Positions 1-64,000 of a DNA stretch of 64,000 nt are shown piece after piece. Origin of the DNA: Steroidobacter agaridevorans (lineage in GTDB: Bacteria > Pseudomonadota > Gammaproteobacteria > Steroidobacterales > Steroidobacteraceae); assembly GCF_009932555.1 (NCBI RefSeq), contig NZ_BLJO01000001.1, forward strand, positions 250,472 to 314,471. Reading direction: 5' to 3'. Under the pieces are notes generated by a model. The model did no database searches. It worked only from the letters and a program-made list of their open reading frames with translations, and was not told the origin of the DNA. Every line of letters starts with the position of its first letter. Positions within the stretch are counted from its first letter, which is position 1. Position numbers and translations under genes: made by a program.

Positions 1-70
1 AGAGTGCGTTTGACGCGCCGGTGGCTCGGCGTCGCGCCGAAGAGTGCGTTTGACGCGCCGGTGGCTCGGC
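1..70. repeat. 30-bp direct repeat with 40-bp period
   Basis: Positions 1-30 and 41-70 are identical, separated by a 10-bp spacer, so the period is 40 bp. The array may continue upstream of the window edge. It directly precedes an inverted-repeat cassette and lies in a 676-bp stretch where I see no convincing gene. The short open frames here have arginine- and proline-rich translations with no recognisable domain. Confidence 0.9.
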
Positions 71-73
71 AGC

Positions 74-216
74 GCCAGGGTGGGGGTGTCTCCTTCCGGC
101 ACCGGGCGCCCGCCGGAGCGCATTGCGCTCCTCGCGTCACGTCCATGATGAGCCCTGCTGTTTCGGCCCCATCCATGTGCCGAAAAGCTGCCGGAAGGAG
201 ACACCCCCACCCTGAC
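74..216. repeat. Inverted-repeat cassette A (26-bp arms)
   Basis: The left arm (74-99) and right arm (191-216) are reverse complements with 25 of 26 pairs matching, enclosing about 91 bp. The core of the arm is a run of G followed by TGTCTCC. The same architecture recurs at 484-647 with a related arm, and both copies carry their single mismatch at the same place in the arm (GCGCCAGGG versus GCGTCAGGG). This looks like a dispersed genomic repeat family. No transposase or terminal target-site duplication was seen. Confidence 0.85.
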
Positions 217-218
217 GC

Positions 219-431
219 CGCCCGATATCGCGAAGGCAGGCACTAGCAAACGATGGTGGGCATTTGTCCGCTGCGCCGAGAAGCTCCCTGAACAAGCCTC
301 CGCCGCCGCCCGATGTCGCGGATGAGCTTGCAGGCTTGAGAGGCAAGCACTAGCAAACGATGGCGGGGTTTGGATGTGCTCGGAAGCTGCCCGATATCGT
401 AGATGAGCTTGAAGCGTCGAAAGGCAAAGAG
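219..431. repeat. Three degenerate direct repeats, about 80-90 bp spacing
   Basis: Three diverged copies begin near 219, 309 and 389 with a shared CGCCCGAT(A/G)TCG start. The first two also share CACTAGCAAACGATGG (241-256 and 348-363), and the second and third share GATGAGCTTG. They fill the space between inverted-repeat cassettes A and B and contain no recognisable gene. Confidence 0.6.
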
Positions 432-483
432 CGTGCTTCGTTGTGAGCTCTGCTCTTTGTCTCAAAGCGCAGCCCACATCTCG

Positions 484-647
484 GGCAGCGTCAGGGCCGG
501 GGGTGTTCTCCCGGCAGCTTCGAAAAGCATGGACCTTTCGTAGCAGCGCTACAGGGACGTACAAGCAGGGCGCCCGCGACAGCGGGAGCGAAGCGTGCGC
601 AGGCGGGTGCGCGGTGCCGGGAGAACACCCCCGGCCCTGGCGCTGCC
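484..647. repeat. Inverted-repeat cassette B (32-bp arms)
   Basis: The left arm (484-515) and right arm (616-647) are reverse complements at 31 of 32 positions, enclosing 100 bp. The arm is closely related to that of cassette A (shared core GCG(C/T)CAGGG, then a G-run and TGT), so A and B are members of one family. The enclosed segments of A and B differ. The cassette ends 29 bp before the stop codon of the cytochrome gene on the minus strand, so the transcript of that operon would run into it and could fold there. Confidence 0.85.
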
Positions 648-676
648 GAACCACCGACGCCCTCTTCTCCGAAAAG

Positions 677-1147
677 CTAAGGAGCCGCCGGCTGCGGCAA
701 ATATTTCTTATGGCACCCTTCGCAAGCCTCGTAAATTGCGTTTCCCGCCTCCGAAACACCCTCGATGTCCTTCGCCTGCGAAGCCGCGTACGCCTGAGCC
801 GCCGTATCAATCAACATATGTGAGAAGCGCGACCACTCGCCCTCATCAACCGCACGCCCCGGGATCAGCAACAGATTCCCCGACTCAGCGAGTGCAAGCG
901 CCGCCCGTTCCACACTCACCCACTGCTCATCCGTCGTCGGCGGCTCGGCAGCCGCATTGAAGACCGCCTCCGACGCAGGGATGGTAATAGCCACCATCAC
1001 CTGACGACTCGGCCCGACCACCTTGAACGAAGGCGCACCCGCAGCCGGAGCCGCCTCAGACCTAACCGGTGCGGGTTTAGAACAGCCAGCCGAAAAAACG
1101 CCCGCCACCAATCCCACAGCCATCGCCCATTGCCATCGCCCGAGCAT
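677..1147 (-). CDS. Cytochrome c'/c556-like heme lipoprotein
   Basis: A 156-residue exported protein. The N-terminus is a lipoprotein signal ending in a lipobox (VFSAGC), so it is probably anchored in the periplasm by a lipidated cysteine near residue 22. A single heme-binding motif CEGCH sits near the C-terminus (about residues 142-146), followed by KKYLP. This C-terminal placement is typical of cytochrome c' and c556 proteins. The likely role is single-electron transfer in the periplasm. It is the last gene of a minus-strand operon and starts 11 bp after the DUF6152 gene. In this context it could accept electrons from a periplasmic oxidation of a sugar or aromatic substrate, but no partner oxidoreductase is visible in the window. 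Confidence 0.75.
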   Translation of the reverse strand: MLGRWQWAMAVGLVAGVFSAGCSKPAPVRSEAAPAAGAPSFKVVGPSRQVMVAITIPASEAVFNAAAEPPTTDEQWVSVERAALALAESGNLLLIPGRAVDEGEWSRFSHMLIDTAAQAYAASQAKDIEGVSEAGNAIYEACEGCHKKYLPQPAAP

Positions 1148-1158
1148 GACAACTCACC

Positions 1159-1572
1159 TCATGTCGCCGGAGTGTTTTCCGGTGTGACCTTGCGTTCGAC
1201 GTCGTGATACAGGATCTGCCCCGATGCGGTCTTCGCATATTTCAACGAAGCGCCCTTGCTGCCGTCGACCTTGGGATTGCCGACCACCGTAATCTTGTCG
1301 CCCGGTTTGAACGTCGTGCGGGACCACCCCTGGCGCGCGCCGATGTTCGGGCCGGAGCTTTCGAAGTCCCACGTGCCGCCCAGTTTCGGGTTCTTCTGGT
1401 TGTCGGGCACCTGCACGATGATGTGCACGTGAGGCTGGCGCCAGCTGTACTCGACCACTGTGCCTTCCCAGGTCCACACCTGTTTCTGATCGAACATCGC
1501 AAACGAATGGTGAGCCAGCGTCGCCGACGCGGCGAGAAGCGCCCCCATGCCAAGGAACAGTCGAAATTTCAT
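1159..1572 (-). CDS. DUF6152 family periplasmic protein
   Basis: About 137 residues. I start at the ATG giving MKFRLFLG because it begins a clean Sec signal peptide cleaved before HHSFAMFD; the open frame extends six codons further upstream. The HHSFA motif directly after cleavage followed by a small beta-rich domain is typical of the DUF6152 family, whose function is unknown. A second member lies at 9688-10086 at the head of the same operon, so two paralogs bracket it. The histidines at the mature N-terminus could bind metal, which is inference. Confidence 0.75.
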   Translation of the reverse strand: MKFRLFLGMGALLAASATLAHHSFAMFDQKQVWTWEGTVVEYSWRQPHVHIIVQVPDNQKNPKLGGTWDFESSGPNIGARQGWSRTTFKPGDKITVVGNPKVDGSKGASLKYAKTASGQILYHDVERKVTPENTPAT

Positions 1573-1594
1573 GTTGTCACTCCAAAGCAAATTC

Positions 1595-2566
1595 TCATGC
1601 CGTCAACGTCCAGCCCAACGGGCGCAGATGCTCCAGGCTGCGCCTGGCTTCGCGCGTGAGATCCACGCCCGGCCCGCCTTCGCATTCCACGTTGAAAATG
1701 GGCTTGTCGATGCGCGCAGCGGCGCGATAGATGCCTGCGAAGTCGATCTGACCGTCGCCAACGGTCGCCGCCTTGCCCGCCTGGGTCCAATCCTTCAAAT
1801 GAAAGCTCACGATGCGCGCCGCATGCCTATCGATCAAAGCCACCGGATCCGCGCCGCCAGCGGCGACCCAGGCGACATCGAGCTCGAACCGAATCGTCGG
1901 CTCGGTGTGGGCGAGCATGAACTCGAATACGTTCTGCCCTTGCAGCGACCGATAGTCCGGACCATGACCGTGATACGACAGGCCGATGCCCGCCTTGCGC
2001 GCAATCTCGTTCGCCGCATTGAGCGCGTCACACATGCGCCGCACGTTATCCAACGACTGCATGTTCGTTGGACCCGACGCTGCGACGACAGCCCATTCGC
2101 AACCCAGATCGCGAGCGAGCGGTACGTTGACCCGCGTGAGTTGCACGATGCCGGTCGGCGTATATACGGCGTCCTGCGCTTCGCTGATCGAACCGCCCGG
2201 TGCACGAAACGCGCGCACCTGATCGTTGCCAATGTGCATCGTTCGCAGGGCCAGGCCCAACTCCGCCGCACGCTTTCGGACCAACGCCGGTGAGTGCCCC
2301 ATCAGACCTGCGAACTGAATCGCCTCGTAGCCGAGCCCGCGCGCGATTACCATCGCTTCGGAAAACTTATCCCAGCCCTGCGTCGCCAGGGCATTGAACG
2401 TGAAGAACTGAATGCCGAGCTCATAGCGACGCGTATCCGACCTCGAGACGCTCGAGTACGTCATCATCGCCGCGCCCAGGCCGCCGATCGCCGTTGCGGC
2501 CGCGCTTGCTCCGCCGACCGCAGCTGCGCCCGCGCAACGTAGAAAGTCGCGTCGCTGCATATTCAT
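1595..2566 (-). CDS. Tat-exported sugar phosphate isomerase/epimerase-like TIM-barrel protein
   Basis: A 323-residue protein with a twin-arginine signal (MNMQRRDFLR, then a hydrophobic alanine/glycine stretch), so it is probably folded in the cytoplasm and exported. The mature part has the sugar phosphate isomerase/epimerase (AP-endonuclease 2) TIM-barrel pattern, with conserved segments such as YEAIQFAG, CEWAVV, SYHGHGPDY, FELDVAWVAAGG, VSFHLKDW and NVECEGG that supply metal-binding acidic and histidine residues. It overlaps the preceding secreted-protein gene by ATGA. Export of this fold is often seen with periplasmic sugar oxidation and 3-keto-glycoside cleavage. With the GH3 enzyme and cytochrome in the same operon, a glycoside-processing role is plausible but unproven. 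Confidence 0.75.
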   Translation of the reverse strand: MNMQRRDFLRCAGAAAVGGASAAATAIGGLGAAMMTYSSVSRSDTRRYELGIQFFTFNALATQGWDKFSEAMVIARGLGYEAIQFAGLMGHSPALVRKRAAELGLALRTMHIGNDQVRAFRAPGGSISEAQDAVYTPTGIVQLTRVNVPLARDLGCEWAVVAASGPTNMQSLDNVRRMCDALNAANEIARKAGIGLSYHGHGPDYRSLQGQNVFEFMLAHTEPTIRFELDVAWVAAGGADPVALIDRHAARIVSFHLKDWTQAGKAATVGDGQIDFAGIYRAAARIDKPIFNVECEGGPGVDLTREARRSLEHLRPLGWTLTA

Positions 2567-3291
2567 TCTTTACTCTGGATCTGCGGCGGCTCTTCGGCCG
2601 TCTTCGCACGCTCCGGGTCGCTGGAATCGCAGAAGTACTCCAACGCATACGCCTCCGGCGACGCCTTGTAGTACGTGAACGAATACGTGTGCGGCTTCAC
2701 GAAAATCTTCGGGTCAGTCCAGGTGAACGTCACTTTCAAACGTTCACCGCCATCGACGAGCTCATAGCGCTCGACGAGATGCGAGCTCTCACCGCGCACG
2801 CCACCGCCCGGCACCATGGGATTGCCGCGATCGTTGAAGCCGACGGTGTCCACGACCAGCACGTTGCCTTCCCAGTGCCCGATGGAATGGCCGTTGGTGG
2901 TCGGATCGAAAGCATCCATGTCCGGATGCGGACGGCCATCGAGATAGATGTGACGCGCCGAGGACTGCACTTCCGCCGTGATCGCCAGCTCCTTCTTGGA
3001 CTGAATCAGATCCAGCGGCGCGGAGTCGCCCATGATGAACGGCGTGCCGAGCGGATGACACCAGCGCGATGCATACGTCATGATCATGCCGTCCTCGACC
3101 TTCGGACGATTCGCTTCGGCCAGGCGCTTGCCTTCGGCAGTCACCTCGGCCGGGGTGACCTTCTTGCTATCGTGCTTCAGTTCCCAGAAGCCCGACAGAT
3201 CCGGCGTCGCACCGACTGCGATGCCAGCCGTGCCCAGCGCGATCAGTCCCAACGCGAGCGAGCGGGACATGACTTTGTTTCTAATGCTCAT
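2563..3291 (-). CDS. Secreted protein of the DLSG-W family, function unknown
   Basis: A 242-residue protein with a Sec signal peptide ending around GIAVGA, followed by PDLSGFWELK. Later landmarks are a CHPLG segment, YLDGRPHP, GHWEGNVLVVDTVGF and a beta-rich C-terminus with FTWTDPK and EYFCDSS. The same landmarks (D-L-S/T-G-x-W, C-x-P, DGRPHP, W-(D/E)-G-(D/N)-x-LVV) recur in the gene at 27523-28404 and partly at 25604-26419, so these are paralogs. I know no biochemical function. It lies 11 bp after the GH3 gene and overlaps the next gene by ATGA, so it is expressed with the glycoside operon. Confidence 0.65.
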   Translation of the reverse strand: MSIRNKVMSRSLALGLIALGTAGIAVGATPDLSGFWELKHDSKKVTPAEVTAEGKRLAEANRPKVEDGMIMTYASRWCHPLGTPFIMGDSAPLDLIQSKKELAITAEVQSSARHIYLDGRPHPDMDAFDPTTNGHSIGHWEGNVLVVDTVGFNDRGNPMVPGGGVRGESSHLVERYELVDGGERLKVTFTWTDPKIFVKPHTYSFTYYKASPEAYALEYFCDSSDPERAKTAEEPPQIQSKE

Positions 3292-3302
3292 GATGTCCTC
3301 GA

Positions 3303-5876
3303 TTACTGCGGCAGCTGGCCGGAGAGCTTGATATCGCGTGACGACGAGCCGACGAGGACGCCCCTCGCGCCCTCGGCCTTGCGCCAGCCGCGATCCGCCT
3401 CAGACCAGTACGATTGCTGGCGCGGCGTCACATGCACCGTCACCGACTTCTGTTCCGAGGGCGCGAGCGCGACTCGATCGAACCCAACCAGCGTCTTCGG
3501 CGCCATCGGCACCGGCGCTTTTGCGGGACGCTCGAGATAAACCTGCGGCACATCGGCGCCGGCGACCTTGCCCGTGTTCCGCACGGTGAAGCTGACATCG
3601 AAGCCGTCGCCGCGCGGCGTGACGTTCAAGTTCGAGTAGGCGAACGTCGTGTATGAGAGACCGAAACCGAAAGGATGCAACGGCGCGATCTCGAGTTCAT
3701 CGAAATGACGGTACCCAGTGAAGATGCCTTCCGAGTACACCACCTGTTTGTTCACGCCGGCGTAGCGCTCCGGATGTTTCGGATCGAACGCCGCGACATC
3801 GGAGAACTTCTTCGGGAACGTCATTGCCAATCGGCCACCGGGATTGGTCTTGCCGAGCAGCACGTCCGCCGTCGCCCAGCCGCCCTCCTGCCCCGGATAC
3901 CCCATGTACACGATGCCCTTGACCCGATCGCGCCAAGGCATGTCATGCGGACTGCCGCTGTTGAACACAACGATGGTTCGCGGATTCACACGCGCGACGG
4001 CGGAGATCAGTTCGTCCTGATCGTTCGGCAATCGCAGCGCCTGATCCGGATCGTCGAACTCACCGCTGCGAGCCCACGCGAATATCACCGCTGTGCGCGC
4101 TTGCTTCGCAGCCGCCACGGCGTCGGCGATGTTTTGTTTGCGCATGGCTGGGGTGACCCAAGCCAACCGCACCTGCAGTTTCGAATCGGGCTCGGCCTGG
4201 CCTTCGACTTCGATGGCATATGACTTACCGGCGACGAGTTCCACGCTGTACTGCGCGTTGTCCAATCCATCATTGGTCGGCACGACGCTCGAATACTTGC
4301 GAGGAATGCCATGCCCGAAACGCACAGCCGCCGAGAACGCGCGAGGCTGTCCATCGACCTTGAGCACGCCCGTGCCACCCCAGCTATGAATTTGCAGCGC
4401 GTATGTGCCGCTCTCATTGACCTTGAGCGTCCCGCGCCAGGAATAGCCGCGCCCCACGGGCAAAGCTTTGTCTCCGGTGAAGCTCACACCCGCATCCACG
4501 CCCATCGGCGTCGAGTCCGAGGCACGACGCAATAACCCAGAGCCTTGCGCACCTTCCGGTGTCAGGAACTCGGCCGGGATCGCCGCGCCCGTCAGCTCAT
4601 CGCCAACGACGTGCTTCAACGGCGTGCTCGAGCCCAGCGAGCGCTGTAATGCTTCGCGAGGCGAAATGAAGCGCGACTCAAACCCGGAGATGCCCGGACC
4701 GATGGCCAACTGCTCCGCCGTCGGACCGATCAGCAGCACGTCGCCCACGGCCTCGGCGCTCAACGGCAGAATGTTTCCTTGGTTCTTGAGCAGCACTGCG
4801 CCCTCGCCCGCCAGCTTGCGAGCAAAGGCGGCGTGGCCTTCGACATCGATCTCGGTCGGCCCCGGCACACGAGTACCGTTCAAGAAACCGAACTTCTCCA
4901 TCTGCGTGAGCACACGCCCGACCGCACGATCCAACGCCTCGGTGCGGACTTGTTTACTGTCCACCGCAGCCTTCAATCGCGGGCCCCACTTGGCGCCTTC
5001 ACGACCGGTGGGATATTGCGGCCCCACGCCGGGCATCTCCATGTCCAGGCCCGCCACGATGGACGGCGTGCTCCGATTGGCGTGCCAGTCGGAAACGACA
5101 AAGCCATCCCACTTCAACTCATCGCGCAACAGGCCGGTGAGATTTCCCGGGTTCTCGGCGTTCCAGAACCCATTCGTCTTGTTATACGAGGCCATGACCG
5201 AAGCCACTCCCGCCCGCAGCGACGCCTCGAAGCCCGGCAGGTAGATTTCATGCAGGGTGCGCTGATCGACGATGAAGTCGAACCCCTCGGCGCCATGGAT
5301 GCCGCCGCCCTGATTCAGCGACTGATTGTTGGCGAGGAAATGTTTGGCATTCGCCATCGTGCCGGTCGACTGAATGCCGCCGATCTCCGCGGCGGCGAGC
5401 TGGCCAATGACGAAGGGATCCTCGCCGAAGCTCGTGACGTTGCGGCCCCAATTCGGCAACCGCGACAGATTGACCATCGGTCCAAGCAGCACATCGTTGC
5501 GAGTGGCGCGCGACTCGCGCCCGAGAATCTCGCCATACTGCTTCGCGTACTCTCGACTGAACGTCGCTGCGAGCGTGATGGGCTGAGGCAGCGCCGTCGT
5601 TTCATATCTCACATAGACGTTTGCCGGACCATCCGCCATGCGCAGCGGCGGAATGCCCAGACGCGGCACGCCGGCGATGTAACCAGCGCCGCCGTTATAT
5701 GCCGGATCGCGCGATCCCTGCACCATCGTCAGCTTCTCATCGAGCGTCATCTGCGACACGAGCGCTTGCACGGCCGGTGAGAAGCCGCCCGTTGCATCCA
5801 GCGTGCTCGCATTCGCCGTCGCCGCCACTGACAGCGTTGCCAAAATTAATCGCAGCGCGTTCGCTCGCATCGACAC
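3303..5876 (-). CDS. Glycoside hydrolase family 3 beta-glucosidase with PA14 insert
   Basis: An 857-residue exported enzyme with a signal peptide cleaved near residue 23. The N-terminal GH3 barrel carries the AKHF substrate-binding motif (about 177-180) and the nucleophile aspartate in SDW (D263). The alpha/beta domain is interrupted by a PA14-like insert (about residues 450-570), and the protein ends in a fibronectin-III-like domain (NTGKVAGADVPQVYLE). This order matches PA14-containing GH3 beta-glucosidases, which release non-reducing-end glucose or related sugars from oligosaccharides or aryl glycosides; PA14 often limits the glycone or aglycone size. It sits 91 bp after a TBDT gene, suggesting the receptor brings in the substrate. 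Confidence 0.9.
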   Translation of the reverse strand: MSMRANALRLILATLSVAATANASTLDATGGFSPAVQALVSQMTLDEKLTMVQGSRDPAYNGGAGYIAGVPRLGIPPLRMADGPANVYVRYETTALPQPITLAATFSREYAKQYGEILGRESRATRNDVLLGPMVNLSRLPNWGRNVTSFGEDPFVIGQLAAAEIGGIQSTGTMANAKHFLANNQSLNQGGGIHGAEGFDFIVDQRTLHEIYLPGFEASLRAGVASVMASYNKTNGFWNAENPGNLTGLLRDELKWDGFVVSDWHANRSTPSIVAGLDMEMPGVGPQYPTGREGAKWGPRLKAAVDSKQVRTEALDRAVGRVLTQMEKFGFLNGTRVPGPTEIDVEGHAAFARKLAGEGAVLLKNQGNILPLSAEAVGDVLLIGPTAEQLAIGPGISGFESRFISPREALQRSLGSSTPLKHVVGDELTGAAIPAEFLTPEGAQGSGLLRRASDSTPMGVDAGVSFTGDKALPVGRGYSWRGTLKVNESGTYALQIHSWGGTGVLKVDGQPRAFSAAVRFGHGIPRKYSSVVPTNDGLDNAQYSVELVAGKSYAIEVEGQAEPDSKLQVRLAWVTPAMRKQNIADAVAAAKQARTAVIFAWARSGEFDDPDQALRLPNDQDELISAVARVNPRTIVVFNSGSPHDMPWRDRVKGIVYMGYPGQEGGWATADVLLGKTNPGGRLAMTFPKKFSDVAAFDPKHPERYAGVNKQVVYSEGIFTGYRHFDELEIAPLHPFGFGLSYTTFAYSNLNVTPRGDGFDVSFTVRNTGKVAGADVPQVYLERPAKAPVPMAPKTLVGFDRVALAPSEQKSVTVHVTPRQQSYWSEADRGWRKAEGARGVLVGSSSRDIKLSGQLPQ

Positions 5877-5910
5877 TCCAACCAGGATCGATCAGGAAAA
5901 GTCGAGTCAG

Positions 5911-5932
5911 GCCGGGCACCCTCGTACCCGGC
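5911..5932 (-). promoter_or_regulatory. Intercistronic stem-loop between TBDT and GH3 genes
   Basis: Six-base arms GCCGGG (5911-5916) and CCCGGC (5927-5932) flank a 10-nt loop in the 91-bp gap between the receptor and GH3 genes. There is no T-run after it on the minus strand, so it looks more like an RNA-stabilising or partial attenuation structure than a strong terminator. It could set receptor mRNA above hydrolase mRNA. Confidence 0.4.
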
Positions 5933-5967
5933 GCCAACCCGCAGGGCCATTCCTAAATAAACATGGA

Positions 5968-8277
5968 TTACTCGAAGCGGAAGCCGAACGTCAGGCCCCA
6001 CTCCCGCGGCCGGCCGAGCGTGCCGTTGTCCATCTGATCCGTCGGAATGTAGAAACCGTTGATGCGGTAGTACTCATTTGTCAGGTTCGAGCCGAACAGC
6101 GACACATCCCACTTGCCATTCGGCGCGGCATACATGATGCGGGCGCTGAGCAAGCCGTAGTCTGGGATCACCGACTTCTGAATGTCAGCAGCCGTATCCA
6201 CTTCGTCCTGCCAACCGTAATCGGCGCGGAACGTCAGACCGCCCGAAGCGAGAGCCAGGTCGTATTGACCGCCGATGCTGTACGACTTCTCCGGCGCATA
6301 CGGGAAGCGCGCGCCGAGCGGAATCGCGGTCGACGTGCCGAGGTCGGTGTACTCCGAATCGATCCAGCCCGCGCCGTAGTTGATGGAGAAGTTGTCGCTG
6401 ACCAGGAAGACGCCTTCGATCTCCACGCCCTTCACTTCCGCCTCGCCGGCGTTGGTGGTGGTCGGGAAGCGCGGAATGATTTCTTCGCTGACCTGGATGT
6501 CCTGGTACTGGCCATAGAACACCGAGGCATTGAAGCGCAGGCGGCGCTCGAACAGATCCGAACGCAGACCGACCTCGTAGTTCTTCAACGTTTCCGGATC
6601 GAAGCCGATCGCCAGGCCGTTGACGTTGTTGACGCCGCCCTGGTTGAAGCCTTCCGAATACGTCAGATAAGTCATGATGTCGTCGTTCCACTGGTACTGG
6701 AACGACAGACGTGGCGCGATGTTGGTCCACTTGTCGCCCAGCGCCGTGCCCGGGCGAGCCGGACCACCGTTGGTCTCCACGCTCAGCACCGGCGAACAAC
6801 AAGCCACGGACACCGGCGTCTCCGGCGTGTACTGCGCGTTGGTGACTTCGTCCTCGTTGTAGCGCGCGCCGGCCGTAATCGAGAACTTGTCGGTCACGTC
6901 GTAAGTCCACTCGGCGAACACCGCCCAACCTTCGGTCTTGGTGTAGGACAGCTGGTCGATCACCGGCGCAAAGAAGAACCCGCCGACATACGCCGAGGCC
7001 AGCGCATTGCGAGCCGGATCGACTTCGCGCTTCAGATCGTTCGCCAGCCAGTTGATGCGGCGACCGTAGGTTTCGTTGTTGTAGTAGTACAAGCCGTTGG
7101 TGCCGTGAAAACGGTCGCCGCTGAACAGGAACTGCAGCTCCGCACTGGTTTCTTCGGGCTCGCTGTAATTCGCGCCGTCGAAGATGTGATACGGCGTACC
7201 GTCGAAGTCCGCATAGGCGGTCGTGCGAATCTCACGGCGGCTGCCGATGCCCTTCAACGCCCAGGTGTCGTTCAACTCGTAGTTGATCTCCGTGGAAAAC
7301 GATTTGACCTTGGTGTAGAGCTCGGGACCGTTGTAGTCGCTGGCCGTCTTGCGCTCCTCGCGGGCGCCATAGACGTACTCTTGATCGATCGGCAGACCCG
7401 CCGCTTCATAGATGCAAGGGAAGTTCGGCGCGCCGCCCGGGAAGTTCGCCGGCGGATTCGGATCGCCGGGGCACACCGGGTTCAATGCCCACACCGTCGA
7501 GGGATTGCCGTTGGTGCGCATGTCGTCGTAGCCCGCCGCAAAGCGCCAGTTGAACGAATCCGAGGGCTGCCACAGCAGATCCAACCGGCCCGTCGTATCG
7601 TTCTGGCTGCCGAAGCGCTTGTCGACGGTCGTGCTCGGCACGAAACCGTCGCGCGACAGTTTGGCGGCGGTGATCTTGGTCAGGAACGTCTCGCTCAGGG
7701 GAAGATCGACGTTCGCGGAAACATCGAAGCGATCGTACGAGCCGACCGTCGACTTCACGCGCGCGCCGAACGTGTCCTGAGGCCGCTTGGTGATGTATTG
7801 AATCGCACCGCCGATCACGTTCTTGCCGAACAGCGTGCCCTGCGGACCGCGCAGCACTTCGACGCGATCCACTTCGACGATGTTCATCAGTGTGCCGGCG
7901 CTGCTGTTCGACGCGATGCCGTCGACATAGACGCCGACGTTCGGCAAGCCACGCATGCGGAAGCTGCCGCCCTGCCGGCCGAAGAAGTTGGTGCTGGCGA
8001 TCACGACGTTCGGCACCATGCGGTTCAGGCCTTCAGTCGAATCGATGCCGCGCATCTCCAGATCTTCGGTGCCCATCGCGGTGATGGCGATCGGCACTTC
8101 CTGCAGGCTCTCCTCACGGCGGCGGGCCATGACCATCACTTCTTCCAGGCTGCCGCCGGATTCGGCCGTGTCGTTGACTGGAGCGACCGTATCCTGCGGC
8201 GCTGCAGCCAGGCCCGACGATGCGGTCAGCAGCGCCAGCCCACACAGGCTCAGCGATTTTCTTGGCATGCGAAGCAT
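5968..8277 (-). CDS. TonB-dependent outer-membrane receptor
   Basis: A 769-residue protein with a signal peptide (cleavage near residue 25). A TonB-box-like region (LEEVMVMARRREESLQEVP) is followed by the plug domain (VEVLRGPQGTLFGKN, the conserved plug signature) and a 22-strand-type barrel ending in a terminal aromatic segment (GLTFGFRFE). It has no STN domain, so it is a transporter without sigma-factor signalling. It is clearly a paralog of the STN receptor at 22828-25464: both end with ...SLFGSNL.NE.YRINGF and GRPREWGL. Downstream of an MFS gene and upstream of a GH3 gene, it probably imports a glycoside or aryl-glycoside. A GGGGGAAAC Shine-Dalgarno-like sequence precedes the ATG. Confidence 0.9.
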   Translation of the reverse strand: MLRMPRKSLSLCGLALLTASSGLAAAPQDTVAPVNDTAESGGSLEEVMVMARRREESLQEVPIAITAMGTEDLEMRGIDSTEGLNRMVPNVVIASTNFFGRQGGSFRMRGLPNVGVYVDGIASNSSAGTLMNIVEVDRVEVLRGPQGTLFGKNVIGGAIQYITKRPQDTFGARVKSTVGSYDRFDVSANVDLPLSETFLTKITAAKLSRDGFVPSTTVDKRFGSQNDTTGRLDLLWQPSDSFNWRFAAGYDDMRTNGNPSTVWALNPVCPGDPNPPANFPGGAPNFPCIYEAAGLPIDQEYVYGAREERKTASDYNGPELYTKVKSFSTEINYELNDTWALKGIGSRREIRTTAYADFDGTPYHIFDGANYSEPEETSAELQFLFSGDRFHGTNGLYYYNNETYGRRINWLANDLKREVDPARNALASAYVGGFFFAPVIDQLSYTKTEGWAVFAEWTYDVTDKFSITAGARYNEDEVTNAQYTPETPVSVACCSPVLSVETNGGPARPGTALGDKWTNIAPRLSFQYQWNDDIMTYLTYSEGFNQGGVNNVNGLAIGFDPETLKNYEVGLRSDLFERRLRFNASVFYGQYQDIQVSEEIIPRFPTTTNAGEAEVKGVEIEGVFLVSDNFSINYGAGWIDSEYTDLGTSTAIPLGARFPYAPEKSYSIGGQYDLALASGGLTFRADYGWQDEVDTAADIQKSVIPDYGLLSARIMYAAPNGKWDVSLFGSNLTNEYYRINGFYIPTDQMDNGTLGRPREWGLTFGFRFE

Positions 8278-8370
8278 TGCGTTTCCCCCATGATCACAGA
8301 TGTTTTCGGAGCTACTGGAAACAAAAACGTATGGTTCGCTCCGTCACCGACATTCTGGTCGGCGATGTTT

Positions 8371-9597
8371 TCAAGCTTCCGCCAACGCGGCCTCGAGCTT
8401 GCGAGGCGCGGTCTCGCGTAGAAACAAACTGACCACGACGCCGGCGCACAGACCGATCAGCGCCATCGTGAGCACGTGCTGGATTCCGTAGGTCTGCGCG
8501 ACATTGCCGGCGATTGCGGGCGCAATGCCGCCGCCGAAGATTTCACCTGTGCCGATGATGACGCCGGCGGTCGAAGAGATGAGTCCGCGAGGCGCCGCTT
8601 CGGCTGCGATCGGTCCCGTGATCAATCCCAGCAAACCGAAACAGAAGAAACAGCAGACGAACAGCAGCGCAAACAACAGCGCCGGATTCGGACCGACGTG
8701 CATGAAGGCGTACAGGAACGCGGCGCCCAGGACGAAGCCGCCGACAGCGACGAGCTTCCTTCCAAGCAGATCCGACGCACCGGGCAACACGACCTGACCG
8801 AGGAAACCGCCGAAGCCGATGGCCGACGTTACAAAGCCCATCTGCACCGTCGTGAGCTTCAGGTAGTCGACCAGGTAGTTCGGCACCATGGCGCTCAACA
8901 CGAAGATGCCGCTCATCGCGCACATCAGCGCGATCATGCCGAGCTTCACGTTCGGATGTTTCAGCAGATCGCCGAGCGGCGCACGCTCCGCTTTTGCATT
9001 CGCGCCGACAGTCGCCGGCTCACGAATCGTGCGCCACATCAGCAAGCCAAGAATCAAGCCGGGAATCGCGACCAGCACGAACACCCAGCGCCAATTCACG
9101 ACTTGCAGCAGTTGCGTGGCGATGATGGGACCGAGCGCCAGACCCAGCAGCGGAAACGCGCTCTGCTGTACACCGAGATTGAAACCACGACGCTTCGGCA
9201 ACGAGGCGTCGGCGGTCGCGGCGAAGCTGGTGGGACAGAACGATCCTTCCGTGATGCCCATCAGCGCGCGAATGAAGATCAAGCTGGTCAGGCCCTGCGC
9301 GAAGCCGCTCATGCCCGACAGCAACGAGAAGCCGATGATGGCGGGCACCAGGATCTTGCGACGACCGAGCCGATCGGAGAGACCGCCGGCCACGATTGCA
9401 AACACACCCCACGCCAGCCCGAGCGCGCCGATCAGATTGCCGAGCGCCTGATAGTCCAGGCCGAGATCCTGCATCATCGATGGAAACAACGGCGCGATGA
9501 TCCATCGATCCAGTCCCACCAGGCCGAACGCCAGCGTCAGCAGCGTGACGGCCTTCCATTCATACGACGTGTCCCACTGCCCTTGCGAATTGGTCAT
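8371..9597 (-). CDS. Major facilitator superfamily transporter
   Basis: A 408-residue inner-membrane protein with about 12 hydrophobic segments. The loop 2-3 signature GGLSDRLGRRK and the corresponding second-half segment (GASDLLGRKLVAVGG) mark the major facilitator fold. The N-terminal GLVGLDRWIIAPLFPSM is like anion/organic-acid or sugar-acid transporters. It precedes a TBDT and a GH3 beta-glucosidase gene, so it may import the product released in the periplasm; the actual substrate cannot be read from the sequence. Confidence 0.85.
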   Translation of the reverse strand: MTNSQGQWDTSYEWKAVTLLTLAFGLVGLDRWIIAPLFPSMMQDLGLDYQALGNLIGALGLAWGVFAIVAGGLSDRLGRRKILVPAIIGFSLLSGMSGFAQGLTSLIFIRALMGITEGSFCPTSFAATADASLPKRRGFNLGVQQSAFPLLGLALGPIIATQLLQVVNWRWVFVLVAIPGLILGLLMWRTIREPATVGANAKAERAPLGDLLKHPNVKLGMIALMCAMSGIFVLSAMVPNYLVDYLKLTTVQMGFVTSAIGFGGFLGQVVLPGASDLLGRKLVAVGGFVLGAAFLYAFMHVGPNPALLFALLFVCCFFCFGLLGLITGPIAAEAAPRGLISSTAGVIIGTGEIFGGGIAPAIAGNVAQTYGIQHVLTMALIGLCAGVVVSLFLRETAPRKLEAALAEA

Positions 9598-9687
9598 CGC
9601 GCATCCCCCGAAAGCTGTTGTATGGAGGCGGCATGACCTTGCGCCGCCCTTATGTCATTGGTCGCCGGCGCCCATCTGCGATGAGCG

Positions 9688-10086
9688 TTACTCGAACGTG
9701 CCGCCCCACTTCCAACCGTCGGCGGGCCGCTCGATCTGGTTCAGACGGATTTTGTGATCGGTCTCCTGCCGGCCCGGAGCGCCGGTGATGATCACGACAT
9801 CGCCGGGCTTCAGCGACTCACGCGAGGCCTGGCCATCTTTGGCCAGCGCGCCGGCCGCGGCCCATTCGACGGCGTAGCGCACGTCCTTGCCGTCCGGTCC
9901 GGGCGCCAGCACGATGATCATCGAGTGCGGATTGCGGAACATGAACTGCACCACCTTGCCCTTGATGGTGACGGACTTGTCGATGTAGTACGTCGCCGGG
10001 AAGGAGTGATGCGCCAGCGAAGGCACGGCGGCCGAGAGCAAGGCGGCGGCGACACAGCCGCTCACAATGCGTGAGATCGAACCCAT
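9688..10086 (-). CDS. DUF6152 family periplasmic protein
   Basis: A 132-residue protein with a Sec signal peptide cleaved just before HHSFPATYYIDKS, the DUF6152 hallmark. The mature part is a small beta-rich domain with FRNPHSMIIVLAPGPDG and LKPGDVVIITGAPGR, matching segments of the paralog at 1159-1572. Function unknown. It is the first gene of the minus-strand operon and has a good GAGGAAA Shine-Dalgarno sequence upstream of its ATG. Confidence 0.75.
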   Translation of the reverse strand: MGSISRIVSGCVAAALLSAAVPSLAHHSFPATYYIDKSVTIKGKVVQFMFRNPHSMIIVLAPGPDGKDVRYAVEWAAAGALAKDGQASRESLKPGDVVIITGAPGRQETDHKIRLNQIERPADGWKWGGTFE

Positions 10087-10219
10087 GGTGTTTCCTCTTC
10101 GAAGCGATCTGCTTGAAGCGTTAAACGAAACACTCGGGGCCGTGTCGACAATTCTTGTCCGGGCGCGGACCGGTGCAACGTATTAACTCCAGGCAATCAC
10201 GCCCTACCCGGAGATCCCG
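10087..10219. promoter_or_regulatory. Divergent promoter region
   Basis: This 133-bp gap separates the minus-strand DUF6152-to-cytochrome operon from the plus-strand NTF2-like gene, so promoters for both must lie here or just outside it. I could not assign convincing -35/-10 boxes. A CGGAG Shine-Dalgarno sequence lies just before the plus-strand ATG. Confidence 0.45.
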
Positions 10220-10663
10220 ATGAAATATTTGATCGCAGGCGCGGCGGGCCTGCTGCTGGCCGCCAGCGTCGGCCTGGCCGGCGGCGCCAACGACCTGCCC
10301 GCCAACAAGGCGCTGGTGGAGCAGTTCTTCCGTGCCGTCGAATCGCGCGACAAGCAGACCGTGACCAGGATCGTGCGCGAGGACTACATCCAGCACATGC
10401 CGAATATTCCGTCCGGGCGGGCGGCGATCCTCAATTACATCGACATGATGACGCCCAAGGGCAAAGGCGCGATGCCGAAGTTCGCCCGGGTCGTCGCCGA
10501 GGGCGACCTGGTCGTCGTGCACTTTCGCCGGGAAGATCCCAACGGCCCGGTCGCGACCATGGAAATCTTCCGGATCCAGGACGGCCAGATCGCCGAGCAC
10601 TGGGCGGTGACCGAGGCCATTCCGCCGGAGGAGAAATCTCGCAACAAGAACGGCATGATCTGA
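10220..10663 (+). CDS. Secreted NTF2/SnoaL-like protein
   Basis: A 147-residue protein with a signal peptide (MKYLIAGAAGLLLAASVGLAG) followed by one NTF2/SnoaL-like domain: ALVEQFFRAVESRD, EDYIQHMPNIPSGRAAIL, VHFRREDPNGPVATMEIFRIQDGQIAEHWAV. The YIQHMP and AEHWAV segments are typical of the pocket residues in SnoaL-like aldol-cyclase/hydrolase-like proteins, often annotated as predicted ester cyclases. The specific reaction is unknown. It stands alone on the plus strand between two minus-strand operons and ends six bases before a perfect hairpin terminator. Confidence 0.75.
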   Translation: MKYLIAGAAGLLLAASVGLAGGANDLPANKALVEQFFRAVESRDKQTVTRIVREDYIQHMPNIPSGRAAILNYIDMMTPKGKGAMPKFARVVAEGDLVVVHFRREDPNGPVATMEIFRIQDGQIAEHWAVTEAIPPEEKSRNKNGMI

Positions 10664-10668
10664 ATGCA

Positions 10669-10698
10669 TCACGGGGCAGCGCCGTCGCTGCCCCGTGA
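10669..10698. terminator. Perfect 13-bp hairpin between convergent genes
   Basis: Arms 10669-10681 and 10686-10698 are exact reverse complements around a CCGT loop. It lies between the stops of two convergent genes (10663 plus, 10707 minus), so it can serve both strands. Neither side has a strong T-tract, so it may need other factors for full termination. Confidence 0.75.
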
Positions 10699-10706
10699 CC
10701 TGTCGA

Positions 10707-12299
10707 TCAATAACGATTGCTGACGATGGGACAACCCGGGAAGTAGTTGCCTTTCGCAAGCTCGGCCGCGCACCGCTCGCGGGCCCGCTGCACACCGCCC
10801 TTCACCATCTCGATCACCTCTGCGGGCTTCATGATGCCCATGTGGACGGTCGAGAGCGTTTCCACATCGAGCTTGTAGTGCTCGACAGTGTCCATGTAGT
10901 TGTCGCCCCAGAACTGATAGTCCTTCGCGGCCGTGGCCATGTCGCCTTCCACGAACACCTTGGACGCCGGCACATACGCGAACACCGCGTCGGCCATGTG
11001 CGTGTTGGCTCGCGCCCAATACAAATCGACGGTCGCCTTCGAATCCGACATGCGCAGGTGATCGTCGAAGCCGCGGAACTTGAACGGCTTGCGGTTCTTC
11101 TCCAGCGCATCCGGATAATCCGGCGCACGCCGCTCGGCCATCTCACGAAAGATGCCCTCGTTGCCAAAGCGGGAAACGACGGTGAGGCCTTCGGCAATGC
11201 CGACGCGGAATCCCGCCGTGTGATCGAAGTGATGATGCGAAGGAATATATTCGGTGAGCGGCTTGCCCGGCACCAGGGTGCGCGCCTTGTCGATCGCCGC
11301 CTTGGCTGCGGCGTGGCTGCCGCCGAGCTCATAGATCGCGAGATGATCGGCGAACTCGAACACGGTATTGCCATAGGGGGTCAGACGCCATACACCAGGG
11401 GCGACCTGCGTCGCTTCGGATGTGACGACGGGATCCGCATCGGATGCGGAGCGCAGAGCCTCCGGCGCTGCGAGATCGGCGATCTGGGTGTCGACCACAT
11501 AGTCATCGACATACATCTTGAAGTAGTCGACGTTGCGCCAGTCGATGCGCGTCACGTAACCCAGCGGCATCTTCAGGCCGCCATACGGCGCGTAGCCGCT
11601 GAGGTGCGTCGTGAGCGTCACCTGGCCGAGATTGCTGTGCGGATTTTTCCAGCGCACCCAGGTCGGCAGCTTGGAACGGTTGTCGATGGCGAAGCTCAGC
11701 TTGTCACCCTGCTTCAGGGTGAGATCGAGCACGGTGAGATCGCCTTCCTTACGCGGCGCGCTGAGTTGGTTGGCCGGGTCGAGGGCCGCACGCACCAACG
11801 CCACCGGATTGTTCAACATCCACATGCGGCGCATGTGCACGCCATCGATATGCAGCGGGCTTTCGATCCACTTGCGCGAGCGGACGAACTGGCCCTCGCG
11901 CCCGGTCTCGTAACCGATGTCGCCGTCGAGCACCAGATTGGACTGTGCATAGGCATGGCCGAAGATTGCCGCGAACGGGAACAGGAAATTGCGCCGTTCC
12001 AGCTGCTGGAAGCGGCCGTGCTCCAGGTCGTAGACACGCTTGAGATCGTTCGCTGCCTGATACTTCTGCGGCGCCTCGGGCGAGCCGCTGATATTGCCGC
12101 CGCCGAACATATAGGCGTACTGGCCATAGCCGGACAGTGTGATGTTTTTAACCGAGCGCACCCTGTCGAGTCCACCCAACGCTTCGGCCGCGGCCGTCAC
12201 GATTGCCTTGTCGTCGCTCGATGCCCGCGCCTGCAGCGCCCCGAGTGTCAGCGCGCCCGAGAGCAGCGTCGCGAGCACATGAACCAATCGACTTCTCAT
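10707..12299 (-). CDS. Secreted metallo-beta-lactamase-fold hydrolase with long N-terminal domain
   Basis: About 530 residues from the ATG giving MRSRLVHVLA, chosen because it follows a GGGGGAA Shine-Dalgarno sequence and begins a signal peptide; the open frame extends far upstream but antisense-like. The N-terminal half (to about residue 270) is a beta-rich region of unknown function (RVRSVKNITLSGYGQYAYMF). The C-terminal half is a metallo-beta-lactamase fold with the motif SHHHFDHTAGF (H-x-H-x-D-H-like) and later YVPASKVFVEGD and VHMGIMKP. It is the last gene of the hydroquinone supercluster, 14 bp after the Dabb gene. It could hydrolyse an ester, lactone or thioester of the substrate; no direct evidence fixes this. 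Confidence 0.75.
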   Translation of the reverse strand: MRSRLVHVLATLLSGALTLGALQARASSDDKAIVTAAAEALGGLDRVRSVKNITLSGYGQYAYMFGGGNISGSPEAPQKYQAANDLKRVYDLEHGRFQQLERRNFLFPFAAIFGHAYAQSNLVLDGDIGYETGREGQFVRSRKWIESPLHIDGVHMRRMWMLNNPVALVRAALDPANQLSAPRKEGDLTVLDLTLKQGDKLSFAIDNRSKLPTWVRWKNPHSNLGQVTLTTHLSGYAPYGGLKMPLGYVTRIDWRNVDYFKMYVDDYVVDTQIADLAAPEALRSASDADPVVTSEATQVAPGVWRLTPYGNTVFEFADHLAIYELGGSHAAAKAAIDKARTLVPGKPLTEYIPSHHHFDHTAGFRVGIAEGLTVVSRFGNEGIFREMAERRAPDYPDALEKNRKPFKFRGFDDHLRMSDSKATVDLYWARANTHMADAVFAYVPASKVFVEGDMATAAKDYQFWGDNYMDTVEHYKLDVETLSTVHMGIMKPAEVIEMVKGGVQRARERCAAELAKGNYFPGCPIVSNRY

Positions 12300-12313
12300 T
12301 GTTCCCCCGAATG

Positions 12314-12661
12314 TCATGCGTCCAATGTCATGCCGGTTTCGTAATCGACCACGCGGCGCTCGACGCGCAGCGGCCCGATCAAACGTTTGAGCTGCTCGTG
12401 CAGCGGATGGGTTTCGTAGGCCTGCAGCGCCGCCCAGCTGTCGAACTCGCAGTACAGAACCAGGTCGGCCGAATCGGAGACCTGCGACTGATCGCGCCCC
12501 AGCTCGACCCGCTGCAGACCATGAATGCCGTTGCGCATGGCTTCGATGGCCCGCGCGATCGATGCCAATTGCTCGGCGCGCTCGCCATTCTCGGCGGCTC
12601 GCAAGCGCCACATCACCAGGTGCTTTACCATCGCGGAACTCTGTTCGTACTTTGTCTTCAT
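12314..12661 (-). CDS. Dabb (stress-responsive A/B barrel) domain protein
   Basis: A 115-residue protein with a dimeric alpha/beta-barrel (Dabb) domain: VKHLVMWRLR, INGLQ-like GIHGLQRVELGRD, DLVLYCEFDSWAALQAYETHPLHEQL. The ATG at 12661 overlaps the CobT stop by ATGA, suggesting translational coupling; an internal ATG at 12631 (MVKHLVMW) gives the length usual for the family and is an alternative start. Dabb proteins include small cofactor-free cyclases, isomerases and mono-oxygenases. In a pathway with a reactive semialdehyde and maleylacetate, a tautomerase or isomerase role is possible but unproven. Confidence 0.75.
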   Translation of the reverse strand: MKTKYEQSSAMVKHLVMWRLRAAENGERAEQLASIARAIEAMRNGIHGLQRVELGRDQSQVSDSADLVLYCEFDSWAALQAYETHPLHEQLKRLIGPLRVERRVVDYETGMTLDA

Positions 12662-14433
12662 AGGCCGGCCTTCAGGCGTGCAACGAGCTGCCTCACCATG
12701 GCTTCGCCGAGTTCTTGGGGCTCGGTAACAGTAAACGCATTGGCATAGTAGGAACCGACATCGTGGCCGATGCCGATGGCCAGCAGCTCGATGCTCCCGT
12801 CGGTTTCCAACGATTCAATGACCGAGCGCAGGTGGCGGTCGAGGTAACCGAAATCGTTTGCTGACAGCGTGGCGTCGTCGAGCGGCGCGCCATCGGAGAT
12901 GACCATCAGGATTTTTCGGCGCTCGGGCCGGCGACGGAGCCGCTGGTGAGCCCAGAGCAGCGCCTCGCCGTCGACGTTCTCCTTGAGCAGGGATTCGTCG
13001 AGCATGGCGATGAGCTTGCGGCGCGCGTGCCGCCATTGCACGTCGGCGGATTTGTAAATGATGTGATTCAGGTCGGTGAGGCGACCCGGGTTCGGTGGCC
13101 GGCGCTCGGCGATCCAGCGTTCGCGGCTGCGCCCGCCCCGCCAACGTTGAGTTGTGAAGCCGAGGATTTCTGTCGTGACTCCGCAGCGCTCGAGCACGGC
13201 GCCCAACTGCTCGGCACAGACGGATGCGATGACGATGGGCAGTCCTCGCATCGAGCCAGAGTTGTCGATCAGGATCGTGACGGCGGTTTCGGGCCAGTCG
13301 GTGTCGGTTTCCTGTTTGAATAACAACGGCAGTAATGGATCGCAGACCACGCGAGCGAGCCGGCCGGCGTCGAGCAGCCCTTCTTCACAATCGAAGGTCC
13401 AGGATCGGCGTTGGCGTGAGAGCAGGTAGCGTTGCAGGCGATGGGCCCAGCGGCTGATGTTTCCGCGCGATGCTGCTGACAGATCTTCGAACCGATGCGT
13501 CAGTTCCCGACGCTTCGCGTCGTCGATCAGGGACGATGCATCGACGACGGCATCGAACTCTCGGGTGAAGACGCGATAGCCGGCCTCGCCTGCTTCACTG
13601 CCCGTTGCTCTTGGCACGATCCGGCCGCGAGGTTCATTGCTGATTCGACGCAGGATGTCGACGTGCAGGGCCTCGGCTTGCACTACCGCCGACTCGGGGA
13701 ACTGCGGTCGCTGCGCTTCTTCGTTCGCGTCGGATCGTCCGCTCGGCTCCGGCTGCGCCGCCGCTTCGGCCTCGCTCCGCTCGCCGCGCGCCATCTCCTC
13801 CGCGAACCTCGCCGCCTCAATCCCAAACGCTCGCTGGTCATGCAGCAGTTTCGCCAGCCGCGACAGCGCCAAACTCACCGACCGTTCATCGTGAGAATGC
13901 GGCGGCAACCTTTGATCGAAGCAGCTCGTCGCCGCCTCGATTAATGCTTGCTGCGTACTCTCCGACTGCTGCGCTCGATGAGGCTGCGCCTCCGAGCCTT
14001 GTTCGAAGCAGTTCCTCGCAGCCTCGATCAATGCGTGCTGCGTACTATCCGATTGCTGCGCTCGATATAGCGCGGCGAGGTTCGCGCGCGCGCCTGGAAA
14101 TAGCCGCATGCCGAGCGCCTCGACTCGACACTGCTCGAGCGCATCATACAACGGCGCGGCAGCGCCGGCGGGGCGCAGCTCCGCGTGGAGCGCGGGGTCG
14201 CTGAATCTCAATCGGAAGGCGTGCGCATCGACGCGGCCGCGCCAGATGGCAAGCGTCGAAGAATCGCTCGGCAGCTGTCGGATTGCGCCAATGAGCGCCG
14301 CCGCTCCCGGCGGATCAGCAGCATCGCTGATCGCCTTCAGCGTCGTCAAAGACGCTTGCTTGAGCCGCCCGAGCCTCTCCTCCTCGCCAACGTCGGTGCG
14401 GCTATCCAGAGCGGCGGCCGACGCAATCATCAC
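12658..14433 (-). CDS. cobT: CobT-type cobaltochelatase subunit (VWA domain)
   Basis: A 591-residue protein. The N-terminal region resembles the CobT domain (for example HAFRLRFSDPALHAELRPAG), the middle is acidic/charged, and the C-terminal von Willebrand factor A domain has the MIDAS motif IDNSGSMRG plus SDGAPLDDATL. CobT partners with the AAA+ ATPase CobS and the large CobN in aerobic cobalt insertion into hydrogenobyrinate diamide. Here it is coupled to CobS by ATGA, but no CobN or other cobalamin gene is in the window. A 29-residue segment is tandemly duplicated (residues 124-152 and 153-181). Either this is the genome's normal CobT, or the CobS/CobT pair serves the adjacent hydroquinone dioxygenase as a metallocentre chaperone, as AAA+/VWA pairs do elsewhere (NorQ/NorD, CbbQ/CbbO). 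Confidence 0.85.
   Translation of the reverse strand: MMIASAAALDSRTDVGEEERLGRLKQASLTTLKAISDAADPPGAAALIGAIRQLPSDSSTLAIWRGRVDAHAFRLRFSDPALHAELRPAGAAAPLYDALEQCRVEALGMRLFPGARANLAALYRAQQSDSTQHALIEAARNCFEQGSEAQPHRAQQSESTQQALIEAATSCFDQRLPPHSHDERSVSLALSRLAKLLHDQRAFGIEAARFAEEMARGERSEAEAAAQPEPSGRSDANEEAQRPQFPESAVVQAEALHVDILRRISNEPRGRIVPRATGSEAGEAGYRVFTREFDAVVDASSLIDDAKRRELTHRFEDLSAASRGNISRWAHRLQRYLLSRQRRSWTFDCEEGLLDAGRLARVVCDPLLPLLFKQETDTDWPETAVTILIDNSGSMRGLPIVIASVCAEQLGAVLERCGVTTEILGFTTQRWRGGRSRERWIAERRPPNPGRLTDLNHIIYKSADVQWRHARRKLIAMLDESLLKENVDGEALLWAHQRLRRRPERRKILMVISDGAPLDDATLSANDFGYLDRHLRSVIESLETDGSIELLAIGIGHDVGSYYANAFTVTEPQELGEAMVRQLVARLKAGL
13891..14064 (-). repeat. 87-bp tandem duplication inside cobT
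   Basis: Segments 13978-14064 and 13891-13977 encode two adjacent 29-residue blocks beginning RAQQSDSTQHALIEAA and RAQQSESTQQALIEAA. The match is strongest over the first 20 residues and decays after that, so the duplication is not very recent. It keeps the reading frame and lengthens the variable linker between the N-terminal and VWA domains. Confidence 0.85.
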
Positions 14434-15377
14434 GCCTCTCCGAAGCAGCGCTGATGCAGCTCCATCACCGCCACCCGCTCGGACTCATCGCATTTATTCA
14501 AGAAGCTCAACTCGAACGCGCGCCTGAGATCGCCGAAGATCACCGCATTCTCAGCCCACGAAAGCACCGCCCGCGGCGACATCACCGTCGAGATATCTCC
14601 TGCCACGAACGCATGTCGGATCAATCCAGCGAGCGTCACCATGGCCTCGATCGCCTGCGGCCACCTGTCCGCGAGAGCAGGCACCCGTGCACGCACAATG
14701 GCCATCTCCACGACCGGCTGCAGATAGTTCAACACCGCGACGATATGCCACCGATCCAGGTGCCCCTGGTTGATGAGCTGCGTGCCGTGATACAGCCCGC
14801 TCGCGTCCCCCAACCCAATCGTGTTCGACGTGGCGAACAGCCTGAAGCACGCATGCGGCGCAATGACCCGATTCTGATCGAGCAACGTCAGTGAGCCCTC
14901 CGCTTCCAGCACCCGCTGCAAGACGAACATCACATCCGGCCGCCCCGCGTCGTACTCATCGAAGATCAACGCGACGTTCCGGCGCAGCGCCCAGGGCAAG
15001 ATCCCTTCCTGAAACTCCGTCACCTGCCGGTGATCGCGAATGACGATGGCGTCGCGGCCGATCAGATCGATCCGGCTGACGTGCCCATCGAGGTTGATCC
15101 GAACGCACGGCCAGTTGAGCCGTGCCGCCACTTGCTCGATGTGCGTCGACTTGCCCGTGCCGTGATATCCCTGCACCAGCACACGCCGGTTGTGAACAAA
15201 GCCGGCGAGAATCGCCAGCGTCGTCTCCGGGTCGAAGCGGTAGGAAGTATCGACCGGCGGCACATGATCGTTGCGCCGACTGAACGCCGGCACGACGCCA
15301 TCACGGTCGATGCCAAACGCCGTCCGCAGCGACACCGTTGTATCCGGCAGCGCGAACAGTTCAGCATCGTCGCTCAT
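14430..15377 (-). CDS. cobS: CobS-type AAA+ ATPase of cobaltochelatase
   Basis: A 315-residue AAA+ ATPase. The Walker A motif GYHGTGKST is at about 70-78, followed by HIEQVAARLNWP. The Walker B region is VALIFDEYDAG (about 135-145), and DLIGRDAIVIRD and QVTEFQEGILPWAL lie between. This is close to canonical alphaproteobacterial CobS in length and motifs, so the ancestry is clear. CobS hydrolyses ATP to drive CobN-dependent cobalt insertion. It overlaps the Rieske gene (15374-15377) and cobT (14430-14433), so Rieske-CobS-CobT are translationally coupled. The absence of cobN nearby leaves open a role in assembling or reactivating another metal enzyme. Confidence 0.9.
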   Translation of the reverse strand: MSDDAELFALPDTTVSLRTAFGIDRDGVVPAFSRRNDHVPPVDTSYRFDPETTLAILAGFVHNRRVLVQGYHGTGKSTHIEQVAARLNWPCVRINLDGHVSRIDLIGRDAIVIRDHRQVTEFQEGILPWALRRNVALIFDEYDAGRPDVMFVLQRVLEAEGSLTLLDQNRVIAPHACFRLFATSNTIGLGDASGLYHGTQLINQGHLDRWHIVAVLNYLQPVVEMAIVRARVPALADRWPQAIEAMVTLAGLIRHAFVAGDISTVMSPRAVLSWAENAVIFGDLRRAFELSFLNKCDESERVAVMELHQRCFGEA

Positions 15378-15793
15378 CCCGCCACACCAATCCGCACGAC
15401 ACCGTCGACGACGGTCACAGGCACCGCTTCGAGGCTACGGTCTTTCGCCGGCCCATCCACGCACAGTCCGTCATGGAATCGAAACAAGGCGCAGTGATAC
15501 GCGCACATGAGATGCCGGTCCTCGGTAACGAGAAACTCGCCCGGACGAGAATTCAGCGGCAGCGAGAAATGGGGACACAGGTTCACGTATGCCCACGCCT
15601 CGCCGCCGCTGCGCAGGACGATCAGCCGTAACGCCTGCGCATCGACACCGAAGCCAACCTCGATGCACCCGCCATCCGGCACCGAATCGAGCGAACACAC
15701 TTCAGTGTCCGCTGCCGGGGCCTGCGGATGTGACTGCCAACTCACGCTCAGCGCGGGTAATGAGGAGGAATCTGCGCGTCCACATTGACCCAC
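15374..15793 (-). CDS. Rieske [2Fe-2S] ferredoxin-like protein
   Basis: Up to 139 residues. The Rieske cluster motifs are CPH (NLCPHFSLPLN) and CAYH (LMCAYHCALF), which give the two cysteines and two histidines that bind the [2Fe-2S] cluster. There is no signal peptide or catalytic domain, so it is a small soluble electron carrier. The start is uncertain: the GTG at 15793 would overlap the aldehyde dehydrogenase end by 46 bp, while a GTG at 15745 begins two bases after that stop and gives about 123 residues. It is coupled to cobS. In this cluster it may deliver electrons to an oxygenase or re-reduce oxidised iron in the hydroquinone dioxygenase, by analogy with the XylT ferredoxin that reactivates catechol dioxygenase. 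Confidence 0.8.
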   Translation of the reverse strand: MGQCGRADSSSLPALSVSWQSHPQAPAADTEVCSLDSVPDGGCIEVGFGVDAQALRLIVLRSGGEAWAYVNLCPHFSLPLNSRPGEFLVTEDRHLMCAYHCALFRFHDGLCVDGPAKDRSLEAVPVTVVDGVVRIGVAG

Positions 15794-17217
15794 ACCGACT
15801 TCGCTTCGGTGTAGTCGTGCATGGCTTCGAAGCCCATCTCCCGTCCATAACCGGAGCTGCCGACGCCGCCGAAGGGCGAGCCGGGATTGACGCGCTTGTA
15901 ACTATTGATCCAGACCATGCCCGCCCGCATCGTGCCCGCCATGCGATGCGCCCGCTGCAGGTTCGTCGTCCACAAGCCGCCACCGAGGCCATACTCGGTC
16001 GAGTTGGCGATCGCGATCGCCTCGGCCTCGTCCTTGAACGTAGTGACCGAAACAAACGGCCCGAACACTTCTTCCTGGCACACGCGATCCTTCGGCTGCG
16101 CTTTGACAATCGTGGGCTCGACGAAGAACCCTTTCGACAATGCCGCTGCGTCCGGCTTGCGTCCGCCGGTGATGACTTCAGCGCCCTGCTGTTTGGCCAC
16201 TTCGCAGTAAGTGAGCACGCTCTGCTGTTGTTTCTGCGAGGTGAGCGGCCCCATCTCGGTCGTGGAATCCAAGGGGTTGCCGAGCTTGATGGACTTGGCC
16301 AGCTTGACGAAGCCTTCGAGGAACGGCGCCGCGATGTCTTCCTGCAGCAGCAGTCGCGAGCCCGCGATACATGCCTGCCCTTGATTGTGGAAGATCGCGA
16401 AGGCGCTGCCATTGATGGCCGCCGGCAGGTTCGCATCGGCGAACACGATGTTCGCGCCCTTGCCGCCCAGCTCCAGCTGCACGCGCTTCAGATTGCCGGC
16501 CGACGCCTGCACGATGCGACGACCGACAGCCGTCGAGCCAGTGAATGCGATCTTCTGCACTCCCGGATGCTCGGCCAGATGCTGACCGGCGGTGTGACCG
16601 AAGCCGGGAATGATGTTGACCACGCCCGGCGGGAAACCAACCTCCGCCATGAGCTGCGCGATCTTCAACGTCGACAACGGTGTGATCTCCGCCGGCTTCA
16701 AGACGACCGTGTTGCCCGCCGCGAGCGCCGGCCCCATCTTCCAGCTGGTGAACATCAGCGGGAAATTCCAGGGCACGATCTGCCCGACGACGCCGACCGG
16801 CTCACGCTGCACGTAATTCAGGAAACCGGCTTCGACCGGCACCACGCTGCCTTGGTGTTTGTCGGCCATGCCCGCGAAGTAACGAAACGTCACGGCCGTG
16901 CGCGGCACGTCGAGGCCTTTGGTGTCGCGAATCGGATGCCCGGTGTCGATCGATTCAAGTTCCGCGAGTTCCTCCGCGTGCGCTTCGATCGCATCGGCAA
17001 GTTTGCCGAGCAAGCGGCCGCGTTGCATGGCCGGCGTTGCGCGCCACGCTGGAAACGCCTTCGTCGCCGCCGCGACCGCTCTATCCACGTCAGCGGCCTT
17101 GGCCTCCGCGACGCTCGCGATCACCGAGCCGTCGAAGGGATTGATGACGTCCAGGGTCGCGCCATCGAGCGCGTCGACGAATTCGCCACCGATGTACAGT
17201 TTGGTCTGCATTGTCAT
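15748..17217 (-). CDS. hapE: Aldehyde dehydrogenase, probable 4-hydroxymuconic semialdehyde dehydrogenase
   Basis: A 489-residue NAD(P)-dependent aldehyde dehydrogenase starting at MTMQTKLYIGG, which is where homology begins. Seen motifs: VPWNFP (149-153), the FTGSTAVG nucleotide-binding turn, the general-base glutamate in ELGGKGAN (E249) and the catalytic cysteine in NQGQACIAG (C283). The family is broad, but the position 145 bp after the two hydroquinone dioxygenase subunits points to oxidation of 4-hydroxymuconic semialdehyde to maleylacetate, the HapE/PnpE step. The substrate assignment is inference from context. Confidence 0.8.
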   Translation of the reverse strand: MTMQTKLYIGGEFVDALDGATLDVINPFDGSVIASVAEAKAADVDRAVAAATKAFPAWRATPAMQRGRLLGKLADAIEAHAEELAELESIDTGHPIRDTKGLDVPRTAVTFRYFAGMADKHQGSVVPVEAGFLNYVQREPVGVVGQIVPWNFPLMFTSWKMGPALAAGNTVVLKPAEITPLSTLKIAQLMAEVGFPPGVVNIIPGFGHTAGQHLAEHPGVQKIAFTGSTAVGRRIVQASAGNLKRVQLELGGKGANIVFADANLPAAINGSAFAIFHNQGQACIAGSRLLLQEDIAAPFLEGFVKLAKSIKLGNPLDSTTEMGPLTSQKQQQSVLTYCEVAKQQGAEVITGGRKPDAAALSKGFFVEPTIVKAQPKDRVCQEEVFGPFVSVTTFKDEAEAIAIANSTEYGLGGGLWTTNLQRAHRMAGTMRAGMVWINSYKRVNPGSPFGGVGSSGYGREMGFEAMHDYTEAKSVWVNVDAQIPPHYPR

Positions 17218-17361
17218 GGTCAACTCGTGGGCAATAGCGCCCCGTTGCCGTTGCCACCAGCGGCAACGGTGTGTCGTGCTTCGATTCGGAAAACAATCGG
17301 AGTCGGAAGCCCTCAATCGCCGTACGGCTCGGAACAGAGCTGCGGCTGAAGGGCCTCCGGT

Positions 17362-18357
17362 CTAGAACTCGACCGGGTACGGCTTCAGCTTGCCGCTCTC
17401 GTACAGCTGCGGCAGCTCGGGCGTGGCGTTCTCCCACACCAGCAGCATGGAGCGCTTCTTGGAGAAGCCTTGATGACGGATGTCCGCCGGCATGGCCGCG
17501 ACATCGCCGGCCTTCATGATCACCTTGGCGCGCGGCGCACCGGTGTTCTTGTCCTCGATCTGCCATTCCAGCTCATCGCTCAGCTGGATGAACCATTCGA
17601 CGCGATCGTTGCCGTGCTTGATCGGCAGGATGTATTCCTCGGTCGTCGGGCAGCACAAGCTGCGCTCGAGCACGGAGGACACCGAAGGATTCCAGGTCAC
17701 ATCGGAGCGCGACAGATAAGCGAACAAGCTGAACGCATGCAGCTCGTTCTCGAACCCAGGCTCGGCGTGAATCTCCGGCTCTTCCTGAGAAACATCGGCG
17801 AACGCGCGATTCACCGGATAGCCATTCGCATCGGTGCGCAGCTCGGCATCGCCCGGCAAGCCTGGCATGCGCTTGCAGGCCTGACGCTCACGCTCGATCG
17901 CGCCGCGATTGTTACCGCGCTTCTTGCCGAGCCAGCTCTTGCTCGTCTCATCCGGCGCGGCGAATGGATCGAAGCCTTCGTTGGTCCAGTCATCCAGCAT
18001 GGCCTTGAAGGTCGCCATGATCTGGCGCGAATCGAACGTCTCCATGTGATCGAGCCCGCGCTCTTTGTACGCCGGGTTGTAGGTGCCGGCGTAGAACTCC
18101 ACTTTGCCGTAGAGATTGCGCGTACCGATCATCGCATCGAAATTCACCCAGCCGTAGAAGAAGCCCCAAGCGACGTCGCGCATGACGGCGCGGAGGAACG
18201 CATCGGCCGACATCTTGTGGGAGAGCTGCTGGCCGTTCGCCTCCCAGCCGACGCGCACGAAATATTCGTCGCGGCTGAACGAGAAGCTGCCGAGCTGAAA
18301 ACTGCGATAGCCGGTTTCGTTGCTCGCGGGTGACGCCACCACGTCCAATGCACTCAT
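17362..18357 (-). CDS. hapD: Hydroquinone 1,2-dioxygenase, large subunit
   Basis: A 331-residue cytoplasmic protein whose length and sequence match the large subunit of two-component, Fe(II)-dependent hydroquinone dioxygenases (HapD, PnpC2, HqdB). Landmarks are GYRSFQLGSFSFSRDEYFVR, RDVAWGFFYGWVNFD, DDWTNEGFDPFAAP, a cupin-like segment MKAGDVAAMPADIRHQG and the C-terminal SGKLKPYPVEF. The enzyme cleaves the ring of hydroquinone between C1 and C2 to 4-hydroxymuconic semialdehyde. The small subunit gene ends 10 bp upstream, and downstream enzymes of the route flank it. Recognition is from recall of family sequences, not a database search. Confidence 0.85.
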   Translation of the reverse strand: MSALDVVASPASNETGYRSFQLGSFSFSRDEYFVRVGWEANGQQLSHKMSADAFLRAVMRDVAWGFFYGWVNFDAMIGTRNLYGKVEFYAGTYNPAYKERGLDHMETFDSRQIMATFKAMLDDWTNEGFDPFAAPDETSKSWLGKKRGNNRGAIERERQACKRMPGLPGDAELRTDANGYPVNRAFADVSQEEPEIHAEPGFENELHAFSLFAYLSRSDVTWNPSVSSVLERSLCCPTTEEYILPIKHGNDRVEWFIQLSDELEWQIEDKNTGAPRAKVIMKAGDVAAMPADIRHQGFSKKRSMLLVWENATPELPQLYESGKLKPYPVEF

Positions 18358-18367
18358 TCTCTCGCCC

Positions 18368-18865
18368 TCAGGTGTAACAAATCTCTCGCCACTTCTGCTT
18401 CGACAGCTCGCCTTCGATGGTCTGCAGCAGAATCACGCCGGGGCGCGCCGCCTTGAAGCGGTAAGCCGCGCCCTGCGGCAGCAACACCTGGTGGCCACGC
18501 TTGCACTTGACGTGTCCCATCCGTCGTCCGGCCGGATTGCCAGGCAGCAGGATGGCGCCCTTCTTCGAGGGCGGCCCCGCCGGAGCATCGAGCTTCACCA
18601 GCTCCACCTCCACCTCGCCGTCCATCACGATCGCGAACTCGTCATGCGAGGCCGCGAACCAGGGCGATGTGCCTTCGGCCCGCAGCGTCTCGAGCACGTA
18701 GCCCAGGTTGATCGCCACCACCACCTTTTCATACGCAGCCGAGCGCGCGGCAACGTCAAAGACGTTCGAGAACGCGTAGTTCTTCGGGCTGTCGTTGATG
18801 ATCTCCAGCTCGCCCTTGGCGTAGTCCTGCAGCGAACCAAATACCGTTTGAAATTCCGCAGTCAT
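18368..18865 (-). CDS. hapC: Hydroquinone 1,2-dioxygenase, small subunit
   Basis: About 165 residues starting MTAEFQTVFGSLQDYAKG. Its size and C-terminus (KCKRGHQVLLPQGAAYRF, then QTIEGELSKQKWREIC) match the small cupin-type subunit of hydroquinone dioxygenase (HapC, PnpC1). It forms the active enzyme with the 331-residue large subunit encoded next. The ATG overlaps the FecR stop codon by ATGA (18862-18865), so translation of this catabolic subunit is coupled to the anti-sigma regulator, which is unusual. The open frame runs further upstream but only inside the fecR coding region. Confidence 0.85.
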   Translation of the reverse strand: MTAEFQTVFGSLQDYAKGELEIINDSPKNYAFSNVFDVAARSAAYEKVVVAINLGYVLETLRAEGTSPWFAASHDEFAIVMDGEVEVELVKLDAPAGPPSKKGAILLPGNPAGRRMGHVKCKRGHQVLLPQGAAYRFKAARPGVILLQTIEGELSKQKWREICYT

Positions 18866-19920
18866 CGTCTGGCATCCCCTGTTTCGTTGCTTTCCGGTGC
18901 GGCCTGCAGCAGCAGCGTGTCGCCCTGATCGATCAGTTTCAGGCCCAGCGACTCCTGCAGCAGGAAGCGCAACGAGCTCATATCGCCGATCTGCAGCACC
19001 CCGCTCACGGGCCGGCTGCCGACGCTCGCGGAGCTCACCTGCACCTTCCGAGGCGAGTAGCGGTTGAACTCGGCGATGGCATCGGCCAACGGCACCTGGT
19101 CGAACACCAGCTTGCCTTCGCGCCACGCGGTGATGCGCCTGACGTCAGCCGCTTGCACCTCGCCGATCCCGCCGCCGCCGCGATAGCTCACCGCCATGTT
19201 GGCGGTCAGATGCGGCACACCCGCGACCGGATCGGACGCTTTGGGCAGCACCACGACCGCGCCTTCGAGCACCGATACCGTCACGCCATCGCGTTTCATC
19301 TGAACACCGAACTCGGTCCCCACGGCGCGCACCAATCCACCCGCCGCTATCACCTCAAACGGACGCGAGGTGTCATGTGCGACAGAAAAGAAGGCTTCGC
19401 CCCGCTGCATCTCGATCCGGCGCGATTGGTCGGAGAGCTTCACGGTCAGCACCGTGTCGGTGTTCAACGTGACGGTCGAGTGATCGGCCAGCACGACGCG
19501 ACGCTGCTCGCCCACCTGCGTCTGATAGATCTGCGTCTCGACGTGGTGCGTGAAGAAATACGCACCGGTCGCGACCATCAGGAGCACCGTCGCCGCGGCG
19601 CTGAACCAGATCGAGCGCTTTTCCCGGAAACGACGTGAACGTTCCTGAGCGGCCGCCTCGCGGGCGGCAATCGCCGCAACGAAATCGATATCGGCCTGCA
19701 ATTCGGCCTCGGTGGCCAGGCCGCGCCCCATCGCCATCACCAGCTCGCATCGCATGTAACACTCGCGATGCTCGGCGGCCTGGTCGAGCCAGGCATCGAA
19801 TTCAGCTTCGGTCTCGCGGCTGACCGGATGATCGTGCAGCCGGACGAACCAACGGGCCGCGGCGGCTTCCACCGCGCGGATGTCCGATGAGCTATTGGTT
19901 TTGAGGCCGCGGTCGCTCAT
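18862..19920 (-). CDS. fecR: FecR-type anti-sigma/sigma regulator
   Basis: About 352 residues starting at MSDRGLKTN, where ATGA overlaps the sigma factor stop; an upstream ATG at 19950 is an alternative. The N-terminal cytoplasmic part (about 1-110) has the DUF4880-like AARWFVRLHDHP and AEFDAWLDQAAEH. A single transmembrane helix (IWFSAAATVLLMVATGAYFF) follows, then the periplasmic FecR domain (GEQRRVVLADHSTVTLNTDT, FEVIAAGGLVRAVGTEFGV). The C-terminus is an STN-like domain (LADAIAEFNRYSPRKVQV). It would relay receptor occupancy from the STN-bearing TBDT at 22828-25464 to the sigma factor encoded just upstream. Confidence 0.9.
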   Translation of the reverse strand: MSDRGLKTNSSSDIRAVEAAAARWFVRLHDHPVSRETEAEFDAWLDQAAEHRECYMRCELVMAMGRGLATEAELQADIDFVAAIAAREAAAQERSRRFREKRSIWFSAAATVLLMVATGAYFFTHHVETQIYQTQVGEQRRVVLADHSTVTLNTDTVLTVKLSDQSRRIEMQRGEAFFSVAHDTSRPFEVIAAGGLVRAVGTEFGVQMKRDGVTVSVLEGAVVVLPKASDPVAGVPHLTANMAVSYRGGGGIGEVQAADVRRITAWREGKLVFDQVPLADAIAEFNRYSPRKVQVSSASVGSRPVSGVLQIGDMSSLRFLLQESLGLKLIDQGDTLLLQAAPESNETGDARR

Positions 19921-20549
19921 CGCTCCGTCGTCCTCAATCGGCTCTGACATAGTTCCAACACCATGGCGATATCGCGCTCCACTGTTTTTGTGCTGACCCC
20001 CAGATGACGACTGATCGTCCGATAACTCATATTTTGTGTGACGTGCAGCAGGAACACTTGCCGGTGCCGCGGCGGTAGATCCAGCAGCACCTGCTTCACG
20101 ACCTGCATGCCGTGATCCCAATCGATGATCTCGTCGGGCGACTCCTGTTCGCCGACCAGATCCACCAGCTCGTAGGGAATGTGCGTCGCGTACGAGCGCG
20201 ACTTGCGCTGGCGAAAGCGGTCTCGCGCCAGGTTGGTGGCAATCTTGAACAGGAACCGGCGCACCTGGTCGTCCAGATGATCCAGATGCTCGACCCGCAA
20301 CAGCCGGATGTAGGTTTCCTGCAGCACCTCCTCGGCGTCATCGCTGTTGGACAGCAGCCGCGTGAGGTACTGGAGCAAAGCGGTCCGGTGATGACTGAAG
20401 AGCCGTTCGACCAGCGCGGCCCGCTCGGCGTCGGTCATCGCCGCGGCCTCGGCATCGGCCTCGGGTCCCGCGATGGGCGCCCCGCCCGGCTCGTTCGCCT
20501 GGGGCTTGATGGCGCGCACCAGCTGCAGCTTGACCTTGGCAAAACTCAT
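19917..20549 (-). CDS. fecI: ECF sigma factor of the FecI type
   Basis: A 210-residue extracytoplasmic-function sigma factor. Region 2 is visible as RLFSHHRTALLQYLTRLLSNSDDAEEVLQETYIRLLR and region 4 as LLDLPPRHRQVFLLHVTQNMSYRTISRHLGVSTKTVERDI (helix-turn-helix); these are split here only for description. It is followed by a coupled FecR gene. With the STN receptor nearby it forms a classic cell-surface signalling set. What is unusual is that the genes directly downstream in the same transcript encode hydroquinone dioxygenase instead of an iron-uptake receptor. Confidence 0.9.
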   Translation of the reverse strand: MSFAKVKLQLVRAIKPQANEPGGAPIAGPEADAEAAAMTDAERAALVERLFSHHRTALLQYLTRLLSNSDDAEEVLQETYIRLLRVEHLDHLDDQVRRFLFKIATNLARDRFRQRKSRSYATHIPYELVDLVGEQESPDEIIDWDHGMQVVKQVLLDLPPRHRQVFLLHVTQNMSYRTISRHLGVSTKTVERDIAMVLELCQSRLRTTER

Positions 20550-20635
20550 TGGACGGTACGTTCAGGACCCGTATTTCGACGCGGACATCGGTACATACGT
20601 AGCGGACGGTCCCGTGCCGACAATTTTTTCCAAAT

Positions 20636-20863
20636 CTACGGCTCGCGCAGACCGGCATCGGCCGACAGGCGCACCAGATCGATGCTCGCCAGGCAGTCCG
20701 CGCGGCTTCGATAGCCCCGCCCGGAGTTGGCGATCTTGCGCCGCTGGGCATCCAGCAGGAACCAGCGCCACCGCTGACCGCCATCCTCGTACACGAAGTA
20801 AGTCGGTTGGCCGGTCGGGCCGCCGGCCAGCATCGGTTCGAAGACCTCCTGATCGTGCGACAT
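20636..20863 (-). CDS. Small DUF1508 (YegP-like) domain protein
   Basis: A 75-residue protein starting MSHDQEVFEPML, four bases after the intradiol dioxygenase stop. It contains one DUF1508 unit: YFVYEDGGQRWRWFLLDAQR, then SGRGYRSRADCLASIDLVR. DUF1508 proteins such as YegP are small beta-beta-alpha modules of unknown function. The tight spacing behind the hydroxyquinol dioxygenase suggests co-expression. Its open frame extends upstream inside the dioxygenase gene but that part is antiframe. Confidence 0.75.
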   Translation of the reverse strand: MSHDQEVFEPMLAGGPTGQPTYFVYEDGGQRWRWFLLDAQRRKIANSGRGYRSRADCLASIDLVRLSADAGLREP

Positions 20864-20867
20864 GAGG

Positions 20868-21707
20868 CTACCCAGCCAGCACGAAATCGTGCTCGAGCAG
20901 CCAGTCCACCGCCAACGAGCGGTCGGTGTTGCGCTGATAATCGATGAGCAGCGAGTCTTTGACGCCGAACACCGCATCCGAGCCGATGTACTCATCGCCC
21001 CGGGTGAAGAGCTGCGTCGTGACAGACCGATAGCCCTCGGCGCTGACGATGAAATGAATGTGCGCCGGGCGCATCGGATGCCGCCCTGCCTTGCCCAACA
21101 GCTGACCGACGGGCCCGTCCACCGGCACTGGATAGGCAATCGGCTTGATCGTCCGGAACGCAAAGCCACCGTCCGCGGTCGTTCGCAGCTTGCCGCGGAA
21201 ATTCATCTCCGGCTGGTTCTTGTCCTGAACTGCGTACAGCTGATTCGGCGAGGTATGCCAGATGTCCAGCTCGGCGCCCGCGATGGGCTTGCCATCGGTT
21301 GCGAGCACCCGGCCGCGAATCAACACCGTCTCGCCCTCGCCCGCGAGTGCAATGCTGCCGCCGTTCTCGATGTGCGGCGAATGGGGCGCATAGAACGGAC
21401 CGGTGACAGCGGACTCGGTCGCGCCACCCATCGTCGCGTTGTTGAGATTGTCGACCGCCGAGCTCAGCCCGAGCGCATCCGACAAGAGAATGAACTCCTG
21501 CCGCGGCCCGACGCACGATTGACCGGTGCGCGTCAGAAAATCAATGGCCATCCACCACTCCTCCGGACGCAGCTCGACTTCATTGGCGAAGCCGTGCAGG
21601 TGACGCAACAGACTCTCGATCACTGTGTTCCAGCGTTCGTTATCCGTCCGGCTGTAAGCGGCGATGACTTGATCGAGCAGAAGCTGATTTGAATTGAATT
21701 GAGTCAT
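20868..21707 (-). CDS. Intradiol hydroxyquinol 1,2-dioxygenase
   Basis: A 279-residue non-heme Fe(III) intradiol dioxygenase. The N-terminal helical linker (ERWNTVIESLLRHLHGFANEV) mediates dimerisation in the family. The four iron ligands are visible as Y158 (NQLYAVQD), Y192 (IAYPVPVDG), H216 and H218 (RPAHIHFIV). Hydroxyquinol dioxygenases convert 1,2,4-trihydroxybenzene to maleylacetate. Its gene overlaps that of maleylacetate reductase by ATGA (21704-21707), which makes hydroxyquinol more likely than catechol as substrate. No lysyl-rich catechol-type variation can be excluded from sequence alone. Confidence 0.88.
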   Translation of the reverse strand: MTQFNSNQLLLDQVIAAYSRTDNERWNTVIESLLRHLHGFANEVELRPEEWWMAIDFLTRTGQSCVGPRQEFILLSDALGLSSAVDNLNNATMGGATESAVTGPFYAPHSPHIENGGSIALAGEGETVLIRGRVLATDGKPIAGAELDIWHTSPNQLYAVQDKNQPEMNFRGKLRTTADGGFAFRTIKPIAYPVPVDGPVGQLLGKAGRHPMRPAHIHFIVSAEGYRSVTTQLFTRGDEYIGSDAVFGVKDSLLIDYQRNTDRSLAVDWLLEHDFVLAG

Positions 21708-22765
21708 GGGCTGGGCACGACCCCGTGGTAGGCGTCCTCGAGCAACTGCCGGATGGCATCGCGCGTAACCGGACGCGGATTGAAATAAGGCGTGCGCGTC
21801 GCGATCTCGGCGGCACGATCCAGATCTTCACGACTGAGTCCCAGCTCACGCAGCGAGCGCGGCGCGCCGACGGCGCCGCCCAAGGCATGAATGGTGCTGG
21901 CAATCGCCTCGGTGCCCAACGCGACCGTCAAGCGATGACGAGCATCCGTCGCGGCAGGCAAATTGAAGGCTGTGGCATACGGAAGCACGACAGCATGCGT
22001 TTCGGCGTGAGGCGTGTTGAACGTTCCGCCCAGCGTGTGACACAGCTTGTGATGCAAGGACATGCCGGTCGAGCCGAGCAGAATGCCGGCAAGGCAAGCG
22101 CCGTAGAGCATTTCTTCCTGCGCATCCAGGTCGGCCGGATTCGCACAGACCCTGGGCAATGCACGCGCGATGGCGCGAACGCCTTCCTGCGCGAGCGTCG
22201 ACATCATTGGATTGGCGTTCTGCGCGTACAAGCCTTCGACGAGATGGGCCAGCGCATTCAGTCCGCTCGGCCCGGCGATCTTCGGCGGTAACGTCGCGGT
22301 CAACCCGGCGTCATAGACGACCGAGCGCGGCAGAACTCTTTCGTCCTTGCCCGTGCGCTTCACGCCATCGGTCGTGATGCCCCACACCGCCGTCATCTCC
22401 GAGCCAGAATACGTGGTGGGCACGGCAATGATGGGCAATCCCGTGTCGAGCGCGATGGCTTTCGCCAGCCCAATGGCCGATCCGCCGCCAATTGCGACAC
22501 AACCGTCCGCTTCGACACTGCGTGCGTGAGCAACGCCGGCGGCGGCCACGGCAGCGGGCACGTGCTGAACGACCTTGTCGTAAATGCCAACACAACGATC
22601 ACCCAGCGACGCGGCGACCTGCGCGGCAGTCTCTGCATGACTGGGGCTGACGATGATGAGCAGCCGTCGGCGATCGAGCACCGTAGCCTCTTCGCCAACA
22701 CGCGCTCGACTGCCCCTGCCCGAGACCACTCTGAGACGTGCGATTTCAAATACAAAGGGTGGCAC
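21704..22765 (-). CDS. hapF: Maleylacetate reductase
   Basis: About 353 residues, an iron-containing alcohol dehydrogenase family member that reduces maleylacetate to 3-oxoadipate with NAD(P)H. I start at GTG 22765 because a GGAGG sequence (complement at 22771-22775) lies five bases upstream, and this start gives the family's usual length and the N-terminal FEIARLRVVSGRGS. Motifs: CVAIGGGSAIGLAKAIAL (dinucleotide binding), PTTYSGSEMT, GLNALAHLVEGLYA, GMSLHHKLCHTLGG and TPHAETHAVVLPY, carrying the conserved histidines. It joins the hydroquinone and hydroxyquinol branches of the cluster. Confidence 0.9.
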   Translation of the reverse strand: MPPFVFEIARLRVVSGRGSRARVGEEATVLDRRRLLIIVSPSHAETAAQVAASLGDRCVGIYDKVVQHVPAAVAAAGVAHARSVEADGCVAIGGGSAIGLAKAIALDTGLPIIAVPTTYSGSEMTAVWGITTDGVKRTGKDERVLPRSVVYDAGLTATLPPKIAGPSGLNALAHLVEGLYAQNANPMMSTLAQEGVRAIARALPRVCANPADLDAQEEMLYGACLAGILLGSTGMSLHHKLCHTLGGTFNTPHAETHAVVLPYATAFNLPAATDARHRLTVALGTEAIASTIHALGGAVGAPRSLRELGLSREDLDRAAEIATRTPYFNPRPVTRDAIRQLLEDAYHGVVPSP

Positions 22766-22827
22766 TCGACCCTCCAGCTGACGCTCCACCGAAGCTAATA
22801 CTTTGCAGGGCAGCGAGCGTCGACAAT

Positions 22828-25464
22828 TCAGTTGGTGGCATAACGCACCGAGAGCCCCCACTCGCGCGGCCGTCCCGGCGTGCCGGTGTCGATTTGATCG
22901 GCGGGCAGGAAGAAGCCGTTGATGCGATAGAACTCGTTGAACAGATTGCTGCCGAACAGTGAGACTTCCCAGCGATTGCGCGCGTCCCGATAGGACAGTC
23001 GAGCATTGCCGACGCCGTAGGCGCGCTGCCGGGATCGTGTGTTGATATCCGACTGCGTGAACACCCGATCCTGCCAGCCGTAATCGAAGCGCGCGCTCAG
23101 GGCGCTGCCGGCCGGCAAGCTCCAGTCATATTGCGCGCCAATCGAATAGGCGAACTCGGGCGCATAGGCGAACTCGGACCCGAGCTCCAGATTCTTCGCG
23201 CGCCCCACTTCGGTGAATTCGGTGTGCAGCCAGCTCGCGCCATATTGCAACGTGAGCTGCTTGGTGATGTTCCATGCCCCTTCCAGCTCCAGACCGCGAA
23301 TGCGTCCCTCGCCGGCATTCGTGGTGACGGGAAATCCAGGCGCCTCCTGCAACTCCTCCGTGATCTGCACGTCGTCGTATTCCCCATCGAACAACGTGGC
23401 ATTGAGGCGCAGCCGACGATCGAGCAGATCGGCGCGGATGCCGATCTCGTTCGAGATCAGCGTTTCCGGCCCGAACGGCAGGAATCCGCCATTCGGCAGA
23501 AACGGCACGTTGCCGCCGCTGAAACCGCCGGCGCTGAAGCCGGACGCGCGGGTGAAGTACGTCATCAAATCCGGCGACCATCGATACTGAATCGAGATGC
23601 GCGGCGACACTTCATCGAACGTCGCGCTTCCAGAATTGTCCTCGAGCTTCGGACCGTTCGGACGCAGCGAGCGCGTCGGCGTACAGCACTCCTCGGCCAG
23701 CGGCTGACGCGGGCGATAGTAATTTTGCGTGATGTCATCCTGCGTGTAGCGAGCGCCCACGCTGACGGACAGTTTCCCCGTGAGCCGCGCCGTCCATTCG
23801 GCGAAGGCGGCCCAGCCTTCGCTGCGCGCCTCGGTCAATGAATCGATGATCATCGGATCGTACGCCGCGTACTGATCGCCCAACGCCTGACGCGCACTGA
23901 GATAGGGGTCGAAGCGCAGCTCGTTCGCGACCCAGTTCTGCCGACGCGACCAGTTGCGGTCCGCGTAGTAGTAGATGCCGCTCGTGCCGGTGAGCCGCTC
24001 GCCGTTATAGAGCAGCTGCAATTCCTCGCTGAGCTCCTGACGATCGGCAGCGGAGAACGCTTGATACAAGTGATACGGCGTGCCGTCGAAGTCATGGCCC
24101 ACATACGAATCGATCTCTCGATAGCCGCTGATCGACTTCGCGTGCAGCCGCTCGTTCACGTCCCAGTTCAGTTCGAGCGTGGCGCCGCTGGACACTAGAC
24201 TGTTCTGACGAATGGGCCGATTCGCCGCGGACTTCCACTGCTCGGACGCGCCATAAAGCCACGCAGGATCGATGGGCATACCGACGGCCTCGTAGATGCA
24301 TGTGCTGTTCGGCACCGGCCCGACGAAGTTGCGTGGCAGTTGATCCCCAGGGCACACCGGATTGAGCTGCCAGGTGACGCCGGGCGTGCCATTGCTTTTT
24401 TGAACGGCGTACTCGCCGATCAGCAAGGCGTTGAAAGCTTCGTTCGGTCGCCACAGCAAATCCGCGCGCAGCACCCGATCCCGCTGGTCGCCGAAGGAGA
24501 AGTCGCCATCGATGCTGTCGACGTAGCCGTCACGATTCAGCGTCGCCGCGGTGAACTTGCTCAGCAGAGTCTCGCTGAGCGGCAAGTCCATATCGACGAG
24601 CAGATCCGTTCGATTCGCCGAGCCCGTCGTCGCCTTGATGCGCAGCCCCTGCTCTTCGCGCGGCTTGCGGGTGACGTATTGAATGGCGCCGCCGATGGCG
24701 TTCTTACCGAACGTCGTTCCTTGCGGACCGCGCAGCACTTCGAGACGCTCGATCTCCACCACATTCATCAACAATCCGGCCGAGCCGCTGCGAACGACGC
24801 CGTCTACATACACGGCAACACCCGGCACACCGCGAACGCGAAATGCGCCACTGGTTCGACCGAAAAAGTTGCCGCCATTCACGGCGACCCCGGGGGCGCG
24901 AGCGTTCAGGTCTTCGGTGCTCTGGATGCCGCGCGCTTCGATCTCATCGGCATCGATGGATGTGACCGCCAACGGCACCTGTTGCAGGCTCTCCTGACGC
25001 CGGCGAGCTGTCACGATCACTTCCGCAATCGACACGCTGCGCCAGATGTCCTCGGCAACGGGATCGTGCGCGTCTGCCGTCGCGGATACGAGCGTCGGTT
25101 GTTCTGCCTTCACCGCTCGCGTGCGCCGGCGAATCGCGACGCTGCCATGACCGTCGACCACGAACTCCAGATCCGTCTGATCGAGCAGTTGAGCGAGCCC
25201 TTCTTCGACGGTGTAATAGCCGCGCAGGCCACGTCGCAGATCGGCGCCAATGACGTCCGATGGATACAGCAAATGCTGTTTGGCCTGGCGCGAGAATTCG
25301 CGCAAGGCGTCGTCGAGACTTTGCGATGGAATGTCGAAGCGCAGCTTGCCGGCGCTGTCAGGAAACCCAACAGAACTCACAGCCAGCAGCATCACGGCTG
25401 CCAGCGCGCGCACGCTCCCTGCGCCGCCGGCCGTCCCGTGACGTGACCGATCGCCTCGACGCAA
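22828..25464 (-). CDS. TonB-dependent receptor with STN signalling domain
   Basis: An 878-residue protein, probably starting at TTG 25464 behind a GGGGGAT sequence. After the signal peptide comes an STN (secretin/TonB short N-terminal) domain at about 40-110 (LRFDIPSQSLDDALREFSRQ, then YYTVEEGLAQLLDQTDLEF). The TonB-box region (SIAEVIVTARRRQESLQQVP), plug (LEVLRGPQGTTFGKN) and beta-barrel follow. The STN domain marks a transducer that signals to a FecR/FecI pair, which lies 2.3 kb downstream in the same orientation. It is a paralog of the STN-less receptor at 5968-8277. The ligand is unknown; an aromatic or aryl-conjugate that leads to hydroquinone is the contextual guess. Confidence 0.9.
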   Translation of the reverse strand: MRRGDRSRHGTAGGAGSVRALAAVMLLAVSSVGFPDSAGKLRFDIPSQSLDDALREFSRQAKQHLLYPSDVIGADLRRGLRGYYTVEEGLAQLLDQTDLEFVVDGHGSVAIRRRTRAVKAEQPTLVSATADAHDPVAEDIWRSVSIAEVIVTARRRQESLQQVPLAVTSIDADEIEARGIQSTEDLNARAPGVAVNGGNFFGRTSGAFRVRGVPGVAVYVDGVVRSGSAGLLMNVVEIERLEVLRGPQGTTFGKNAIGGAIQYVTRKPREEQGLRIKATTGSANRTDLLVDMDLPLSETLLSKFTAATLNRDGYVDSIDGDFSFGDQRDRVLRADLLWRPNEAFNALLIGEYAVQKSNGTPGVTWQLNPVCPGDQLPRNFVGPVPNSTCIYEAVGMPIDPAWLYGASEQWKSAANRPIRQNSLVSSGATLELNWDVNERLHAKSISGYREIDSYVGHDFDGTPYHLYQAFSAADRQELSEELQLLYNGERLTGTSGIYYYADRNWSRRQNWVANELRFDPYLSARQALGDQYAAYDPMIIDSLTEARSEGWAAFAEWTARLTGKLSVSVGARYTQDDITQNYYRPRQPLAEECCTPTRSLRPNGPKLEDNSGSATFDEVSPRISIQYRWSPDLMTYFTRASGFSAGGFSGGNVPFLPNGGFLPFGPETLISNEIGIRADLLDRRLRLNATLFDGEYDDVQITEELQEAPGFPVTTNAGEGRIRGLELEGAWNITKQLTLQYGASWLHTEFTEVGRAKNLELGSEFAYAPEFAYSIGAQYDWSLPAGSALSARFDYGWQDRVFTQSDINTRSRQRAYGVGNARLSYRDARNRWEVSLFGSNLFNEFYRINGFFLPADQIDTGTPGRPREWGLSVRYATN

Positions 25465-25603
25465 CGTATCCCCCGACGTTAGGGCCGGCGTCTGCGTTGC
25501 TTATGCAAAGTCGCGTGCAATCGTCAGCGGCGGCTCGAGCCACAACATACACTCATTAATCGGGCAACAGAACCCTCCAAACCCTGCACCGTTGCTGGAC
25601 CGA

Positions 25604-26419
25604 TCAAGTCTCGCCGCAAGCCGTCGGCCGCCACTTCGAGCCGTCCGGCTCCTTGCGGAACTGCGTGCTCCAGATCAGCGGCTCGCGCAGGAACTGCGGA
25701 TCGTCGATCTGCGTCGTGACCACGATCCACGGCGTGCCGTTGAGCTCGAAGCGATCGAAGAACTCGGTCATGACCGCCTGCTCGCTATAGGGCATGCCGT
25801 TCTTCTGCAAATAGCCGGGCTTCATTTGCTTCGTCATCACGCGCAATGCCGGCCGCCCCGTCCGGGCGGGGGCCGCGAACTGTCGGAGATGAACCGCTTC
25901 GTTCCAGCTGCCGACCGACTGCCCCTGCCAGGTCAACTCCGCGCTGGGCGGCGCGGCCGGCTTGAACGGAATCGTTCGGGTCTGCGTGCCCGCCGAGAAA
26001 TCGATCTGCAGCGTGTCGTCATTCTGCCAAGAGATGTGCAAGCGACCCGGCGAGCGGATGTTGGCGGCAGCGCCGTGCGGCCGACATTCCTGCCCGGCTG
26101 CTTTGTCGGCCGCGAGATCGAACGAAGCCGCGGCCTTACGAGCCGCCTCGTTGACGGGCAAGCTGCCGATGAAGTTCTTCGGCGGCATGGTCATGCGCTC
26201 CAGCCAATCCTCGGTCACCACGGAAACCCAATAACCGGTGAGATCGAACGGCGCCGCCTCACGTGCGGACTTCGGTGGCGCGGGCTGACCCGGCGCACCT
26301 GCCGCCCCCGATCCTCGGTTTCGATTCTGCGAGAACGCATCGCCAGTCGGCATCGCCAACGCCAGCGACAGCACGCCCATGACCATCCAACCAGTGCCGC
26401 GAATCGGCATCGAGCTCAT
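25604..26419 (-). CDS. Secreted DLTG-W family protein, function unknown
   Basis: About 271 residues from the ATG giving MSSMPIRGTGW, which follows a GGAG sequence; other in-frame ATGs lie upstream. A signal peptide is followed by a low-complexity G/P/A stretch and then PFDLTGYWVSVVTEDWLERM. Later: GQECRPHGAAANIRSPGRLHISWQ, APAR...LRVMTKQMKPGYL, and a C-terminal beta-rich part with VTTQIDDPQFLREPLIWSTQFRKE (quoted in pieces of the paralogous pattern). It shares the DL(S/T)G-x-W and C-x-P-H landmarks with the genes at 2563 and 27523. No function is known to me. It starts 20 bp after the metallo-beta-lactamase-fold gene. Confidence 0.6.
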   Translation of the reverse strand: MSSMPIRGTGWMVMGVLSLALAMPTGDAFSQNRNRGSGAAGAPGQPAPPKSAREAAPFDLTGYWVSVVTEDWLERMTMPPKNFIGSLPVNEAARKAAASFDLAADKAAGQECRPHGAAANIRSPGRLHISWQNDDTLQIDFSAGTQTRTIPFKPAAPPSAELTWQGQSVGSWNEAVHLRQFAAPARTGRPALRVMTKQMKPGYLQKNGMPYSEQAVMTEFFDRFELNGTPWIVVTTQIDDPQFLREPLIWSTQFRKEPDGSKWRPTACGET

Positions 26420-26438
26420 AGCAATCTCCGTAGTCATG

Positions 26439-27497
26439 TCAGGGCGACGCGGTCGCGTGATCGGGGCTGGATTTGTCCACCGTCGCACTCAGCTCGCGAT
26501 ACACGGCTTCGACGAACTGGTTGGTGGTCCAGCCGCGCGGGGCGGTGCCATAGATGCCGTCGTAATCGAGCGTGGGCCGCGCGGCCTTCACCTGATCGAG
26601 CGTCATGCCGCGTTTGACCAGGTCGGCGATGCGGTCACGGACGATCGTGAGCATGTCGCGATAGATGACCACGCTGTACTCATCGGCGATCGCGCCGTAG
26701 GCGGGCACGACCAACGTGCCGCCTTGCGCGTTCATCACCGGCACCGCGAGATCGATGATGCGATTCAATGCGTCGATCGTGCCCTGCAGGCTGCCGCCCC
26801 GCTCCTCCGGCTTGATGACGGGATAGCTGTCGGGGGTGAAGATCTCGCCCGCAACGACCACATCGGAGCCGCGGAAGAACACGACGCTGTCGCCATCGGT
26901 CGCGGCCGCGGGGTGATGAATCAGAATCACCGGCTCGCCGTTCATGTGCAGGTCCATGGTGCCGGTGTAATAAACATCGGTCGGCCACGCTTCTTCGGGG
27001 CTGGTCGTGGTGCCGAGCACGCCGCTCATGCGATTGAGCACGCCTTCGTGTCCCTTGATCGAGGCCACATTGATCTCGCCGCGATCGCCAATGAACTTGC
27101 CGACCTTCGTGACCGGCACATTGCCGCCGGTGTGATCCGGCAGCGAGCTGGTGTTCAAGATGATCCGGATCGGCTCCGGCGTCACTTTGCGGATCGCCGC
27201 GATCAGCTTCGCACTGGTCGCAGGCGTTTGCGTATCGACGACGACCACACCGTCGGGCCCGATCTGAAACACCGAGTGCGCGCCGCCGCCGGCCGCACCG
27301 ATCAGATACACGTTGCCTTTCACATGCATCACGTCGAGCTCGCCGGCGAATTCCGCGGGCTGCGCGCTCTTCGCGTTCTTCGTCGCGCGCGCCTTCTGCG
27401 CGTGTGCAGGCGATCCAAACAAACCAACCGACAACATCACCGTCGCGGCCAGGCGGCACAGTCCGACCGCCGATGCGGGCTTAGTGTTACAACTCAC
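26439..27497 (-). CDS. Metallo-beta-lactamase-fold protein with degraded metal site
   Basis: A 352-residue exported protein (GTG start behind GGAG; signal peptide ending AHA). It has the metallo-beta-lactamase fold: YLIGAAGGGAHSVFQIGPDGVVVVDT, then NTSSLPDHTGGN in the place of the usual T-H-x-H-x-D-H-x-G-G. Both first-site histidines are replaced (S and L), only D and H remain, and the later G-H motif reads PAYGA. A histidine pair HHPAAATDGDS is present. A normal binuclear zinc centre is therefore unlikely; it may bind one metal or act as a non-catalytic or altered enzyme. It lies between two secreted DLTG-W genes in one operon. Confidence 0.7.
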   Translation of the reverse strand: MSCNTKPASAVGLCRLAATVMLSVGLFGSPAHAQKARATKNAKSAQPAEFAGELDVMHVKGNVYLIGAAGGGAHSVFQIGPDGVVVVDTQTPATSAKLIAAIRKVTPEPIRIILNTSSLPDHTGGNVPVTKVGKFIGDRGEINVASIKGHEGVLNRMSGVLGTTTSPEEAWPTDVYYTGTMDLHMNGEPVILIHHPAAATDGDSVVFFRGSDVVVAGEIFTPDSYPVIKPEERGGSLQGTIDALNRIIDLAVPVMNAQGGTLVVPAYGAIADEYSVVIYRDMLTIVRDRIADLVKRGMTLDQVKAARPTLDYDGIYGTAPRGWTTNQFVEAVYRELSATVDKSSPDHATASP

Positions 27498-27522
27498 AAT
27501 GCGCTCCGTGGTCTAGTCGCGG

Positions 27523-28404
27523 TCAGAAAGGGCTCGCCGGCTCGCCCCACTGGGGCAGCTGCGCCGGCAACAGTTTCTTCAGCTCCAGCTGATATTCCGG
27601 ATACAGCTGGTTCGCGCCGCCGTTGGTGACCTGCGTCGGGAAGCCGGTCTTGTCGCTGAACTCCTTGAGCATGGGATTCATGCCGGGAGGCAGCCAGTGC
27701 GCAACGAAGCCTTGCGGACGCTCCACTTCCACACGCGCGGCGCAGGTGTATGGATTGATCCACAAGCCTGGCGCGAGCACCCAATTCCAACTGCGCACGT
27801 AGGGTTCGGTGAGATACACCGGATCTTCGACGGCGCTGACCCACGTCAGCACGTTGTCGTGGCGGATCAGAAACTCGGTGAGTTTTCCGTTCGCACTGCG
27901 CGGAATGCCGTTGCGGCGAATCCAGCCTTCCTTCAAGTGGGTCGTCTTCACGACGAGCGTATCGCCGTCCCACACCCCGGTGGAGAAACCCTCCCAGGTA
28001 TGCGGCGCGTTCGGCGACGGATGCGGACGGCCATCGAGCCAGATGGTGCGCACCGGGTTCATCCAGCCCAGCATGATGTGATAGGCGACGACCTTGAATG
28101 AGTTCGGATCGGTCGTGGTCCAGATGCGGATGTGCGCCGGGCCGTGCGGACCGTAGTCCGCGGGATGGGGCGCGCATTGATGTTCGGGCACCGACCATTT
28201 GTTCGCGTCCCAGGTCTGGGCGCGCAACAACGCCGCATCGTTGATCGGCAAAGCGGTGAAGTCGCCGATGTCCGGGCCGCCGCCGCGGTCGAGCCGGTCC
28301 TCGTGCATCTTCTGACCCCAGGCTCCGGTGAGGTCGAGCTCCGCCGACGCCGGCCCGGCGATCAACGCCAGCGCCAGCAGTCCCCCCGCGATTCTTCTCT
28401 GCAT
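27523..28404 (-). CDS. Secreted DLTG-W family protein, function unknown
   Basis: About 293 residues from MQRRIAGGLLALALI, which begins the signal peptide; the open frame extends 22 codons upstream. The mature protein starts ELDLTGAWGQKMHEDR and has the family landmarks HQCAPHPADYGPHGP, WLDGRPHPSPNAPHTWEG, WDGDTLVVKTTHLKEGW, and LTEFLIRHDNVLTWVSAVEDP. These align with the gene at 2563-3291. Function unknown; beta-rich and periplasmic or outer-membrane associated by prediction. First gene of a three-gene minus-strand operon, divergent from the membrane-bound regulator at 28548. Confidence 0.65.
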   Translation of the reverse strand: MQRRIAGGLLALALIAGPASAELDLTGAWGQKMHEDRLDRGGGPDIGDFTALPINDAALLRAQTWDANKWSVPEHQCAPHPADYGPHGPAHIRIWTTTDPNSFKVVAYHIMLGWMNPVRTIWLDGRPHPSPNAPHTWEGFSTGVWDGDTLVVKTTHLKEGWIRRNGIPRSANGKLTEFLIRHDNVLTWVSAVEDPVYLTEPYVRSWNWVLAPGLWINPYTCAARVEVERPQGFVAHWLPPGMNPMLKEFSDKTGFPTQVTNGGANQLYPEYQLELKKLLPAQLPQWGEPASPF

Positions 28405-28547
28405 AGGATCAGCATCCCAGTGTCGTCGTGTCTTGCGGTTGAAACGCAGGCGGCGGCGCGCTGTCGACATTTAATGTCCGCGCCAAAAATGTCTAAAAGA
28501 GTCTTGCGCAACGTTAGATGCGTTGAGAGAACGACAAACTCGCCCCC
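28405..28547. promoter_or_regulatory. Divergent promoter region of regulator and secreted-protein operon
   Basis: This 143-bp gap lies between the start of the secreted-protein operon (minus) and a winged-helix membrane regulator (plus). It is more AT-rich than its surroundings around 28470-28520, as promoters are. The divergent arrangement suggests the regulator acts here. I could not define a specific operator. Confidence 0.45.
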
Positions 28548-29876
28548 ATGATCTTGCCCGAAGACATCCAGCAGCTGGCCGAGCGCTTTCGCGCCACTGG
28601 CCTCCTTGGCAAACCCGGCATGCTCAGCCGGCTGTTCGATTATCTGCTCGAGCGCTCCATCGCCGGCACCCCGCCGAAGGAAATCGAGATCGCCATCGAT
28701 GTGTTCGGCAAGGACGAATCGTTCGCCGTCGCCCAGGACTCGACCGTTCGGGTGTACGTCCACAAGTTACGGCGCAAGCTCGAAGAGTTTCATGCGCAGG
28801 CCGGACGCGACGACGTAGCGCGTTTGGTGCTGCCCAAGGGTGAATATCGGATCGTCATTGAAGGCGTCGACGCGCCGGCGGCAAAGATCACGGACCAACC
28901 GACGCCACCACGCGTTGAGCAACGCAGCCGGTTCCGTGTGCGAAGCGCACTGGCTGCCGCGGCGGGATGTTTCTTACTGTTGTGTGCAGGTCTGCTCGGC
29001 TTCAACTTGCGCCCGGGCGCGCCTGCCAGCGAGCTGGACACTGTTCGTGGCAATCCCGTCTGGGCCAAGCTGCTGGATGACGACCGGCCCATTGTCGTGG
29101 TCGTCGGCGACTACTACATCTTCGGCGAGACCGATCCCCGCTCCGGGGCGGTGAAGCGCATGGTGCGCGAGTTCTCGATCAACTCGGCCCGCGAGCTCGA
29201 AGAACAACTGCAATCCGATCCGCGGCTGAACGGCCGCTACGAAGATCTGGAACTCGCTTATCTGCCGACCTCAACGGCATTCGCGATGCGTGACGTGCTC
29301 ACGACGCTGGCCGCTCCCGGTCAGCCGCAACACCGCGTGCAGGTCGTGCTCGCGTCCGAGCTCACGACCGACATGCTGCGGACGGCACACGTCATTTATA
29401 TCGGTTACATCAGCGGCATGCGTCAGCTGCAAGAGCTGGCGTTCCAGCACTCCCGCCTGAGCGTGGGCGCGTCCTTCGACGAGCTCATCGACAAACGCAC
29501 CGGCCAGCGCTACGTCAGCCAGGCCGGGCAATTGCCAGAAGCGGGCACGATGTATCGTGACTATGGCTTCTTCGCCAGCTTTCCCGGCCCGACCGGCAAT
29601 CGCTTCGTGATCATCGCCGGAACGCGCGATGTCGCCGTGATGGAAACAGCGCAAGCACTCACGCGCGCGTGGCCGCTCGCCGAGCTCGCCCGCTCGACGC
29701 AAGGCGAATCGTTCGAAGCGTTGTATGAAGTCGCGGGGCTGAACCGCTCCAATCTCAGCGGCCGATTACTTTTCAGCGCCGCGCTCGGCAGCACGGAGCG
29801 CCATCCCTCGAACACTCCAGCTGCGACCGAAAGCAACTTCTTCCTGGCGGATCTCAATGATGATCGCAGTCATTGA
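28548..29876 (+). CDS. Membrane-anchored winged-helix regulator with periplasmic domain
   Basis: A 442-residue protein. Residues 1-105 look like a winged-helix DNA-binding region of the OmpR/CadC kind (SRLFDYLLERSIAG, DSTVRVYVHKLRRKLEEF, VLPKGEYRIVIEG). One transmembrane helix lies at about 131-153 (SALAAAAGCFLLLCAGLLGF). The remaining 290 residues would be periplasmic and have an alternating alpha/beta pattern (DRPIVVVVGDYYIFGETD, HRVQVVLASELTTDML, RFVIIAGTRDVAVMETAQAL). The topology is that of ToxR/CadC one-component membrane sensors. It likely controls the divergent secreted-protein operon; the ligand is unknown. Confidence 0.7.
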   Translation: MILPEDIQQLAERFRATGLLGKPGMLSRLFDYLLERSIAGTPPKEIEIAIDVFGKDESFAVAQDSTVRVYVHKLRRKLEEFHAQAGRDDVARLVLPKGEYRIVIEGVDAPAAKITDQPTPPRVEQRSRFRVRSALAAAAGCFLLLCAGLLGFNLRPGAPASELDTVRGNPVWAKLLDDDRPIVVVVGDYYIFGETDPRSGAVKRMVREFSINSARELEEQLQSDPRLNGRYEDLELAYLPTSTAFAMRDVLTTLAAPGQPQHRVQVVLASELTTDMLRTAHVIYIGYISGMRQLQELAFQHSRLSVGASFDELIDKRTGQRYVSQAGQLPEAGTMYRDYGFFASFPGPTGNRFVIIAGTRDVAVMETAQALTRAWPLAELARSTQGESFEALYEVAGLNRSNLSGRLLFSAALGSTERHPSNTPAATESNFFLADLNDDRSH

Positions 29877-30088
29877 AGCACCCAAGGGCTCAACTGGCTC
29901 TACGCCGGCGCACCATGTCCGCACCTTGCTGCACATCGAGCGCCACACGGCGAGCCTGCCGTCGCTGAACTATGCGCGCTCGCCGGCGCTGCGCGTGCGC
30001 GCGCGCCTGTCCATATACCGAGCATTTGTTGGTGATATCAGTGCTGCTGTCTCGGACCGGACCGCGGCACCCCGTTGAGGAAGCGCTC

Positions 30089-30589
30089 TTGCCGTCACTG
30101 ACGAATTTCTGCACCTGGCTCGGCGACACGCCGGTCAGCCATTTGTTTCAGGAAGTGTTGTGGATCGTGCCTGCGGCGCAGAGCATTCACATCCTGGCGA
30201 TTGCCATCGCCATGTCGGCATTGCTCATGATCCATCTGCGATCGATCGGCGTACTGGCCCGCGATCAAACCCGCGTCGATATCGCCGACCGATTTCTGCC
30301 AGCGCTATGGCTCGCCCTGCCCGTGCTGCTCGCCACCGGCGCCGTGCTGATCATCGCCGAGCCGGCGCGCTCGCTGCGCAATCCGGCGTTCTATTGGAAG
30401 ATGGGGCTGCTGCTCACCGGTATCGTCATCACCTTGGCTTACGCCCGTCCCCTGCGACGCGATCCATCCTGGTGGGATGACCTCGCTCGGCGACGCCAGC
30501 TCTCGACAGGCATCGCCATCGCCTCCCTCATCATCTGGGTCGCCATCGTGTTCTGCGGTCGTTGGATCGCTTACGTCGAGCCCTTCTGA
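30089..30589 (+). CDS. DUF6644 family inner-membrane protein
   Basis: About 166 residues with four predicted membrane helices (for example IVPAAQSIHILAIAIAMSAL, LPALWLALPVLLATGAVLII, MGLLLTGIVITLAYARP, IAIASLIIWVAIVFCGRWIA). I start at TTG 30089 because GAGGAAG precedes it and the upstream frame is arginine-rich non-gene-like sequence. The two-gene arrangement with a related protein directly after it (30603) suggests a heteromeric or duplicated membrane module. The conserved H in QSIHIL could be a heme or quinone-site ligand, which is speculation. Confidence 0.65.
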   Translation: MPSLTNFCTWLGDTPVSHLFQEVLWIVPAAQSIHILAIAIAMSALLMIHLRSIGVLARDQTRVDIADRFLPALWLALPVLLATGAVLIIAEPARSLRNPAFYWKMGLLLTGIVITLAYARPLRRDPSWWDDLARRRQLSTGIAIASLIIWVAIVFCGRWIAYVEPF

Positions 30590-30602
30590 CCGGACCGCAC
30601 CC

Positions 30603-31088
30603 ATGCTCGAAGACACACTCATGATGATCGAAAACACGCGGCTGGCCACGGCGATCCGCGAGGAAGGCGTGCTGTTTCCCTGGATCGAATCGATTCACGT
30701 GCTCGCGCTGGTGCTGGTCGTCGGCTTCATCCTGATCGTCGATCTGCGACTGATCGGGCTCGCCTCGAAGAAGCGCGGCGTCGCGCAACTCGCCAGCAAT
30801 GCGCTGCCGATGACCTGGGGCGCGTTCATCGTCGCCGTGATATCAGGCGCGCTGCTGTTCATCTCGAACGCGGTCTCCTATTGGGACAACGTGTTCTTCC
30901 AGATCAAGCTGGTGCTGATCCTGCTCGCCGGCGTGAACATGTTCGCGTTCCATCACCTCATCGCCCACGATATGTCCGAATGGCAAACGCCTGACACCAC
31001 GCCGGCACTCGCCAAAGCCGCCGGCGGCATGTCGATGCTGTTATGGATCGGCGTCGTGATCTGCGGCCGCTGGATCGGCTTCGTCTAG
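30603..31088 (+). CDS. DUF6644 family inner-membrane protein
   Basis: A 161-residue protein starting MLEDTLMMIENTRLATAIRE, with about four membrane helices. The pattern FPWIESIHVLALVLVVGFIL matches the preceding gene's AQSIHILAIAIAM, and both end in CGRWI, so the two are paralogs. It starts 13 bp after the first. Function unknown. Typically such pairs sit near secreted or aromatic-degradation genes in related genomes, but I cannot verify that here. Confidence 0.7.
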   Translation: MLEDTLMMIENTRLATAIREEGVLFPWIESIHVLALVLVVGFILIVDLRLIGLASKKRGVAQLASNALPMTWGAFIVAVISGALLFISNAVSYWDNVFFQIKLVLILLAGVNMFAFHHLIAHDMSEWQTPDTTPALAKAAGGMSMLLWIGVVICGRWIGFV

Positions 31089-31165
31089 CCCGCCCGCCCC
31101 GGCAGATCTTCCCGCCCGGGCTTTCATAAGCAGAAGCGTTGCCCGGCATACGCGATTTTTATCCC

Positions 31166-31196
31166 ATGAAACAATAACTTGATGTCGAGGTTTCAT
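31166..31196 (+). promoter_or_regulatory. Inverted repeat, possible operator upstream of TBDT
   Basis: ATGAAAC (31166-31172) and GTTTCAT (31190-31196) form a perfect 7-bp inverted repeat with a 17-bp spacer. It ends 12 bp before the predicted -35 box of the TBDT promoter, a position suited to an activator or repressor site. Confidence 0.45.
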
Positions 31197-31207
31197 CTGC
31201 CAAATTG

Positions 31208-31236
31208 TTGACAATTTCATCGGCACTTCCTAGTCT
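31208..31236 (+). promoter_or_regulatory. Predicted sigma-70 promoter of the TBDT-CocE operon
   Basis: A perfect TTGACA -35 (31208-31213) is followed after 17 bp by a weak -10 TAGTCT (31231-31236). The gene starts 64 bp downstream. The weak -10 suggests dependence on an activator. Confidence 0.5.
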
Positions 31237-31299
31237 GCCGGGCACACCATAAACAGTCCGGCACGAGCCGGGCATGACTCGGTCAGCAAGGGGGGATCC

Positions 31300-33972
31300 A
31301 TGCGACGACGTCCAGCTTTATTCGGCGCCTGTGCACTGGTCGCGGTGACAACCGCAGCGGCACAGGAGGCGGACACCGAACAGGTCGTGGAGCAGGTGGT
31401 CGTGACGGGCACGAGCATTCGTGGCGTGGCGAGTGCCGGCGCACCGGTAATCGCGATGGATCGCGAAGAGCTCGTCGCCACGGGCCTCGCAACCAGCAGC
31501 GATCTCGCCCGCGCCCTTCCCCAGGTGCTGAATCTCGGCGCCGATGAAAGCCGACTCGGCGGTGCGCAGGACGGCGCTGCGAATGCCACGCGGGTCTCGG
31601 GCATCAATCTGCGCGGCATCGGCAACGAAGCGACGCTGCTCCTCATCAACGGCCGGCGTCTCGCGCCCGCCGGCGTCATCAAGTCGCTCTACGATCCCAA
31701 CGTCATCGCATCGGCCGCAATCGAGCGTTTGGAAGTCGTGGTCGACGGCGCCTCGGCCATCTACGGCTCCGACGCCGTCGCCGGCGTCGTCAACATCATC
31801 ACTCGCAACGACTTCGAGGGCGCCGAAACGATGGCCCGCTACGGCGTCGCCGATGGCACCAGTCAGAAGATCATCAGCCAGAACTTCGGCTTCACCTGGG
31901 ACACGGGCAGCGTGTTCGCGGCGTACGAGCACAACGAGCGTGACAATCTGTCGGGCGCCGATCGCGACTTCGCATCCAACGATCGTCGCGCACGTGGCGG
32001 CTCGGACGCACGGCCGGGCCTCGCCTCACCAGGCAATATCGTGATCGGCACGACCCGTTACCCGCTGCCGGCCGGCCCGGGCACCGGCCTCGATCCGGCG
32101 CAACTGACCGCAGGCGCGCCGAACCGATTCGACGAAGGCTCGTTCGCCGATCTGCTGCCGAATCAGGAACGCGACAGCTTCTTCCTGGATGCGCGTCAGG
32201 CATTCGGCAGGCTGGACGTCTGGTATCAAGGCTGGCTCTCCGAGCGCGAGTTCGATGAGCGCGTCGCGCCCGCCTCGGGACAGTTGCGTGTGCCGAACAC
32301 GAATGCGTTCTTCGTCGCTCCCGCGGGCATCGCCCCGCCGGCGTTCGTCAACGTCGAGTATCGCTTCCTCGCCGAAGATGCCGATCCCCGTCTGTCGGGT
32401 TACGAGAATGCCCAGCAGAACGCAATCGGCGCGGGCTACGATCTGGGCGCCGACTGGCGCATCGAAGGCTACGCGAATCTCAGCAAGAATCGCGGCTTCC
32501 AGCGTCGTGGCGCGATCACCAACGGTGCCGCCTTGACCGCAGCGTTGGCGAGCAACAACCCGGCGACCGCGTTCAATCCCTTTGGCGACGGCACATTCAA
32601 CGTCACCAACAATCCGGCGCTGGTCGATCTGATCATTGCCAATCGCGACACTCACGCCACGAGCGAAGCACGCGATCTGGCGTTGAAGGCCGATGGTCCA
32701 TTGTTCTCGCTGCCAGGCGGCGATGTGCGAGTGGCCGTGGGTATGGAGCGGCACGACAACGAGTTCAGTCAGCGGCTCGACGCCAACAACGTGCTCGCGT
32801 CCGGCGCAGTCACGACCAAGAACATCCTGAATCGTCGTCACAACACCTCGTTCTTCGGCGAAGTGTTCGTGCCCGTGGTGAGCGAGGAGCAGTCGATTCC
32901 GGGCATTCACAGCTTGAGCGTGTCGGTGGCGGGGCGTCGCGAGGAGTATTCCGACTTCGGCTCGACCACCGATCCGAAGGTTGGCGTGATCTGGCGACCC
33001 ATTTCGTCCCTGACGGCACGAGCCACTTACGGCACATCGTTCCGCGCGCCATCGCTCGTCGACACCAGCGAGCAGATCCACAACATTTTCATTCAGACGC
33101 TGACCGATCCCGCCAGCGGCACTGGTGTCACTCGCGGCATCTATCACAACGGCGGACGCGCTTCGTTGAAACCCGAAGAAGCGACGACCTGGTCCGTGGG
33201 TCTGGACTGGGCTCCGATGGGCGCGCTACAGGGCCTCACGGCATCGCTCACCTACTACGACGTGGACTACACCGACCGCATCGACGTCGTGCTGAACACG
33301 GCGCTCACGAATGCGTCGGTGTACGGTCCCTATGTCATTCGCCGGCCACCCGCGAGCGATGCCACGGCCACCGCCGCCTTCAATGCGCTGGTGCAGTCCT
33401 TCCTGAGCAATCCGGACCTGCAGAGCCCGGCCGAACCCGTTTCCAATATCAATGCCATCATCGACGGCCGCCGCGCGAATCTCGGCAGCATGAAGCAGCA
33501 AGGCATCGATCTGAACCTCGGCTACAGCTTCAACACCTCGTTCGGCGACTGGCGCATGGGCTTCGATGCCGCGAAGATCCTCGACCTGACTCGTTCCATC
33601 GCGCCGGGCCTGCCCTACGTCGATGTGCTCGACACGTACAGCAATCCCGTCGACCTGCGAGCACGCGCATCGGTAGGCTGGCGATTGAATGGCTGGTCGG
33701 CGAACGCGTATCTCAACTACGTCGACAGCTATCGCAACACGGCGATCACGCCCAATGTCGAGGTCGACAGCTACAAGACCGTCGATGCCTCGATCGTCTA
33801 TGACTTCGGCGAGGAACGCGGCGCGCTCAGCGGCGTGAGCCTGTCGGTCAACGGCCAGAACCTGCTCGATGAGGATCCGCCGGTGGTGTTGAACGGCATC
33901 GTGTCGTGGGACAACCAGAACGTCTCGCCGCTCGGCCGGTTTGTTTCCTTCGTGCTCACAAAGCGCTGGTGA
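31300..33972 (+). CDS. TonB-dependent outer-membrane receptor
   Basis: An 890-residue protein with a signal peptide ending AAA near residue 21, a TonB-box-like VEQVVVTGTSIRG, a plug (LLLINGRRLAPAG, IERLEVVVDGASAIYGSDAVAGVVNI in pieces) and a barrel ending RFVSFVLTKRW. The GTSIRG...INGRR type differs from the other four receptors of this window and resembles receptors used for larger organic substrates in Caulobacter and Xanthomonas relatives. It is followed two bases later by a CocE-type hydrolase, so the imported compound may carry an ester or amide bond. Confidence 0.9.
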   Translation: MRRRPALFGACALVAVTTAAAQEADTEQVVEQVVVTGTSIRGVASAGAPVIAMDREELVATGLATSSDLARALPQVLNLGADESRLGGAQDGAANATRVSGINLRGIGNEATLLLINGRRLAPAGVIKSLYDPNVIASAAIERLEVVVDGASAIYGSDAVAGVVNIITRNDFEGAETMARYGVADGTSQKIISQNFGFTWDTGSVFAAYEHNERDNLSGADRDFASNDRRARGGSDARPGLASPGNIVIGTTRYPLPAGPGTGLDPAQLTAGAPNRFDEGSFADLLPNQERDSFFLDARQAFGRLDVWYQGWLSEREFDERVAPASGQLRVPNTNAFFVAPAGIAPPAFVNVEYRFLAEDADPRLSGYENAQQNAIGAGYDLGADWRIEGYANLSKNRGFQRRGAITNGAALTAALASNNPATAFNPFGDGTFNVTNNPALVDLIIANRDTHATSEARDLALKADGPLFSLPGGDVRVAVGMERHDNEFSQRLDANNVLASGAVTTKNILNRRHNTSFFGEVFVPVVSEEQSIPGIHSLSVSVAGRREEYSDFGSTTDPKVGVIWRPISSLTARATYGTSFRAPSLVDTSEQIHNIFIQTLTDPASGTGVTRGIYHNGGRASLKPEEATTWSVGLDWAPMGALQGLTASLTYYDVDYTDRIDVVLNTALTNASVYGPYVIRRPPASDATATAAFNALVQSFLSNPDLQSPAEPVSNINAIIDGRRANLGSMKQQGIDLNLGYSFNTSFGDWRMGFDAAKILDLTRSIAPGLPYVDVLDTYSNPVDLRARASVGWRLNGWSANAYLNYVDSYRNTAITPNVEVDSYKTVDASIVYDFGEERGALSGVSLSVNGQNLLDEDPPVVLNGIVSWDNQNVSPLGRFVSFVLTKRW

Positions 33973-33974
33973 TC

Positions 33975-35792
33975 ATGCGAGCGACCCAGTCAACGTTTCG
34001 AGTCATCTGGGCAGCGGGCGTATTGCTGCTGCCCTTTCATCCGCTTCACGCGAGCGAGGCCAAGGAGTCGCGGCCCGGTGTTTATCGCGGCTATTCGGAA
34101 GCTCGTTTCAACGAATGGCAGAAGACGTCTCAGTACGTCGCGATGTCGGATGGCGTGAAGCTCGCTGTCGATATCTATCGTCCGGCCGTGAATGGCCGTG
34201 CGGTCGATGAGAAGTTTCCGGTCGTCTGGATTCACACGCCGTATCGACGCGCCTACACCGACTCCAAGGGCACTCTGGTCAATCCTCTCGAGCGCTTGAA
34301 CCTCATGCCGTTGCTGAACCACGGCTATGTGGTCGCGGCCGTCGATACTCGCGGACGGGGCGCGTCCTTCGGTGCTCGTCGCGGATTCCAGGATCGCAGC
34401 GAAGCTCGCGATGCTTACGAGATGACCGAATGGTTTGCCTCGCAGCCGTGGAGCACGGGTGCGATCGGCGTCGCCGGATGTTCCTATCTAGGCGGCACGA
34501 CCTGGCACGCAGCCACGATGATGGCGCCGCACTTGAAAGCCATCGCACCGGGCTGCACCGATTTCGACAAGTATGGATTCGTCAGCCGCGGCGGCATCAC
34601 GGCGCAGTTCAACACTCGCCCGGAGAATCCCGGTCAGGACTACGGACAAGGCGTCGTGCCGGTACAATCCGATGCCGACGGCAAGCAAGCAGCGGCGGCA
34701 ATCGCCGAGCACACCAAGGGCACGCCGATGGCGGAGCTGTGGGCGGGCATGCGCTATCGCGACGATGTTTCGCCGCTGCTCAACGTGCCGTTCTGGCGCG
34801 AATCCAGCGTCGCCACCTACGCCAAAGAGATCGAGCGCTCCGGCGTTGGCATCTTCATCTGGGGCAATTGGCTGGACGAAGGCAGCTTCGAAGCGACGCT
34901 CGCCTATAACAATCTCAACAACCCGCGCAAACTGTGGATGGGTGAATGGGGCCATTGCGAGGTCGGCGACTTTCCCATGGCGACCGAGTTCCTGCGCTTC
35001 TTCGATCATTTCCTGAAGAAGGTCGATAACGGCTGGCAGCGCGAGGCGCCGATCTATTACCGAACCGTCAATGCACCCAGGGGCAAGGAATGGAGCAGCA
35101 CGGATAGGTGGCCCCTGGCGAACGCGCGTAACCAAACATTGCACTTCGGCGGCGCGGCGTCGCCTGGCGTGGCGGGTCAGCTGACGGGTAAGCTCGACAG
35201 CACCGCGACCGCCGCAGACAAGTTCGTGGTCAACTACGATCCCAAGTGCACCGGCAAGCCCGACCTGTACTTCCTGATGTGGCCTTGTGGCGTCGATAAC
35301 CATGGCTTGGGCTACACAACGCCGCCACTCACCGCCGACGCGCACATCGCCGGTCATCCCATCGTCGACCTGTGGCTCTCATCGACCACCAATGACGCCG
35401 ACGTTTTCGTCTATCTGGAAGATGTGGCGCCGGACGGCACGGCGTCCATCGTGACTCATGGGCGCCTGCGAGCCTCCCATCGCGGCGAGCAGCCCGCGCC
35501 CTATCGCAACTTCATGGGTCTGCCCTATCACCGCGGCGAACGAGGCGATGCCGAGCCTCTGGTTCCCGGCAAGCCTGCGCGGCTACGATTGGATCTGTTG
35601 CCGACCTCCACGTTCATCAAGGCTGGCCATCGCGTGCGCTTGACGGTCGCGGGCGCGGATCCGCGTCAGCGTTCACGCAATGTGCAGTTCGATCCAGCGC
35701 CGACGCTCACGATCCATCACGACCGGGAGCATGCGTCACAGCTGACGCTGCCCATCGTCGGTGCATTCACTGCCGAGGTGCGCGGCGAGTGA
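33975..35792 (+). CDS. Exported CocE/NonD family ester or amide hydrolase
   Basis: About 605 residues from MRATQSTFRVIW, with a signal peptide ending LHA. The alpha/beta-hydrolase core has the nucleophile motif GCSYLG (S170), the oxyanion-hole tyrosine in HTPYRR (Y90), an aspartate in GNWLDEG and a histidine in GEWGHCEVG, matching the Ser-His-Asp triad of cocaine esterase-like enzymes. The C-terminal part is the jelly-roll typical of the X-Pro dipeptidyl-peptidase C-terminal fold (VDLWLSSTTNDADVFVYLED). The substrate is unknown: acyl ester, amide or beta-lactam side chains are possible. It is coupled to the TBDT gene, only two bases separating stop and start. Confidence 0.85.
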   Translation: MRATQSTFRVIWAAGVLLLPFHPLHASEAKESRPGVYRGYSEARFNEWQKTSQYVAMSDGVKLAVDIYRPAVNGRAVDEKFPVVWIHTPYRRAYTDSKGTLVNPLERLNLMPLLNHGYVVAAVDTRGRGASFGARRGFQDRSEARDAYEMTEWFASQPWSTGAIGVAGCSYLGGTTWHAATMMAPHLKAIAPGCTDFDKYGFVSRGGITAQFNTRPENPGQDYGQGVVPVQSDADGKQAAAAIAEHTKGTPMAELWAGMRYRDDVSPLLNVPFWRESSVATYAKEIERSGVGIFIWGNWLDEGSFEATLAYNNLNNPRKLWMGEWGHCEVGDFPMATEFLRFFDHFLKKVDNGWQREAPIYYRTVNAPRGKEWSSTDRWPLANARNQTLHFGGAASPGVAGQLTGKLDSTATAADKFVVNYDPKCTGKPDLYFLMWPCGVDNHGLGYTTPPLTADAHIAGHPIVDLWLSSTTNDADVFVYLEDVAPDGTASIVTHGRLRASHRGEQPAPYRNFMGLPYHRGERGDAEPLVPGKPARLRLDLLPTSTFIKAGHRVRLTVAGADPRQRSRNVQFDPAPTLTIHHDREHASQLTLPIVGAFTAEVRGE

Positions 35793-35794
35793 GG

Positions 35795-36496
35795 CTACTT
35801 GAGGTCCAGGTCCATCGCGGCCAACGTTTCCAGACCCTCGGCGATATGCTCGCGCATCAGCCGCTCCGCATCCTTGGCCCGGCCATGGGCGATGGCGTCG
35901 GTGATCTTGCGATGACCGGCGTTGGCGTTGTCGATGCGCCGGGCGCTGTAGAAGGTCGTGATCAACAGCCGATAGATGGGAATGCGCAGCCGCTCCAGAA
36001 ACATGCGGATGAACTCGTTGCCCGAGCCTTCGATGATCAGCTGATGCCACTCGTCGTTGAGGCGCGCGAAGCGCTCGTGATCGATGGTGTGCTCGATTTC
36101 GTTCAACTCGGACTGGATCTTCTGCAGCTTCCGCTTCAGCTCCGGCTTGTCCGCCGCCGCGAAGTCCGCCGCCGCCATGCCTTCGAGCGCCATGCGCGCC
36201 CGATACATCTGACGCAGGTCGTCGTGCGTGAAGCGCTTCACTGACGCGCCCCGGAATTCTTCGATGGTCACCAGCCCTTCGCTCGACAACCGTTGCAATG
36301 CCTCTCGCACGCGAGTACGCGTTGCGGTCGGCTGCTCGCGCATGATGTCTGCCTCGACCAGACGCTGGCCCGGCACGAAGGTGCCCCGGCGAATCCGTTC
36401 GCGAATCCACTCCACGATGTCGCTCACGCTCAGCGGCTCGGTCCGTGCAGCGGCGCGTGCTTTGGTCACAGTGCGATTGTCAGTCTTGGCTGGCAT
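35795..36496 (-). CDS. GntR family regulator with FCD domain
   Basis: A 233-residue regulator. An N-terminal winged helix (SDIVEWIRERIRRGTFVPGQ, then RVREALQRLSSEGLVTI) is followed by an FCD ligand-binding domain (RARMALEGMAAADFA, FARLNDEWHQLIIEGSGNEF, HRKITDAIAHGRAKDAERLMREH). FCD domains bind carboxylates, often with a metal held by D and H residues seen here. Its gene is divergent from the CapA-TRAP-CoA operon and probably controls it. It converges with the CocE gene; their stops are three bases apart. Confidence 0.88.
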   Translation of the reverse strand: MPAKTDNRTVTKARAAARTEPLSVSDIVEWIRERIRRGTFVPGQRLVEADIMREQPTATRTRVREALQRLSSEGLVTIEEFRGASVKRFTHDDLRQMYRARMALEGMAAADFAAADKPELKRKLQKIQSELNEIEHTIDHERFARLNDEWHQLIIEGSGNEFIRMFLERLRIPIYRLLITTFYSARRIDNANAGHRKITDAIAHGRAKDAERLMREHIAEGLETLAAMDLDLK

Positions 36497-36606
36497 GCGG
36501 GCTCATGGCCGCGACGGCGCGGCATCAATCCTGGTGACCGCGACGGCGGTCCTGGCGACAATATGATCGATGTTTTGGTCAACAATCAACCGGGACTGAT
36601 CGCGTC
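36497..36606. promoter_or_regulatory. Divergent control region of the TRAP-CoA operon
   Basis: This 110-bp gap lies between the GntR gene and the CapA-like gene. The segment around 36560-36590 is AT-richer than its surroundings. TTGGTCAACAA (36575-36585) resembles half-site arrangements bound by FCD-type GntR regulators (TGGTnnnACCA class), though the match is imperfect. Confidence 0.4.
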
Positions 36607-37701
36607 ATGGAGCTGATCTTCACCGGCGATCTGATTCTCGATGAGCCCCAGCCCGATCACTGGCTGGGAGGCATTGCGCCAGCGCTGCGCAGCGCGGATC
36701 TGACCATCGGGCATCTGGAAGTCCCGCATACAACTCACATCGCTGCGAGCCGCGACGATGTGCCCGCCCCCGGCGCCGATCCGACTCATCTTCCGGCACT
36801 GGCGCGAGCAGGAGTCGGGATCGTGACGCTGGCCGGTAATCACATCGCAGATCTGGGTGAAATCGGCATTGCCGATACGATTCGCGGTCTGGCCCACGCG
36901 GACATTGCGTACACCGGCGCCGGCGCAAACCTCATTGAGGCTCGCAAACCTGCGATCGCTTATCGCGGCGGCAAACGCATCGCGGTCCTGAGTTACAACT
37001 GTGTCGGCCCGGAGAGCGGGTGGGCCGGCCCCTCTCATGCCGGCTGTTCATACATTCGGGTCGAGCCCGCCGATGGCGGTCCGATTCGACCGGCAGCGGC
37101 GCTCGAGCGTATCGACCCGGCATCGTTCGTCACCCTCGCCGAAGACATCAGGAACGCCAAGGCGCTGGCGGATTTCGTCGTCGTCGCCTTTCACAAAGGC
37201 ATCGTGCATACACGAGCCAGGCTCGCTCCCTACGAACGTCCCCTCGCCCACGCGGCCGTCGAAGCCGGTTGCGATGTCGTCATCGGTCATCACGCTCACA
37301 TCGTGCGCGGGATAGAGTTTCATCGCGGCGTGCCCATCTTCCACGGTCTCGGCAACGGATGCGTCGTCACTCGCGCGCTGAGCCCCGATCAAGCCTCGCC
37401 AGAGCGTGCTGCCTGGGCTCGCAAACGCAAGGAGTTGTTCGGCTTCGAGCCCGATCCAGCGTATGTGCTCGCACCGTTTCATCCGGAGGCCGTCAACGCG
37501 CTGTTGGGTCGGATGCGCATCGACGCGGCGGGCAAGATCCGTGTCGGATTCATTCCCGTGCATGTCGATCCACCGGGCCGGCCGCGCCTTGCGCCAGAGG
37601 CCGCTCAGCGCATCGCCGATTACATACAGACCATCGGTATCGAAGCCGGTCTGCCGCCGCTGACCATGCAAATCACAAGTGAGGGCGTGTGGCTGAATTG
37701 A
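36607..37701 (+). CDS. CapA-like metallophosphoesterase-fold protein
   Basis: A 364-residue protein of the CapA/PgsA (poly-gamma-glutamate biosynthesis) fold, with no signal peptide or membrane helix seen. Metallophosphoesterase-like landmarks: FTGDLILDEP, IGHLEVPH, TLAGNHIADLGEIGIADT, VVAFHKGIVHT and IGHHAHIVRGIEFHRG with FHGLGN. No other capsule gene is present. As the first gene of an operon for transport and CoA-thioester chemistry, it more likely acts on a small metabolite or nucleotide (such as CoA or phosphate ester cleavage) than on a polymer. That is inference. Its last 13 bases overlap dctQ. Confidence 0.75.
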   Translation: MELIFTGDLILDEPQPDHWLGGIAPALRSADLTIGHLEVPHTTHIAASRDDVPAPGADPTHLPALARAGVGIVTLAGNHIADLGEIGIADTIRGLAHADIAYTGAGANLIEARKPAIAYRGGKRIAVLSYNCVGPESGWAGPSHAGCSYIRVEPADGGPIRPAAALERIDPASFVTLAEDIRNAKALADFVVVAFHKGIVHTRARLAPYERPLAHAAVEAGCDVVIGHHAHIVRGIEFHRGVPIFHGLGNGCVVTRALSPDQASPERAAWARKRKELFGFEPDPAYVLAPFHPEAVNALLGRMRIDAAGKIRVGFIPVHVDPPGRPRLAPEAAQRIADYIQTIGIEAGLPPLTMQITSEGVWLN

Positions 37702-38174
37702 TCGAACGCGACAACAGCGGCCAGACCCGCGGGCCTTTGTTCTATATCGGCGCCGGTGGCCTGATGCTCGCGATGGCGGTCGAAGCGCTCGCCGTGCTTG
37801 GGCGTCATGCGGGCATTCCCTTGCTGGGTGCGCTGGAAATCATCCAGGCGTGCATTCTGCTGATGGCTTCGGCGGCGATGCTTTCGGCGACGTTGAACAA
37901 GGGGCATGCGACTGTCACGTTGCTCACAGCTCGTGTCGGCGATCGAACACGCAGCTATCTGCACGCCTTCGCCAATCTGCTGTCGGCGCTGTTCTTCGTT
38001 GGGCTGGCGGCGGGCGTGCTGTGGCTCGCGGCCGAATCGTGGCACGACTACGAGCAAAGCGAGCTGCTGCATATTCCTTTCCGTCCGCTTCGCATCGTGT
38101 CGCTGGTCGCGGCCATCGCCATCGTACTGGTGTTCCTGCGCGATATGTGGCGCTCGCTTCGGGTGCGTGCATGA
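37689..38174 (+). CDS. dctQ: TRAP transporter small permease
   Basis: A 161-residue membrane protein with four predicted helices (FYIGAGGLMLAMAVEALAVL, ALEIIQACILLMASAAML, FANLLSALFFVGLAAGVLWL, IVSLVAAIAIVLVFLRDMW). That matches the DctQ small subunit. The GTG start overlaps the capA-like gene by 13 bp, and the stop overlaps dctM by ATGA. It stabilises the DctM transporter subunit. Confidence 0.85.
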   Translation: MAELIERDNSGQTRGPLFYIGAGGLMLAMAVEALAVLGRHAGIPLLGALEIIQACILLMASAAMLSATLNKGHATVTLLTARVGDRTRSYLHAFANLLSALFFVGLAAGVLWLAAESWHDYEQSELLHIPFRPLRIVSLVAAIAIVLVFLRDMWRSLRVRA

Positions 38175-39463
38175 ACGGCCTCCTCGGCGTCATCGCCCTG
38201 CTGGTCCTGCTGACGCTCGGAGTTCCTATCGGCATCTCGATGGGCGTGGTCGGCATGGTCGGTCTGATGCTGCTGCTCGGCCCCGAGCCCGCCATCATCA
38301 AGTCGGGTGTCGTGCTGTTCGAAACAATCACCCGCTACGAGTTGGGCGTGCTGCCGCTGTTCCTGTTCATGGCCCACCTTTGTTTTGCCGCGGGCGCCAG
38401 TCGTGACTTCTTCGAAGCGGCCGCACGAATGGTCGGACACCGTCGCGGAGGTCTCGCCATTGCGTCGGTGGCGGGTTGCGCAGGCTTCGGTGCAATCAGT
38501 GGTTCGAGCCTCGCGACCGCGGCCACCATTGGATTGATCGGTCTGCCCGAGATGCGCAAACGCGGTTACTCCGATGCGCTCGCGACCGGATCGATCGCTG
38601 CCGGCGGCACGCTCGGTTCGATCATTCCTCCGTCGGGCGCCTTGATCGTGTTCGGCATTCTCGCCGAGCAGTCCATTGGAAAGCTGTTCACGGCCGCCAT
38701 CATTCCCGGCCTGTCGCAGGCGCTGTTCTACATCATCACCATTGTGTTGCTGTGTCGGTGGCGGCCGTCGATTGGACCTGCCACGGCCCGCGCTCCGTGG
38801 ACTGAGCGGCGTGCGGCGCTGTTCCGCATCCTCGATCTCGGCGCGTTGATTTTGGTCGTGCTCGGCGGCATTGCTTTTGGTTGGTTCACGCCGACCGAAG
38901 CGGCCTCCGTAGGCGCGACGGGTGCGTTGCTTCTCTGCGCCTGGCGTCGCAAGTTGAATCGCGACTCGTTGCGCGAGGCGCTGGCGCAGACGCTGCGCAC
39001 GACGGGAATGATCTATGTCGTCATCATCGGCGCGCTGATCTTCGCCGTGTTCATGAGCTACACCGGTCTTGCCGAACAGGTCGCCGATTTCATGGAAGGA
39101 CTACCCGGCGGCACGCTGACGGCCATCATCATCATGACCGTTTTGCTATTGCTGCTTGGCTCGGTGCTCGACGGTCTGGCGCTGATGCTGCTGACCACGC
39201 CCATCCTGCTGCCCATCGTGACCGATCTCGGCCTGTCGCCGATCTGGTTTGGCATCTACCTGGTGCGCACGATGGAGATCGGTTTCGTCCATCCGCCGAT
39301 CGGCATCAACCTGTATGTGATTCAAGGCATCGCCAAGGACGTGCCGCTGATCCGCATTTTCAAGGGCGTCGTGCCGTTCCTGGCGGCCGACTTGTTACAT
39401 CTGTCGCTGTTGATCGCCTTGCCGGCGATGGCGTTGGCGCTGCCAGGGTGGTTGAACCAATGA
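38171..39463 (+). CDS. dctM: TRAP transporter large permease
   Basis: A 430-residue membrane protein with about 12 helices, the channel subunit of a tripartite ATP-independent periplasmic transporter. Typical DctM motifs are GVPIGISMGVVGMVG, ISGSSLATAATIGLIGLPEM, GTLGSIIPPSGALIVFGIL and FGIYLVRTMEIGFVHPPIGIN. It uses the ion gradient to import carboxylates delivered by DctP, whose gene lies 4.7 kb downstream in the same operon instead of adjacent. The ATGA overlaps at both ends show strict coupling. Confidence 0.92.
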   Translation: MNGLLGVIALLVLLTLGVPIGISMGVVGMVGLMLLLGPEPAIIKSGVVLFETITRYELGVLPLFLFMAHLCFAAGASRDFFEAAARMVGHRRGGLAIASVAGCAGFGAISGSSLATAATIGLIGLPEMRKRGYSDALATGSIAAGGTLGSIIPPSGALIVFGILAEQSIGKLFTAAIIPGLSQALFYIITIVLLCRWRPSIGPATARAPWTERRAALFRILDLGALILVVLGGIAFGWFTPTEAASVGATGALLLCAWRRKLNRDSLREALAQTLRTTGMIYVVIIGALIFAVFMSYTGLAEQVADFMEGLPGGTLTAIIIMTVLLLLLGSVLDGLALMLLTTPILLPIVTDLGLSPIWFGIYLVRTMEIGFVHPPIGINLYVIQGIAKDVPLIRIFKGVVPFLAADLLHLSLLIALPAMALALPGWLNQ

Positions 39464-40611
39464 GTTTGTTGACGTTGTTGAATCGCAGCTCAGGCGATCC
39501 CATGCAGGCGGCACGGTCGCAGCGCGCGATTGGCTATTTGGGGTGGGATGTTCCGGTCGAACTGATTCTTGCCGCCGGCGCGGTGCCAGTGCAGTTGAGT
39601 GCGCTTCCGCACTCGGGCGACACGACATTGGCTGATCGCTTTCTCGAGAGCAGCTTTTCCGCGCAGAGCCGTGTGATGGCGGATCGGTGGCTTGCGGGAG
39701 ATCTGGATTGCCTGGACGCCGTGATCTTCTCCCGGAGCGATGACAACGCTCAAAGGTTGTACTACTACCTTTGTGAGCTGCAGCGCATGGGTGAGTGCAA
39801 AGGGCCACGGCCTCTGCTCTACGACCTCGCTCGAATTCATCGTGGATCGAGTGTGGCGCACACGATTGAGTCCACGCAGGCGTTGGCGTCTGCTGTGGGT
39901 GTGGATGAGTCGAGGCTGAGCGCGGCGATCGAGCAGGTTGTTGCTCGACAGGTGCTACTGAGTCAGCTTGCGCAGCTGCGAACCGCAGACGATGTGCCGC
40001 TGGGATCTGTGGCATATCGAATCGTGCGGGGTGCGCGTACAGATTGGTCTGAAGAGTTCGATCGATCGATGCGGGAGTGGCTTGCAAGCCCCGCGACTGT
40101 CGGGCCGTCCAAGCGAGTGTTGCTGGTCGGCAGCGTGCCGTTCGACGATCACGTCCACGCAGCGATTGAAGTGGCTGGCACCGTCGTCGTTGGCGAGATC
40201 AATGACGCCTGCTCGGTAGCCTCCCTCTCCTTGCACGCCAATCAAGGCAATGGCTCACCGTCGAGACTCTCTGCCGGGAGCGCGCCGACCGGCAGCTTGG
40301 CCCCTGGCCGGGATTCGTCATCGCCGCTCGAACTCATTGCACGCCGCTGCTACGAGCAAACAAACGCGATCAGCACGCTGCTGCAATCCCCGGCCGACAT
40401 CGTCCAAACCGCCCGAGCCCTGCGGGCTGACGGCGTCATCGTTTGGATGCTCGCCACCGACACCGGCTTGGCCTGGGAAGCACCTCGCATTGAGCGCGCG
40501 CTGCGTGAGGCGTCGTTACCGACGCTCATGCTGACCTCGCAGCCTGAGACGCTCAGCGCTGAAGCGCTCACTGAGATCGCGCAGTTCCGTCGCACGCTGG
40601 AGGCTCGATGA
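39460..40611 (+). CDS. 2-hydroxyacyl-CoA dehydratase-like subunit lacking cluster cysteines
   Basis: A 383-residue protein with the fold signature of the HgdB/BcrC family: IGYLGWDVPVELILAAGAVP at the N-terminus, LDAVIFSRSDDNAQRLYYYL, and ADGVIVWMLATDTG...EAPRIERALREASLPTLML near the C-terminus. The three places where this family normally has [4Fe-4S]-ligand cysteines read SSFSAQS (about 64-70), FSRSDDN (90-96) and MLATDTG, so none has a cysteine. The region 252-285 is a Ser/Pro/Gly-rich insertion. It thus cannot bind a standard cluster and may be a structural or CoA-binding partner of the second subunit at 42877. Role unknown; the assignment rests on family pattern. ATGA overlap with dctM. 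Confidence 0.7.
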   Translation: MSLLTLLNRSSGDPMQAARSQRAIGYLGWDVPVELILAAGAVPVQLSALPHSGDTTLADRFLESSFSAQSRVMADRWLAGDLDCLDAVIFSRSDDNAQRLYYYLCELQRMGECKGPRPLLYDLARIHRGSSVAHTIESTQALASAVGVDESRLSAAIEQVVARQVLLSQLAQLRTADDVPLGSVAYRIVRGARTDWSEEFDRSMREWLASPATVGPSKRVLLVGSVPFDDHVHAAIEVAGTVVVGEINDACSVASLSLHANQGNGSPSRLSAGSAPTGSLAPGRDSSSPLELIARRCYEQTNAISTLLQSPADIVQTARALRADGVIVWMLATDTGLAWEAPRIERALREASLPTLMLTSQPETLSAEALTEIAQFRRTLEAR

Positions 40612-40696
40612 GATCGCAGCACGAACACCGCAAATCCAGCGACGCCGCAAATATGCGCAAGGCGGGCGCATTGGCTCATTTCGCTGCGGAGGTTCA

Positions 40697-42880
40697 ATGA
40701 GCCCGCTCGCCGGCATGCTCGTGCTTGCACTCGGAAGCGCTCAAGACGGCGCTCTCGCCCGATTGCTAACTAGTTTTGGCGCGCGGGTTAAGCCCGTTCA
40801 GCTTCCAACCCTGGCGGACGAGCTGCCGCGCGCCGATTTTCTTATCGAAGGCATGGGCCTGCCCGCTTTGCGACGTGCGGGTCTCTCGCGCGAGCAGATC
40901 GAGCACATCAATCCCCGCCTGATCCACGTATCCGTCACAACTTTCGGCAGCGAAGGTCCACGCGCCGAGTGGCATGGCGGTGAATTGGTCGCATCCGCCA
41001 TGGGCGGCACCCTTCGAGTGACCGGCGACGTCGATCGCTCACCCGTGAAAGAAGCCCTGGACGCCTGTTGGTTTCACGCCGACATGGTCGGCGCAGCCGG
41101 CGCGATGGCAGCGCTGGTAGAACTGGCAAACACCGGGCGCGGCCAGCACGTCGATGTCTCCGTGCAGGAAGTCGCGTTCTCTCGCAACGTCAATGGCGTC
41201 CTCGTCTGGCAGTTCGATCGTCGCAAGTTACATCGCGTCGGCGGCGCGCTGAACTACGGACGCGCGACCGTCCGCTGCATCTGGCCACTCGCCGATGGCT
41301 TCTGCTTCCACACTTTGATGACGGGCCGTTTCGGCGCACCAGCCAATCAGGCTCTGAGCGACTGGATCGACGAAGCCGGCTTATCCAACCCGCTGCGAGG
41401 CGTCGACTGGACGCGCTACAACCGCTCGACGCTCGATCCGCAAACGCGGCGCGAATGGGAGCAAGCCATCGAAGCCTTCTTCTCGACACGCACACGAGAG
41501 GAAATCTCGACGGACGGCCGCCGCCGCGGCATCAATGCAACCGTCGTCGCCGAGCCCAGCGACGTGCTCGCCGATTCACACCTGAAAGCCCGCAACTTCT
41601 GGACGAGCGACGCGAACGGCAAACGCAAGCCCTCGCGCTTCGTTTCAATGAAGGAAGGCTCACAACCGGCGCAGCCCACTCGAAACAATGCTCGCCTTCC
41701 CGAACGCCCCGGTCCACTCAAAGGCCTCCGAGTCCTGGACTTCTCCTGGGCCCTGGTCGGCTCGATCACCACCAAGGTCCTCGGCGATCTGGGCTGCGAC
41801 ATCATCAAAGTCGAAACACGCAGCCGCCCCTGCCTGTCCCGCATCGACGTGCAAGTGAACGCCTCGCGCGCCGACAGCTTCGACGACAAGCCCTGGTTCG
41901 CGCACTTGAACACATCCAAGCGCAGCCTCGCGCTCGACCTGAAGCTGCCGCACAGTCGCGACGTGCTCGACCCGTTGCTCGACTGGGCCGACATCGTGGT
42001 CGAGAACTTCTCGCCCGGCACGATGGCGAAGCTCGGCCTCGACTACGCATCGCTGCAGAAGCGCAACCCTGGCGTGATCATGGTTTCCGGCAGCGTGTTC
42101 GGACAAACCGGTCCGCTCGCCGAATCGTGGGGCGTGGACGGCACCGGCGCCGCCCTCTCCGGCCGCACCTTCCTGACGGGCTGGCCCGACAGAAACCCGG
42201 TCATTCCGGGCGCTGTCCCCTATGGCGACGTCATTGTTCCTTACGTGATGGCAGCCGCGACGGCCGCCGCTGTCGAGCATCGCCGTCGCACCGGCAAGGG
42301 TTGTCACATCGACGCGGCGATGTACGAAATCTGCGTCCAGCAGATGCATGAGGCAATCATCTCCGCCGAGCGCGGCAACCGACCGATGCGCAACGGCAAC
42401 GACGATCCGAAGATATTCCATCAAGGCGTCTACGCGACCGCAGGCGATGACCAGTGGATTGCGATCACACTGGCGGCGCAATCGGATTGGCAGCGACTCT
42501 GTACGGACGCGAACTTCAACGCCGAACAATCCCCGCGCGACGCCGAGTCCGCTCTGAAAGCATGGTTCCGTCAGCACGAAGCGCATGTCCTGATGGAACG
42601 TCTGCAAGCAGCCGGCATCGCCGCGGGCGTCGTGCAGGACATCGAGGATCTCATCGAGCACGACCCGCAAATCGCGGCTCGACACGCCTTGATGAATCTG
42701 GAACACCCGCTGCTAGGAGCCTTTGGCCACGTGCGAACGCCCATCAGTTTCTCCGCAGCCGTCACGTCCCCCTATCGCGCACCGTCGATCGGCGAGCACA
42801 GCCTCGCCATCGCCAGAGACCTGTGCGGACTGAGCGCGTCCCGCATCGAAGAGCTGGAGCGGCTCGGAGTGTTTCGATGA
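40697..42880 (+). CDS. Double-domain family III CoA-transferase (CaiB/BaiF fusion)
   Basis: A 727-residue protein made of two consecutive family III CoA-transferase units. Unit 1 (about 1-335) has HPRLIHVSVTTFGSEGP-like text and GRGQHVDVSVQE; its N-terminus is shortened. Unit 2 (about 345-727) is complete: LKGLRVLDFSWALVGSITTK, NTSKRSLALDLK, ADIVVENFSPGTMAKLGLDY, and GKGCHIDAAMYE. The conserved (V/I)D of the active-site motif is kept in both. Family III enzymes usually work as interlocked homodimers of one-unit chains, so a fused pair could mimic a heterodimer. It has a GCGGAGG Shine-Dalgarno sequence, and its stop overlaps the next gene by ATGA. It would activate the imported acid by CoA transfer. 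Confidence 0.85.
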   Translation: MSPLAGMLVLALGSAQDGALARLLTSFGARVKPVQLPTLADELPRADFLIEGMGLPALRRAGLSREQIEHINPRLIHVSVTTFGSEGPRAEWHGGELVASAMGGTLRVTGDVDRSPVKEALDACWFHADMVGAAGAMAALVELANTGRGQHVDVSVQEVAFSRNVNGVLVWQFDRRKLHRVGGALNYGRATVRCIWPLADGFCFHTLMTGRFGAPANQALSDWIDEAGLSNPLRGVDWTRYNRSTLDPQTRREWEQAIEAFFSTRTREEISTDGRRRGINATVVAEPSDVLADSHLKARNFWTSDANGKRKPSRFVSMKEGSQPAQPTRNNARLPERPGPLKGLRVLDFSWALVGSITTKVLGDLGCDIIKVETRSRPCLSRIDVQVNASRADSFDDKPWFAHLNTSKRSLALDLKLPHSRDVLDPLLDWADIVVENFSPGTMAKLGLDYASLQKRNPGVIMVSGSVFGQTGPLAESWGVDGTGAALSGRTFLTGWPDRNPVIPGAVPYGDVIVPYVMAAATAAAVEHRRRTGKGCHIDAAMYEICVQQMHEAIISAERGNRPMRNGNDDPKIFHQGVYATAGDDQWIAITLAAQSDWQRLCTDANFNAEQSPRDAESALKAWFRQHEAHVLMERLQAAGIAAGVVQDIEDLIEHDPQIAARHALMNLEHPLLGAFGHVRTPISFSAAVTSPYRAPSIGEHSLAIARDLCGLSASRIEELERLGVFR

Positions 42881-44172
42881 GCACCATTACCCACAGCAGC
42901 GGCCAACGCAGTCGCAAAGACCTGGAATGCACGGCCGCGGCGACCGCGTATCAACGCGAGTTTGTCACCGAACTGAAGAAGCGCGTCATCGACGCGGGCG
43001 AGCCGTTCGCCATCGCGCAGGCCGACACGCCGCACGAAATCTTCCACGTGATGGATATTCCGCTGGTCACCAATCAATGGTGGTCGGCCTATATCTCCGC
43101 CAAGCAGCTGTCGAATCATTACGATCAGGTGCTCGGCAAGCTGGGCTATCCGGCGAATCGATGCCGTTACTGCTCGCTCGGGCTCGCCTGCACGCTCGAC
43201 AACAATCCTCGCGTCGCGCCCTGGGGCGGACTGCCGAAGCCGACGGTGCTCGTGGCTCGTCTCACCTGCGAGTGCATCGAGCACGTCTTCAGTCAGTGGG
43301 CAACGGCGCTCGGCAGCGAGTTCTTCCCGCTGGAGGCGCCGGGCTGGCAACACAAAGATCCCCAATGGTTTCGCAACTCCAACGAGCGCTGGGATGAAGT
43401 ATTCGAACAGCGCCGCATCGAGCTGCTGGTTCGCGAGATGCGCGAGCTGATCGCATTGCTCGAAGCCCGCACCGGCCGCAAGTTCGATGAGGACAAGTTT
43501 CTGCAGCTCATGCTCGCGATCAACGAGCAGGAAGGTTACATCGCGGAAGCCGCCGAAATGATCGGCGCCGCACGCCCCTGCCCGGTCTCGATCGCAGAGC
43601 AAATGCCAAACACGATGATTCCGCAGTGGCATCGCGGCTCGCCTTGGGCCGTGGCCCATGCACGCCGCTTCCGTGACGAAGTGAAACAACGCATTGCCGC
43701 TGGCGTCGGTGTCGGCAGTCGCGAGCGCCTGCGATTGATGTGGATCGGCGCTGGGCTGTGGCACGACCCCGGCTTCTACAGCGCGCTCGAAGATCAATAC
43801 GGCGCCGTGTTCGTGTGGTCGATGTACATGCCGTTCGCGGGACCGCAGTACATTCGCGAGCTGCGTGACCGGCCGATGCATGCGCTGGCAAGCCGCATCT
43901 GCTCGATGAATGAAGTGCTGCATCTCCCGCCCTGGATGAATGAGTGGATGGTGAGCGAAGCGCAGCGCTGCGACATCGACGCGGCCGTGATGCTCGTGCC
44001 ACCGGACAATCGTCTGTCGCAGTCGGGCACAAAGATCACCGAACATGCGCTGGCTCGCGCCGGCATTCCGACCCTGGCCTTGTCCGCCGACATGGTCAGC
44101 GCCAAGGATTGGAGCCACGAGCGCATGGTGCAGCATGTCGCCGGTTTCCTACGGCAAGAGGGTCTTTTGTGA
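42877..44172 (+). CDS. 2-hydroxyacyl-CoA dehydratase/benzoyl-CoA reductase-like subunit
   Basis: A 431-residue protein of the HgdA/BcrB-like group. It keeps cysteines at the first and second ligand regions (RCRYCSLGLAC, C96, C99, C105; RLTCECIEH, C131, C133). The third region, VPPDNRLSQSGTKITEHA, has no cysteine. Family hallmarks include AQADTPHEIFHVMDIPLVTNQWW and ALARAGIPTLALSADMVS. In canonical enzymes this fold binds a [4Fe-4S] cluster, is reduced by an ATP-dependent activator and removes water from 2-hydroxyacyl-CoA by ketyl radical chemistry or reduces aryl-CoA. Here no activator gene is seen and the partner lacks cysteines, so the chemistry may differ. Coupled by ATGA and GTGA to its neighbours. 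Confidence 0.72.
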   Translation: MSTITHSSGQRSRKDLECTAAATAYQREFVTELKKRVIDAGEPFAIAQADTPHEIFHVMDIPLVTNQWWSAYISAKQLSNHYDQVLGKLGYPANRCRYCSLGLACTLDNNPRVAPWGGLPKPTVLVARLTCECIEHVFSQWATALGSEFFPLEAPGWQHKDPQWFRNSNERWDEVFEQRRIELLVREMRELIALLEARTGRKFDEDKFLQLMLAINEQEGYIAEAAEMIGAARPCPVSIAEQMPNTMIPQWHRGSPWAVAHARRFRDEVKQRIAAGVGVGSRERLRLMWIGAGLWHDPGFYSALEDQYGAVFVWSMYMPFAGPQYIRELRDRPMHALASRICSMNEVLHLPPWMNEWMVSEAQRCDIDAAVMLVPPDNRLSQSGTKITEHALARAGIPTLALSADMVSAKDWSHERMVQHVAGFLRQEGLL

Positions 44173-45209
44173 GGGTGCTTCTTGCCCTGCTTATTATATG
44201 TATAGCCGGCTGCACCCAGCCGACGCCGGGCGTGACGGTGCTGACCTATGCAAGCCCATTCAGTCCGGGCCACCCATTCAGCCGGGCCGATATCGCCTGG
44301 ATGAAATGGGTCGAACAGCAATCCGACGGCCGCATCGAGATTCAGCCGTACTGGTCCGGATCGCTGCTGTCTTCCGAGCACTCGATGCACGAGCTGCGAC
44401 ATGGCGTCGCCGATATCGGTTTGATCACACCGATCTATGCGCGAGGCGGCGCTCATCTCATTCGAGCGCAGGCGGGGTTCTACGGCGGACTCACCACGTT
44501 CGAGCAGCAAACCGCACTCTGGCGCTGCATGGCCGCCGCCGATCCGCAGTTCGGACGCGAGTTGCATGGCTTGAAGATTCTCGCCGTCCAGGGCGGCAAT
44601 CTTCCGGGCATCGTCACGCGGGATCGAGCGATACGCACGCTCGATGACCTGCGCGGGCTGCGATTGCGTGCGCCCTCGGAGTTGCTGGCGGTCCTCAAAG
44701 ACCTGGGCGCCGATCCCATCGACATGCCGATGGGCGAAGTGTATTCGGCGCTTGCCAAAGGCGTGCTCGATGGCGTGGTCGCGCCACCGGACACTCTCAA
44801 GTCGCTGCACTTCGCGGAGGTCGCGAAGTATTTCAACACGATCAGAATTCCTCGAGGCGCTTACGCTGCCCGCGCCATCGGTGAGCGTCGCTGGCGCAGC
44901 CTGACGGCCGAGCAACGCGACTTGCTCGAACGCAGCACCGAAGTTTGGGAACAATCCCTGGCAGCGGAGCTGCTGGTCGCCAACGACGTCGGCCTCGCCG
45001 CCGGCCGCGAACATCACGTCGAATTTCACGACATGCCCGCGGCTGAGCAGGCGAGGTTCGACGCGATTTACGAACGCGATGGCGAAGTGCGAGCCCGCGC
45101 CCTCGCCCGCTTTGGCATCGACGGCCTACCCACTTACAGGCTGGCGCGCTCGGTCGCCGCGCAAGTCATGGACGACGGCGGCATCCGCTGCAGCAGAGAT
45201 CAAACATGA
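44169..45209 (+). CDS. dctP: TRAP transporter substrate-binding lipoprotein
   Basis: About 346 residues from GTG 44169, which overlaps the previous stop (GTGA). The lipobox IICIAGC near residue 15 marks a lipoprotein, whereas most DctP proteins are soluble. DctP landmarks: SPFSPGHPFSRADIAWMKWVEQQSDGRI in pieces, LRHGVADIGLITPIY, LDDLRGLRLRAP and GEVYSALAKGVLDGVVAP. It would capture a carboxylate in the periplasm and pass it to DctQM. Placement of dctP between CoA-metabolism genes is atypical and ties transport to that chemistry. Confidence 0.88.
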   Translation: MRVLLALLIICIAGCTQPTPGVTVLTYASPFSPGHPFSRADIAWMKWVEQQSDGRIEIQPYWSGSLLSSEHSMHELRHGVADIGLITPIYARGGAHLIRAQAGFYGGLTTFEQQTALWRCMAAADPQFGRELHGLKILAVQGGNLPGIVTRDRAIRTLDDLRGLRLRAPSELLAVLKDLGADPIDMPMGEVYSALAKGVLDGVVAPPDTLKSLHFAEVAKYFNTIRIPRGAYAARAIGERRWRSLTAEQRDLLERSTEVWEQSLAAELLVANDVGLAAGREHHVEFHDMPAAEQARFDAIYERDGEVRARALARFGIDGLPTYRLARSVAAQVMDDGGIRCSRDQT

Positions 45210-46405
45210 GCCTACCCCTGGAAGGAATTCGCGTCGCAGACTTCAGCCATGTGATGGCCGGACCGTTCGCCACTCATCTGCTACGAATGCTCGGCGCGGA
45301 AGTCATCAAGATCGAAGCCCCCGGCCGGGGCGACGCGATGCGTAACTACGGCGCCGATCGTCGCTACGACGGCATGGCCCCCGCCTTCATCGGCGTGAAC
45401 GCGGGCAAGAAGTCCCTCGTGCTCGATCTCAAACAACCGTTGGCGCAGGAAGCGGCACGCCGCTTGATCGCAACGTGCGACGTGCTGATCGAAAACTTTC
45501 GCCCCGGCGTGATGGCGAAGTTCGGCCTCGATTACGCATCGGTGCGCTCGCTGCGTCCCGAATTGATCTATTGCTCCATTTCCGGCTACGGACAAAACGG
45601 TCCACGTCGCGACTGGCCGGCGATCGACAACATCGTGCAGGCCACGACCGGAATGATGACACTCGGCGGCGCGGCGGGTGATGCTCCCGCGAAAGTCGGC
45701 TTCCCCGTGGTCGATACGCTCACCGGCCAGACAGCAGCATTCGCGATCCTTGCCGCTCTGCTACGACGGCAGCGCGAACGTCGGGGTGAATACATCGATG
45801 TCGCCATGTTCGACGCCAGCATGGCGTTCATGACTTCGGCCATCGTGCCCTATCTGGTCACTGGCAATCCGCCCGAGCGCACCGGAAACATCGGCTACAG
45901 CGGACAACCCACCTCCGCCGTGTTCGCCGCCAGCGACGGCCGGCAGATATCGTTGGGCGTCGTACAGCAGGCGCAGTTCGAGGCGCTGGCCCGCGAAGTC
46001 GGACGCAAACGCTGGCTGGAAGATCCTCGTTTCCTCACGCCGGATCTGCGACGCAAACATTCCGCCGAGATGCGCGACGAGCTCGACAGAGTGTTTGCCG
46101 AGGCGCCTGCCGAACACTGGGAGACCCGGCTCAGCGCCGCCGGCATTCCCTGCGGCATGATTCGCAATGTTGCCGAAGCCGTCTCTCTGCCGGCGCTGGA
46201 ATCACGCCGACTGAAGCTCGGTTTGAAGGTTCCGGGCTTGCCCGACCGCGAACAGGTAGAAATCGTGAACGCGGGCTTTCTGTTCAGCGAAGATCAACCG
46301 GGCGTCGCCTCGCCGCCGCCCCAGCACGGTCAGCACAGCGAGGAGATCCTGAAGTCGCTGGGATTCTCGGCCGCCGAGATTCGAGCACTTCACATCGAGG
46401 ATTAG
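45206..46405 (+). CDS. Family III CoA-transferase (CaiB/BaiF)
   Basis: A 399-residue single-unit CoA-transferase: LEGIRVADFSHVMAGPFATHLLRMLGAEVIKIE in pieces, VNAGKKSLVLDLK, CDVLIENFRPGVMAKFGLDY, ELIYCSISGYGQNGP and RRGEYIDVAMFDASMAF with the conserved aspartate. These enzymes move CoA between carboxylic acids without ATP. With the double-domain enzyme at 40697 the operon holds three transferase units, suggesting separate CoA donor and acceptor steps. ATGA overlap with dctP. Confidence 0.9.
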   Translation: MSLPLEGIRVADFSHVMAGPFATHLLRMLGAEVIKIEAPGRGDAMRNYGADRRYDGMAPAFIGVNAGKKSLVLDLKQPLAQEAARRLIATCDVLIENFRPGVMAKFGLDYASVRSLRPELIYCSISGYGQNGPRRDWPAIDNIVQATTGMMTLGGAAGDAPAKVGFPVVDTLTGQTAAFAILAALLRRQRERRGEYIDVAMFDASMAFMTSAIVPYLVTGNPPERTGNIGYSGQPTSAVFAASDGRQISLGVVQQAQFEALAREVGRKRWLEDPRFLTPDLRRKHSAEMRDELDRVFAEAPAEHWETRLSAAGIPCGMIRNVAEAVSLPALESRRLKLGLKVPGLPDREQVEIVNAGFLFSEDQPGVASPPPQHGQHSEEILKSLGFSAAEIRALHIED

Positions 46406-46485
46406 GACCGCCCCCACGCGGGCTATTGCCAATTTCCAACCGGGGCATAACATCGTGCCATGACCGCCCCCAAGGCATTGCAGCA

Positions 46486-47169
46486 GTGAGCTCCAAGAGA
46501 ATCACGGGCGACAAGTTCGCGCCCAAAATGGATCGCCGTTGGGAGCGCACCCGCGCGGCGTTGATGAGCGCCGGTCGCACTTTGTTCGCCTCGCGCGATG
46601 TCGAGGGCGTCACCGTCGATCAGATCGTCGCGACGGCGGAAGTCGCCAAGGGCAGCTTCTACAATCATTTCGTCGACAAGGACGTGTTCGCCCGCGAGAT
46701 CGCAAGCTCCGTGCGGCGGCAGGCCGAGCAGGCGGTCAACGAAGCAAACGCCAACGTGACCGATCCGGCAGCGCATCTGGCCCGTGCGCTTTGCGTGTTC
46801 ATGCGCTTTGCCATCGAGCATCGCGAAAGCGCTCAAGTGCTGTGGCGTCTGAACGCCGGCGCCACCATGGTCGACGCGCCGATCAATCGAAACCTGCGCA
46901 ACAACGTGCAGGAAGGCATCGATCAGCAGCGCTTCAAGCATGTGGACATCGAAGTCGCCGCGCTGCTGGTGATGGGCACCATCGTCATCTCGTTGCGTCA
47001 CGCCCTGGAAGATCGGCTCGTGACACCGCACATCGACATCGCCAAAGGCATGGCGGCCGGCCTGTTACGCTCACTCGGCGTGCCCGCCGCTCAATCCGAC
47101 CGCCTCGCTGGCGAAGCGGCCAACGATATCCTGGCGCCTCAGAAATCCACGCTCGCCGAAACGAAATAG
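46486..47169 (+). CDS. TetR family transcriptional regulator
   Basis: About 227 residues from GTG 46486 (VSSKRITGDKF). The start is uncertain because the frame runs to an ATG at 46426 and no clear Shine-Dalgarno sequence decides. The helix-turn-helix is RAALMSAGRTLFASRDVEGVTVDQIVATAEVAKGSFYNHF (shown here in the text only as RTLFASRDVEGVTVDQI and AKGSFYNHF). The C-terminal part is the ligand-binding helical domain. It lies 80 bp after the CoA-transferase gene and overlaps the convergent TBDT gene by 31 bp. It may control either the CoA operon or the receptor. Confidence 0.85.
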   Translation: MSSKRITGDKFAPKMDRRWERTRAALMSAGRTLFASRDVEGVTVDQIVATAEVAKGSFYNHFVDKDVFAREIASSVRRQAEQAVNEANANVTDPAAHLARALCVFMRFAIEHRESAQVLWRLNAGATMVDAPINRNLRNNVQEGIDQQRFKHVDIEVAALLVMGTIVISLRHALEDRLVTPHIDIAKGMAAGLLRSLGVPAAQSDRLAGEAANDILAPQKSTLAETK

Positions 47170-49487
47170 TTTCGTGGGCGCGAGTAGATGACTTCCGCGT
47201 AGCCCGCGGAAGTGCTGAACGATGAGTTGCCGGCCACCCGATACTGCTCGTCGGTCGCATTGTTCACGCCCGCTCGCAAACGCCACGCACCCAGCTCCAA
47301 CGTGAGCGAAGCATTCAGCAGCGTCACGTCGTCGAGCTGCGCGACTTCCATGGAATTCGCCGCATCGAAGAACTGCTCCGAGGTGTAGCTCACGTTGACT
47401 CGCGGCGTCAGCGTGGCGTTGCCGACTTCGAAGTCGTAACCGACGCCGAGATTGGCTTGCCACTCCGGTGCGAACGGCAGCGTGTTGTTCGGACCGACCG
47501 TTTGCGTCGTGCCCGGCACGACGGCGATTTCATCGAATTGGTTGTCCAGATAGCCGGCGCTGGCCTCGACCAGCAACTGGCCCGGCGCATAGGTCAGCTC
47601 CAGCTCCGCGCCTTCGATCGACGACTTGCCGGCATTGAACAGCAGCGGCACGATGCCTAGCCGGTAGGTCAACTGCATGTTTTCGTAGTCGGTGCTGAAC
47701 ACCGCCGCATTCAAACGCAGGTTGGCGCCCAGCTCCGATTTGAAGCCCAGCTCGAACGTCTCGGCGGTCTCTTCATCGAACGCCACCGGCAGATTGCCCG
47801 GCGGTGCGACGTTGTAGCGCTGATTGAAGCCGCCGCTCTTGAAGCCTTGCGACCAGCTCAGATACGTCATCACCGCTTCGTTCCAGCGATACTGGATGCT
47901 CGCGGATCCGGTCGTGGACTCGTATTTATTCTCGAACGGCTGCGGGATGACGTTGAGGCCGGGCCCTGCCACGAACGGCGTATTCAGTGTGGTTGGGATG
48001 CGCACCGGCGCGGTCAGCGGCGTCACCGTGAATGAGGTGATCTGGATGCCCTTCGTCTCCTCGGTGTAACGCACCCCCGCAGTCAGGCTCAATGCTTCGG
48101 TGGCGTTGTAGGTCCACTGCGTGAACAAGGCGAAGTTGTCGTTGTCGATGAGCGCCCGCTGATAGTCGAGCGAGCCCGGGATCGCCCCGCTCGCCACTAG
48201 CGGCGGCGGCGCGGCGAACGGTACGAGCAGGAAGTCGTCGATGGCCTCTTCGAAATAGAAAGCACCGACGACGCCCCGCAGACGCTCGGTCTCGACCAGC
48301 GCTTGCAGCTCCTGGCTGAACTGATCGCCGGCACTCGAATAATCCGTGTGCAGCACGAGCAACCCGGTATTGTCCGCGTCACGACTGCCACTCCATTCCA
48401 GCTCCCGATACGCGGTGATCGACTTCAGCGCGAAAGCGTCGGTCAGCTCCCATTGCAGCGTCGCGGACGTTCCCCAGTTTTCCAAGCTACTTTCGGCGGG
48501 CGCATTGCCGCCGTTACGATACTTGCCGAGATTCCAAGTGGCATCGTTCGCACAACGCTCATCGACGATGTTTTGTGGCACGGACGGCGGTGGGAACGTC
48601 GCACCCGGGCATCCATTGCCCCGGCTGATCGCCGCAGGAAACACTTGCGATTCATTGATCGCCGCGAAAACGAAGGGCGAGCCGTTTTCGTCTTCCTTGG
48701 TGTAGTCCCCCCGCAGAGTGAGTGTGAGGCTGTCATTCGGCAGCCACTGCAGAGACGACTGCACGGTGTAAGTATCTTCATTGCCGAGATCGACGCCATC
48801 GAAGACACGCGTGACATAGCCGTCGCGCTGACGCGCGCCGACGGAGAATCGCGCAGCGAGGGTATCGGCGATCGGCACGTCGACGGCCACGAAGCCTTCG
48901 TAGAGATTATCGTCACCGATCCCGACGCGCGCCGTGCCGCCGAATTCCTTGCCGGGCAGCGTTGTCGTCAATAGCACCGCGCCGCCGATGGTATTCCGAC
49001 CGAACAATGTTCCCTGGGGGCCACGCAGGATCTGAACGTTCGAGATGTCGCGAAAGTCGAGCACGCCGCCGACCGAGCGGCCCATATAAACATCGTCGAT
49101 ATATAAACCCACCCCCGGATCGACGCCGGACGAGCCGTCACTCTGGCCAATGCCTCGGATGTAAACCTGTGCGGCGGAATTGTTGCCGGTGAGCGGGCCG
49201 TAGCTGGCGAACTGCAAGTTCGGCGCGACTTGATCGAGATCTTCGGTGCTGGCGATTTGCTGACGTTCCAGCGCCGCGGCCGAGAAGGCCGAGATGGCAA
49301 TCGGCGTGTCCTGCAGGGATTCCTCGCGTTTGCGGGCGGTGACGACCACCTCTTCCAACGCGCCCGCCTGGCGGCCCTCGTCGGCGGCATTCGCCGCGAT
49401 GCTCGGCGCCGCGAGGCCCATGATGAACGGGACCTGCCATGCAGTCGCCCACACGCGCGCGCCAGTGAATCTTCCTTTCACAGCCAT
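47139..49487 (-). CDS. TonB-dependent outer-membrane receptor
   Basis: A 782-residue protein with a signal peptide, the TonB-box region ALEEVVVTARKREESLQDTP, a plug (VQILRGPQGTLFGRNTIGGAV in pieces) and a barrel ending FVSASVDF with the C-terminal phenylalanine needed for Bam assembly. No STN domain. Its start is preceded by a GGGGGCT run. It is divergent from the P450 gene across 197 bp, which suggests that the receptor imports the P450 substrate. Confidence 0.9.
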   Translation of the reverse strand: MAVKGRFTGARVWATAWQVPFIMGLAAPSIAANAADEGRQAGALEEVVVTARKREESLQDTPIAISAFSAAALERQQIASTEDLDQVAPNLQFASYGPLTGNNSAAQVYIRGIGQSDGSSGVDPGVGLYIDDVYMGRSVGGVLDFRDISNVQILRGPQGTLFGRNTIGGAVLLTTTLPGKEFGGTARVGIGDDNLYEGFVAVDVPIADTLAARFSVGARQRDGYVTRVFDGVDLGNEDTYTVQSSLQWLPNDSLTLTLRGDYTKEDENGSPFVFAAINESQVFPAAISRGNGCPGATFPPPSVPQNIVDERCANDATWNLGKYRNGGNAPAESSLENWGTSATLQWELTDAFALKSITAYRELEWSGSRDADNTGLLVLHTDYSSAGDQFSQELQALVETERLRGVVGAFYFEEAIDDFLLVPFAAPPPLVASGAIPGSLDYQRALIDNDNFALFTQWTYNATEALSLTAGVRYTEETKGIQITSFTVTPLTAPVRIPTTLNTPFVAGPGLNVIPQPFENKYESTTGSASIQYRWNEAVMTYLSWSQGFKSGGFNQRYNVAPPGNLPVAFDEETAETFELGFKSELGANLRLNAAVFSTDYENMQLTYRLGIVPLLFNAGKSSIEGAELELTYAPGQLLVEASAGYLDNQFDEIAVVPGTTQTVGPNNTLPFAPEWQANLGVGYDFEVGNATLTPRVNVSYTSEQFFDAANSMEVAQLDDVTLLNASLTLELGAWRLRAGVNNATDEQYRVAGNSSFSTSAGYAEVIYSRPRNYFVSASVDF

Positions 49488-49684
49488 CGGCAGCCCCCTG
49501 CGACGTTATATTTTGAACCATTACGTCACTATTGGACGATTCCGTCAATAGTGGCTCGGACGGCCCACCGAGCGGATCCATTCATGCTGCTTATAGCCGG
49601 GAGATACAGAAGGTGTTACCTCACCGGGCCGCTTCTGCCCTAGTGTTCCGGCCTCAGGCCAGACGACTTTTGAACCGCACGAAC
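49488..49684. promoter_or_regulatory. Divergent TBDT/P450 promoter region
   Basis: A 197-bp gap. The first 60 bp (49488-49550) are AT-rich, including TTACGTCACTATTGGACGATTCCGTCAATAG-type sequence in which CGTCA and its repeats CGTCACTATTGG/CGTCAATAGTGG recur at about 49524 and 49543. These two half-sites could bind a regulator such as the neighbouring TetR protein. The rest shows no gene. Confidence 0.4.
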
Positions 49685-50890
49685 ATGCCCACCGATCCGT
49701 CGCTCCTCAACGAGTACGATCCCACGCTCCCCGAAACGTTTGACAGCGTGCATGCGACATTTGCCGACCTGCGCGCCCGCTGCCCGGTCGCGCACAGCAC
49801 GCAATTCGATGGCTTCTGGACGCTGGCGCGCTATGAGGACATCGTCAACGTCCTGCGCGATCCGGACATGTACATCACGTCGGTGCGCAACGTGGTGCCC
49901 GGCTCGTCGACGACGGGTCGTCGGCCGCCGCTGCATCTGAATCCGCCCGAGCACACGCCTTATCGACGCGCGATCGATCGTGCGCTCAGTGCGAGCCGCG
50001 TCGCTTCGTTGCTGCCGGCGACACAACGCATAGCGCTCGAGCTGGCGACAGACCTCGTGGCGCGCGAAGAAACGGACCTGGTCGAGCACTTCTCGGCCGT
50101 CCTTCCCGTGCGACTGTTCGGCGAGTGGCTCGGCCTGGATGACAAGCAGACGGAACATCTCGCCACGAACTCGCGCGCCTACATCAAAGCCTGGGAGGCC
50201 TTCGACAAGCCCGGCGTGGTCGTGGCGGGCGAAGGTTTGGCGACACTGGCGCGCGAACTGATCGAACAGCGTCGCCTGCATCCGCTGGATCCCACCATCG
50301 ATCCCACCAGCTCGCTGCTCTCAGAGCGCGATGCGGACGGCAATCCGTTCCCGGACGTGCTGTTGGCGGGCTGTGTGCGTCAGGTGCTGGTCGTCGGCCT
50401 GGTCGCGCCGCCCATTCTGTTGGGAAGCATCGCCGTCCATTTGTCTCGAGATCGGGAACTGCAACAGCAGTTGCGTGCCGATCGGTCGCTGATCCCGGAT
50501 GCCGTCGAGGAGTTCGTTCGTCTGTACACGCCCTATCGCGGGTTCGCGCGAACGGCTCGTGAGGACGTCACGATTCGCGGCCGTACGATTCCCAAAGACG
50601 AACCCATTGCACTGTTGTATGCGTCGGCGAATCGGGACGAAGCCGTGTTCCCCGAGCCGGACAAGTTCATCCTGCGTCGACCGAACATCAATCAACACAT
50701 CGCGTACGGCCGCGGCCCGCACATGTGCGCCGGTGTTCCTCTCGCCCGTCAGCTGTTGCGTGTCTCGCTCGATGCGCTGTTACTGAAAACGAGCCATTTC
50801 GAACTGAGCGGCGACGTGCGCATGAGCGGCATGCCGGAAGTCGGGCCGCTCTACGTGCCGCTGCGCATGACGCGCGCCAAGTCCTCCTGA
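49685..50890 (+). CDS. Cytochrome P450 lacking the acid-alcohol pair
   Basis: A 401-residue soluble bacterial P450 from MPTDPSLLNEYD. The heme-ligand loop is YGRGPHMCAGVPLAR (Cys348), the K-helix ExxR is E276-F-V-R279, and HLNPPEHTPYRR is the usual C-helix region. The I-helix segment where most P450s have (A/G)Gx(D/E)T(T/S) reads VVGLVAPPI (236-244): the acid is valine and the threonine is alanine. That pair normally controls proton delivery to bound oxygen. The enzyme may use substrate-assisted protonation or a different reaction. No ferredoxin or reductase gene is adjacent, apart from the distant Rieske gene. Confidence 0.9.
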   Translation: MPTDPSLLNEYDPTLPETFDSVHATFADLRARCPVAHSTQFDGFWTLARYEDIVNVLRDPDMYITSVRNVVPGSSTTGRRPPLHLNPPEHTPYRRAIDRALSASRVASLLPATQRIALELATDLVAREETDLVEHFSAVLPVRLFGEWLGLDDKQTEHLATNSRAYIKAWEAFDKPGVVVAGEGLATLARELIEQRRLHPLDPTIDPTSSLLSERDADGNPFPDVLLAGCVRQVLVVGLVAPPILLGSIAVHLSRDRELQQQLRADRSLIPDAVEEFVRLYTPYRGFARTAREDVTIRGRTIPKDEPIALLYASANRDEAVFPEPDKFILRRPNINQHIAYGRGPHMCAGVPLARQLLRVSLDALLLKTSHFELSGDVRMSGMPEVGPLYVPLRMTRAKSS

Positions 50891-50966
50891 ATTCGGCCCA
50901 GACTACCGCGCGCCGCGATGCTTCGCTGCTCGAAGCGGACGACGCCTGCCGATAATTAGATGCTCT

Positions 50967-51746
50967 CTAGCGCGAAACGACCACCTGCACCCGGCGCCTC
51001 GCGGCGTCCTCGACGCCCTTGGCGCGTTTCGTCTCATCCTGCCACTTCACGTCGTACCGCAGCTCCGTCAGGCCAGCGCCACGCAGCAAGTCGGCGACCT
51101 GCTCGGCTCGGCGACGGCCGATCTCCTTGTCCTCCTGCATCAGCTGACCGTTCGACAGCAGCGTCGCCGCGCGGTAGCCAGTGATCTGGACCTTGGTCGC
51201 CTTGCTTTGCCGGGCATGCTCGAAGATCTGTTGTAGCGGCTGCGCGTGACGGAACATCACGAGCGAGTCGAACTCATAACGCAGCTCGAATGACTTGGAG
51301 GCCGCCACTTCCTGGGATTTGGGCTTGGTCACCGGATCGCCGAACGCGAGACGGCCTTTGCTCGGCCCCGGCGGTCGCGGCGGCTCGAACGGCAGGTTGT
51401 AGCGCTCCTCCGCGGGTAGCATCGTGTTGCAAGAACCATCCAACTCCTGCATCACCGACAGCGCCACCGGCTTGAGCACGATGCCGCCGCAGATGCGCGG
51501 CTCATCGCTCACCGTGCCTTCAACGAGCACTTTGTGTCCGAGCCACGGTGGATTCACGGGCGCGCTCACGTCGGTCTGGATCGTGAGGAAGTACGTCTCC
51601 CCTTCGTACTCGGCAAGCCAGCACGGCACGGTGCTCGTGTCGCGCACGATCGGGCATGCGACGAAATTGCGATGAGTGGCTGGCGGCTCGGCTGCCATGG
51701 CAGAGGCGGCCCAGCTCAACATCGCGAAGGTGACAACCTGCCTCAT
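50967..51746 (-). CDS. Exported protein with OmpA-like C-terminal domain
   Basis: About 259 residues starting MRQVVTFAMLSWAASAMAA; the ATG overlaps the preceding cytochrome stop by ATGA, so the much longer upstream frame is ignored. After the signal peptide an unknown cysteine-containing domain (NFVACPIVRDTSTVPCWLAEYEG, then GTVSDEPRICGGIVLKPV in pieces) leads to an OmpA-like region: FDSLVMFRHAQPLQQIFEHARQ, VQITGYRAATLLSNGQLM, IGRRRAEQVADLLRGAGL. This region binds peptidoglycan in typical members, though here the usual G-H-T-D motif is replaced by TGYRA. It probably links the cytochrome/receptor system to the cell wall. Confidence 0.65.
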   Translation of the reverse strand: MRQVVTFAMLSWAASAMAAEPPATHRNFVACPIVRDTSTVPCWLAEYEGETYFLTIQTDVSAPVNPPWLGHKVLVEGTVSDEPRICGGIVLKPVALSVMQELDGSCNTMLPAEERYNLPFEPPRPPGPSKGRLAFGDPVTKPKSQEVAASKSFELRYEFDSLVMFRHAQPLQQIFEHARQSKATKVQITGYRAATLLSNGQLMQEDKEIGRRRAEQVADLLRGAGLTELRYDVKWQDETKRAKGVEDAARRRVQVVVSR

Positions 51747-53359
51747 AACGCGCTCAGGAAATTGATCAGGTCCTCGCGCTCCCGATCGGTGTAGCCGATG
51801 TTGAAGCGGCGGTCGTAGAAATCGACCAGCTCGCGCAACGAGCCTGCCGAGCCGTTCGAAAAGTACGGCGCGCGGGCGGCCAGGCCTCGGAACTGTTGCA
51901 TCACTATGGCACCAACGTCGTTGCACTTGCCGGAGATCAGACCTCGCCCCGGATCCTGCGTATAAAACACTCGGCCGAGGAACGGATGCGGCGGCACGTT
52001 GGCTTTGCACGTGATCTTGAACAGCGGCATCTGCGGCTTGCGTTCGTTCCATGGATTCAATGGCTCTTCACGAGCCCACGGCAGGTTGGTCGTGCCGAGG
52101 TCCATCCAGCCATTCACGATGTCCATGCCCATCATGTGCATGCCGTGACACGTCGAGCACGTGCGCTTGGTCGGATTGCCCAGACCGACCGTGTTCAAAT
52201 GCATGGCGTCCTTGATCCAGAACGTCCGGAACATGAACACGTCGTGACCACGGGCAATGGATGCACGCATCTCGTTTCGACGCGTGATTTCCGGATCCGG
52301 GGACGGCGCGGGATTCCGCCACGCTTCGCTCATCGGGAACACAAAGTTCGTTACGTTATTGCCGAGCAGCCCCTCGCGCCCCTTGGCGAGATTGAGAACA
52401 CCGAATCCTGGGGGCGTGTCGGATTCCATCAGGCTGCCCGCGCCAGTGTGCGAGACCTGTGCGGTATAGACCTGACTCTCGAAGCTGACGATCTTCGTCA
52501 AACGCTCCTCGTCGAGCTTGCCGTTGAACTGCAAATGCGTCACGGCCGCTTCGACGGCTTGAGTCTTCAGCGTGGGCTGACGCGCATCGGACAGGATATT
52601 CATGCCCGAAGGCAGGCCCGTCTCCGGATCGCGAGTGGCCGGCAAACCATTCTTGCCGATGAACGAAAACACGCCGAAGCCCTGGTGCGTGAAATATTTG
52701 GTGTTCGCGGCCACGCGCGGCCGGCGGTAGACCGACACCATCGGGTTCGCACTCTTCAAGCCGTACTGCGGATGCAAGTTGCAGCCGGTCGGATCGCGCA
52801 CGACTTCGATCGTGAACTCGGGATCGATGCTCGAGCCGTCGGCAGCCTTCGGCGGCCACGGCAGGAAGATGCGAAACAGCCCCCGCTCCAGCAACAGCGA
52901 ATGTGACTTCGGATCGCCGGGCGGCAGGTCCGGGCAGTTCATGCCGTCGATGGGCGCGAAGATGGGATCCTTGCCCTGCGTCTCGTGCCAGCGCTGCCGG
53001 ATCATCTCGACCGACAGCGACATCGCATTCGCCGGCTGATGGCAGCTCACGCAAGCACGGCCGTTCTCGCCGATGGGCTCGAAGAACGGATGATCCTGGG
53101 TATCGATCACGCCGGCGTCGTTCAACACACCGACCTGGCCGAACGAATTGGGATAGGCAATCACCGGCGGCAGCGGCGTGCCCTCGCCCGGCGTCCACCA
53201 GCGATTCGCCGGCGGCGATCTGGCGTCAATCACCGGCGCCTGCTGTGCCTGCTGCTTTTGCCTGGGCACATGGCCCGGGGCGGGCTGGTCGGCAAGCGCG
53301 GCGCTGGCCAAGAAGCCAGCGCCGCACCCCACCATGAACTTAACGATGTTTTTCAACAA
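51743..53359 (-). CDS. Di-heme c-type cytochrome, peroxidase-like
   Basis: A 538-residue exported protein with two heme c motifs: CVSCHQ at residues 103-107 (after FFEPIGENGRA) and CSTCHG near residue 400 (CSTCHGMHMMGMD). The spacing and the second-motif methionines recall cytochrome c peroxidase/MauG-related proteins. No clear catalytic tryptophan or calcium motif could be assigned. It starts 12 bp after the TBDT gene. It could detoxify peroxide or oxidise a lignin-derived substrate at the cell surface; the role is inference. Confidence 0.75.
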   Translation of the reverse strand: MLKNIVKFMVGCGAGFLASAALADQPAPGHVPRQKQQAQQAPVIDARSPPANRWWTPGEGTPLPPVIAYPNSFGQVGVLNDAGVIDTQDHPFFEPIGENGRACVSCHQPANAMSLSVEMIRQRWHETQGKDPIFAPIDGMNCPDLPPGDPKSHSLLLERGLFRIFLPWPPKAADGSSIDPEFTIEVVRDPTGCNLHPQYGLKSANPMVSVYRRPRVAANTKYFTHQGFGVFSFIGKNGLPATRDPETGLPSGMNILSDARQPTLKTQAVEAAVTHLQFNGKLDEERLTKIVSFESQVYTAQVSHTGAGSLMESDTPPGFGVLNLAKGREGLLGNNVTNFVFPMSEAWRNPAPSPDPEITRRNEMRASIARGHDVFMFRTFWIKDAMHLNTVGLGNPTKRTCSTCHGMHMMGMDIVNGWMDLGTTNLPWAREEPLNPWNERKPQMPLFKITCKANVPPHPFLGRVFYTQDPGRGLISGKCNDVGAIVMQQFRGLAARAPYFSNGSAGSLRELVDFYDRRFNIGYTDREREDLINFLSAL

Positions 53360-53370
53360 TGAGACGCAAC

Positions 53371-55569
53371 TCAGAAGTCGAACTTGGCGCGCACACCATA
53401 CTGTCTCGGTGCTCCATAGAGCATACCGCCTCGCGCGCTGCTCGCATCCTGCAGTTGTGCCGAGATGTACTCCTTGTCGAACACGTTCGTCGCAAATGCC
53501 TCGAGGCGCAGGTTATCCATGGGTACGAGCGTCACGCGCAGATCCGTGATGGTACGCGAGGGCACCGTCGTCGCCTGATAGCGGAACGGCGTCGCGAGTT
53601 GCTCATCCAGGTAGGACACCTGCACACGCGGCGTCAGTGTCATGTTCCCGATCAGGAATTCGTACTGGATGCCGGCGTTCGCAGTCATCTCCGGCGCGAA
53701 CGGCACAATCGAGCCCTCGGGCACCAGGCGATTGGTGTTGGTCTGCGAGTCGGTGAGCATCGCGTCCTCGGTGAACTCGCTCTGCAAGGCGCTCAGGCCC
53801 AGGTTGAACCCCAGCCCCCCGAACTGCCCGGTGAGCTCGAGCTCGGCGCCGTAGATCTCGGCTGGCGCCGCATTCAACGTGTTCGGGATGAATGTCGTGC
53901 CCAGCGGCACGAGTGCCGACAGCTGAATGCCATCGTACTCCGAATAGAACACCGCGCCGTTGATGCGCAGGCGCCCGTCGGCGACCGTCGATTTGATACC
54001 CAGCTCGGCCACTTCGTTGGTTTCGGGATCGTAGTTCGGCAGGCGCGGGTCGAGGTTGATGCCACCGGCCTTGTAACCGCGCGAGACCGTGCCATACATC
54101 ATCACGTCGTCGTTGGCGAAGTACTTCACGCCTACGCGGCCCGTCGTCTCATCGGACTCCACATCCGTGGTGCACGGAAAGCAGCCCGGAGGCGGTGGCC
54201 CCGGAATCACGAAACGAGTGTATTCCTGCTTGTCCTTGGACTGACGCAAGCCCACGTCCACCGCCCAACGATCGTTGAAACGATAGTCGACCTGGCCGAA
54301 CGCCGAGATCGATTCGTTGGTGAGCTCGGTGTCGATCGTCGAGTTCGACTGCGTGTAGGTGACGGTGCTGCGATTGTCGCGATACACCTGCACGGGGCTC
54401 GTCTCATCCATGTAGAAGCCGCCGACCACCCACTGCAACGCGCCCTCACCGCGCGACAGGAAGTTCACTTCGGTGACGAATGTTTCCAGCTCCTGGTGCG
54501 TGAAGCCGATGCGCCCCGGATAGATCGTCGTATTCGCGCCAGAGGTCGGCAAGTTTGCCGGAACCGCAGGAGCGGTCGCCGTGCGATCGCCGTCGGCCTG
54601 ATCGGTCGTCTCCGCATCGAAGTACGATGTGAGTACGCGCAACTGCGTGTCGGCCGGCAGATCGAAGCGACCTTCCAGCGAGGCGCGATAGCCATCCTGA
54701 TCCAGGAACGACAGCGCATCCTCTTCGATGGTGAACGGATCACGCGTTACCAGGTCCGCGCGATTCTTGACCGCGTTGTTGTCGGTCTCGCGTTTGAAAT
54801 ATTCATAGCGCAGATCGAAGGTCGCGCCTTCCACCGGCTGATAGCGCACGGCCGCGCGCACCGCCTGGTCAGTCCCACTGCCCGGCTCGGCGGAGCTCGG
54901 GCCGATGTTGTCGGTGAAGCCGCCGCGATCGTCGTAAACACCGGAGACGCGCACGGCCAGTGTGTCCGTGACCGGTATGTTCAACGCCGCGACCGTGCGA
55001 TACCAGTCATAGTCACCGATGGTCTGGTCGATGTAACCGGAGAACTCATCGAAATCCGGCGTCGGCGTGCGCACGTAGATCGCGCCGCCGGTGGAGTTCT
55101 GACCGGTCAACGTTCCCTGCGGGCCCCGCAGCACTTCGATGGACTCGAAATCGAAGAACGATTGCCCGATGAATTGCTCGTGCGGAATGAACACGCCGTC
55201 GATGTAATACGCCACACCCGGATTGGACGTCGGCGCCGACTGGCTGATACCCACGCCGCGGATGTTGATGAACGTCGAGCGGTTGTAAGTGTTGATCGCG
55301 ACGCTCGGCGCCACCTGCTGAATCTCGGAGACGTTGTCGATGCCTTGAGCGGCGATCGCATCGGCGGTCAGCACGGTTGCGGATGCGGGCGTGTCCTGCA
55401 AGCTGACTTCGCGACGCTCGGCCGTGACCAGCACTTCTTCGAGCACTGACGTGCTGGGCGTTGCCGCCTGTTGTGCCTGCGCTGCGTTGCTCAGAACCGC
55501 GGCCACGACGACTGTCAGCGTTGTTGAACGACGGAGCAGCGCGTGCGCCGTCTTGCTTTTGCCTACCAT
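53371..55569 (-). CDS. TonB-dependent outer-membrane receptor
   Basis: About 732 residues from ATG 55569 (MVGKSKTAHALLRR), which has GGGGGGAATT just upstream; the longer frame is not gene-like. Signal peptide ending AQA, TonB-box region VLEEVLVTAERREVSLQDTP, plug (IEVLRGPQGTLTGQNSTGGAI in pieces) and barrel ending QYGVRAKFDF with a terminal phenylalanine. No STN domain. It follows LysR and the hydroxycinnamate operon on the same strand, so a lignin-related aromatic or oligomer is a reasonable ligand guess. Confidence 0.9.
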   Translation of the reverse strand: MVGKSKTAHALLRRSTTLTVVVAAVLSNAAQAQQAATPSTSVLEEVLVTAERREVSLQDTPASATVLTADAIAAQGIDNVSEIQQVAPSVAINTYNRSTFINIRGVGISQSAPTSNPGVAYYIDGVFIPHEQFIGQSFFDFESIEVLRGPQGTLTGQNSTGGAIYVRTPTPDFDEFSGYIDQTIGDYDWYRTVAALNIPVTDTLAVRVSGVYDDRGGFTDNIGPSSAEPGSGTDQAVRAAVRYQPVEGATFDLRYEYFKRETDNNAVKNRADLVTRDPFTIEEDALSFLDQDGYRASLEGRFDLPADTQLRVLTSYFDAETTDQADGDRTATAPAVPANLPTSGANTTIYPGRIGFTHQELETFVTEVNFLSRGEGALQWVVGGFYMDETSPVQVYRDNRSTVTYTQSNSTIDTELTNESISAFGQVDYRFNDRWAVDVGLRQSKDKQEYTRFVIPGPPPPGCFPCTTDVESDETTGRVGVKYFANDDVMMYGTVSRGYKAGGINLDPRLPNYDPETNEVAELGIKSTVADGRLRINGAVFYSEYDGIQLSALVPLGTTFIPNTLNAAPAEIYGAELELTGQFGGLGFNLGLSALQSEFTEDAMLTDSQTNTNRLVPEGSIVPFAPEMTANAGIQYEFLIGNMTLTPRVQVSYLDEQLATPFRYQATTVPSRTITDLRVTLVPMDNLRLEAFATNVFDKEYISAQLQDASSARGGMLYGAPRQYGVRAKFDF

Positions 55570-55613
55570 AATTCCCCCCGGGCATTGATCTGATCGGCCG
55601 CCCCATACCGAAA

Positions 55614-55627
55614 CGGGCGCGCGCCCG
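55614..55627 (-). terminator. 14-bp GC palindrome, weak terminator candidate
   Basis: CGGGCGCGCGCCCG is a perfect palindrome in the 144-bp gap between LysR and the TBDT. On the minus strand it is followed by TTTCGG, so it could fold as a short CGGGC/GCCCG stem and reduce read-through from the hydroxycinnamate operon. An alternative is a protein-binding site upstream of the receptor gene. Confidence 0.35.
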
Positions 55628-55713
55628 CAGGGCGATTCTAAAAAGGCGTATCCCCGCAGGAGTAACACCGAATTTGACTGATGGCATAAGCCACGCCGAT
55701 GTCTCAGGTCTGG

Positions 55714-56640
55714 CTAATGCGCGGCCGGTTGTTCAACTTTGTGAGGCTCGTCCATGCGGACATCGGCCGCGATTTCCCGCAGCACGTCATAAACGAACTG
55801 CGCCGGTCGCGACAAAGCCGGGGTGCGCCGATGCGCCAGAAACATCGGACGCATCGGCGACACCGTGCCGAGCGGCCTGCATTTCACGGTGCCGGCGTCG
55901 AGATCGGCTTTCACTGCGTCAGACACCATCGCGGCAACCCCCAGGCCGCGGCGCACCGTCTCGATCACGTTCTGCAGCGAATCGAGCTCGACGACGACAT
56001 AGGGCGACAGGCTGGCCGCCGCGAACACACCGTCCACGACGGCGCGAATCGAATGCGGACGACGCGGCACGATCCAGGGCAGCGCGGCCAGATCCTCCAG
56101 CGGCGCATCGTTGGCGATGCTCCAGCTCGCTGGATACATCAACATCAGCGGATCGCTCAGCAACTCCTCGCCGACGATCACGTCGTTATCCGGGCGCGTC
56201 GGCGAGATGGACAGCTCGATGCGACCATTGATCAGCAGCTCATTCAACACCGCGCTGCCTTCTTCACGGATCTGCAAATGCATCTCGGGATGCTGGCTGC
56301 ACACCTTCTCGATCAACGGCAAGGCGAAGCGCGTCACCATGGTCGGCGACATGCCGAGATTCACCGCGCCGGACAGCGGCTGCATCTCGCGATGAACCGC
56401 CTGCCGCATGTCTTCGACCTGTCGAAGAATGGTCTGCGCGTGCGCGTACAGAATCTTGCCGGCCGGCGTCGGCGTCACACCGGACACCGAGCGGTCGAGC
56501 AACTTCACTTTGAGCTCGTTCTCGAGCACCGCGAGCTGCTGGCTCAAGGCGGGCTGCGCGATGCCAGTGACGGCGGCCGCGCGAGTGATGCTGCCGCTAT
56601 CGACGATCTGCACGAAGTACTTCAGGCGTCGGCTATCCAC
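55714..56640 (-). CDS. LysR family transcriptional regulator
   Basis: About 308 residues from GTG 56640 (VDSRRLKYFVQIVDSGSITR), chosen because GAGGAGG lies seven bases upstream. The N-terminal helix-turn-helix is AAAVTGIAQPALSQQLAVLE and the C-terminal part a periplasmic-binding-like effector domain. It overlaps the MFS gene by 8 bp as the fifth gene of a hydroxycinnamate-type operon. The effector is probably a hydroxycinnamate or its CoA thioester, which is inference. Confidence 0.88.
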   Translation of the reverse strand: MDSRRLKYFVQIVDSGSITRAAAVTGIAQPALSQQLAVLENELKVKLLDRSVSGVTPTPAGKILYAHAQTILRQVEDMRQAVHREMQPLSGAVNLGMSPTMVTRFALPLIEKVCSQHPEMHLQIREEGSAVLNELLINGRIELSISPTRPDNDVIVGEELLSDPLMLMYPASWSIANDAPLEDLAALPWIVPRRPHSIRAVVDGVFAAASLSPYVVVELDSLQNVIETVRRGLGVAAMVSDAVKADLDAGTVKCRPLGTVSPMRPMFLAHRRTPALSRPAQFVYDVLREIAADVRMDEPHKVEQPAAH

Positions 56641-57919
56641 TGATCGCCCTCCTCTCACTGAATCGCAACGACGCGAGCAACAGCGTGCCCGCGCCCATGA
56701 CGGCGGCGACAAACCAGATCGGCGCCGAGAACGAGCCGCTTTGCTGGAGAATGATTCCGATCACGTACGGCCCGGCAAGACTGCCGATATTGCCGACGAG
56801 GTTGATGAGCGTGATGCCCGCCGCCGCGGCCGAGCGATGGAAGAACGCTGTGGGAATGGACCAGAACACGCCCTGAGCGCCGCCCAGTCCCACACCACCG
56901 ATGAACAGCAGCAACAAGGACCACGGGCTCGGCGGGATCGCGGACGCGAGCAACAGCGCCATCATGCCCATCGCCAACGCGATGCCGAGATGACGATAAC
57001 GTTCCTGCGTCTTATCCGAGTGCCACGAGTTGAGCACCATGCCGAGCGCAACGCCCACCCAGGGCAACGCAGCCAGCACGCCGACCGCCAGTGGACTCAG
57101 CGACGACATCGCTTTGATCACCTGAGGCAACCAGAACATCATGCCGTTCGCGCCGATCAGCGTCGTGCACCAGACGCCTGCCGCCAGCCACGCACGCGGA
57201 TCGATGAGCGCCGTCTTGATGGAAGATTGCACCGGCGCCTTCGCCTCGTTCTGTTCTTCGGCCAATGCGTTTGCGATCCAGTCTTTCTCCGCATCGCTCA
57301 ACCAACGCGCATCGCTCGGCTTGTCGACGAATACGAAATACGCCACCGCCGCCATCGCGACGGTCACGAGCCCTTCCATCAGCAGCATCCAGCGCCAGCC
57401 CGTCATCTCGAGCGGATTGCTCACGCCCATCAGCCAGCCACACAGCGGCCCGCCGATGATCACGGACGCCGGGATGGCGAGCATGGTCACTGCGATGGAG
57501 TTGGCTCGATATCGCTTCGGCATCCAGCCGCTGCAGTAGTAAACAATGCCAGGCGCGAAGCCCGCCTCGGCGCAACCCAACAGGAATCTCAACAGGAACA
57601 GTTCTTCGACGCTGCGAACGAAGGCCATCACCGCGGCAACCGTGCCCCAGATGCCCACGCAGCCCGTGATCCAGCGCCGTGCGCCAACTCGTGTGAGCAC
57701 CCAGGTGCTGGGAAACTGAAATAGCAGATAGCCAACGAAGAACATGCCGACCGCCACGCCGTAAGCATGCGGGTAGATGCCGAGATCCGCGTTCATTTGC
57801 AGGGCCGCGAAACTGATGTTCACGCGGTCCAGCGAGCTCAGGACAATCAGCACTACGATGGGCGCGAGCACGCGCCACTGAAACTTGCTGCGCGCCGACT
57901 GCTCGGCCGTGCGGCTCAT
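56633..57919 (-). CDS. MFS transporter of the anion:cation symporter type
   Basis: A 428-residue inner-membrane transporter with about 12 helices. Landmarks of the anion:cation symporter (ACS) group include SSLDRVNISFAALQMNADLG, LFQFPSTWVLTRVGARRWI, LLGCAEAGFAPGIVYYCSGWMPKRYRA and a central loop EKDWIANALAEEQNEAKAP. Such proteins take up hydroxybenzoates, phthalate or other aromatic acids. It starts 57 bp after the feruloyl-CoA synthase gene, so hydroxycinnamate or hydroxybenzoate uptake is likely. Confidence 0.88.
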   Translation of the reverse strand: MSRTAEQSARSKFQWRVLAPIVVLIVLSSLDRVNISFAALQMNADLGIYPHAYGVAVGMFFVGYLLFQFPSTWVLTRVGARRWITGCVGIWGTVAAVMAFVRSVEELFLLRFLLGCAEAGFAPGIVYYCSGWMPKRYRANSIAVTMLAIPASVIIGGPLCGWLMGVSNPLEMTGWRWMLLMEGLVTVAMAAVAYFVFVDKPSDARWLSDAEKDWIANALAEEQNEAKAPVQSSIKTALIDPRAWLAAGVWCTTLIGANGMMFWLPQVIKAMSSLSPLAVGVLAALPWVGVALGMVLNSWHSDKTQERYRHLGIALAMGMMALLLASAIPPSPWSLLLLFIGGVGLGGAQGVFWSIPTAFFHRSAAAAGITLINLVGNIGSLAGPYVIGIILQQSGSFSAPIWFVAAVMGAGTLLLASLRFSERRAISG

Positions 57920-57976
57920 CCCCAGACCTCACGCGCTGTCTCGACAATCATCGATCCCCCTCACGGCCCGATCTCA

Positions 57977-59821
57977 TCATTCGATCCGCACCACCTGCGG
58001 CGGTGGCTCGGCTGCGTACAGCGCATCGACGCACGACGCGCGATGGTTCAGCACGGCGCGCTGATTGATAGATCCCTTATCGGTGATTTCCCCCTTGTCG
58101 AGCGACGGCGGTGTCGGCAGCACCAGGGCTCGACACACGCAGCGAGTGCTGGCTCGATTCTGCCTGGCGTGCGCAATCAGCCGCTGCTGAATCGCAGCCA
58201 ACAGCGCTGGATTCGCAATGACCGCGTCATAGGCAGGTGTTTCGCTCGAGGCTAGCACCTGCCCGCAGCCGCGCAGGTCAGGAATGATCAAGATCGCGAG
58301 ATACTCGGCATTCAGCCCGGCGATCACCACGTCTTGCGCAATCGGCGACAGCGCGGCGATCAGTTCCGCACGCAGCGGACCGACGCTGACCCAGGTGCCG
58401 TTGGACAGCTTGAAGTCTTCGCCGATACGGCCGTCGAACGCCAGGCCCCGCGTGGGATCGTTGTCGTCGAGCAAACGAACGGCGTCGCCGAGACGATAGA
58501 ACTGCTCTTCATCGAAGGCCGCGGCCGTCAGCTCGGGCTGGCGCCAATATCCCGGCGTGACATTCGGGCCACGCACGCGCAGTTCCAGCTTCTCCGCCAC
58601 CGGTGCGAGCTTCACGATGTTGCCTTTGGCAGGCAGACCGATGAGTCCGGCGCGCCCTGCGGCTGGCGTCGTGAAAGTTACAGACGGTCCGGTCTCGGTT
58701 GCGCCCAGCCCGGCGAGCATCGGAATGCGCACGCCGACTTCCTTCAAGGCGGCTTCGTCGAGCGCATCCCATGTGTGCTGAGCCAGCGCCGCGCCACCAA
58801 AGAAGTACGCCCGCAGGCGGCTGTAGAAATTGCGACGAAGCTGCGCATCCGCGTTCAGGTGATGCGCCAGCATCTCAAAGCCCTTCGGCACATTGAAATA
58901 CACGGTCGGCGCGATCTCGCGCAGATTGCGCAAGGTTTCCTGAATTCCCGACGGGGTCGGCTTGCCATCGTCGATGTACAGCGAGCCGCCGTTACAGAGC
59001 ACCAATCCTACGTTGTGACTGCCGCCGAACGTGTGATTCCAGGGCAGCCAGTCGAGCAGCACCGGCGGCTCATCGACCAGGAACGGCATGGGCTGCTTGA
59101 GCATGTGCGCGTTACTGCACAGCATGCGATTCGTGGTGATCACCGCCTTGGGCTGGCCGGTGGAGCCCGAGGTCAGCAGAAACTTCGCAATCGTGTCGGC
59201 ATTGGTGCCAGCGTGCGCGACGTCGAGTGCGGCGGTCGGCTCGACTTCCAATGCATCGAGCGATGTTATTTTCCGACCTTCAACGTCGGCATCACCCACG
59301 ATCTCGATGGAACTCGGCACGAGCTGCAACGCTCGAGCAAACACAGGTGTGTCGAACGCCGCGATGAGCCCGGGAGTGAGCAGGTCCAACACATAACGCA
59401 GCTTCTGCAAATCCGTGGAGACTTGCGAATACGACGGCGACACCGGGCAATAGGGAATACCCGCCCACATCGCCGCGAACGCCAGCGTCAGATGTTCGAT
59501 GCTGTTGCCGGAGAAAATCGCAAGGGGACGCTCGGCGGAAAGATCCCGCGTCAGCAAGCCGGCGGCAATCCGTCGCACGCGCGTGAGCATCTGCTGATAC
59601 GTGACGGCTTGCCACTCACCGCCCGCGACTCGGCGAGCAACGAGCACGCGCTGTGGCGCGATCTTCGCCCAGTGCTCGAGCGAATCCATGAGCCGTTCAG
59701 GAAACGCCGAAAGCGCCTCGGTCGGCCGCAGATATAACGTTCCATCCGCGCGACGCTCCACCTCCGTGTGGAACGGATCCGCGGTCCACGACAGTTGCCT
59801 CGGCAAGGGTTCGGCTTGCAT
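57977..59821 (-). CDS. fcs: Feruloyl-CoA synthase-type acyl-CoA ligase
   Basis: A 614-residue AMP-forming ligase from MQAEPLPRQLSWTADPF; the frame further upstream is not gene-like. The phosphate-binding loop LLTSGSTGQPKAV is at 215-227. Other core motifs: DWLPWNHTFGGSHNVG, YFFGGAALAQHTWDAL, LGATETGPSVTFTT, DGRIGEDFKLSNGTWV and the C-terminal IPDL...DKGEITDKGSINQ with its lysine. The long form, DWLPWNHTFGG and DKGEITDKGS are characteristic of feruloyl-CoA synthases, which activate ferulate, coumarate or caffeate. It sits 20 bp after the amidohydrolase gene. Confidence 0.88.
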   Translation of the reverse strand: MQAEPLPRQLSWTADPFHTEVERRADGTLYLRPTEALSAFPERLMDSLEHWAKIAPQRVLVARRVAGGEWQAVTYQQMLTRVRRIAAGLLTRDLSAERPLAIFSGNSIEHLTLAFAAMWAGIPYCPVSPSYSQVSTDLQKLRYVLDLLTPGLIAAFDTPVFARALQLVPSSIEIVGDADVEGRKITSLDALEVEPTAALDVAHAGTNADTIAKFLLTSGSTGQPKAVITTNRMLCSNAHMLKQPMPFLVDEPPVLLDWLPWNHTFGGSHNVGLVLCNGGSLYIDDGKPTPSGIQETLRNLREIAPTVYFNVPKGFEMLAHHLNADAQLRRNFYSRLRAYFFGGAALAQHTWDALDEAALKEVGVRIPMLAGLGATETGPSVTFTTPAAGRAGLIGLPAKGNIVKLAPVAEKLELRVRGPNVTPGYWRQPELTAAAFDEEQFYRLGDAVRLLDDNDPTRGLAFDGRIGEDFKLSNGTWVSVGPLRAELIAALSPIAQDVVIAGLNAEYLAILIIPDLRGCGQVLASSETPAYDAVIANPALLAAIQQRLIAHARQNRASTRCVCRALVLPTPPSLDKGEITDKGSINQRAVLNHRASCVDALYAAEPPPQVVRIE

Positions 59822-59841
59822 GGCCACTTGTGACAGTCCCG

Positions 59842-60705
59842 CTACGCCAGCTTCAGAGCGCGGATCGCGTTCTGCTTCAGGATCAGATCGTGCACCTCGG
59901 GCTTGAAGCCCGCTTCCTTGAAATCCTTGATCCAGCGGTCCGGGCTGATCAACGGATAGTCCGAGCCGAACAGCATCTTGGTCTTCAGCTGCGAGTTCGC
60001 ATACTGGATCAATTGCGGCGGGAAGTATTTCGGCGACCAGCCCGACAGGTCGATATAGACATTGGGCTTGTGCAGGCACACCGACAGCGCCTCGTCCTGC
60101 CAGGGCCAGGACGGATGGGCGATGATGACGGTCATGTCCGGGAAGTCCGCCGCCACGTCGTCGAGGTGGATGGGATTGGAATATTTCAGCCGCAGCCCGC
60201 CGCCCCCCGGCATGCCGGTGCCCATGCCCGAGTGACCGCTATGGAAGATCGCCGGCAACTTGTACTCGGCGATGACCTCGTACAGCTGATAGGCCAGCCG
60301 ATCGTTCGGGAAGAAACCCTGCAGCGTCGGGTGGAACTTGAAGCCCTTGATGACGCCGTCTTCGATCAGCGCACGCGCCTCGCGCACGCCCATCTTGCCC
60401 TTGTGCGGATCGATGCTGGCGAAGGCCATCATGATGTCGCTGTTCTCGCGCGCCGCATCCGCCACTTCCTCATTCGGGATGCGCTTCGCGCCGATCTGGA
60501 ACTCCGAATCGACGGTGAACATCACCAGGCCGATCTTGCGCTCGCGGTAGTACGCGATGGTCTCGTGGATGTTGGGTCGCTTGCCGGCCTTGAAGTATTT
60601 GGCCGAGGCTTCCTCGAACGGCTTCCAGGCTTCGTCCGGCTCCTGCCGGCACGAGACTTCGGCGTGCGTGTGCACGTCGATGGCGATCAGGTCGTTGATA
60701 TTCAT
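59842..60705 (-). CDS. Amidohydrolase-2 family, probable aryl-beta-ketoacyl-CoA hydrolase
   Basis: A 287-residue metal-dependent TIM-barrel protein from MNINDLIAIDVHTHAE, overlapping the previous stop by ATGA. Metal-site landmarks: DVHTHAE, FKFHPTLQGFFPND, IFHSGHSGMG, VIIAHPSWPWQDEAL and MLFGSDYPLISPDRW. Relatives next to coumarate/ferulate ligases are annotated as 4-hydroxyphenyl-beta-ketoacyl-CoA hydrolases, which would cleave the beta-keto thioester to 4-hydroxybenzoate or vanillate. The neighbours here provide exactly that substrate (ligase, hydratase, dehydrogenase). Decarboxylase or other amidohydrolase activities cannot be excluded from sequence. Confidence 0.8.
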   Translation of the reverse strand: MNINDLIAIDVHTHAEVSCRQEPDEAWKPFEEASAKYFKAGKRPNIHETIAYYRERKIGLVMFTVDSEFQIGAKRIPNEEVADAARENSDIMMAFASIDPHKGKMGVREARALIEDGVIKGFKFHPTLQGFFPNDRLAYQLYEVIAEYKLPAIFHSGHSGMGTGMPGGGGLRLKYSNPIHLDDVAADFPDMTVIIAHPSWPWQDEALSVCLHKPNVYIDLSGWSPKYFPPQLIQYANSQLKTKMLFGSDYPLISPDRWIKDFKEAGFKPEVHDLILKQNAIRALKLA

Positions 60706-62828
60706 CGCGCCGTCCCCCGCTGCTGAGCTTCCCACTGCCCGATGGTAAGCCCTCGCTCCACCAATTCCACCAGCAGCGGCGCCGGTTGCCAATGCATGGG
60801 ACCGAAAATGTCCTGATATTTGCGCATGCCCGCGAGCAGCACATCGAGGCCGATGGTTTCGGCATAGAACATCGGGCCGCCACGATAGCGCGGAAATCCG
60901 TAGCCCGCCGCCCAAACGACATCGACGTCCGACGCACGCAGTGCCACGCCTTCACCCAGAATGCGCAGCCCCTCGTTCAGCAGCGGATACAGGCAACGCT
61001 CGACAATCTCCTCCTTGGTGTGCTGACGCTGCGGCACCTTCAGCTGCCGGGCGCGCTCGGCGATGATGTTGATCGCTTCGGGGTCGTCGAAGCGCGAACG
61101 ATTGCCCGGCTCGTAGCGGTAATAGCCTTTGCCGTTCTTCTGACCGAGACGGCCGGCGTCATGCAACGCGAAGTCCGCCTGGTAATAGGCCGGATCGGGC
61201 GGGAACTGCGAGGCGTTCGCCTTGTGAACGTTCACGCCGACATCGATGCCCGCCATGTCGAACACAGCGAGAATGCCCATGGCCATGCCCCACTCTTCCA
61301 GCGCCGAATCAACCTGCCGGGGCGTTGCGCCTTCGAGCACCATGCGCTCGGCTTCGCGAGCATAGCCTTCCATCATGCGATTGCCGATGAAGCCGTAGCA
61401 GACCTTCGCCAGCACCGGCGTCTTACGCAGCGGCTTGGCGAGGTCCATCACGGTGCGAATCGTCTCGTCCGATGTCTTGGTCGTGCGCACGACTTCGAGC
61501 AGCGGCATGACGTTCGCCGGCGAGAAGAAGTGCATGCCGATGACATCCTGAGGACGCTGGGTGACCGCGGCAATCTGCTCGATATCCAAGGTCGACGTAT
61601 TGGTCGCGAGCACCGCGCCGGGCCTGGCCACACGGTCCAGCTCGGTGAAGATCTTGCGCTTCAGGTCCATGTTCTCGAACACGGCCTCGATGATCACATC
61701 CACGTTCTCGAGCGCGTCGTAAGACAGCGAAGTGCCGATCAGCGCCATTCGCTTCGCCTTGTCCTCGGCGCTCAAGCGGCCGCGGTCCACCATCGATTGA
61801 TAGGTCTTGTCGACGTTGGCGACGCCTTTGGTCAGGCCCTGCTCGTTCGCATCGATCAGGATGACTGGAATACCCGCGTTCGCGAAACAGATCGCGATAC
61901 CGCCGCCCATCGTGCCCGCGCCGATCACACCGGCGCTCTTGATCGGGCGCGCCTTGAGGCTCTCGGGCAAACCGGGGATGCGACGCGTCTCGCGCTCGGC
62001 GAAGAACACATGCACCGCGCCCTTCGATTCGACACTGTCCTTGCACTCGTTGACGCGTTTGGTTTCGTACTCCAACCCTTGCTGGAACGCCATCTGCGTC
62101 GCCGCCTGCACGACGTCGACTGCGACCTGAGCAGCATTGCGATTGGGATAGAGTTTGCGCGCCTGCTGACGCTGACGCTCGAACACCTCCGCCGTCGCGC
62201 TTGCCGCTGAGATCGTCATCTCGCCCGTGCGACGCGGACCTTTGCCGGCAGCAATCAACGAGCGCAGATAAGCGATCGCACCGGAGCGCAGATTGCCGTC
62301 GACGATCTGGTCGATGAAGCCCAGCTCGAGCCCTTTGGCAGCGTCCACCGGGCGCGCGGTCACGATCATTTCGAGCGCCTGATCGGCGCCAATCAGTCGA
62401 GGCATGCGTTGCGTGCCGCCGGCCCCAGGGATGATGCCCAATGTCACTTCGGGCATGCCGAAGCGCGTGCCGACCGCAGCGATTCGGTAATGGCACGCGA
62501 GCGCGATCTCCAACCCACCGCCCATCACGGTGCCATGCATGGCCGCGACCACCGGGACACTCAACGCCTCGTAGCCATTGAACAGGCGGCGGTACTCCTC
62601 TTCCTTCGGCGGACCGCTGAACTCGCCGATGTCGGCGCCGGAGAAGAACGTGCTGCCTTCACACAGCAACAGGACGCCGCGGACGTCCTTGCTGGCCTGG
62701 ATCTGCTCGAGAGCCTGTCGCAGGCCGCTGCGGACCTCTGCGGTGATGGTGTTGACGGGCGGATTGTGGACGATGACTGACGCAAGCTCGCCGTCGCGCT
62801 CGACGCGCACGACGCTGGACGATGACAC
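60702..62828 (-). CDS. Fused enoyl-CoA hydratase / 3-hydroxyacyl-CoA dehydrogenase
   Basis: A 708-residue bifunctional protein of the FadB/FadJ architecture. The crotonase domain (1-190) has the oxyanion-hole GTVMGGGLE with E107 and the second glutamate in MPEVTLG (E127). The NAD-binding domain starts about 297 (AGVIGAGTMGGGIAICFA). The catalytic histidine is in GMHFFSPANVMPLLEVV, and the C-terminal dehydrogenase domains follow. In the hydroxycinnamate operon it would hydrate the enoyl-CoA and oxidise the 3-hydroxyacyl-CoA to the beta-keto thioester used by the amidohydrolase. A fatty-acid beta-oxidation role is possible too. First gene of a minus-strand operon. Confidence 0.88.
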   Translation of the reverse strand: MSSSSVVRVERDGELASVIVHNPPVNTITAEVRSGLRQALEQIQASKDVRGVLLLCEGSTFFSGADIGEFSGPPKEEEYRRLFNGYEALSVPVVAAMHGTVMGGGLEIALACHYRIAAVGTRFGMPEVTLGIIPGAGGTQRMPRLIGADQALEMIVTARPVDAAKGLELGFIDQIVDGNLRSGAIAYLRSLIAAGKGPRRTGEMTISAASATAEVFERQRQQARKLYPNRNAAQVAVDVVQAATQMAFQQGLEYETKRVNECKDSVESKGAVHVFFAERETRRIPGLPESLKARPIKSAGVIGAGTMGGGIAICFANAGIPVILIDANEQGLTKGVANVDKTYQSMVDRGRLSAEDKAKRMALIGTSLSYDALENVDVIIEAVFENMDLKRKIFTELDRVARPGAVLATNTSTLDIEQIAAVTQRPQDVIGMHFFSPANVMPLLEVVRTTKTSDETIRTVMDLAKPLRKTPVLAKVCYGFIGNRMMEGYAREAERMVLEGATPRQVDSALEEWGMAMGILAVFDMAGIDVGVNVHKANASQFPPDPAYYQADFALHDAGRLGQKNGKGYYRYEPGNRSRFDDPEAINIIAERARQLKVPQRQHTKEEIVERCLYPLLNEGLRILGEGVALRASDVDVVWAAGYGFPRYRGGPMFYAETIGLDVLLAGMRKYQDIFGPMHWQPAPLLVELVERGLTIGQWEAQQRGTAR

Positions 62829-62887
62829 GATGGCACCCCCTAAAACCTTACCGTAATAGCAGCGATGAGGGGGATTTCGCCCGCATC

Positions 62888-62908
62888 CCGGTCATTTGGA
62901 AAGACCGG
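62888..62908. promoter_or_regulatory. Palindromic operator candidate between LysR and hydratase genes
   Basis: CCGGTC (62888-62893) and GACCGG (62903-62908) form a perfect 6-bp inverted repeat with a 9-bp spacer in the 106-bp divergent gap. A TATATAAGATATAAG stretch follows before the LysR start, suitable for a -10 region. The location suits autoregulation by LysR and control of the divergent hydroxycinnamate operon. Confidence 0.5.
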
Positions 62909-62934
62909 TAACAGGTATATAAGATATAAGCACC

Positions 62935-64000
<1,066 letters not shown>

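Follow-up and report, generated by a model that had tools for sequence, protein, structure and literature searches.

A conserved uptake and CoA-transferase operon of Steroidobacter agaridevorans with an HGD-D protein pair that probably lacks reductive activation

The locus

The window analysed here is a stretch of 64,000 nucleotides from Steroidobacter agaridevorans. Between positions 36607 and 46405 it carries eight genes on one strand, which encode in order a CapA-like protein, DctQ, DctM, an HGD-D subunit called S1, a double CaiB CoA-transferase, a second HGD-D subunit called S2, DctP and a single CaiB CoA-transferase. An initial annotation had proposed this eight-gene operon, and all eight genes are indeed found at these positions with Pfam scores above cut-off (PGA_cap, DctQ, DctM, HGD-D twice, CoA_transf_3 twice, and DctP). 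One operon thereby brings together uptake, CoA activation and the HGD-D pair, as had been claimed. Most junctions were said to overlap, and six of the seven do: five by 4 bases (ATGA or GTGA) and one by 13. The sole gap, of 85 bases, lies between S1 and the double CoA-transferase. The operon and the other genes of interest in the window are as follows.

31300..33972, + strand: TonB-dependent receptor (Pfam TonB_dep_Rec_b-barrel 105.8 bits, Plug 47.5 bits)
33906..35792, + strand: CocE/NonD-type hydrolase (Pfam Peptidase_S15 + PepX_C; NCBIfam TIGR00976 282.7 bits)
35795..36496, - strand: GntR/FCD regulator (Pfam)
36607..37701, + strand: CapA-like (PGA_cap) protein (Pfam PF09587 170 bits)
37689..38174, + strand: TRAP small permease DctQ (Pfam PF04290)
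38171..39463, + strand: TRAP large permease DctM (Pfam PF06808; TIGR00786 over cut-off)
39460..40611, + strand: S1, HGD-D subunit of HadC/BzdN type (PF06050 71.3 bits)
40697..42880, + strand: double family III (CaiB) CoA-transferase (PF02515, two stretches)
42877..44172, + strand: S2, HGD-D subunit of HadB/BzdO type (PF06050 151.6 bits)
44169..45209, + strand: TRAP solute-binding protein DctP (PF03480)
45206..46405, + strand: single CaiB CoA-transferase (PF02515 374 bits)
46486..47169, + strand: TetR regulator (PF00440)
57977-60079, - strand: AMP-binding ligase, possible downstream route (start codon unrefined)
59842-60915, - strand: Amidohydro_2, possible downstream route (start codon unrefined)
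60702-62828, - strand: enoyl-CoA hydratase/3-hydroxyacyl-CoA dehydrogenase, possible downstream route (start codon unrefined)
63845, continuing past the window end: PobA

The gathering cut-off of PF06050 is 28.4 bits, so both S1 and S2 belong to this family. DctP, DctQ and DctM occur together, as a TRAP transporter requires. DctP has a lipoprotein-like N-terminus, of which Cys15 is conserved in at least 95% of 60 rows.

The CoA-transferases combine PF02515 with a conserved Asp, the marks of family III. In the double protein this is Asp511 in the second half (62 of 62 rows) and Asp129 in the first half (52 of 62 rows, replaced in the other 10), and in the single protein Asp170 (56/56); we take these to be the catalytic-type Asp of CaiB. 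The nearest models for CaiB, those of succinate/glutarate and oxalate transferases, all score far short of cut-off.

The CapA-like protein is a weak relative of the lasso-peptide epimerase MslH (NF038314 83.5 bits against a cut-off of 700; PDB 8gq9). It has no signal peptide evident by eye, and its conserved motifs over 51 rows are GDl.LDep, gHlEVPH, AGNHiaD, HKG, HHaHI and HGlGNGC. The CocE/NonD-type protein is probably an ester hydrolase; its closest solved structures are cocaine esterase.

Conservation across genomes

The initial annotation had asked whether gene order is conserved in homologous operons, and it is. Of 67 loci in other genomes from the Gamma- and Alphaproteobacteria, 40 have all eight genes in identical order and orientation, which excludes a chance arrangement. 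S2 identity among the loci ranges from 65 to 99%. The order is also kept on named plasmids of Novosphingobium ES2-1 and Croceicoccus marinus.

The other 27 loci were classed by script as cut by a contig end (16) or differing (11). Three of the former, L051, L053 and L058, in fact miss a gene inside the operon. Two of the latter, L012 and L068, do have all eight genes in order; a second CapA had led the script astray. The double CoA-transferase is absent in L040 and L066, DctP was not detected in L051, L053, L064 and L065, and the TRAP permeases are absent from the L058 locus. It follows that not every part of the operon is essential.

The operon boundary drawn initially was too tight, as the TonB receptor and the CocE/NonD hydrolase are usual companions: by approximate gene calls, their clusters are present in 47/67 and 45/67 loci. 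The window's receptor shares 36% identity over 873 aa with the one adjoining the L079 operon. GntR and TetR regulators had been placed at the edges of the operon, and both do flank it here. By the same approximate calls the GntR/FCD cluster is found in 21 of the 67 loci, and TetR clusters with L004 and L005 only, so TetR is probably outside the fixed module.

The two subunits

S1 matches the profiles of HadC, BzdN and DCCP, and S2 those of MbdO, BzdO and HadB. The AlphaFold2 (AF2) models have a pLDDT of 91.5 for S1 and 85.9 for S2, and both show the two-domain fold of the BzdNO/HadBC type (Foldseek TM 0.77-0.79). By its model, S2 would fold like BzdO/HadB.

In relatives, the counterpart of S1 is the electron-receiving subunit, recognisable by three cysteines. 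The corresponding sites of S1 (67, 94 and 334) hold Cys in 0 of 61 alignment rows, and position 334 is D or E in all 61. The shared cysteines are present in 5/5 activator-linked proteins and in one from Sphingopyxis (6/6 together), versus 0/15 rows of the operon clade. As modelled, S1 is thus an HGD-D subunit that folds like BzdN/HadC without the canonical cluster ligands.

The roles of the key sites of S2 are taken from BzdO, where an excerpt of PMC11971306 gives C95, C128 and C380 as ligands and Glu65 as catalytic. S2 keeps two of the three cysteines, C96 and C131, in 67/67 rows. The third site is N378 in 61/67 rows, as mapped by alignments at about 20% identity, and the catalytic Glu site is Q67 in 67/67. 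In 4 of 4 activator-linked S2 rows these sites are Cys, Cys, Cys and Glu. Beside the canonical pair S2 has the additional cysteines C99, C105 and C133, and since the five N-terminal cysteines are invariant or nearly so (66 or 67 of 67 rows), S2 could yet bind a metal or an Fe-S cluster. In divergent paralogues of S2, 7 of 8 rows have at most one of the five.

The missing activator

The HGD-D family is the classic example of radical chemistry on CoA thioesters that is driven by ATP and sensitive to oxygen. The activator model TIGR00241 was searched in 54 genomes with the operon or divergent relatives of it: the window's own, three further ones and 50 of the 67 in which the loci lie. It exceeded its cut-off in none of them (0/28 and 0/26), and the one sub-threshold match was 21 bits in G432. 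The absence of the activator noted in the initial annotation is therefore real and genome-wide, not merely local, and no activator co-inherited from elsewhere in the genome was found. This sets these genomes apart from those of activator-dependent dehydratases and class I benzoyl-CoA reductases, which have an activator.

In a sample of 398 genomes of the phylum, PF06050 was over cut-off in eight. Four of these (G093, G240, G191, G232) have ordinary PF06050 proteins with activators within about 1 kb; the four of the operon clade (G000, G131, G325, G351) have no activator. The sole PF01869 protein of the window's genome resembles N-acetylglucosamine kinase (71.5 bits, below the model cut-off). 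It adjoins an AgaS-like sugar isomerase.

The aromatic neighbourhood

PobA is over cut-off in 45 of 51 genomes, and lies within 25 kb of S2 in 12. In the remaining 39 it is further away, on another contig or below cut-off. As controls, another aromatic gene, hmgA, lies within 25 kb in 1/20 genomes, and gyrB or parE within the same distance in 2/51. Fisher's test, which ignores relatedness, gives p 0.05 versus hmgA and 0.008 versus gyrB/parE. The 12 genomes form about four groups (five Steroidobacter relatives, four Erythrobacteraceae, two Sphingosinicella and one Sphingobium bin). Given these few lineages and the nature of the test, the physical link is suggestive only.

A p-hydroxycinnamoyl-CoA hydratase/lyase adjoins the operon in L034 and C. 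marinus; no more than 3/51 genomes have this hydroxycinnamoyl-CoA lyase within 25 kb. The ligase-amidohydrolase-FadB set found inside this window also sits beside the operon in L006; the window's ligase, amidohydrolase and hydratase/dehydrogenase are 68%, 90% and 77% identical to the genes directly adjoining that operon. Novosphingobium ES2-1 has a tannase/feruloyl esterase about 10 kb from the operon. In several genera an aldehyde dehydrogenase, PobA, hydroxycinnamoyl-CoA lyase or VanA-like oxygenase is next to operon copies. This context suggests ester-bound acids of the 4-hydroxyphenyl or hydroxycinnamate type. One operon copy is flanked by glucuronate genes.

Interpretation

S1/S2 descends from the benzoyl-CoA reductase/2-hydroxyacyl-CoA dehydratase family but is probably not reductively activated, since S1 has none of its cluster ligands left and no activator remains. 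The initial annotation spoke of a HgdA/HgdB-type reaction. With none of three canonical cysteines in S1, two of three in S2, Glu replaced by Gln and no activator, the standard reductively activated dehydration appears unlikely, and that label is not supported.

The reading we prefer, tentatively and with a little less than even confidence, is that the locus serves to take up and activate an ester-bound aromatic acid of the 4-hydroxyphenyl/hydroxycinnamate type, and that S1/S2 acts non-reductively on the thioester of this acid. The TonB receptor would carry a conjugate across the outer membrane, where we presume it to be located, and the CocE/NonD hydrolase would cleave its ester. The TRAP transporter, placed by similar reasoning, would take up the freed acid. 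The family III CoA-transferases would presumably form its CoA thioester using another acyl-CoA, and S1/S2 would process that thioester. The step could be acid-base or Lewis-acid chemistry that S2 performs on the acyl-CoA without reduction, for example (de)hydration, isomerisation or C-C cleavage. The product would feed a route from hydroxycinnamoyl-CoA over 4-hydroxybenzoate to protocatechuate.

In this family, radical-free elimination of an alpha-hydroxyl is a chemically demanding step. This counts against the view that S1/S2 still works as an unusual 2-hydroxyacyl-CoA (aryl-lactoyl-CoA) dehydratase, producing hydroxycinnamoyl-CoA by means of a cluster confined to S2 and with no activator of its own, as do the 0/54 activator count, the lost S1 ligands and the altered third ligand and catalytic Glu of S2. 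The family ancestry does favour it. A CaiB-type transferase is paired with a dehydratase in the FldA-FldBC system of clostridia; here too a CoA-transferase and the HGD-D pair share one operon, and the hydroxycinnamoyl-CoA genes beside some copies would start from the product of the pair. We nevertheless consider such a dehydratase distinctly unlikely. That S1/S2 is ordinary and its activator was simply overlooked is highly improbable. The genomes include drafts and G432 gave its sub-threshold match, but the same model detected activators in 4/4 ordinary genomes of the sample, the ligands were lost in step with the activator, and the sole PF01869 protein looks like a sugar kinase beside a sugar isomerase.

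The five N-terminal cysteines, more than in an ordinary S2, and the aromatic context would also fit an oxygen-tolerant relative of benzoyl-CoA reductase, a redox pair that is fed by ferredoxin or another ordinary donor and in whose S2 the Fe-S or zinc site has been remodelled (C96, C99, C105, C131, C133). This is unlikely: no electron-donor gene is among the eight of the operon, and the scarcity of these cysteines in paralogues means that the fold seems functional without them, though paralogues may do other reactions. Of similarly low probability is a non-aromatic substrate, such as a dicarboxylate or other polar acid, with the proximity of PobA due to coincidental clustering of catabolic islands. 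TRAP systems and family III CoA-transferases frequently serve dicarboxylates, the distant nearest CaiB models point the same way, and there are the glucuronate genes and the 39/51 genomes where PobA is not close. Yet PobA linkage exceeds both controls, and the aromatic genes near copies span several genera.

Returning to the non-reductive reading, S1/S2 and the divergent paralogues could be an undescribed branch of the family, without activator and cluster ligands, that provides a non-reductive acyl-CoA enzyme for aerobic aromatic catabolism; in paralogues that lack the canonical cysteines, the fold would then work without the usual Fe-S cluster. We put this at not quite an even chance. Judged from the hosts, presumably aerobes, operation under air is plausible. 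An aerobic host by itself does not argue for it, since an ordinary pair, complete with annotated activase and every canonical cysteine, is found on a plasmid of Sphingopyxis, which is likewise a sphingomonad.

The joint loss of activator and ligands, with S2 at 65-99% identity in many lineages, would mean a different reaction on a known scaffold, perhaps a new step in plant-aromatic breakdown. In the public annotation of two named copies, S2 goes by '2-hydroxyacyl-CoA dehydratase family protein' and S1 by 'hypothetical protein'. Such labels could misdirect pathway reconstruction. The contrast with activator-linked relatives also makes the purpose of the cluster directly testable.

Comparison with known systems

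The class I benzoyl-CoA reductases BzdNO and MbdON (PDB 8s02, 9g87) are likewise heterodimers of two HGD-D subunits. The S2 model resembles BzdO/MbdO (TM 0.79) and the S1 model BzdN (TM 0.77); an aromatic acyl-CoA context is likely here too. Unlike these enzymes, S1/S2 lacks the activator and the canonical S1 ligands, and in S2 the third [4Fe-4S] ligand and the equivalent of Glu65 are changed.

The HadBC, HgdAB and FldBC systems pair a CaiB transferase with an activator. PF06050 and a CoA-transferase in the operon are common to both; S1/S2 genomes differ in having no activator and in the loss of canonical cysteines, and the module adds the fused double CoA-transferase, TRAP, TonB and esterase genes. 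Double-cubane cluster proteins (DCCP, PDB 6eno, 7yyl) have a fold similar to the S1 model (TM 0.71-0.78), but S1 has no conserved ligand set, and no reductase partner was found for it.

Finally, the ligase, hydratase/dehydrogenase, amidohydrolase and PobA, about 19 kb or less from the operon end, recall the cou/phd-type beta-oxidation of p-hydroxycinnamate. The ligase-amidohydrolase-FadB set is similar to the cou route with its amidohydrolase CouO, as excerpted from PMC4737184. In that excerpt the route has neither an HGD-D pair nor CaiB, both of which are extra here.

Operon layout and conservation

All eight genes that the initial annotation had assigned to a single operon are present on the plus strand, each with a Pfam match above cut-off. 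Its remark that most junctions are ATGA or GTGA overlaps is also borne out: five of the seven junctions are such 4-base overlaps, and the other two are a 13-base overlap and an 85-base gap. S1 and S2 are the two HGD-D (PF06050) subunits, of HadC/BzdN and HadB/BzdO type respectively.

Genes of the operon, with two companion genes (window coordinates)
36607-37701, +, CapA-like protein
37689-38174, +, DctQ
38171-39463, +, DctM
39460-40611, +, S1
40697-42880, +, double CaiB (CoA-transferase)
42877-44172, +, S2
44169-45209, +, DctP
45206-46405, +, CaiB (CoA-transferase)
31300-33972, TonB receptor, operon companion
33906-35792, CocE/NonD hydrolase, operon companion

The window's genome measures 8.0 Mb and is near Peristeroidobacter agariperforans; its S2 is 99% identical in locus L004. 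Relatives were sought with short conserved S2 stretches in 84,980 species genomes, a method that detects close relatives only. This resulted in 67 distinct S2 loci with identities of 65-99%. The hosts are Steroidobacter and relatives, Novosphingobium, Sphingobium, several Erythrobacteraceae, Asticcacaulis, Phenylobacterium, Parvularcula and metagenome bins.

Gene order in these homologous operons is largely that of the window, with the full set of eight in identical order and strand in 40 of the 67 loci. This is a script count, which classed 16 further loci as cut by contig ends and 11 as differing. L051, L053 and L058 were classed as cut, yet truly lack a gene inside the operon. L012 and L068 were classed as differing, yet have the eight genes in order; a second CapA misled the script. 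The double CoA-transferase is absent from L040 and L066, DctP and CaiB from L064 and L065, the downstream CaiB from L062, and CapA from L021 and L027, while in L069 CapA is located elsewhere. S1 is present in 61 loci, and the remaining six are cut upstream of S2. This means that S1 and S2 form the constant core. Novosphingobium subterraneum DSM 12447 (L009) and N. taihuense (L010) are among the hosts of a complete operon. Clusters of the TonB receptor and of the CocE/NonD hydrolase are found in 47 and 45 of the 67 loci, respectively; both counts are approximate since the underlying GC3-based gene calls include antisense artefacts.

Two loci stand apart. The operon of Novosphingobium sp. ERN07 (L067) looks decayed, with a fragmented double CoA-transferase, a stop within S2 and no DctQ or DctM found. 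L021 (S2 identity 73%, no CapA) is catalogued under a metagenome bin of Klebsiella pneumoniae, a label that looks doubtful for this contig.

Across 398 genomes sampled evenly from the phylum, six contain S2 relatives; two of these hits, in G191 and G232, are weak ones to activator-linked proteins of the ordinary type. Among the more distant relatives, G325 has TRAP genes and its CoA-transferase genes are split, while in G351 S1 and S2 are fused into one protein of 795 residues.

The activator

Ordinary HGD-D enzymes have an ATP-dependent partner, the activator (NCBIfam model TIGR00241), which the initial annotation had called missing. It is indeed above cut-off in none of 28 genomes and then in none of 26 further ones, or 0 of 54 genomes carrying the operon or divergent relatives. 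Of the 67 locus genomes, 50 are covered, together with the genome of the window and with G131, G325 and G351; the remaining 17 locus genomes mostly have short contigs. The only sub-threshold match among the 26 scored 21 bits (G432). The search was positive in 6 of 14 control genomes.

PF06050 itself is above cut-off in eight genomes of the phylum sample, and below it in two more. In four of the eight (G093, G240, G191 and G232) activators are encoded roughly 1 kb or less from the pair. No activator was found in the other four (G000, G131, G325 and G351), all of the operon clade. In the two weak cases, G002 and G057, a single very long open frame also contains activator domains.

The sole PF01869 protein of the window's genome was considered as the missing activator and rejected. 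It resembles N-acetylglucosamine kinase and adjoins an AgaS-like sugar isomerase, where both matches are below their models' cut-offs.

Sphingopyxis macrogoltabida provides a natural control. It is a sphingomonad, like many operon hosts, and its HGD-D pair is of the ordinary type, accompanied by a gene annotated as acyl-CoA dehydratase activase. All three cysteines per subunit and the glutamate are kept. In the material examined, ligand loss therefore tracks activator loss, and not the kind of host. The idea that an aerobic host implies oxygen-tolerant chemistry was rejected because a Sphingopyxis plasmid has an ordinary pair, activase and three cysteines per subunit. On the plasmid (L107) the pair and activase are beside acyl-CoA dehydrogenase and thiolase genes.

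The two subunits

S1 is labelled hypothetical in the public annotation of two operon copies. Profile searches match it to HadC, BzdN and DCCP, and its AF2 model (pLDDT 91.5) has a Foldseek TM of 0.77 to BzdN. According to PMC11971306, BzdN holds an [8Fe-9S] cluster with six cysteines. The three shared S1 cysteines are present in 5/5 activator-linked proteins, which came from the genome searches, and in 0/13 operon rows of a joint alignment. With the Sphingopyxis pair and two named operons added, this becomes 6/6 and 0/15. A larger alignment covers 60 loci plus the window and excludes L067, which is short and looks decayed, along with loci lacking upstream sequence; none of its 61 rows has a cysteine at any of the three sites. 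One of these sites is Asp in 47 rows and Glu in 14, and Asp95, adjoining another, is invariant.

S2 matches the catalytic subunits MbdO, BzdO and HadB, and its AF2 model (pLDDT 85.9) has a Foldseek TM of 0.79 to MbdO/BzdO. BzdO, according to the same paper (PMC11971306), carries a [4Fe-4S]-OH2 cluster on Cys95, Cys128 and Cys380, and its active site includes Glu65 and His131. The S2 alignment consists of 66 loci and the window, L067 being excluded for its in-frame stop. C96 and C131 are kept in 67/67 rows. The third cysteine site, N378, is Asn in 61, Ser in 5 and a gap in 1; in the joint alignment with 13 operon rows (the other has 15) it shifts one residue earlier, to D377. The glutamate site is Gln67 in all 67 rows. 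There are also extra cysteines: C99 and C105 in 67/67 and C133 in 66/67. Activator-linked rows lack these, except that the Sphingopyxis S2 has Cys at 105. Alignment sets A1 and A2 hold the window protein plus 33 and 34 loci respectively. Cys342 and Cys370 were tried as mutual replacements and rejected, since both are present in 14/67 rows.

The number of cysteines prompted the thought that S2 may be a double-cubane protein; only C96 and C131 are at canonical S2 sites. The extra cysteines would allow for a metal site.

Divergent paralogues

C96, C99, C105, C131 and C133 are all absent from six of eight divergent S2 paralogues, and likewise from a ninth that a Rhizobium plasmid carries. G446d has only C99, and G446a has C96, C99 and C131. 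Two paralogues, G446d and G436a, do have Glu at the glutamate site, so Gln characterises the operon clade rather than the branch as a whole. The S1 paralogues G446b, G446c and G436b have lost the three shared cysteines and have cysteines at sites 28 and 249 instead, which by the author's reading of the profile alignment line up with BzdN Cys36 and Cys263. Some S1 paralogues may therefore bind a different cluster, at the other sub-site.

Genome G446 contains a 120-kb region (G446:C10:1-120000, L080-L085) in which S2 occurs five times together with its S1 partners. Split CoA-transferase pairs, CapA-like proteins and PobA are encoded there too, as are twelve P450-like genes and two Rieske-type oxygenases. 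The region has the look of a catabolic island centred on these enzymes. The window's cytochrome P450 (49532-50890, +) has five homologues there, at 49-59% identity; relatives also lie close to the operon in three loci, among them L004 and L005. At 50967-53359 (-) are two adjoining genes of 361 and 538 aa as called (starts not refined), with no Pfam match. Their clusters occur in 12/67 and 15/67 loci, and the longer has four copies in G446:C10, three of them adjoining a P450 gene.

Neighbourhood and substrate class

PobA (4-hydroxybenzoate 3-monooxygenase), the hydroxycinnamoyl-CoA lyase, hmgA and gyrB were searched for in the same 50 locus genomes and the window's genome. PobA is above cut-off in 45/51. 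In 12/51 it shares a contig with S2 and lies no more than 25 kb from it: five Steroidobacter relatives, four Erythrobacteraceae, two Sphingosinicella and one Sphingobium bin (G000, G398, G399, G407, G411, G418, G421, G425, G426, G437, G446 and G447). In the remaining 39 genomes it is not this close, in part because contigs are short. As controls, hmgA is this close in 1 of the 20 genomes having it (G407), and gyrB or parE in 2/51 (G415 and G441, read by eye). Fisher's test, which ignores relatedness, gives p 0.05 versus hmgA and 0.008 versus gyrB/parE. In the window, PobA starts at 63845 and extends beyond the end.

L034 and the C. marinus plasmid have p-hydroxycinnamoyl-CoA hydratase/lyase, ligase and aldehyde dehydrogenase beside the operon; across the 51 genomes, however, this lyase lies no farther than 25 kb away in just three (G407, G411 and G435, which is L034). 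In L006, ligase, amidohydrolase, FadB-like and PobA genes directly adjoin the operon, and the same ligase-amidohydrolase-FadB set is at 57977-62828 in the window. This set resembles the Rhodococcus cou route; there, according to PMC4737184, an amidohydrolase-superfamily enzyme yields the aromatic acid. In G131, CaiB is followed in a row by CocE, a protein whose PETase-like match is below threshold, aldehyde dehydrogenase and PobA. G351 has pca genes and PobA adjoining. L064 has a VanA-like oxygenase, whose cluster is in 4 loci, between esterase and CapA. In Novosphingobium ES2-1 a tannase/feruloyl esterase is about 10 kb from S2, and this copy is also flanked by glucuronate genes. Taken together, the neighbourhood favours an esterified 4-hydroxyphenyl or hydroxycinnamate-type compound as the candidate substrate. 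Rosmarinate-type esters (hydroxycinnamoyl aryl-lactate) were considered as a candidate.

Interpretation and comparison with known systems

Family membership suggests import, CoA transfer and ester cleavage as the putative roles of the surrounding genes. Given the missing activator and the loss of ligands in S1, the subunit that in relatives receives the electrons, S1/S2 catalysis is unlikely to start reductively; the simplest reading is a non-reductive step on an acyl-CoA. That the module as a whole takes up an ester-bound aromatic acid, activates it with CoA and passes it to such a step is proposed tentatively, at slightly less than an even chance. Two results lower its weight: closeness of PobA reaches only p 0.05 against hmgA, and the Asp of the first half of the double CoA-transferase is replaced in 10/62 rows.

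S1 and S2 could instead be a remodelled redox enzyme, with C96 and C131 kept and extra cysteines in S2, a reading judged unlikely. A true aryl-lactoyl-CoA dehydratase would fit the family ancestry; the replaced ligands and the missing activator speak against it, and it is given still less credence. The non-reductive step remains the preferred reading.

In the literature searched, which did not extend to subscription papers and preprints, no description was found of the operon or of an activator-free, ligand-depleted branch. S1 and S2 share the PF06050 sequence family and the predicted fold with the activator-dependent enzymes, and depart from them in three defining features.
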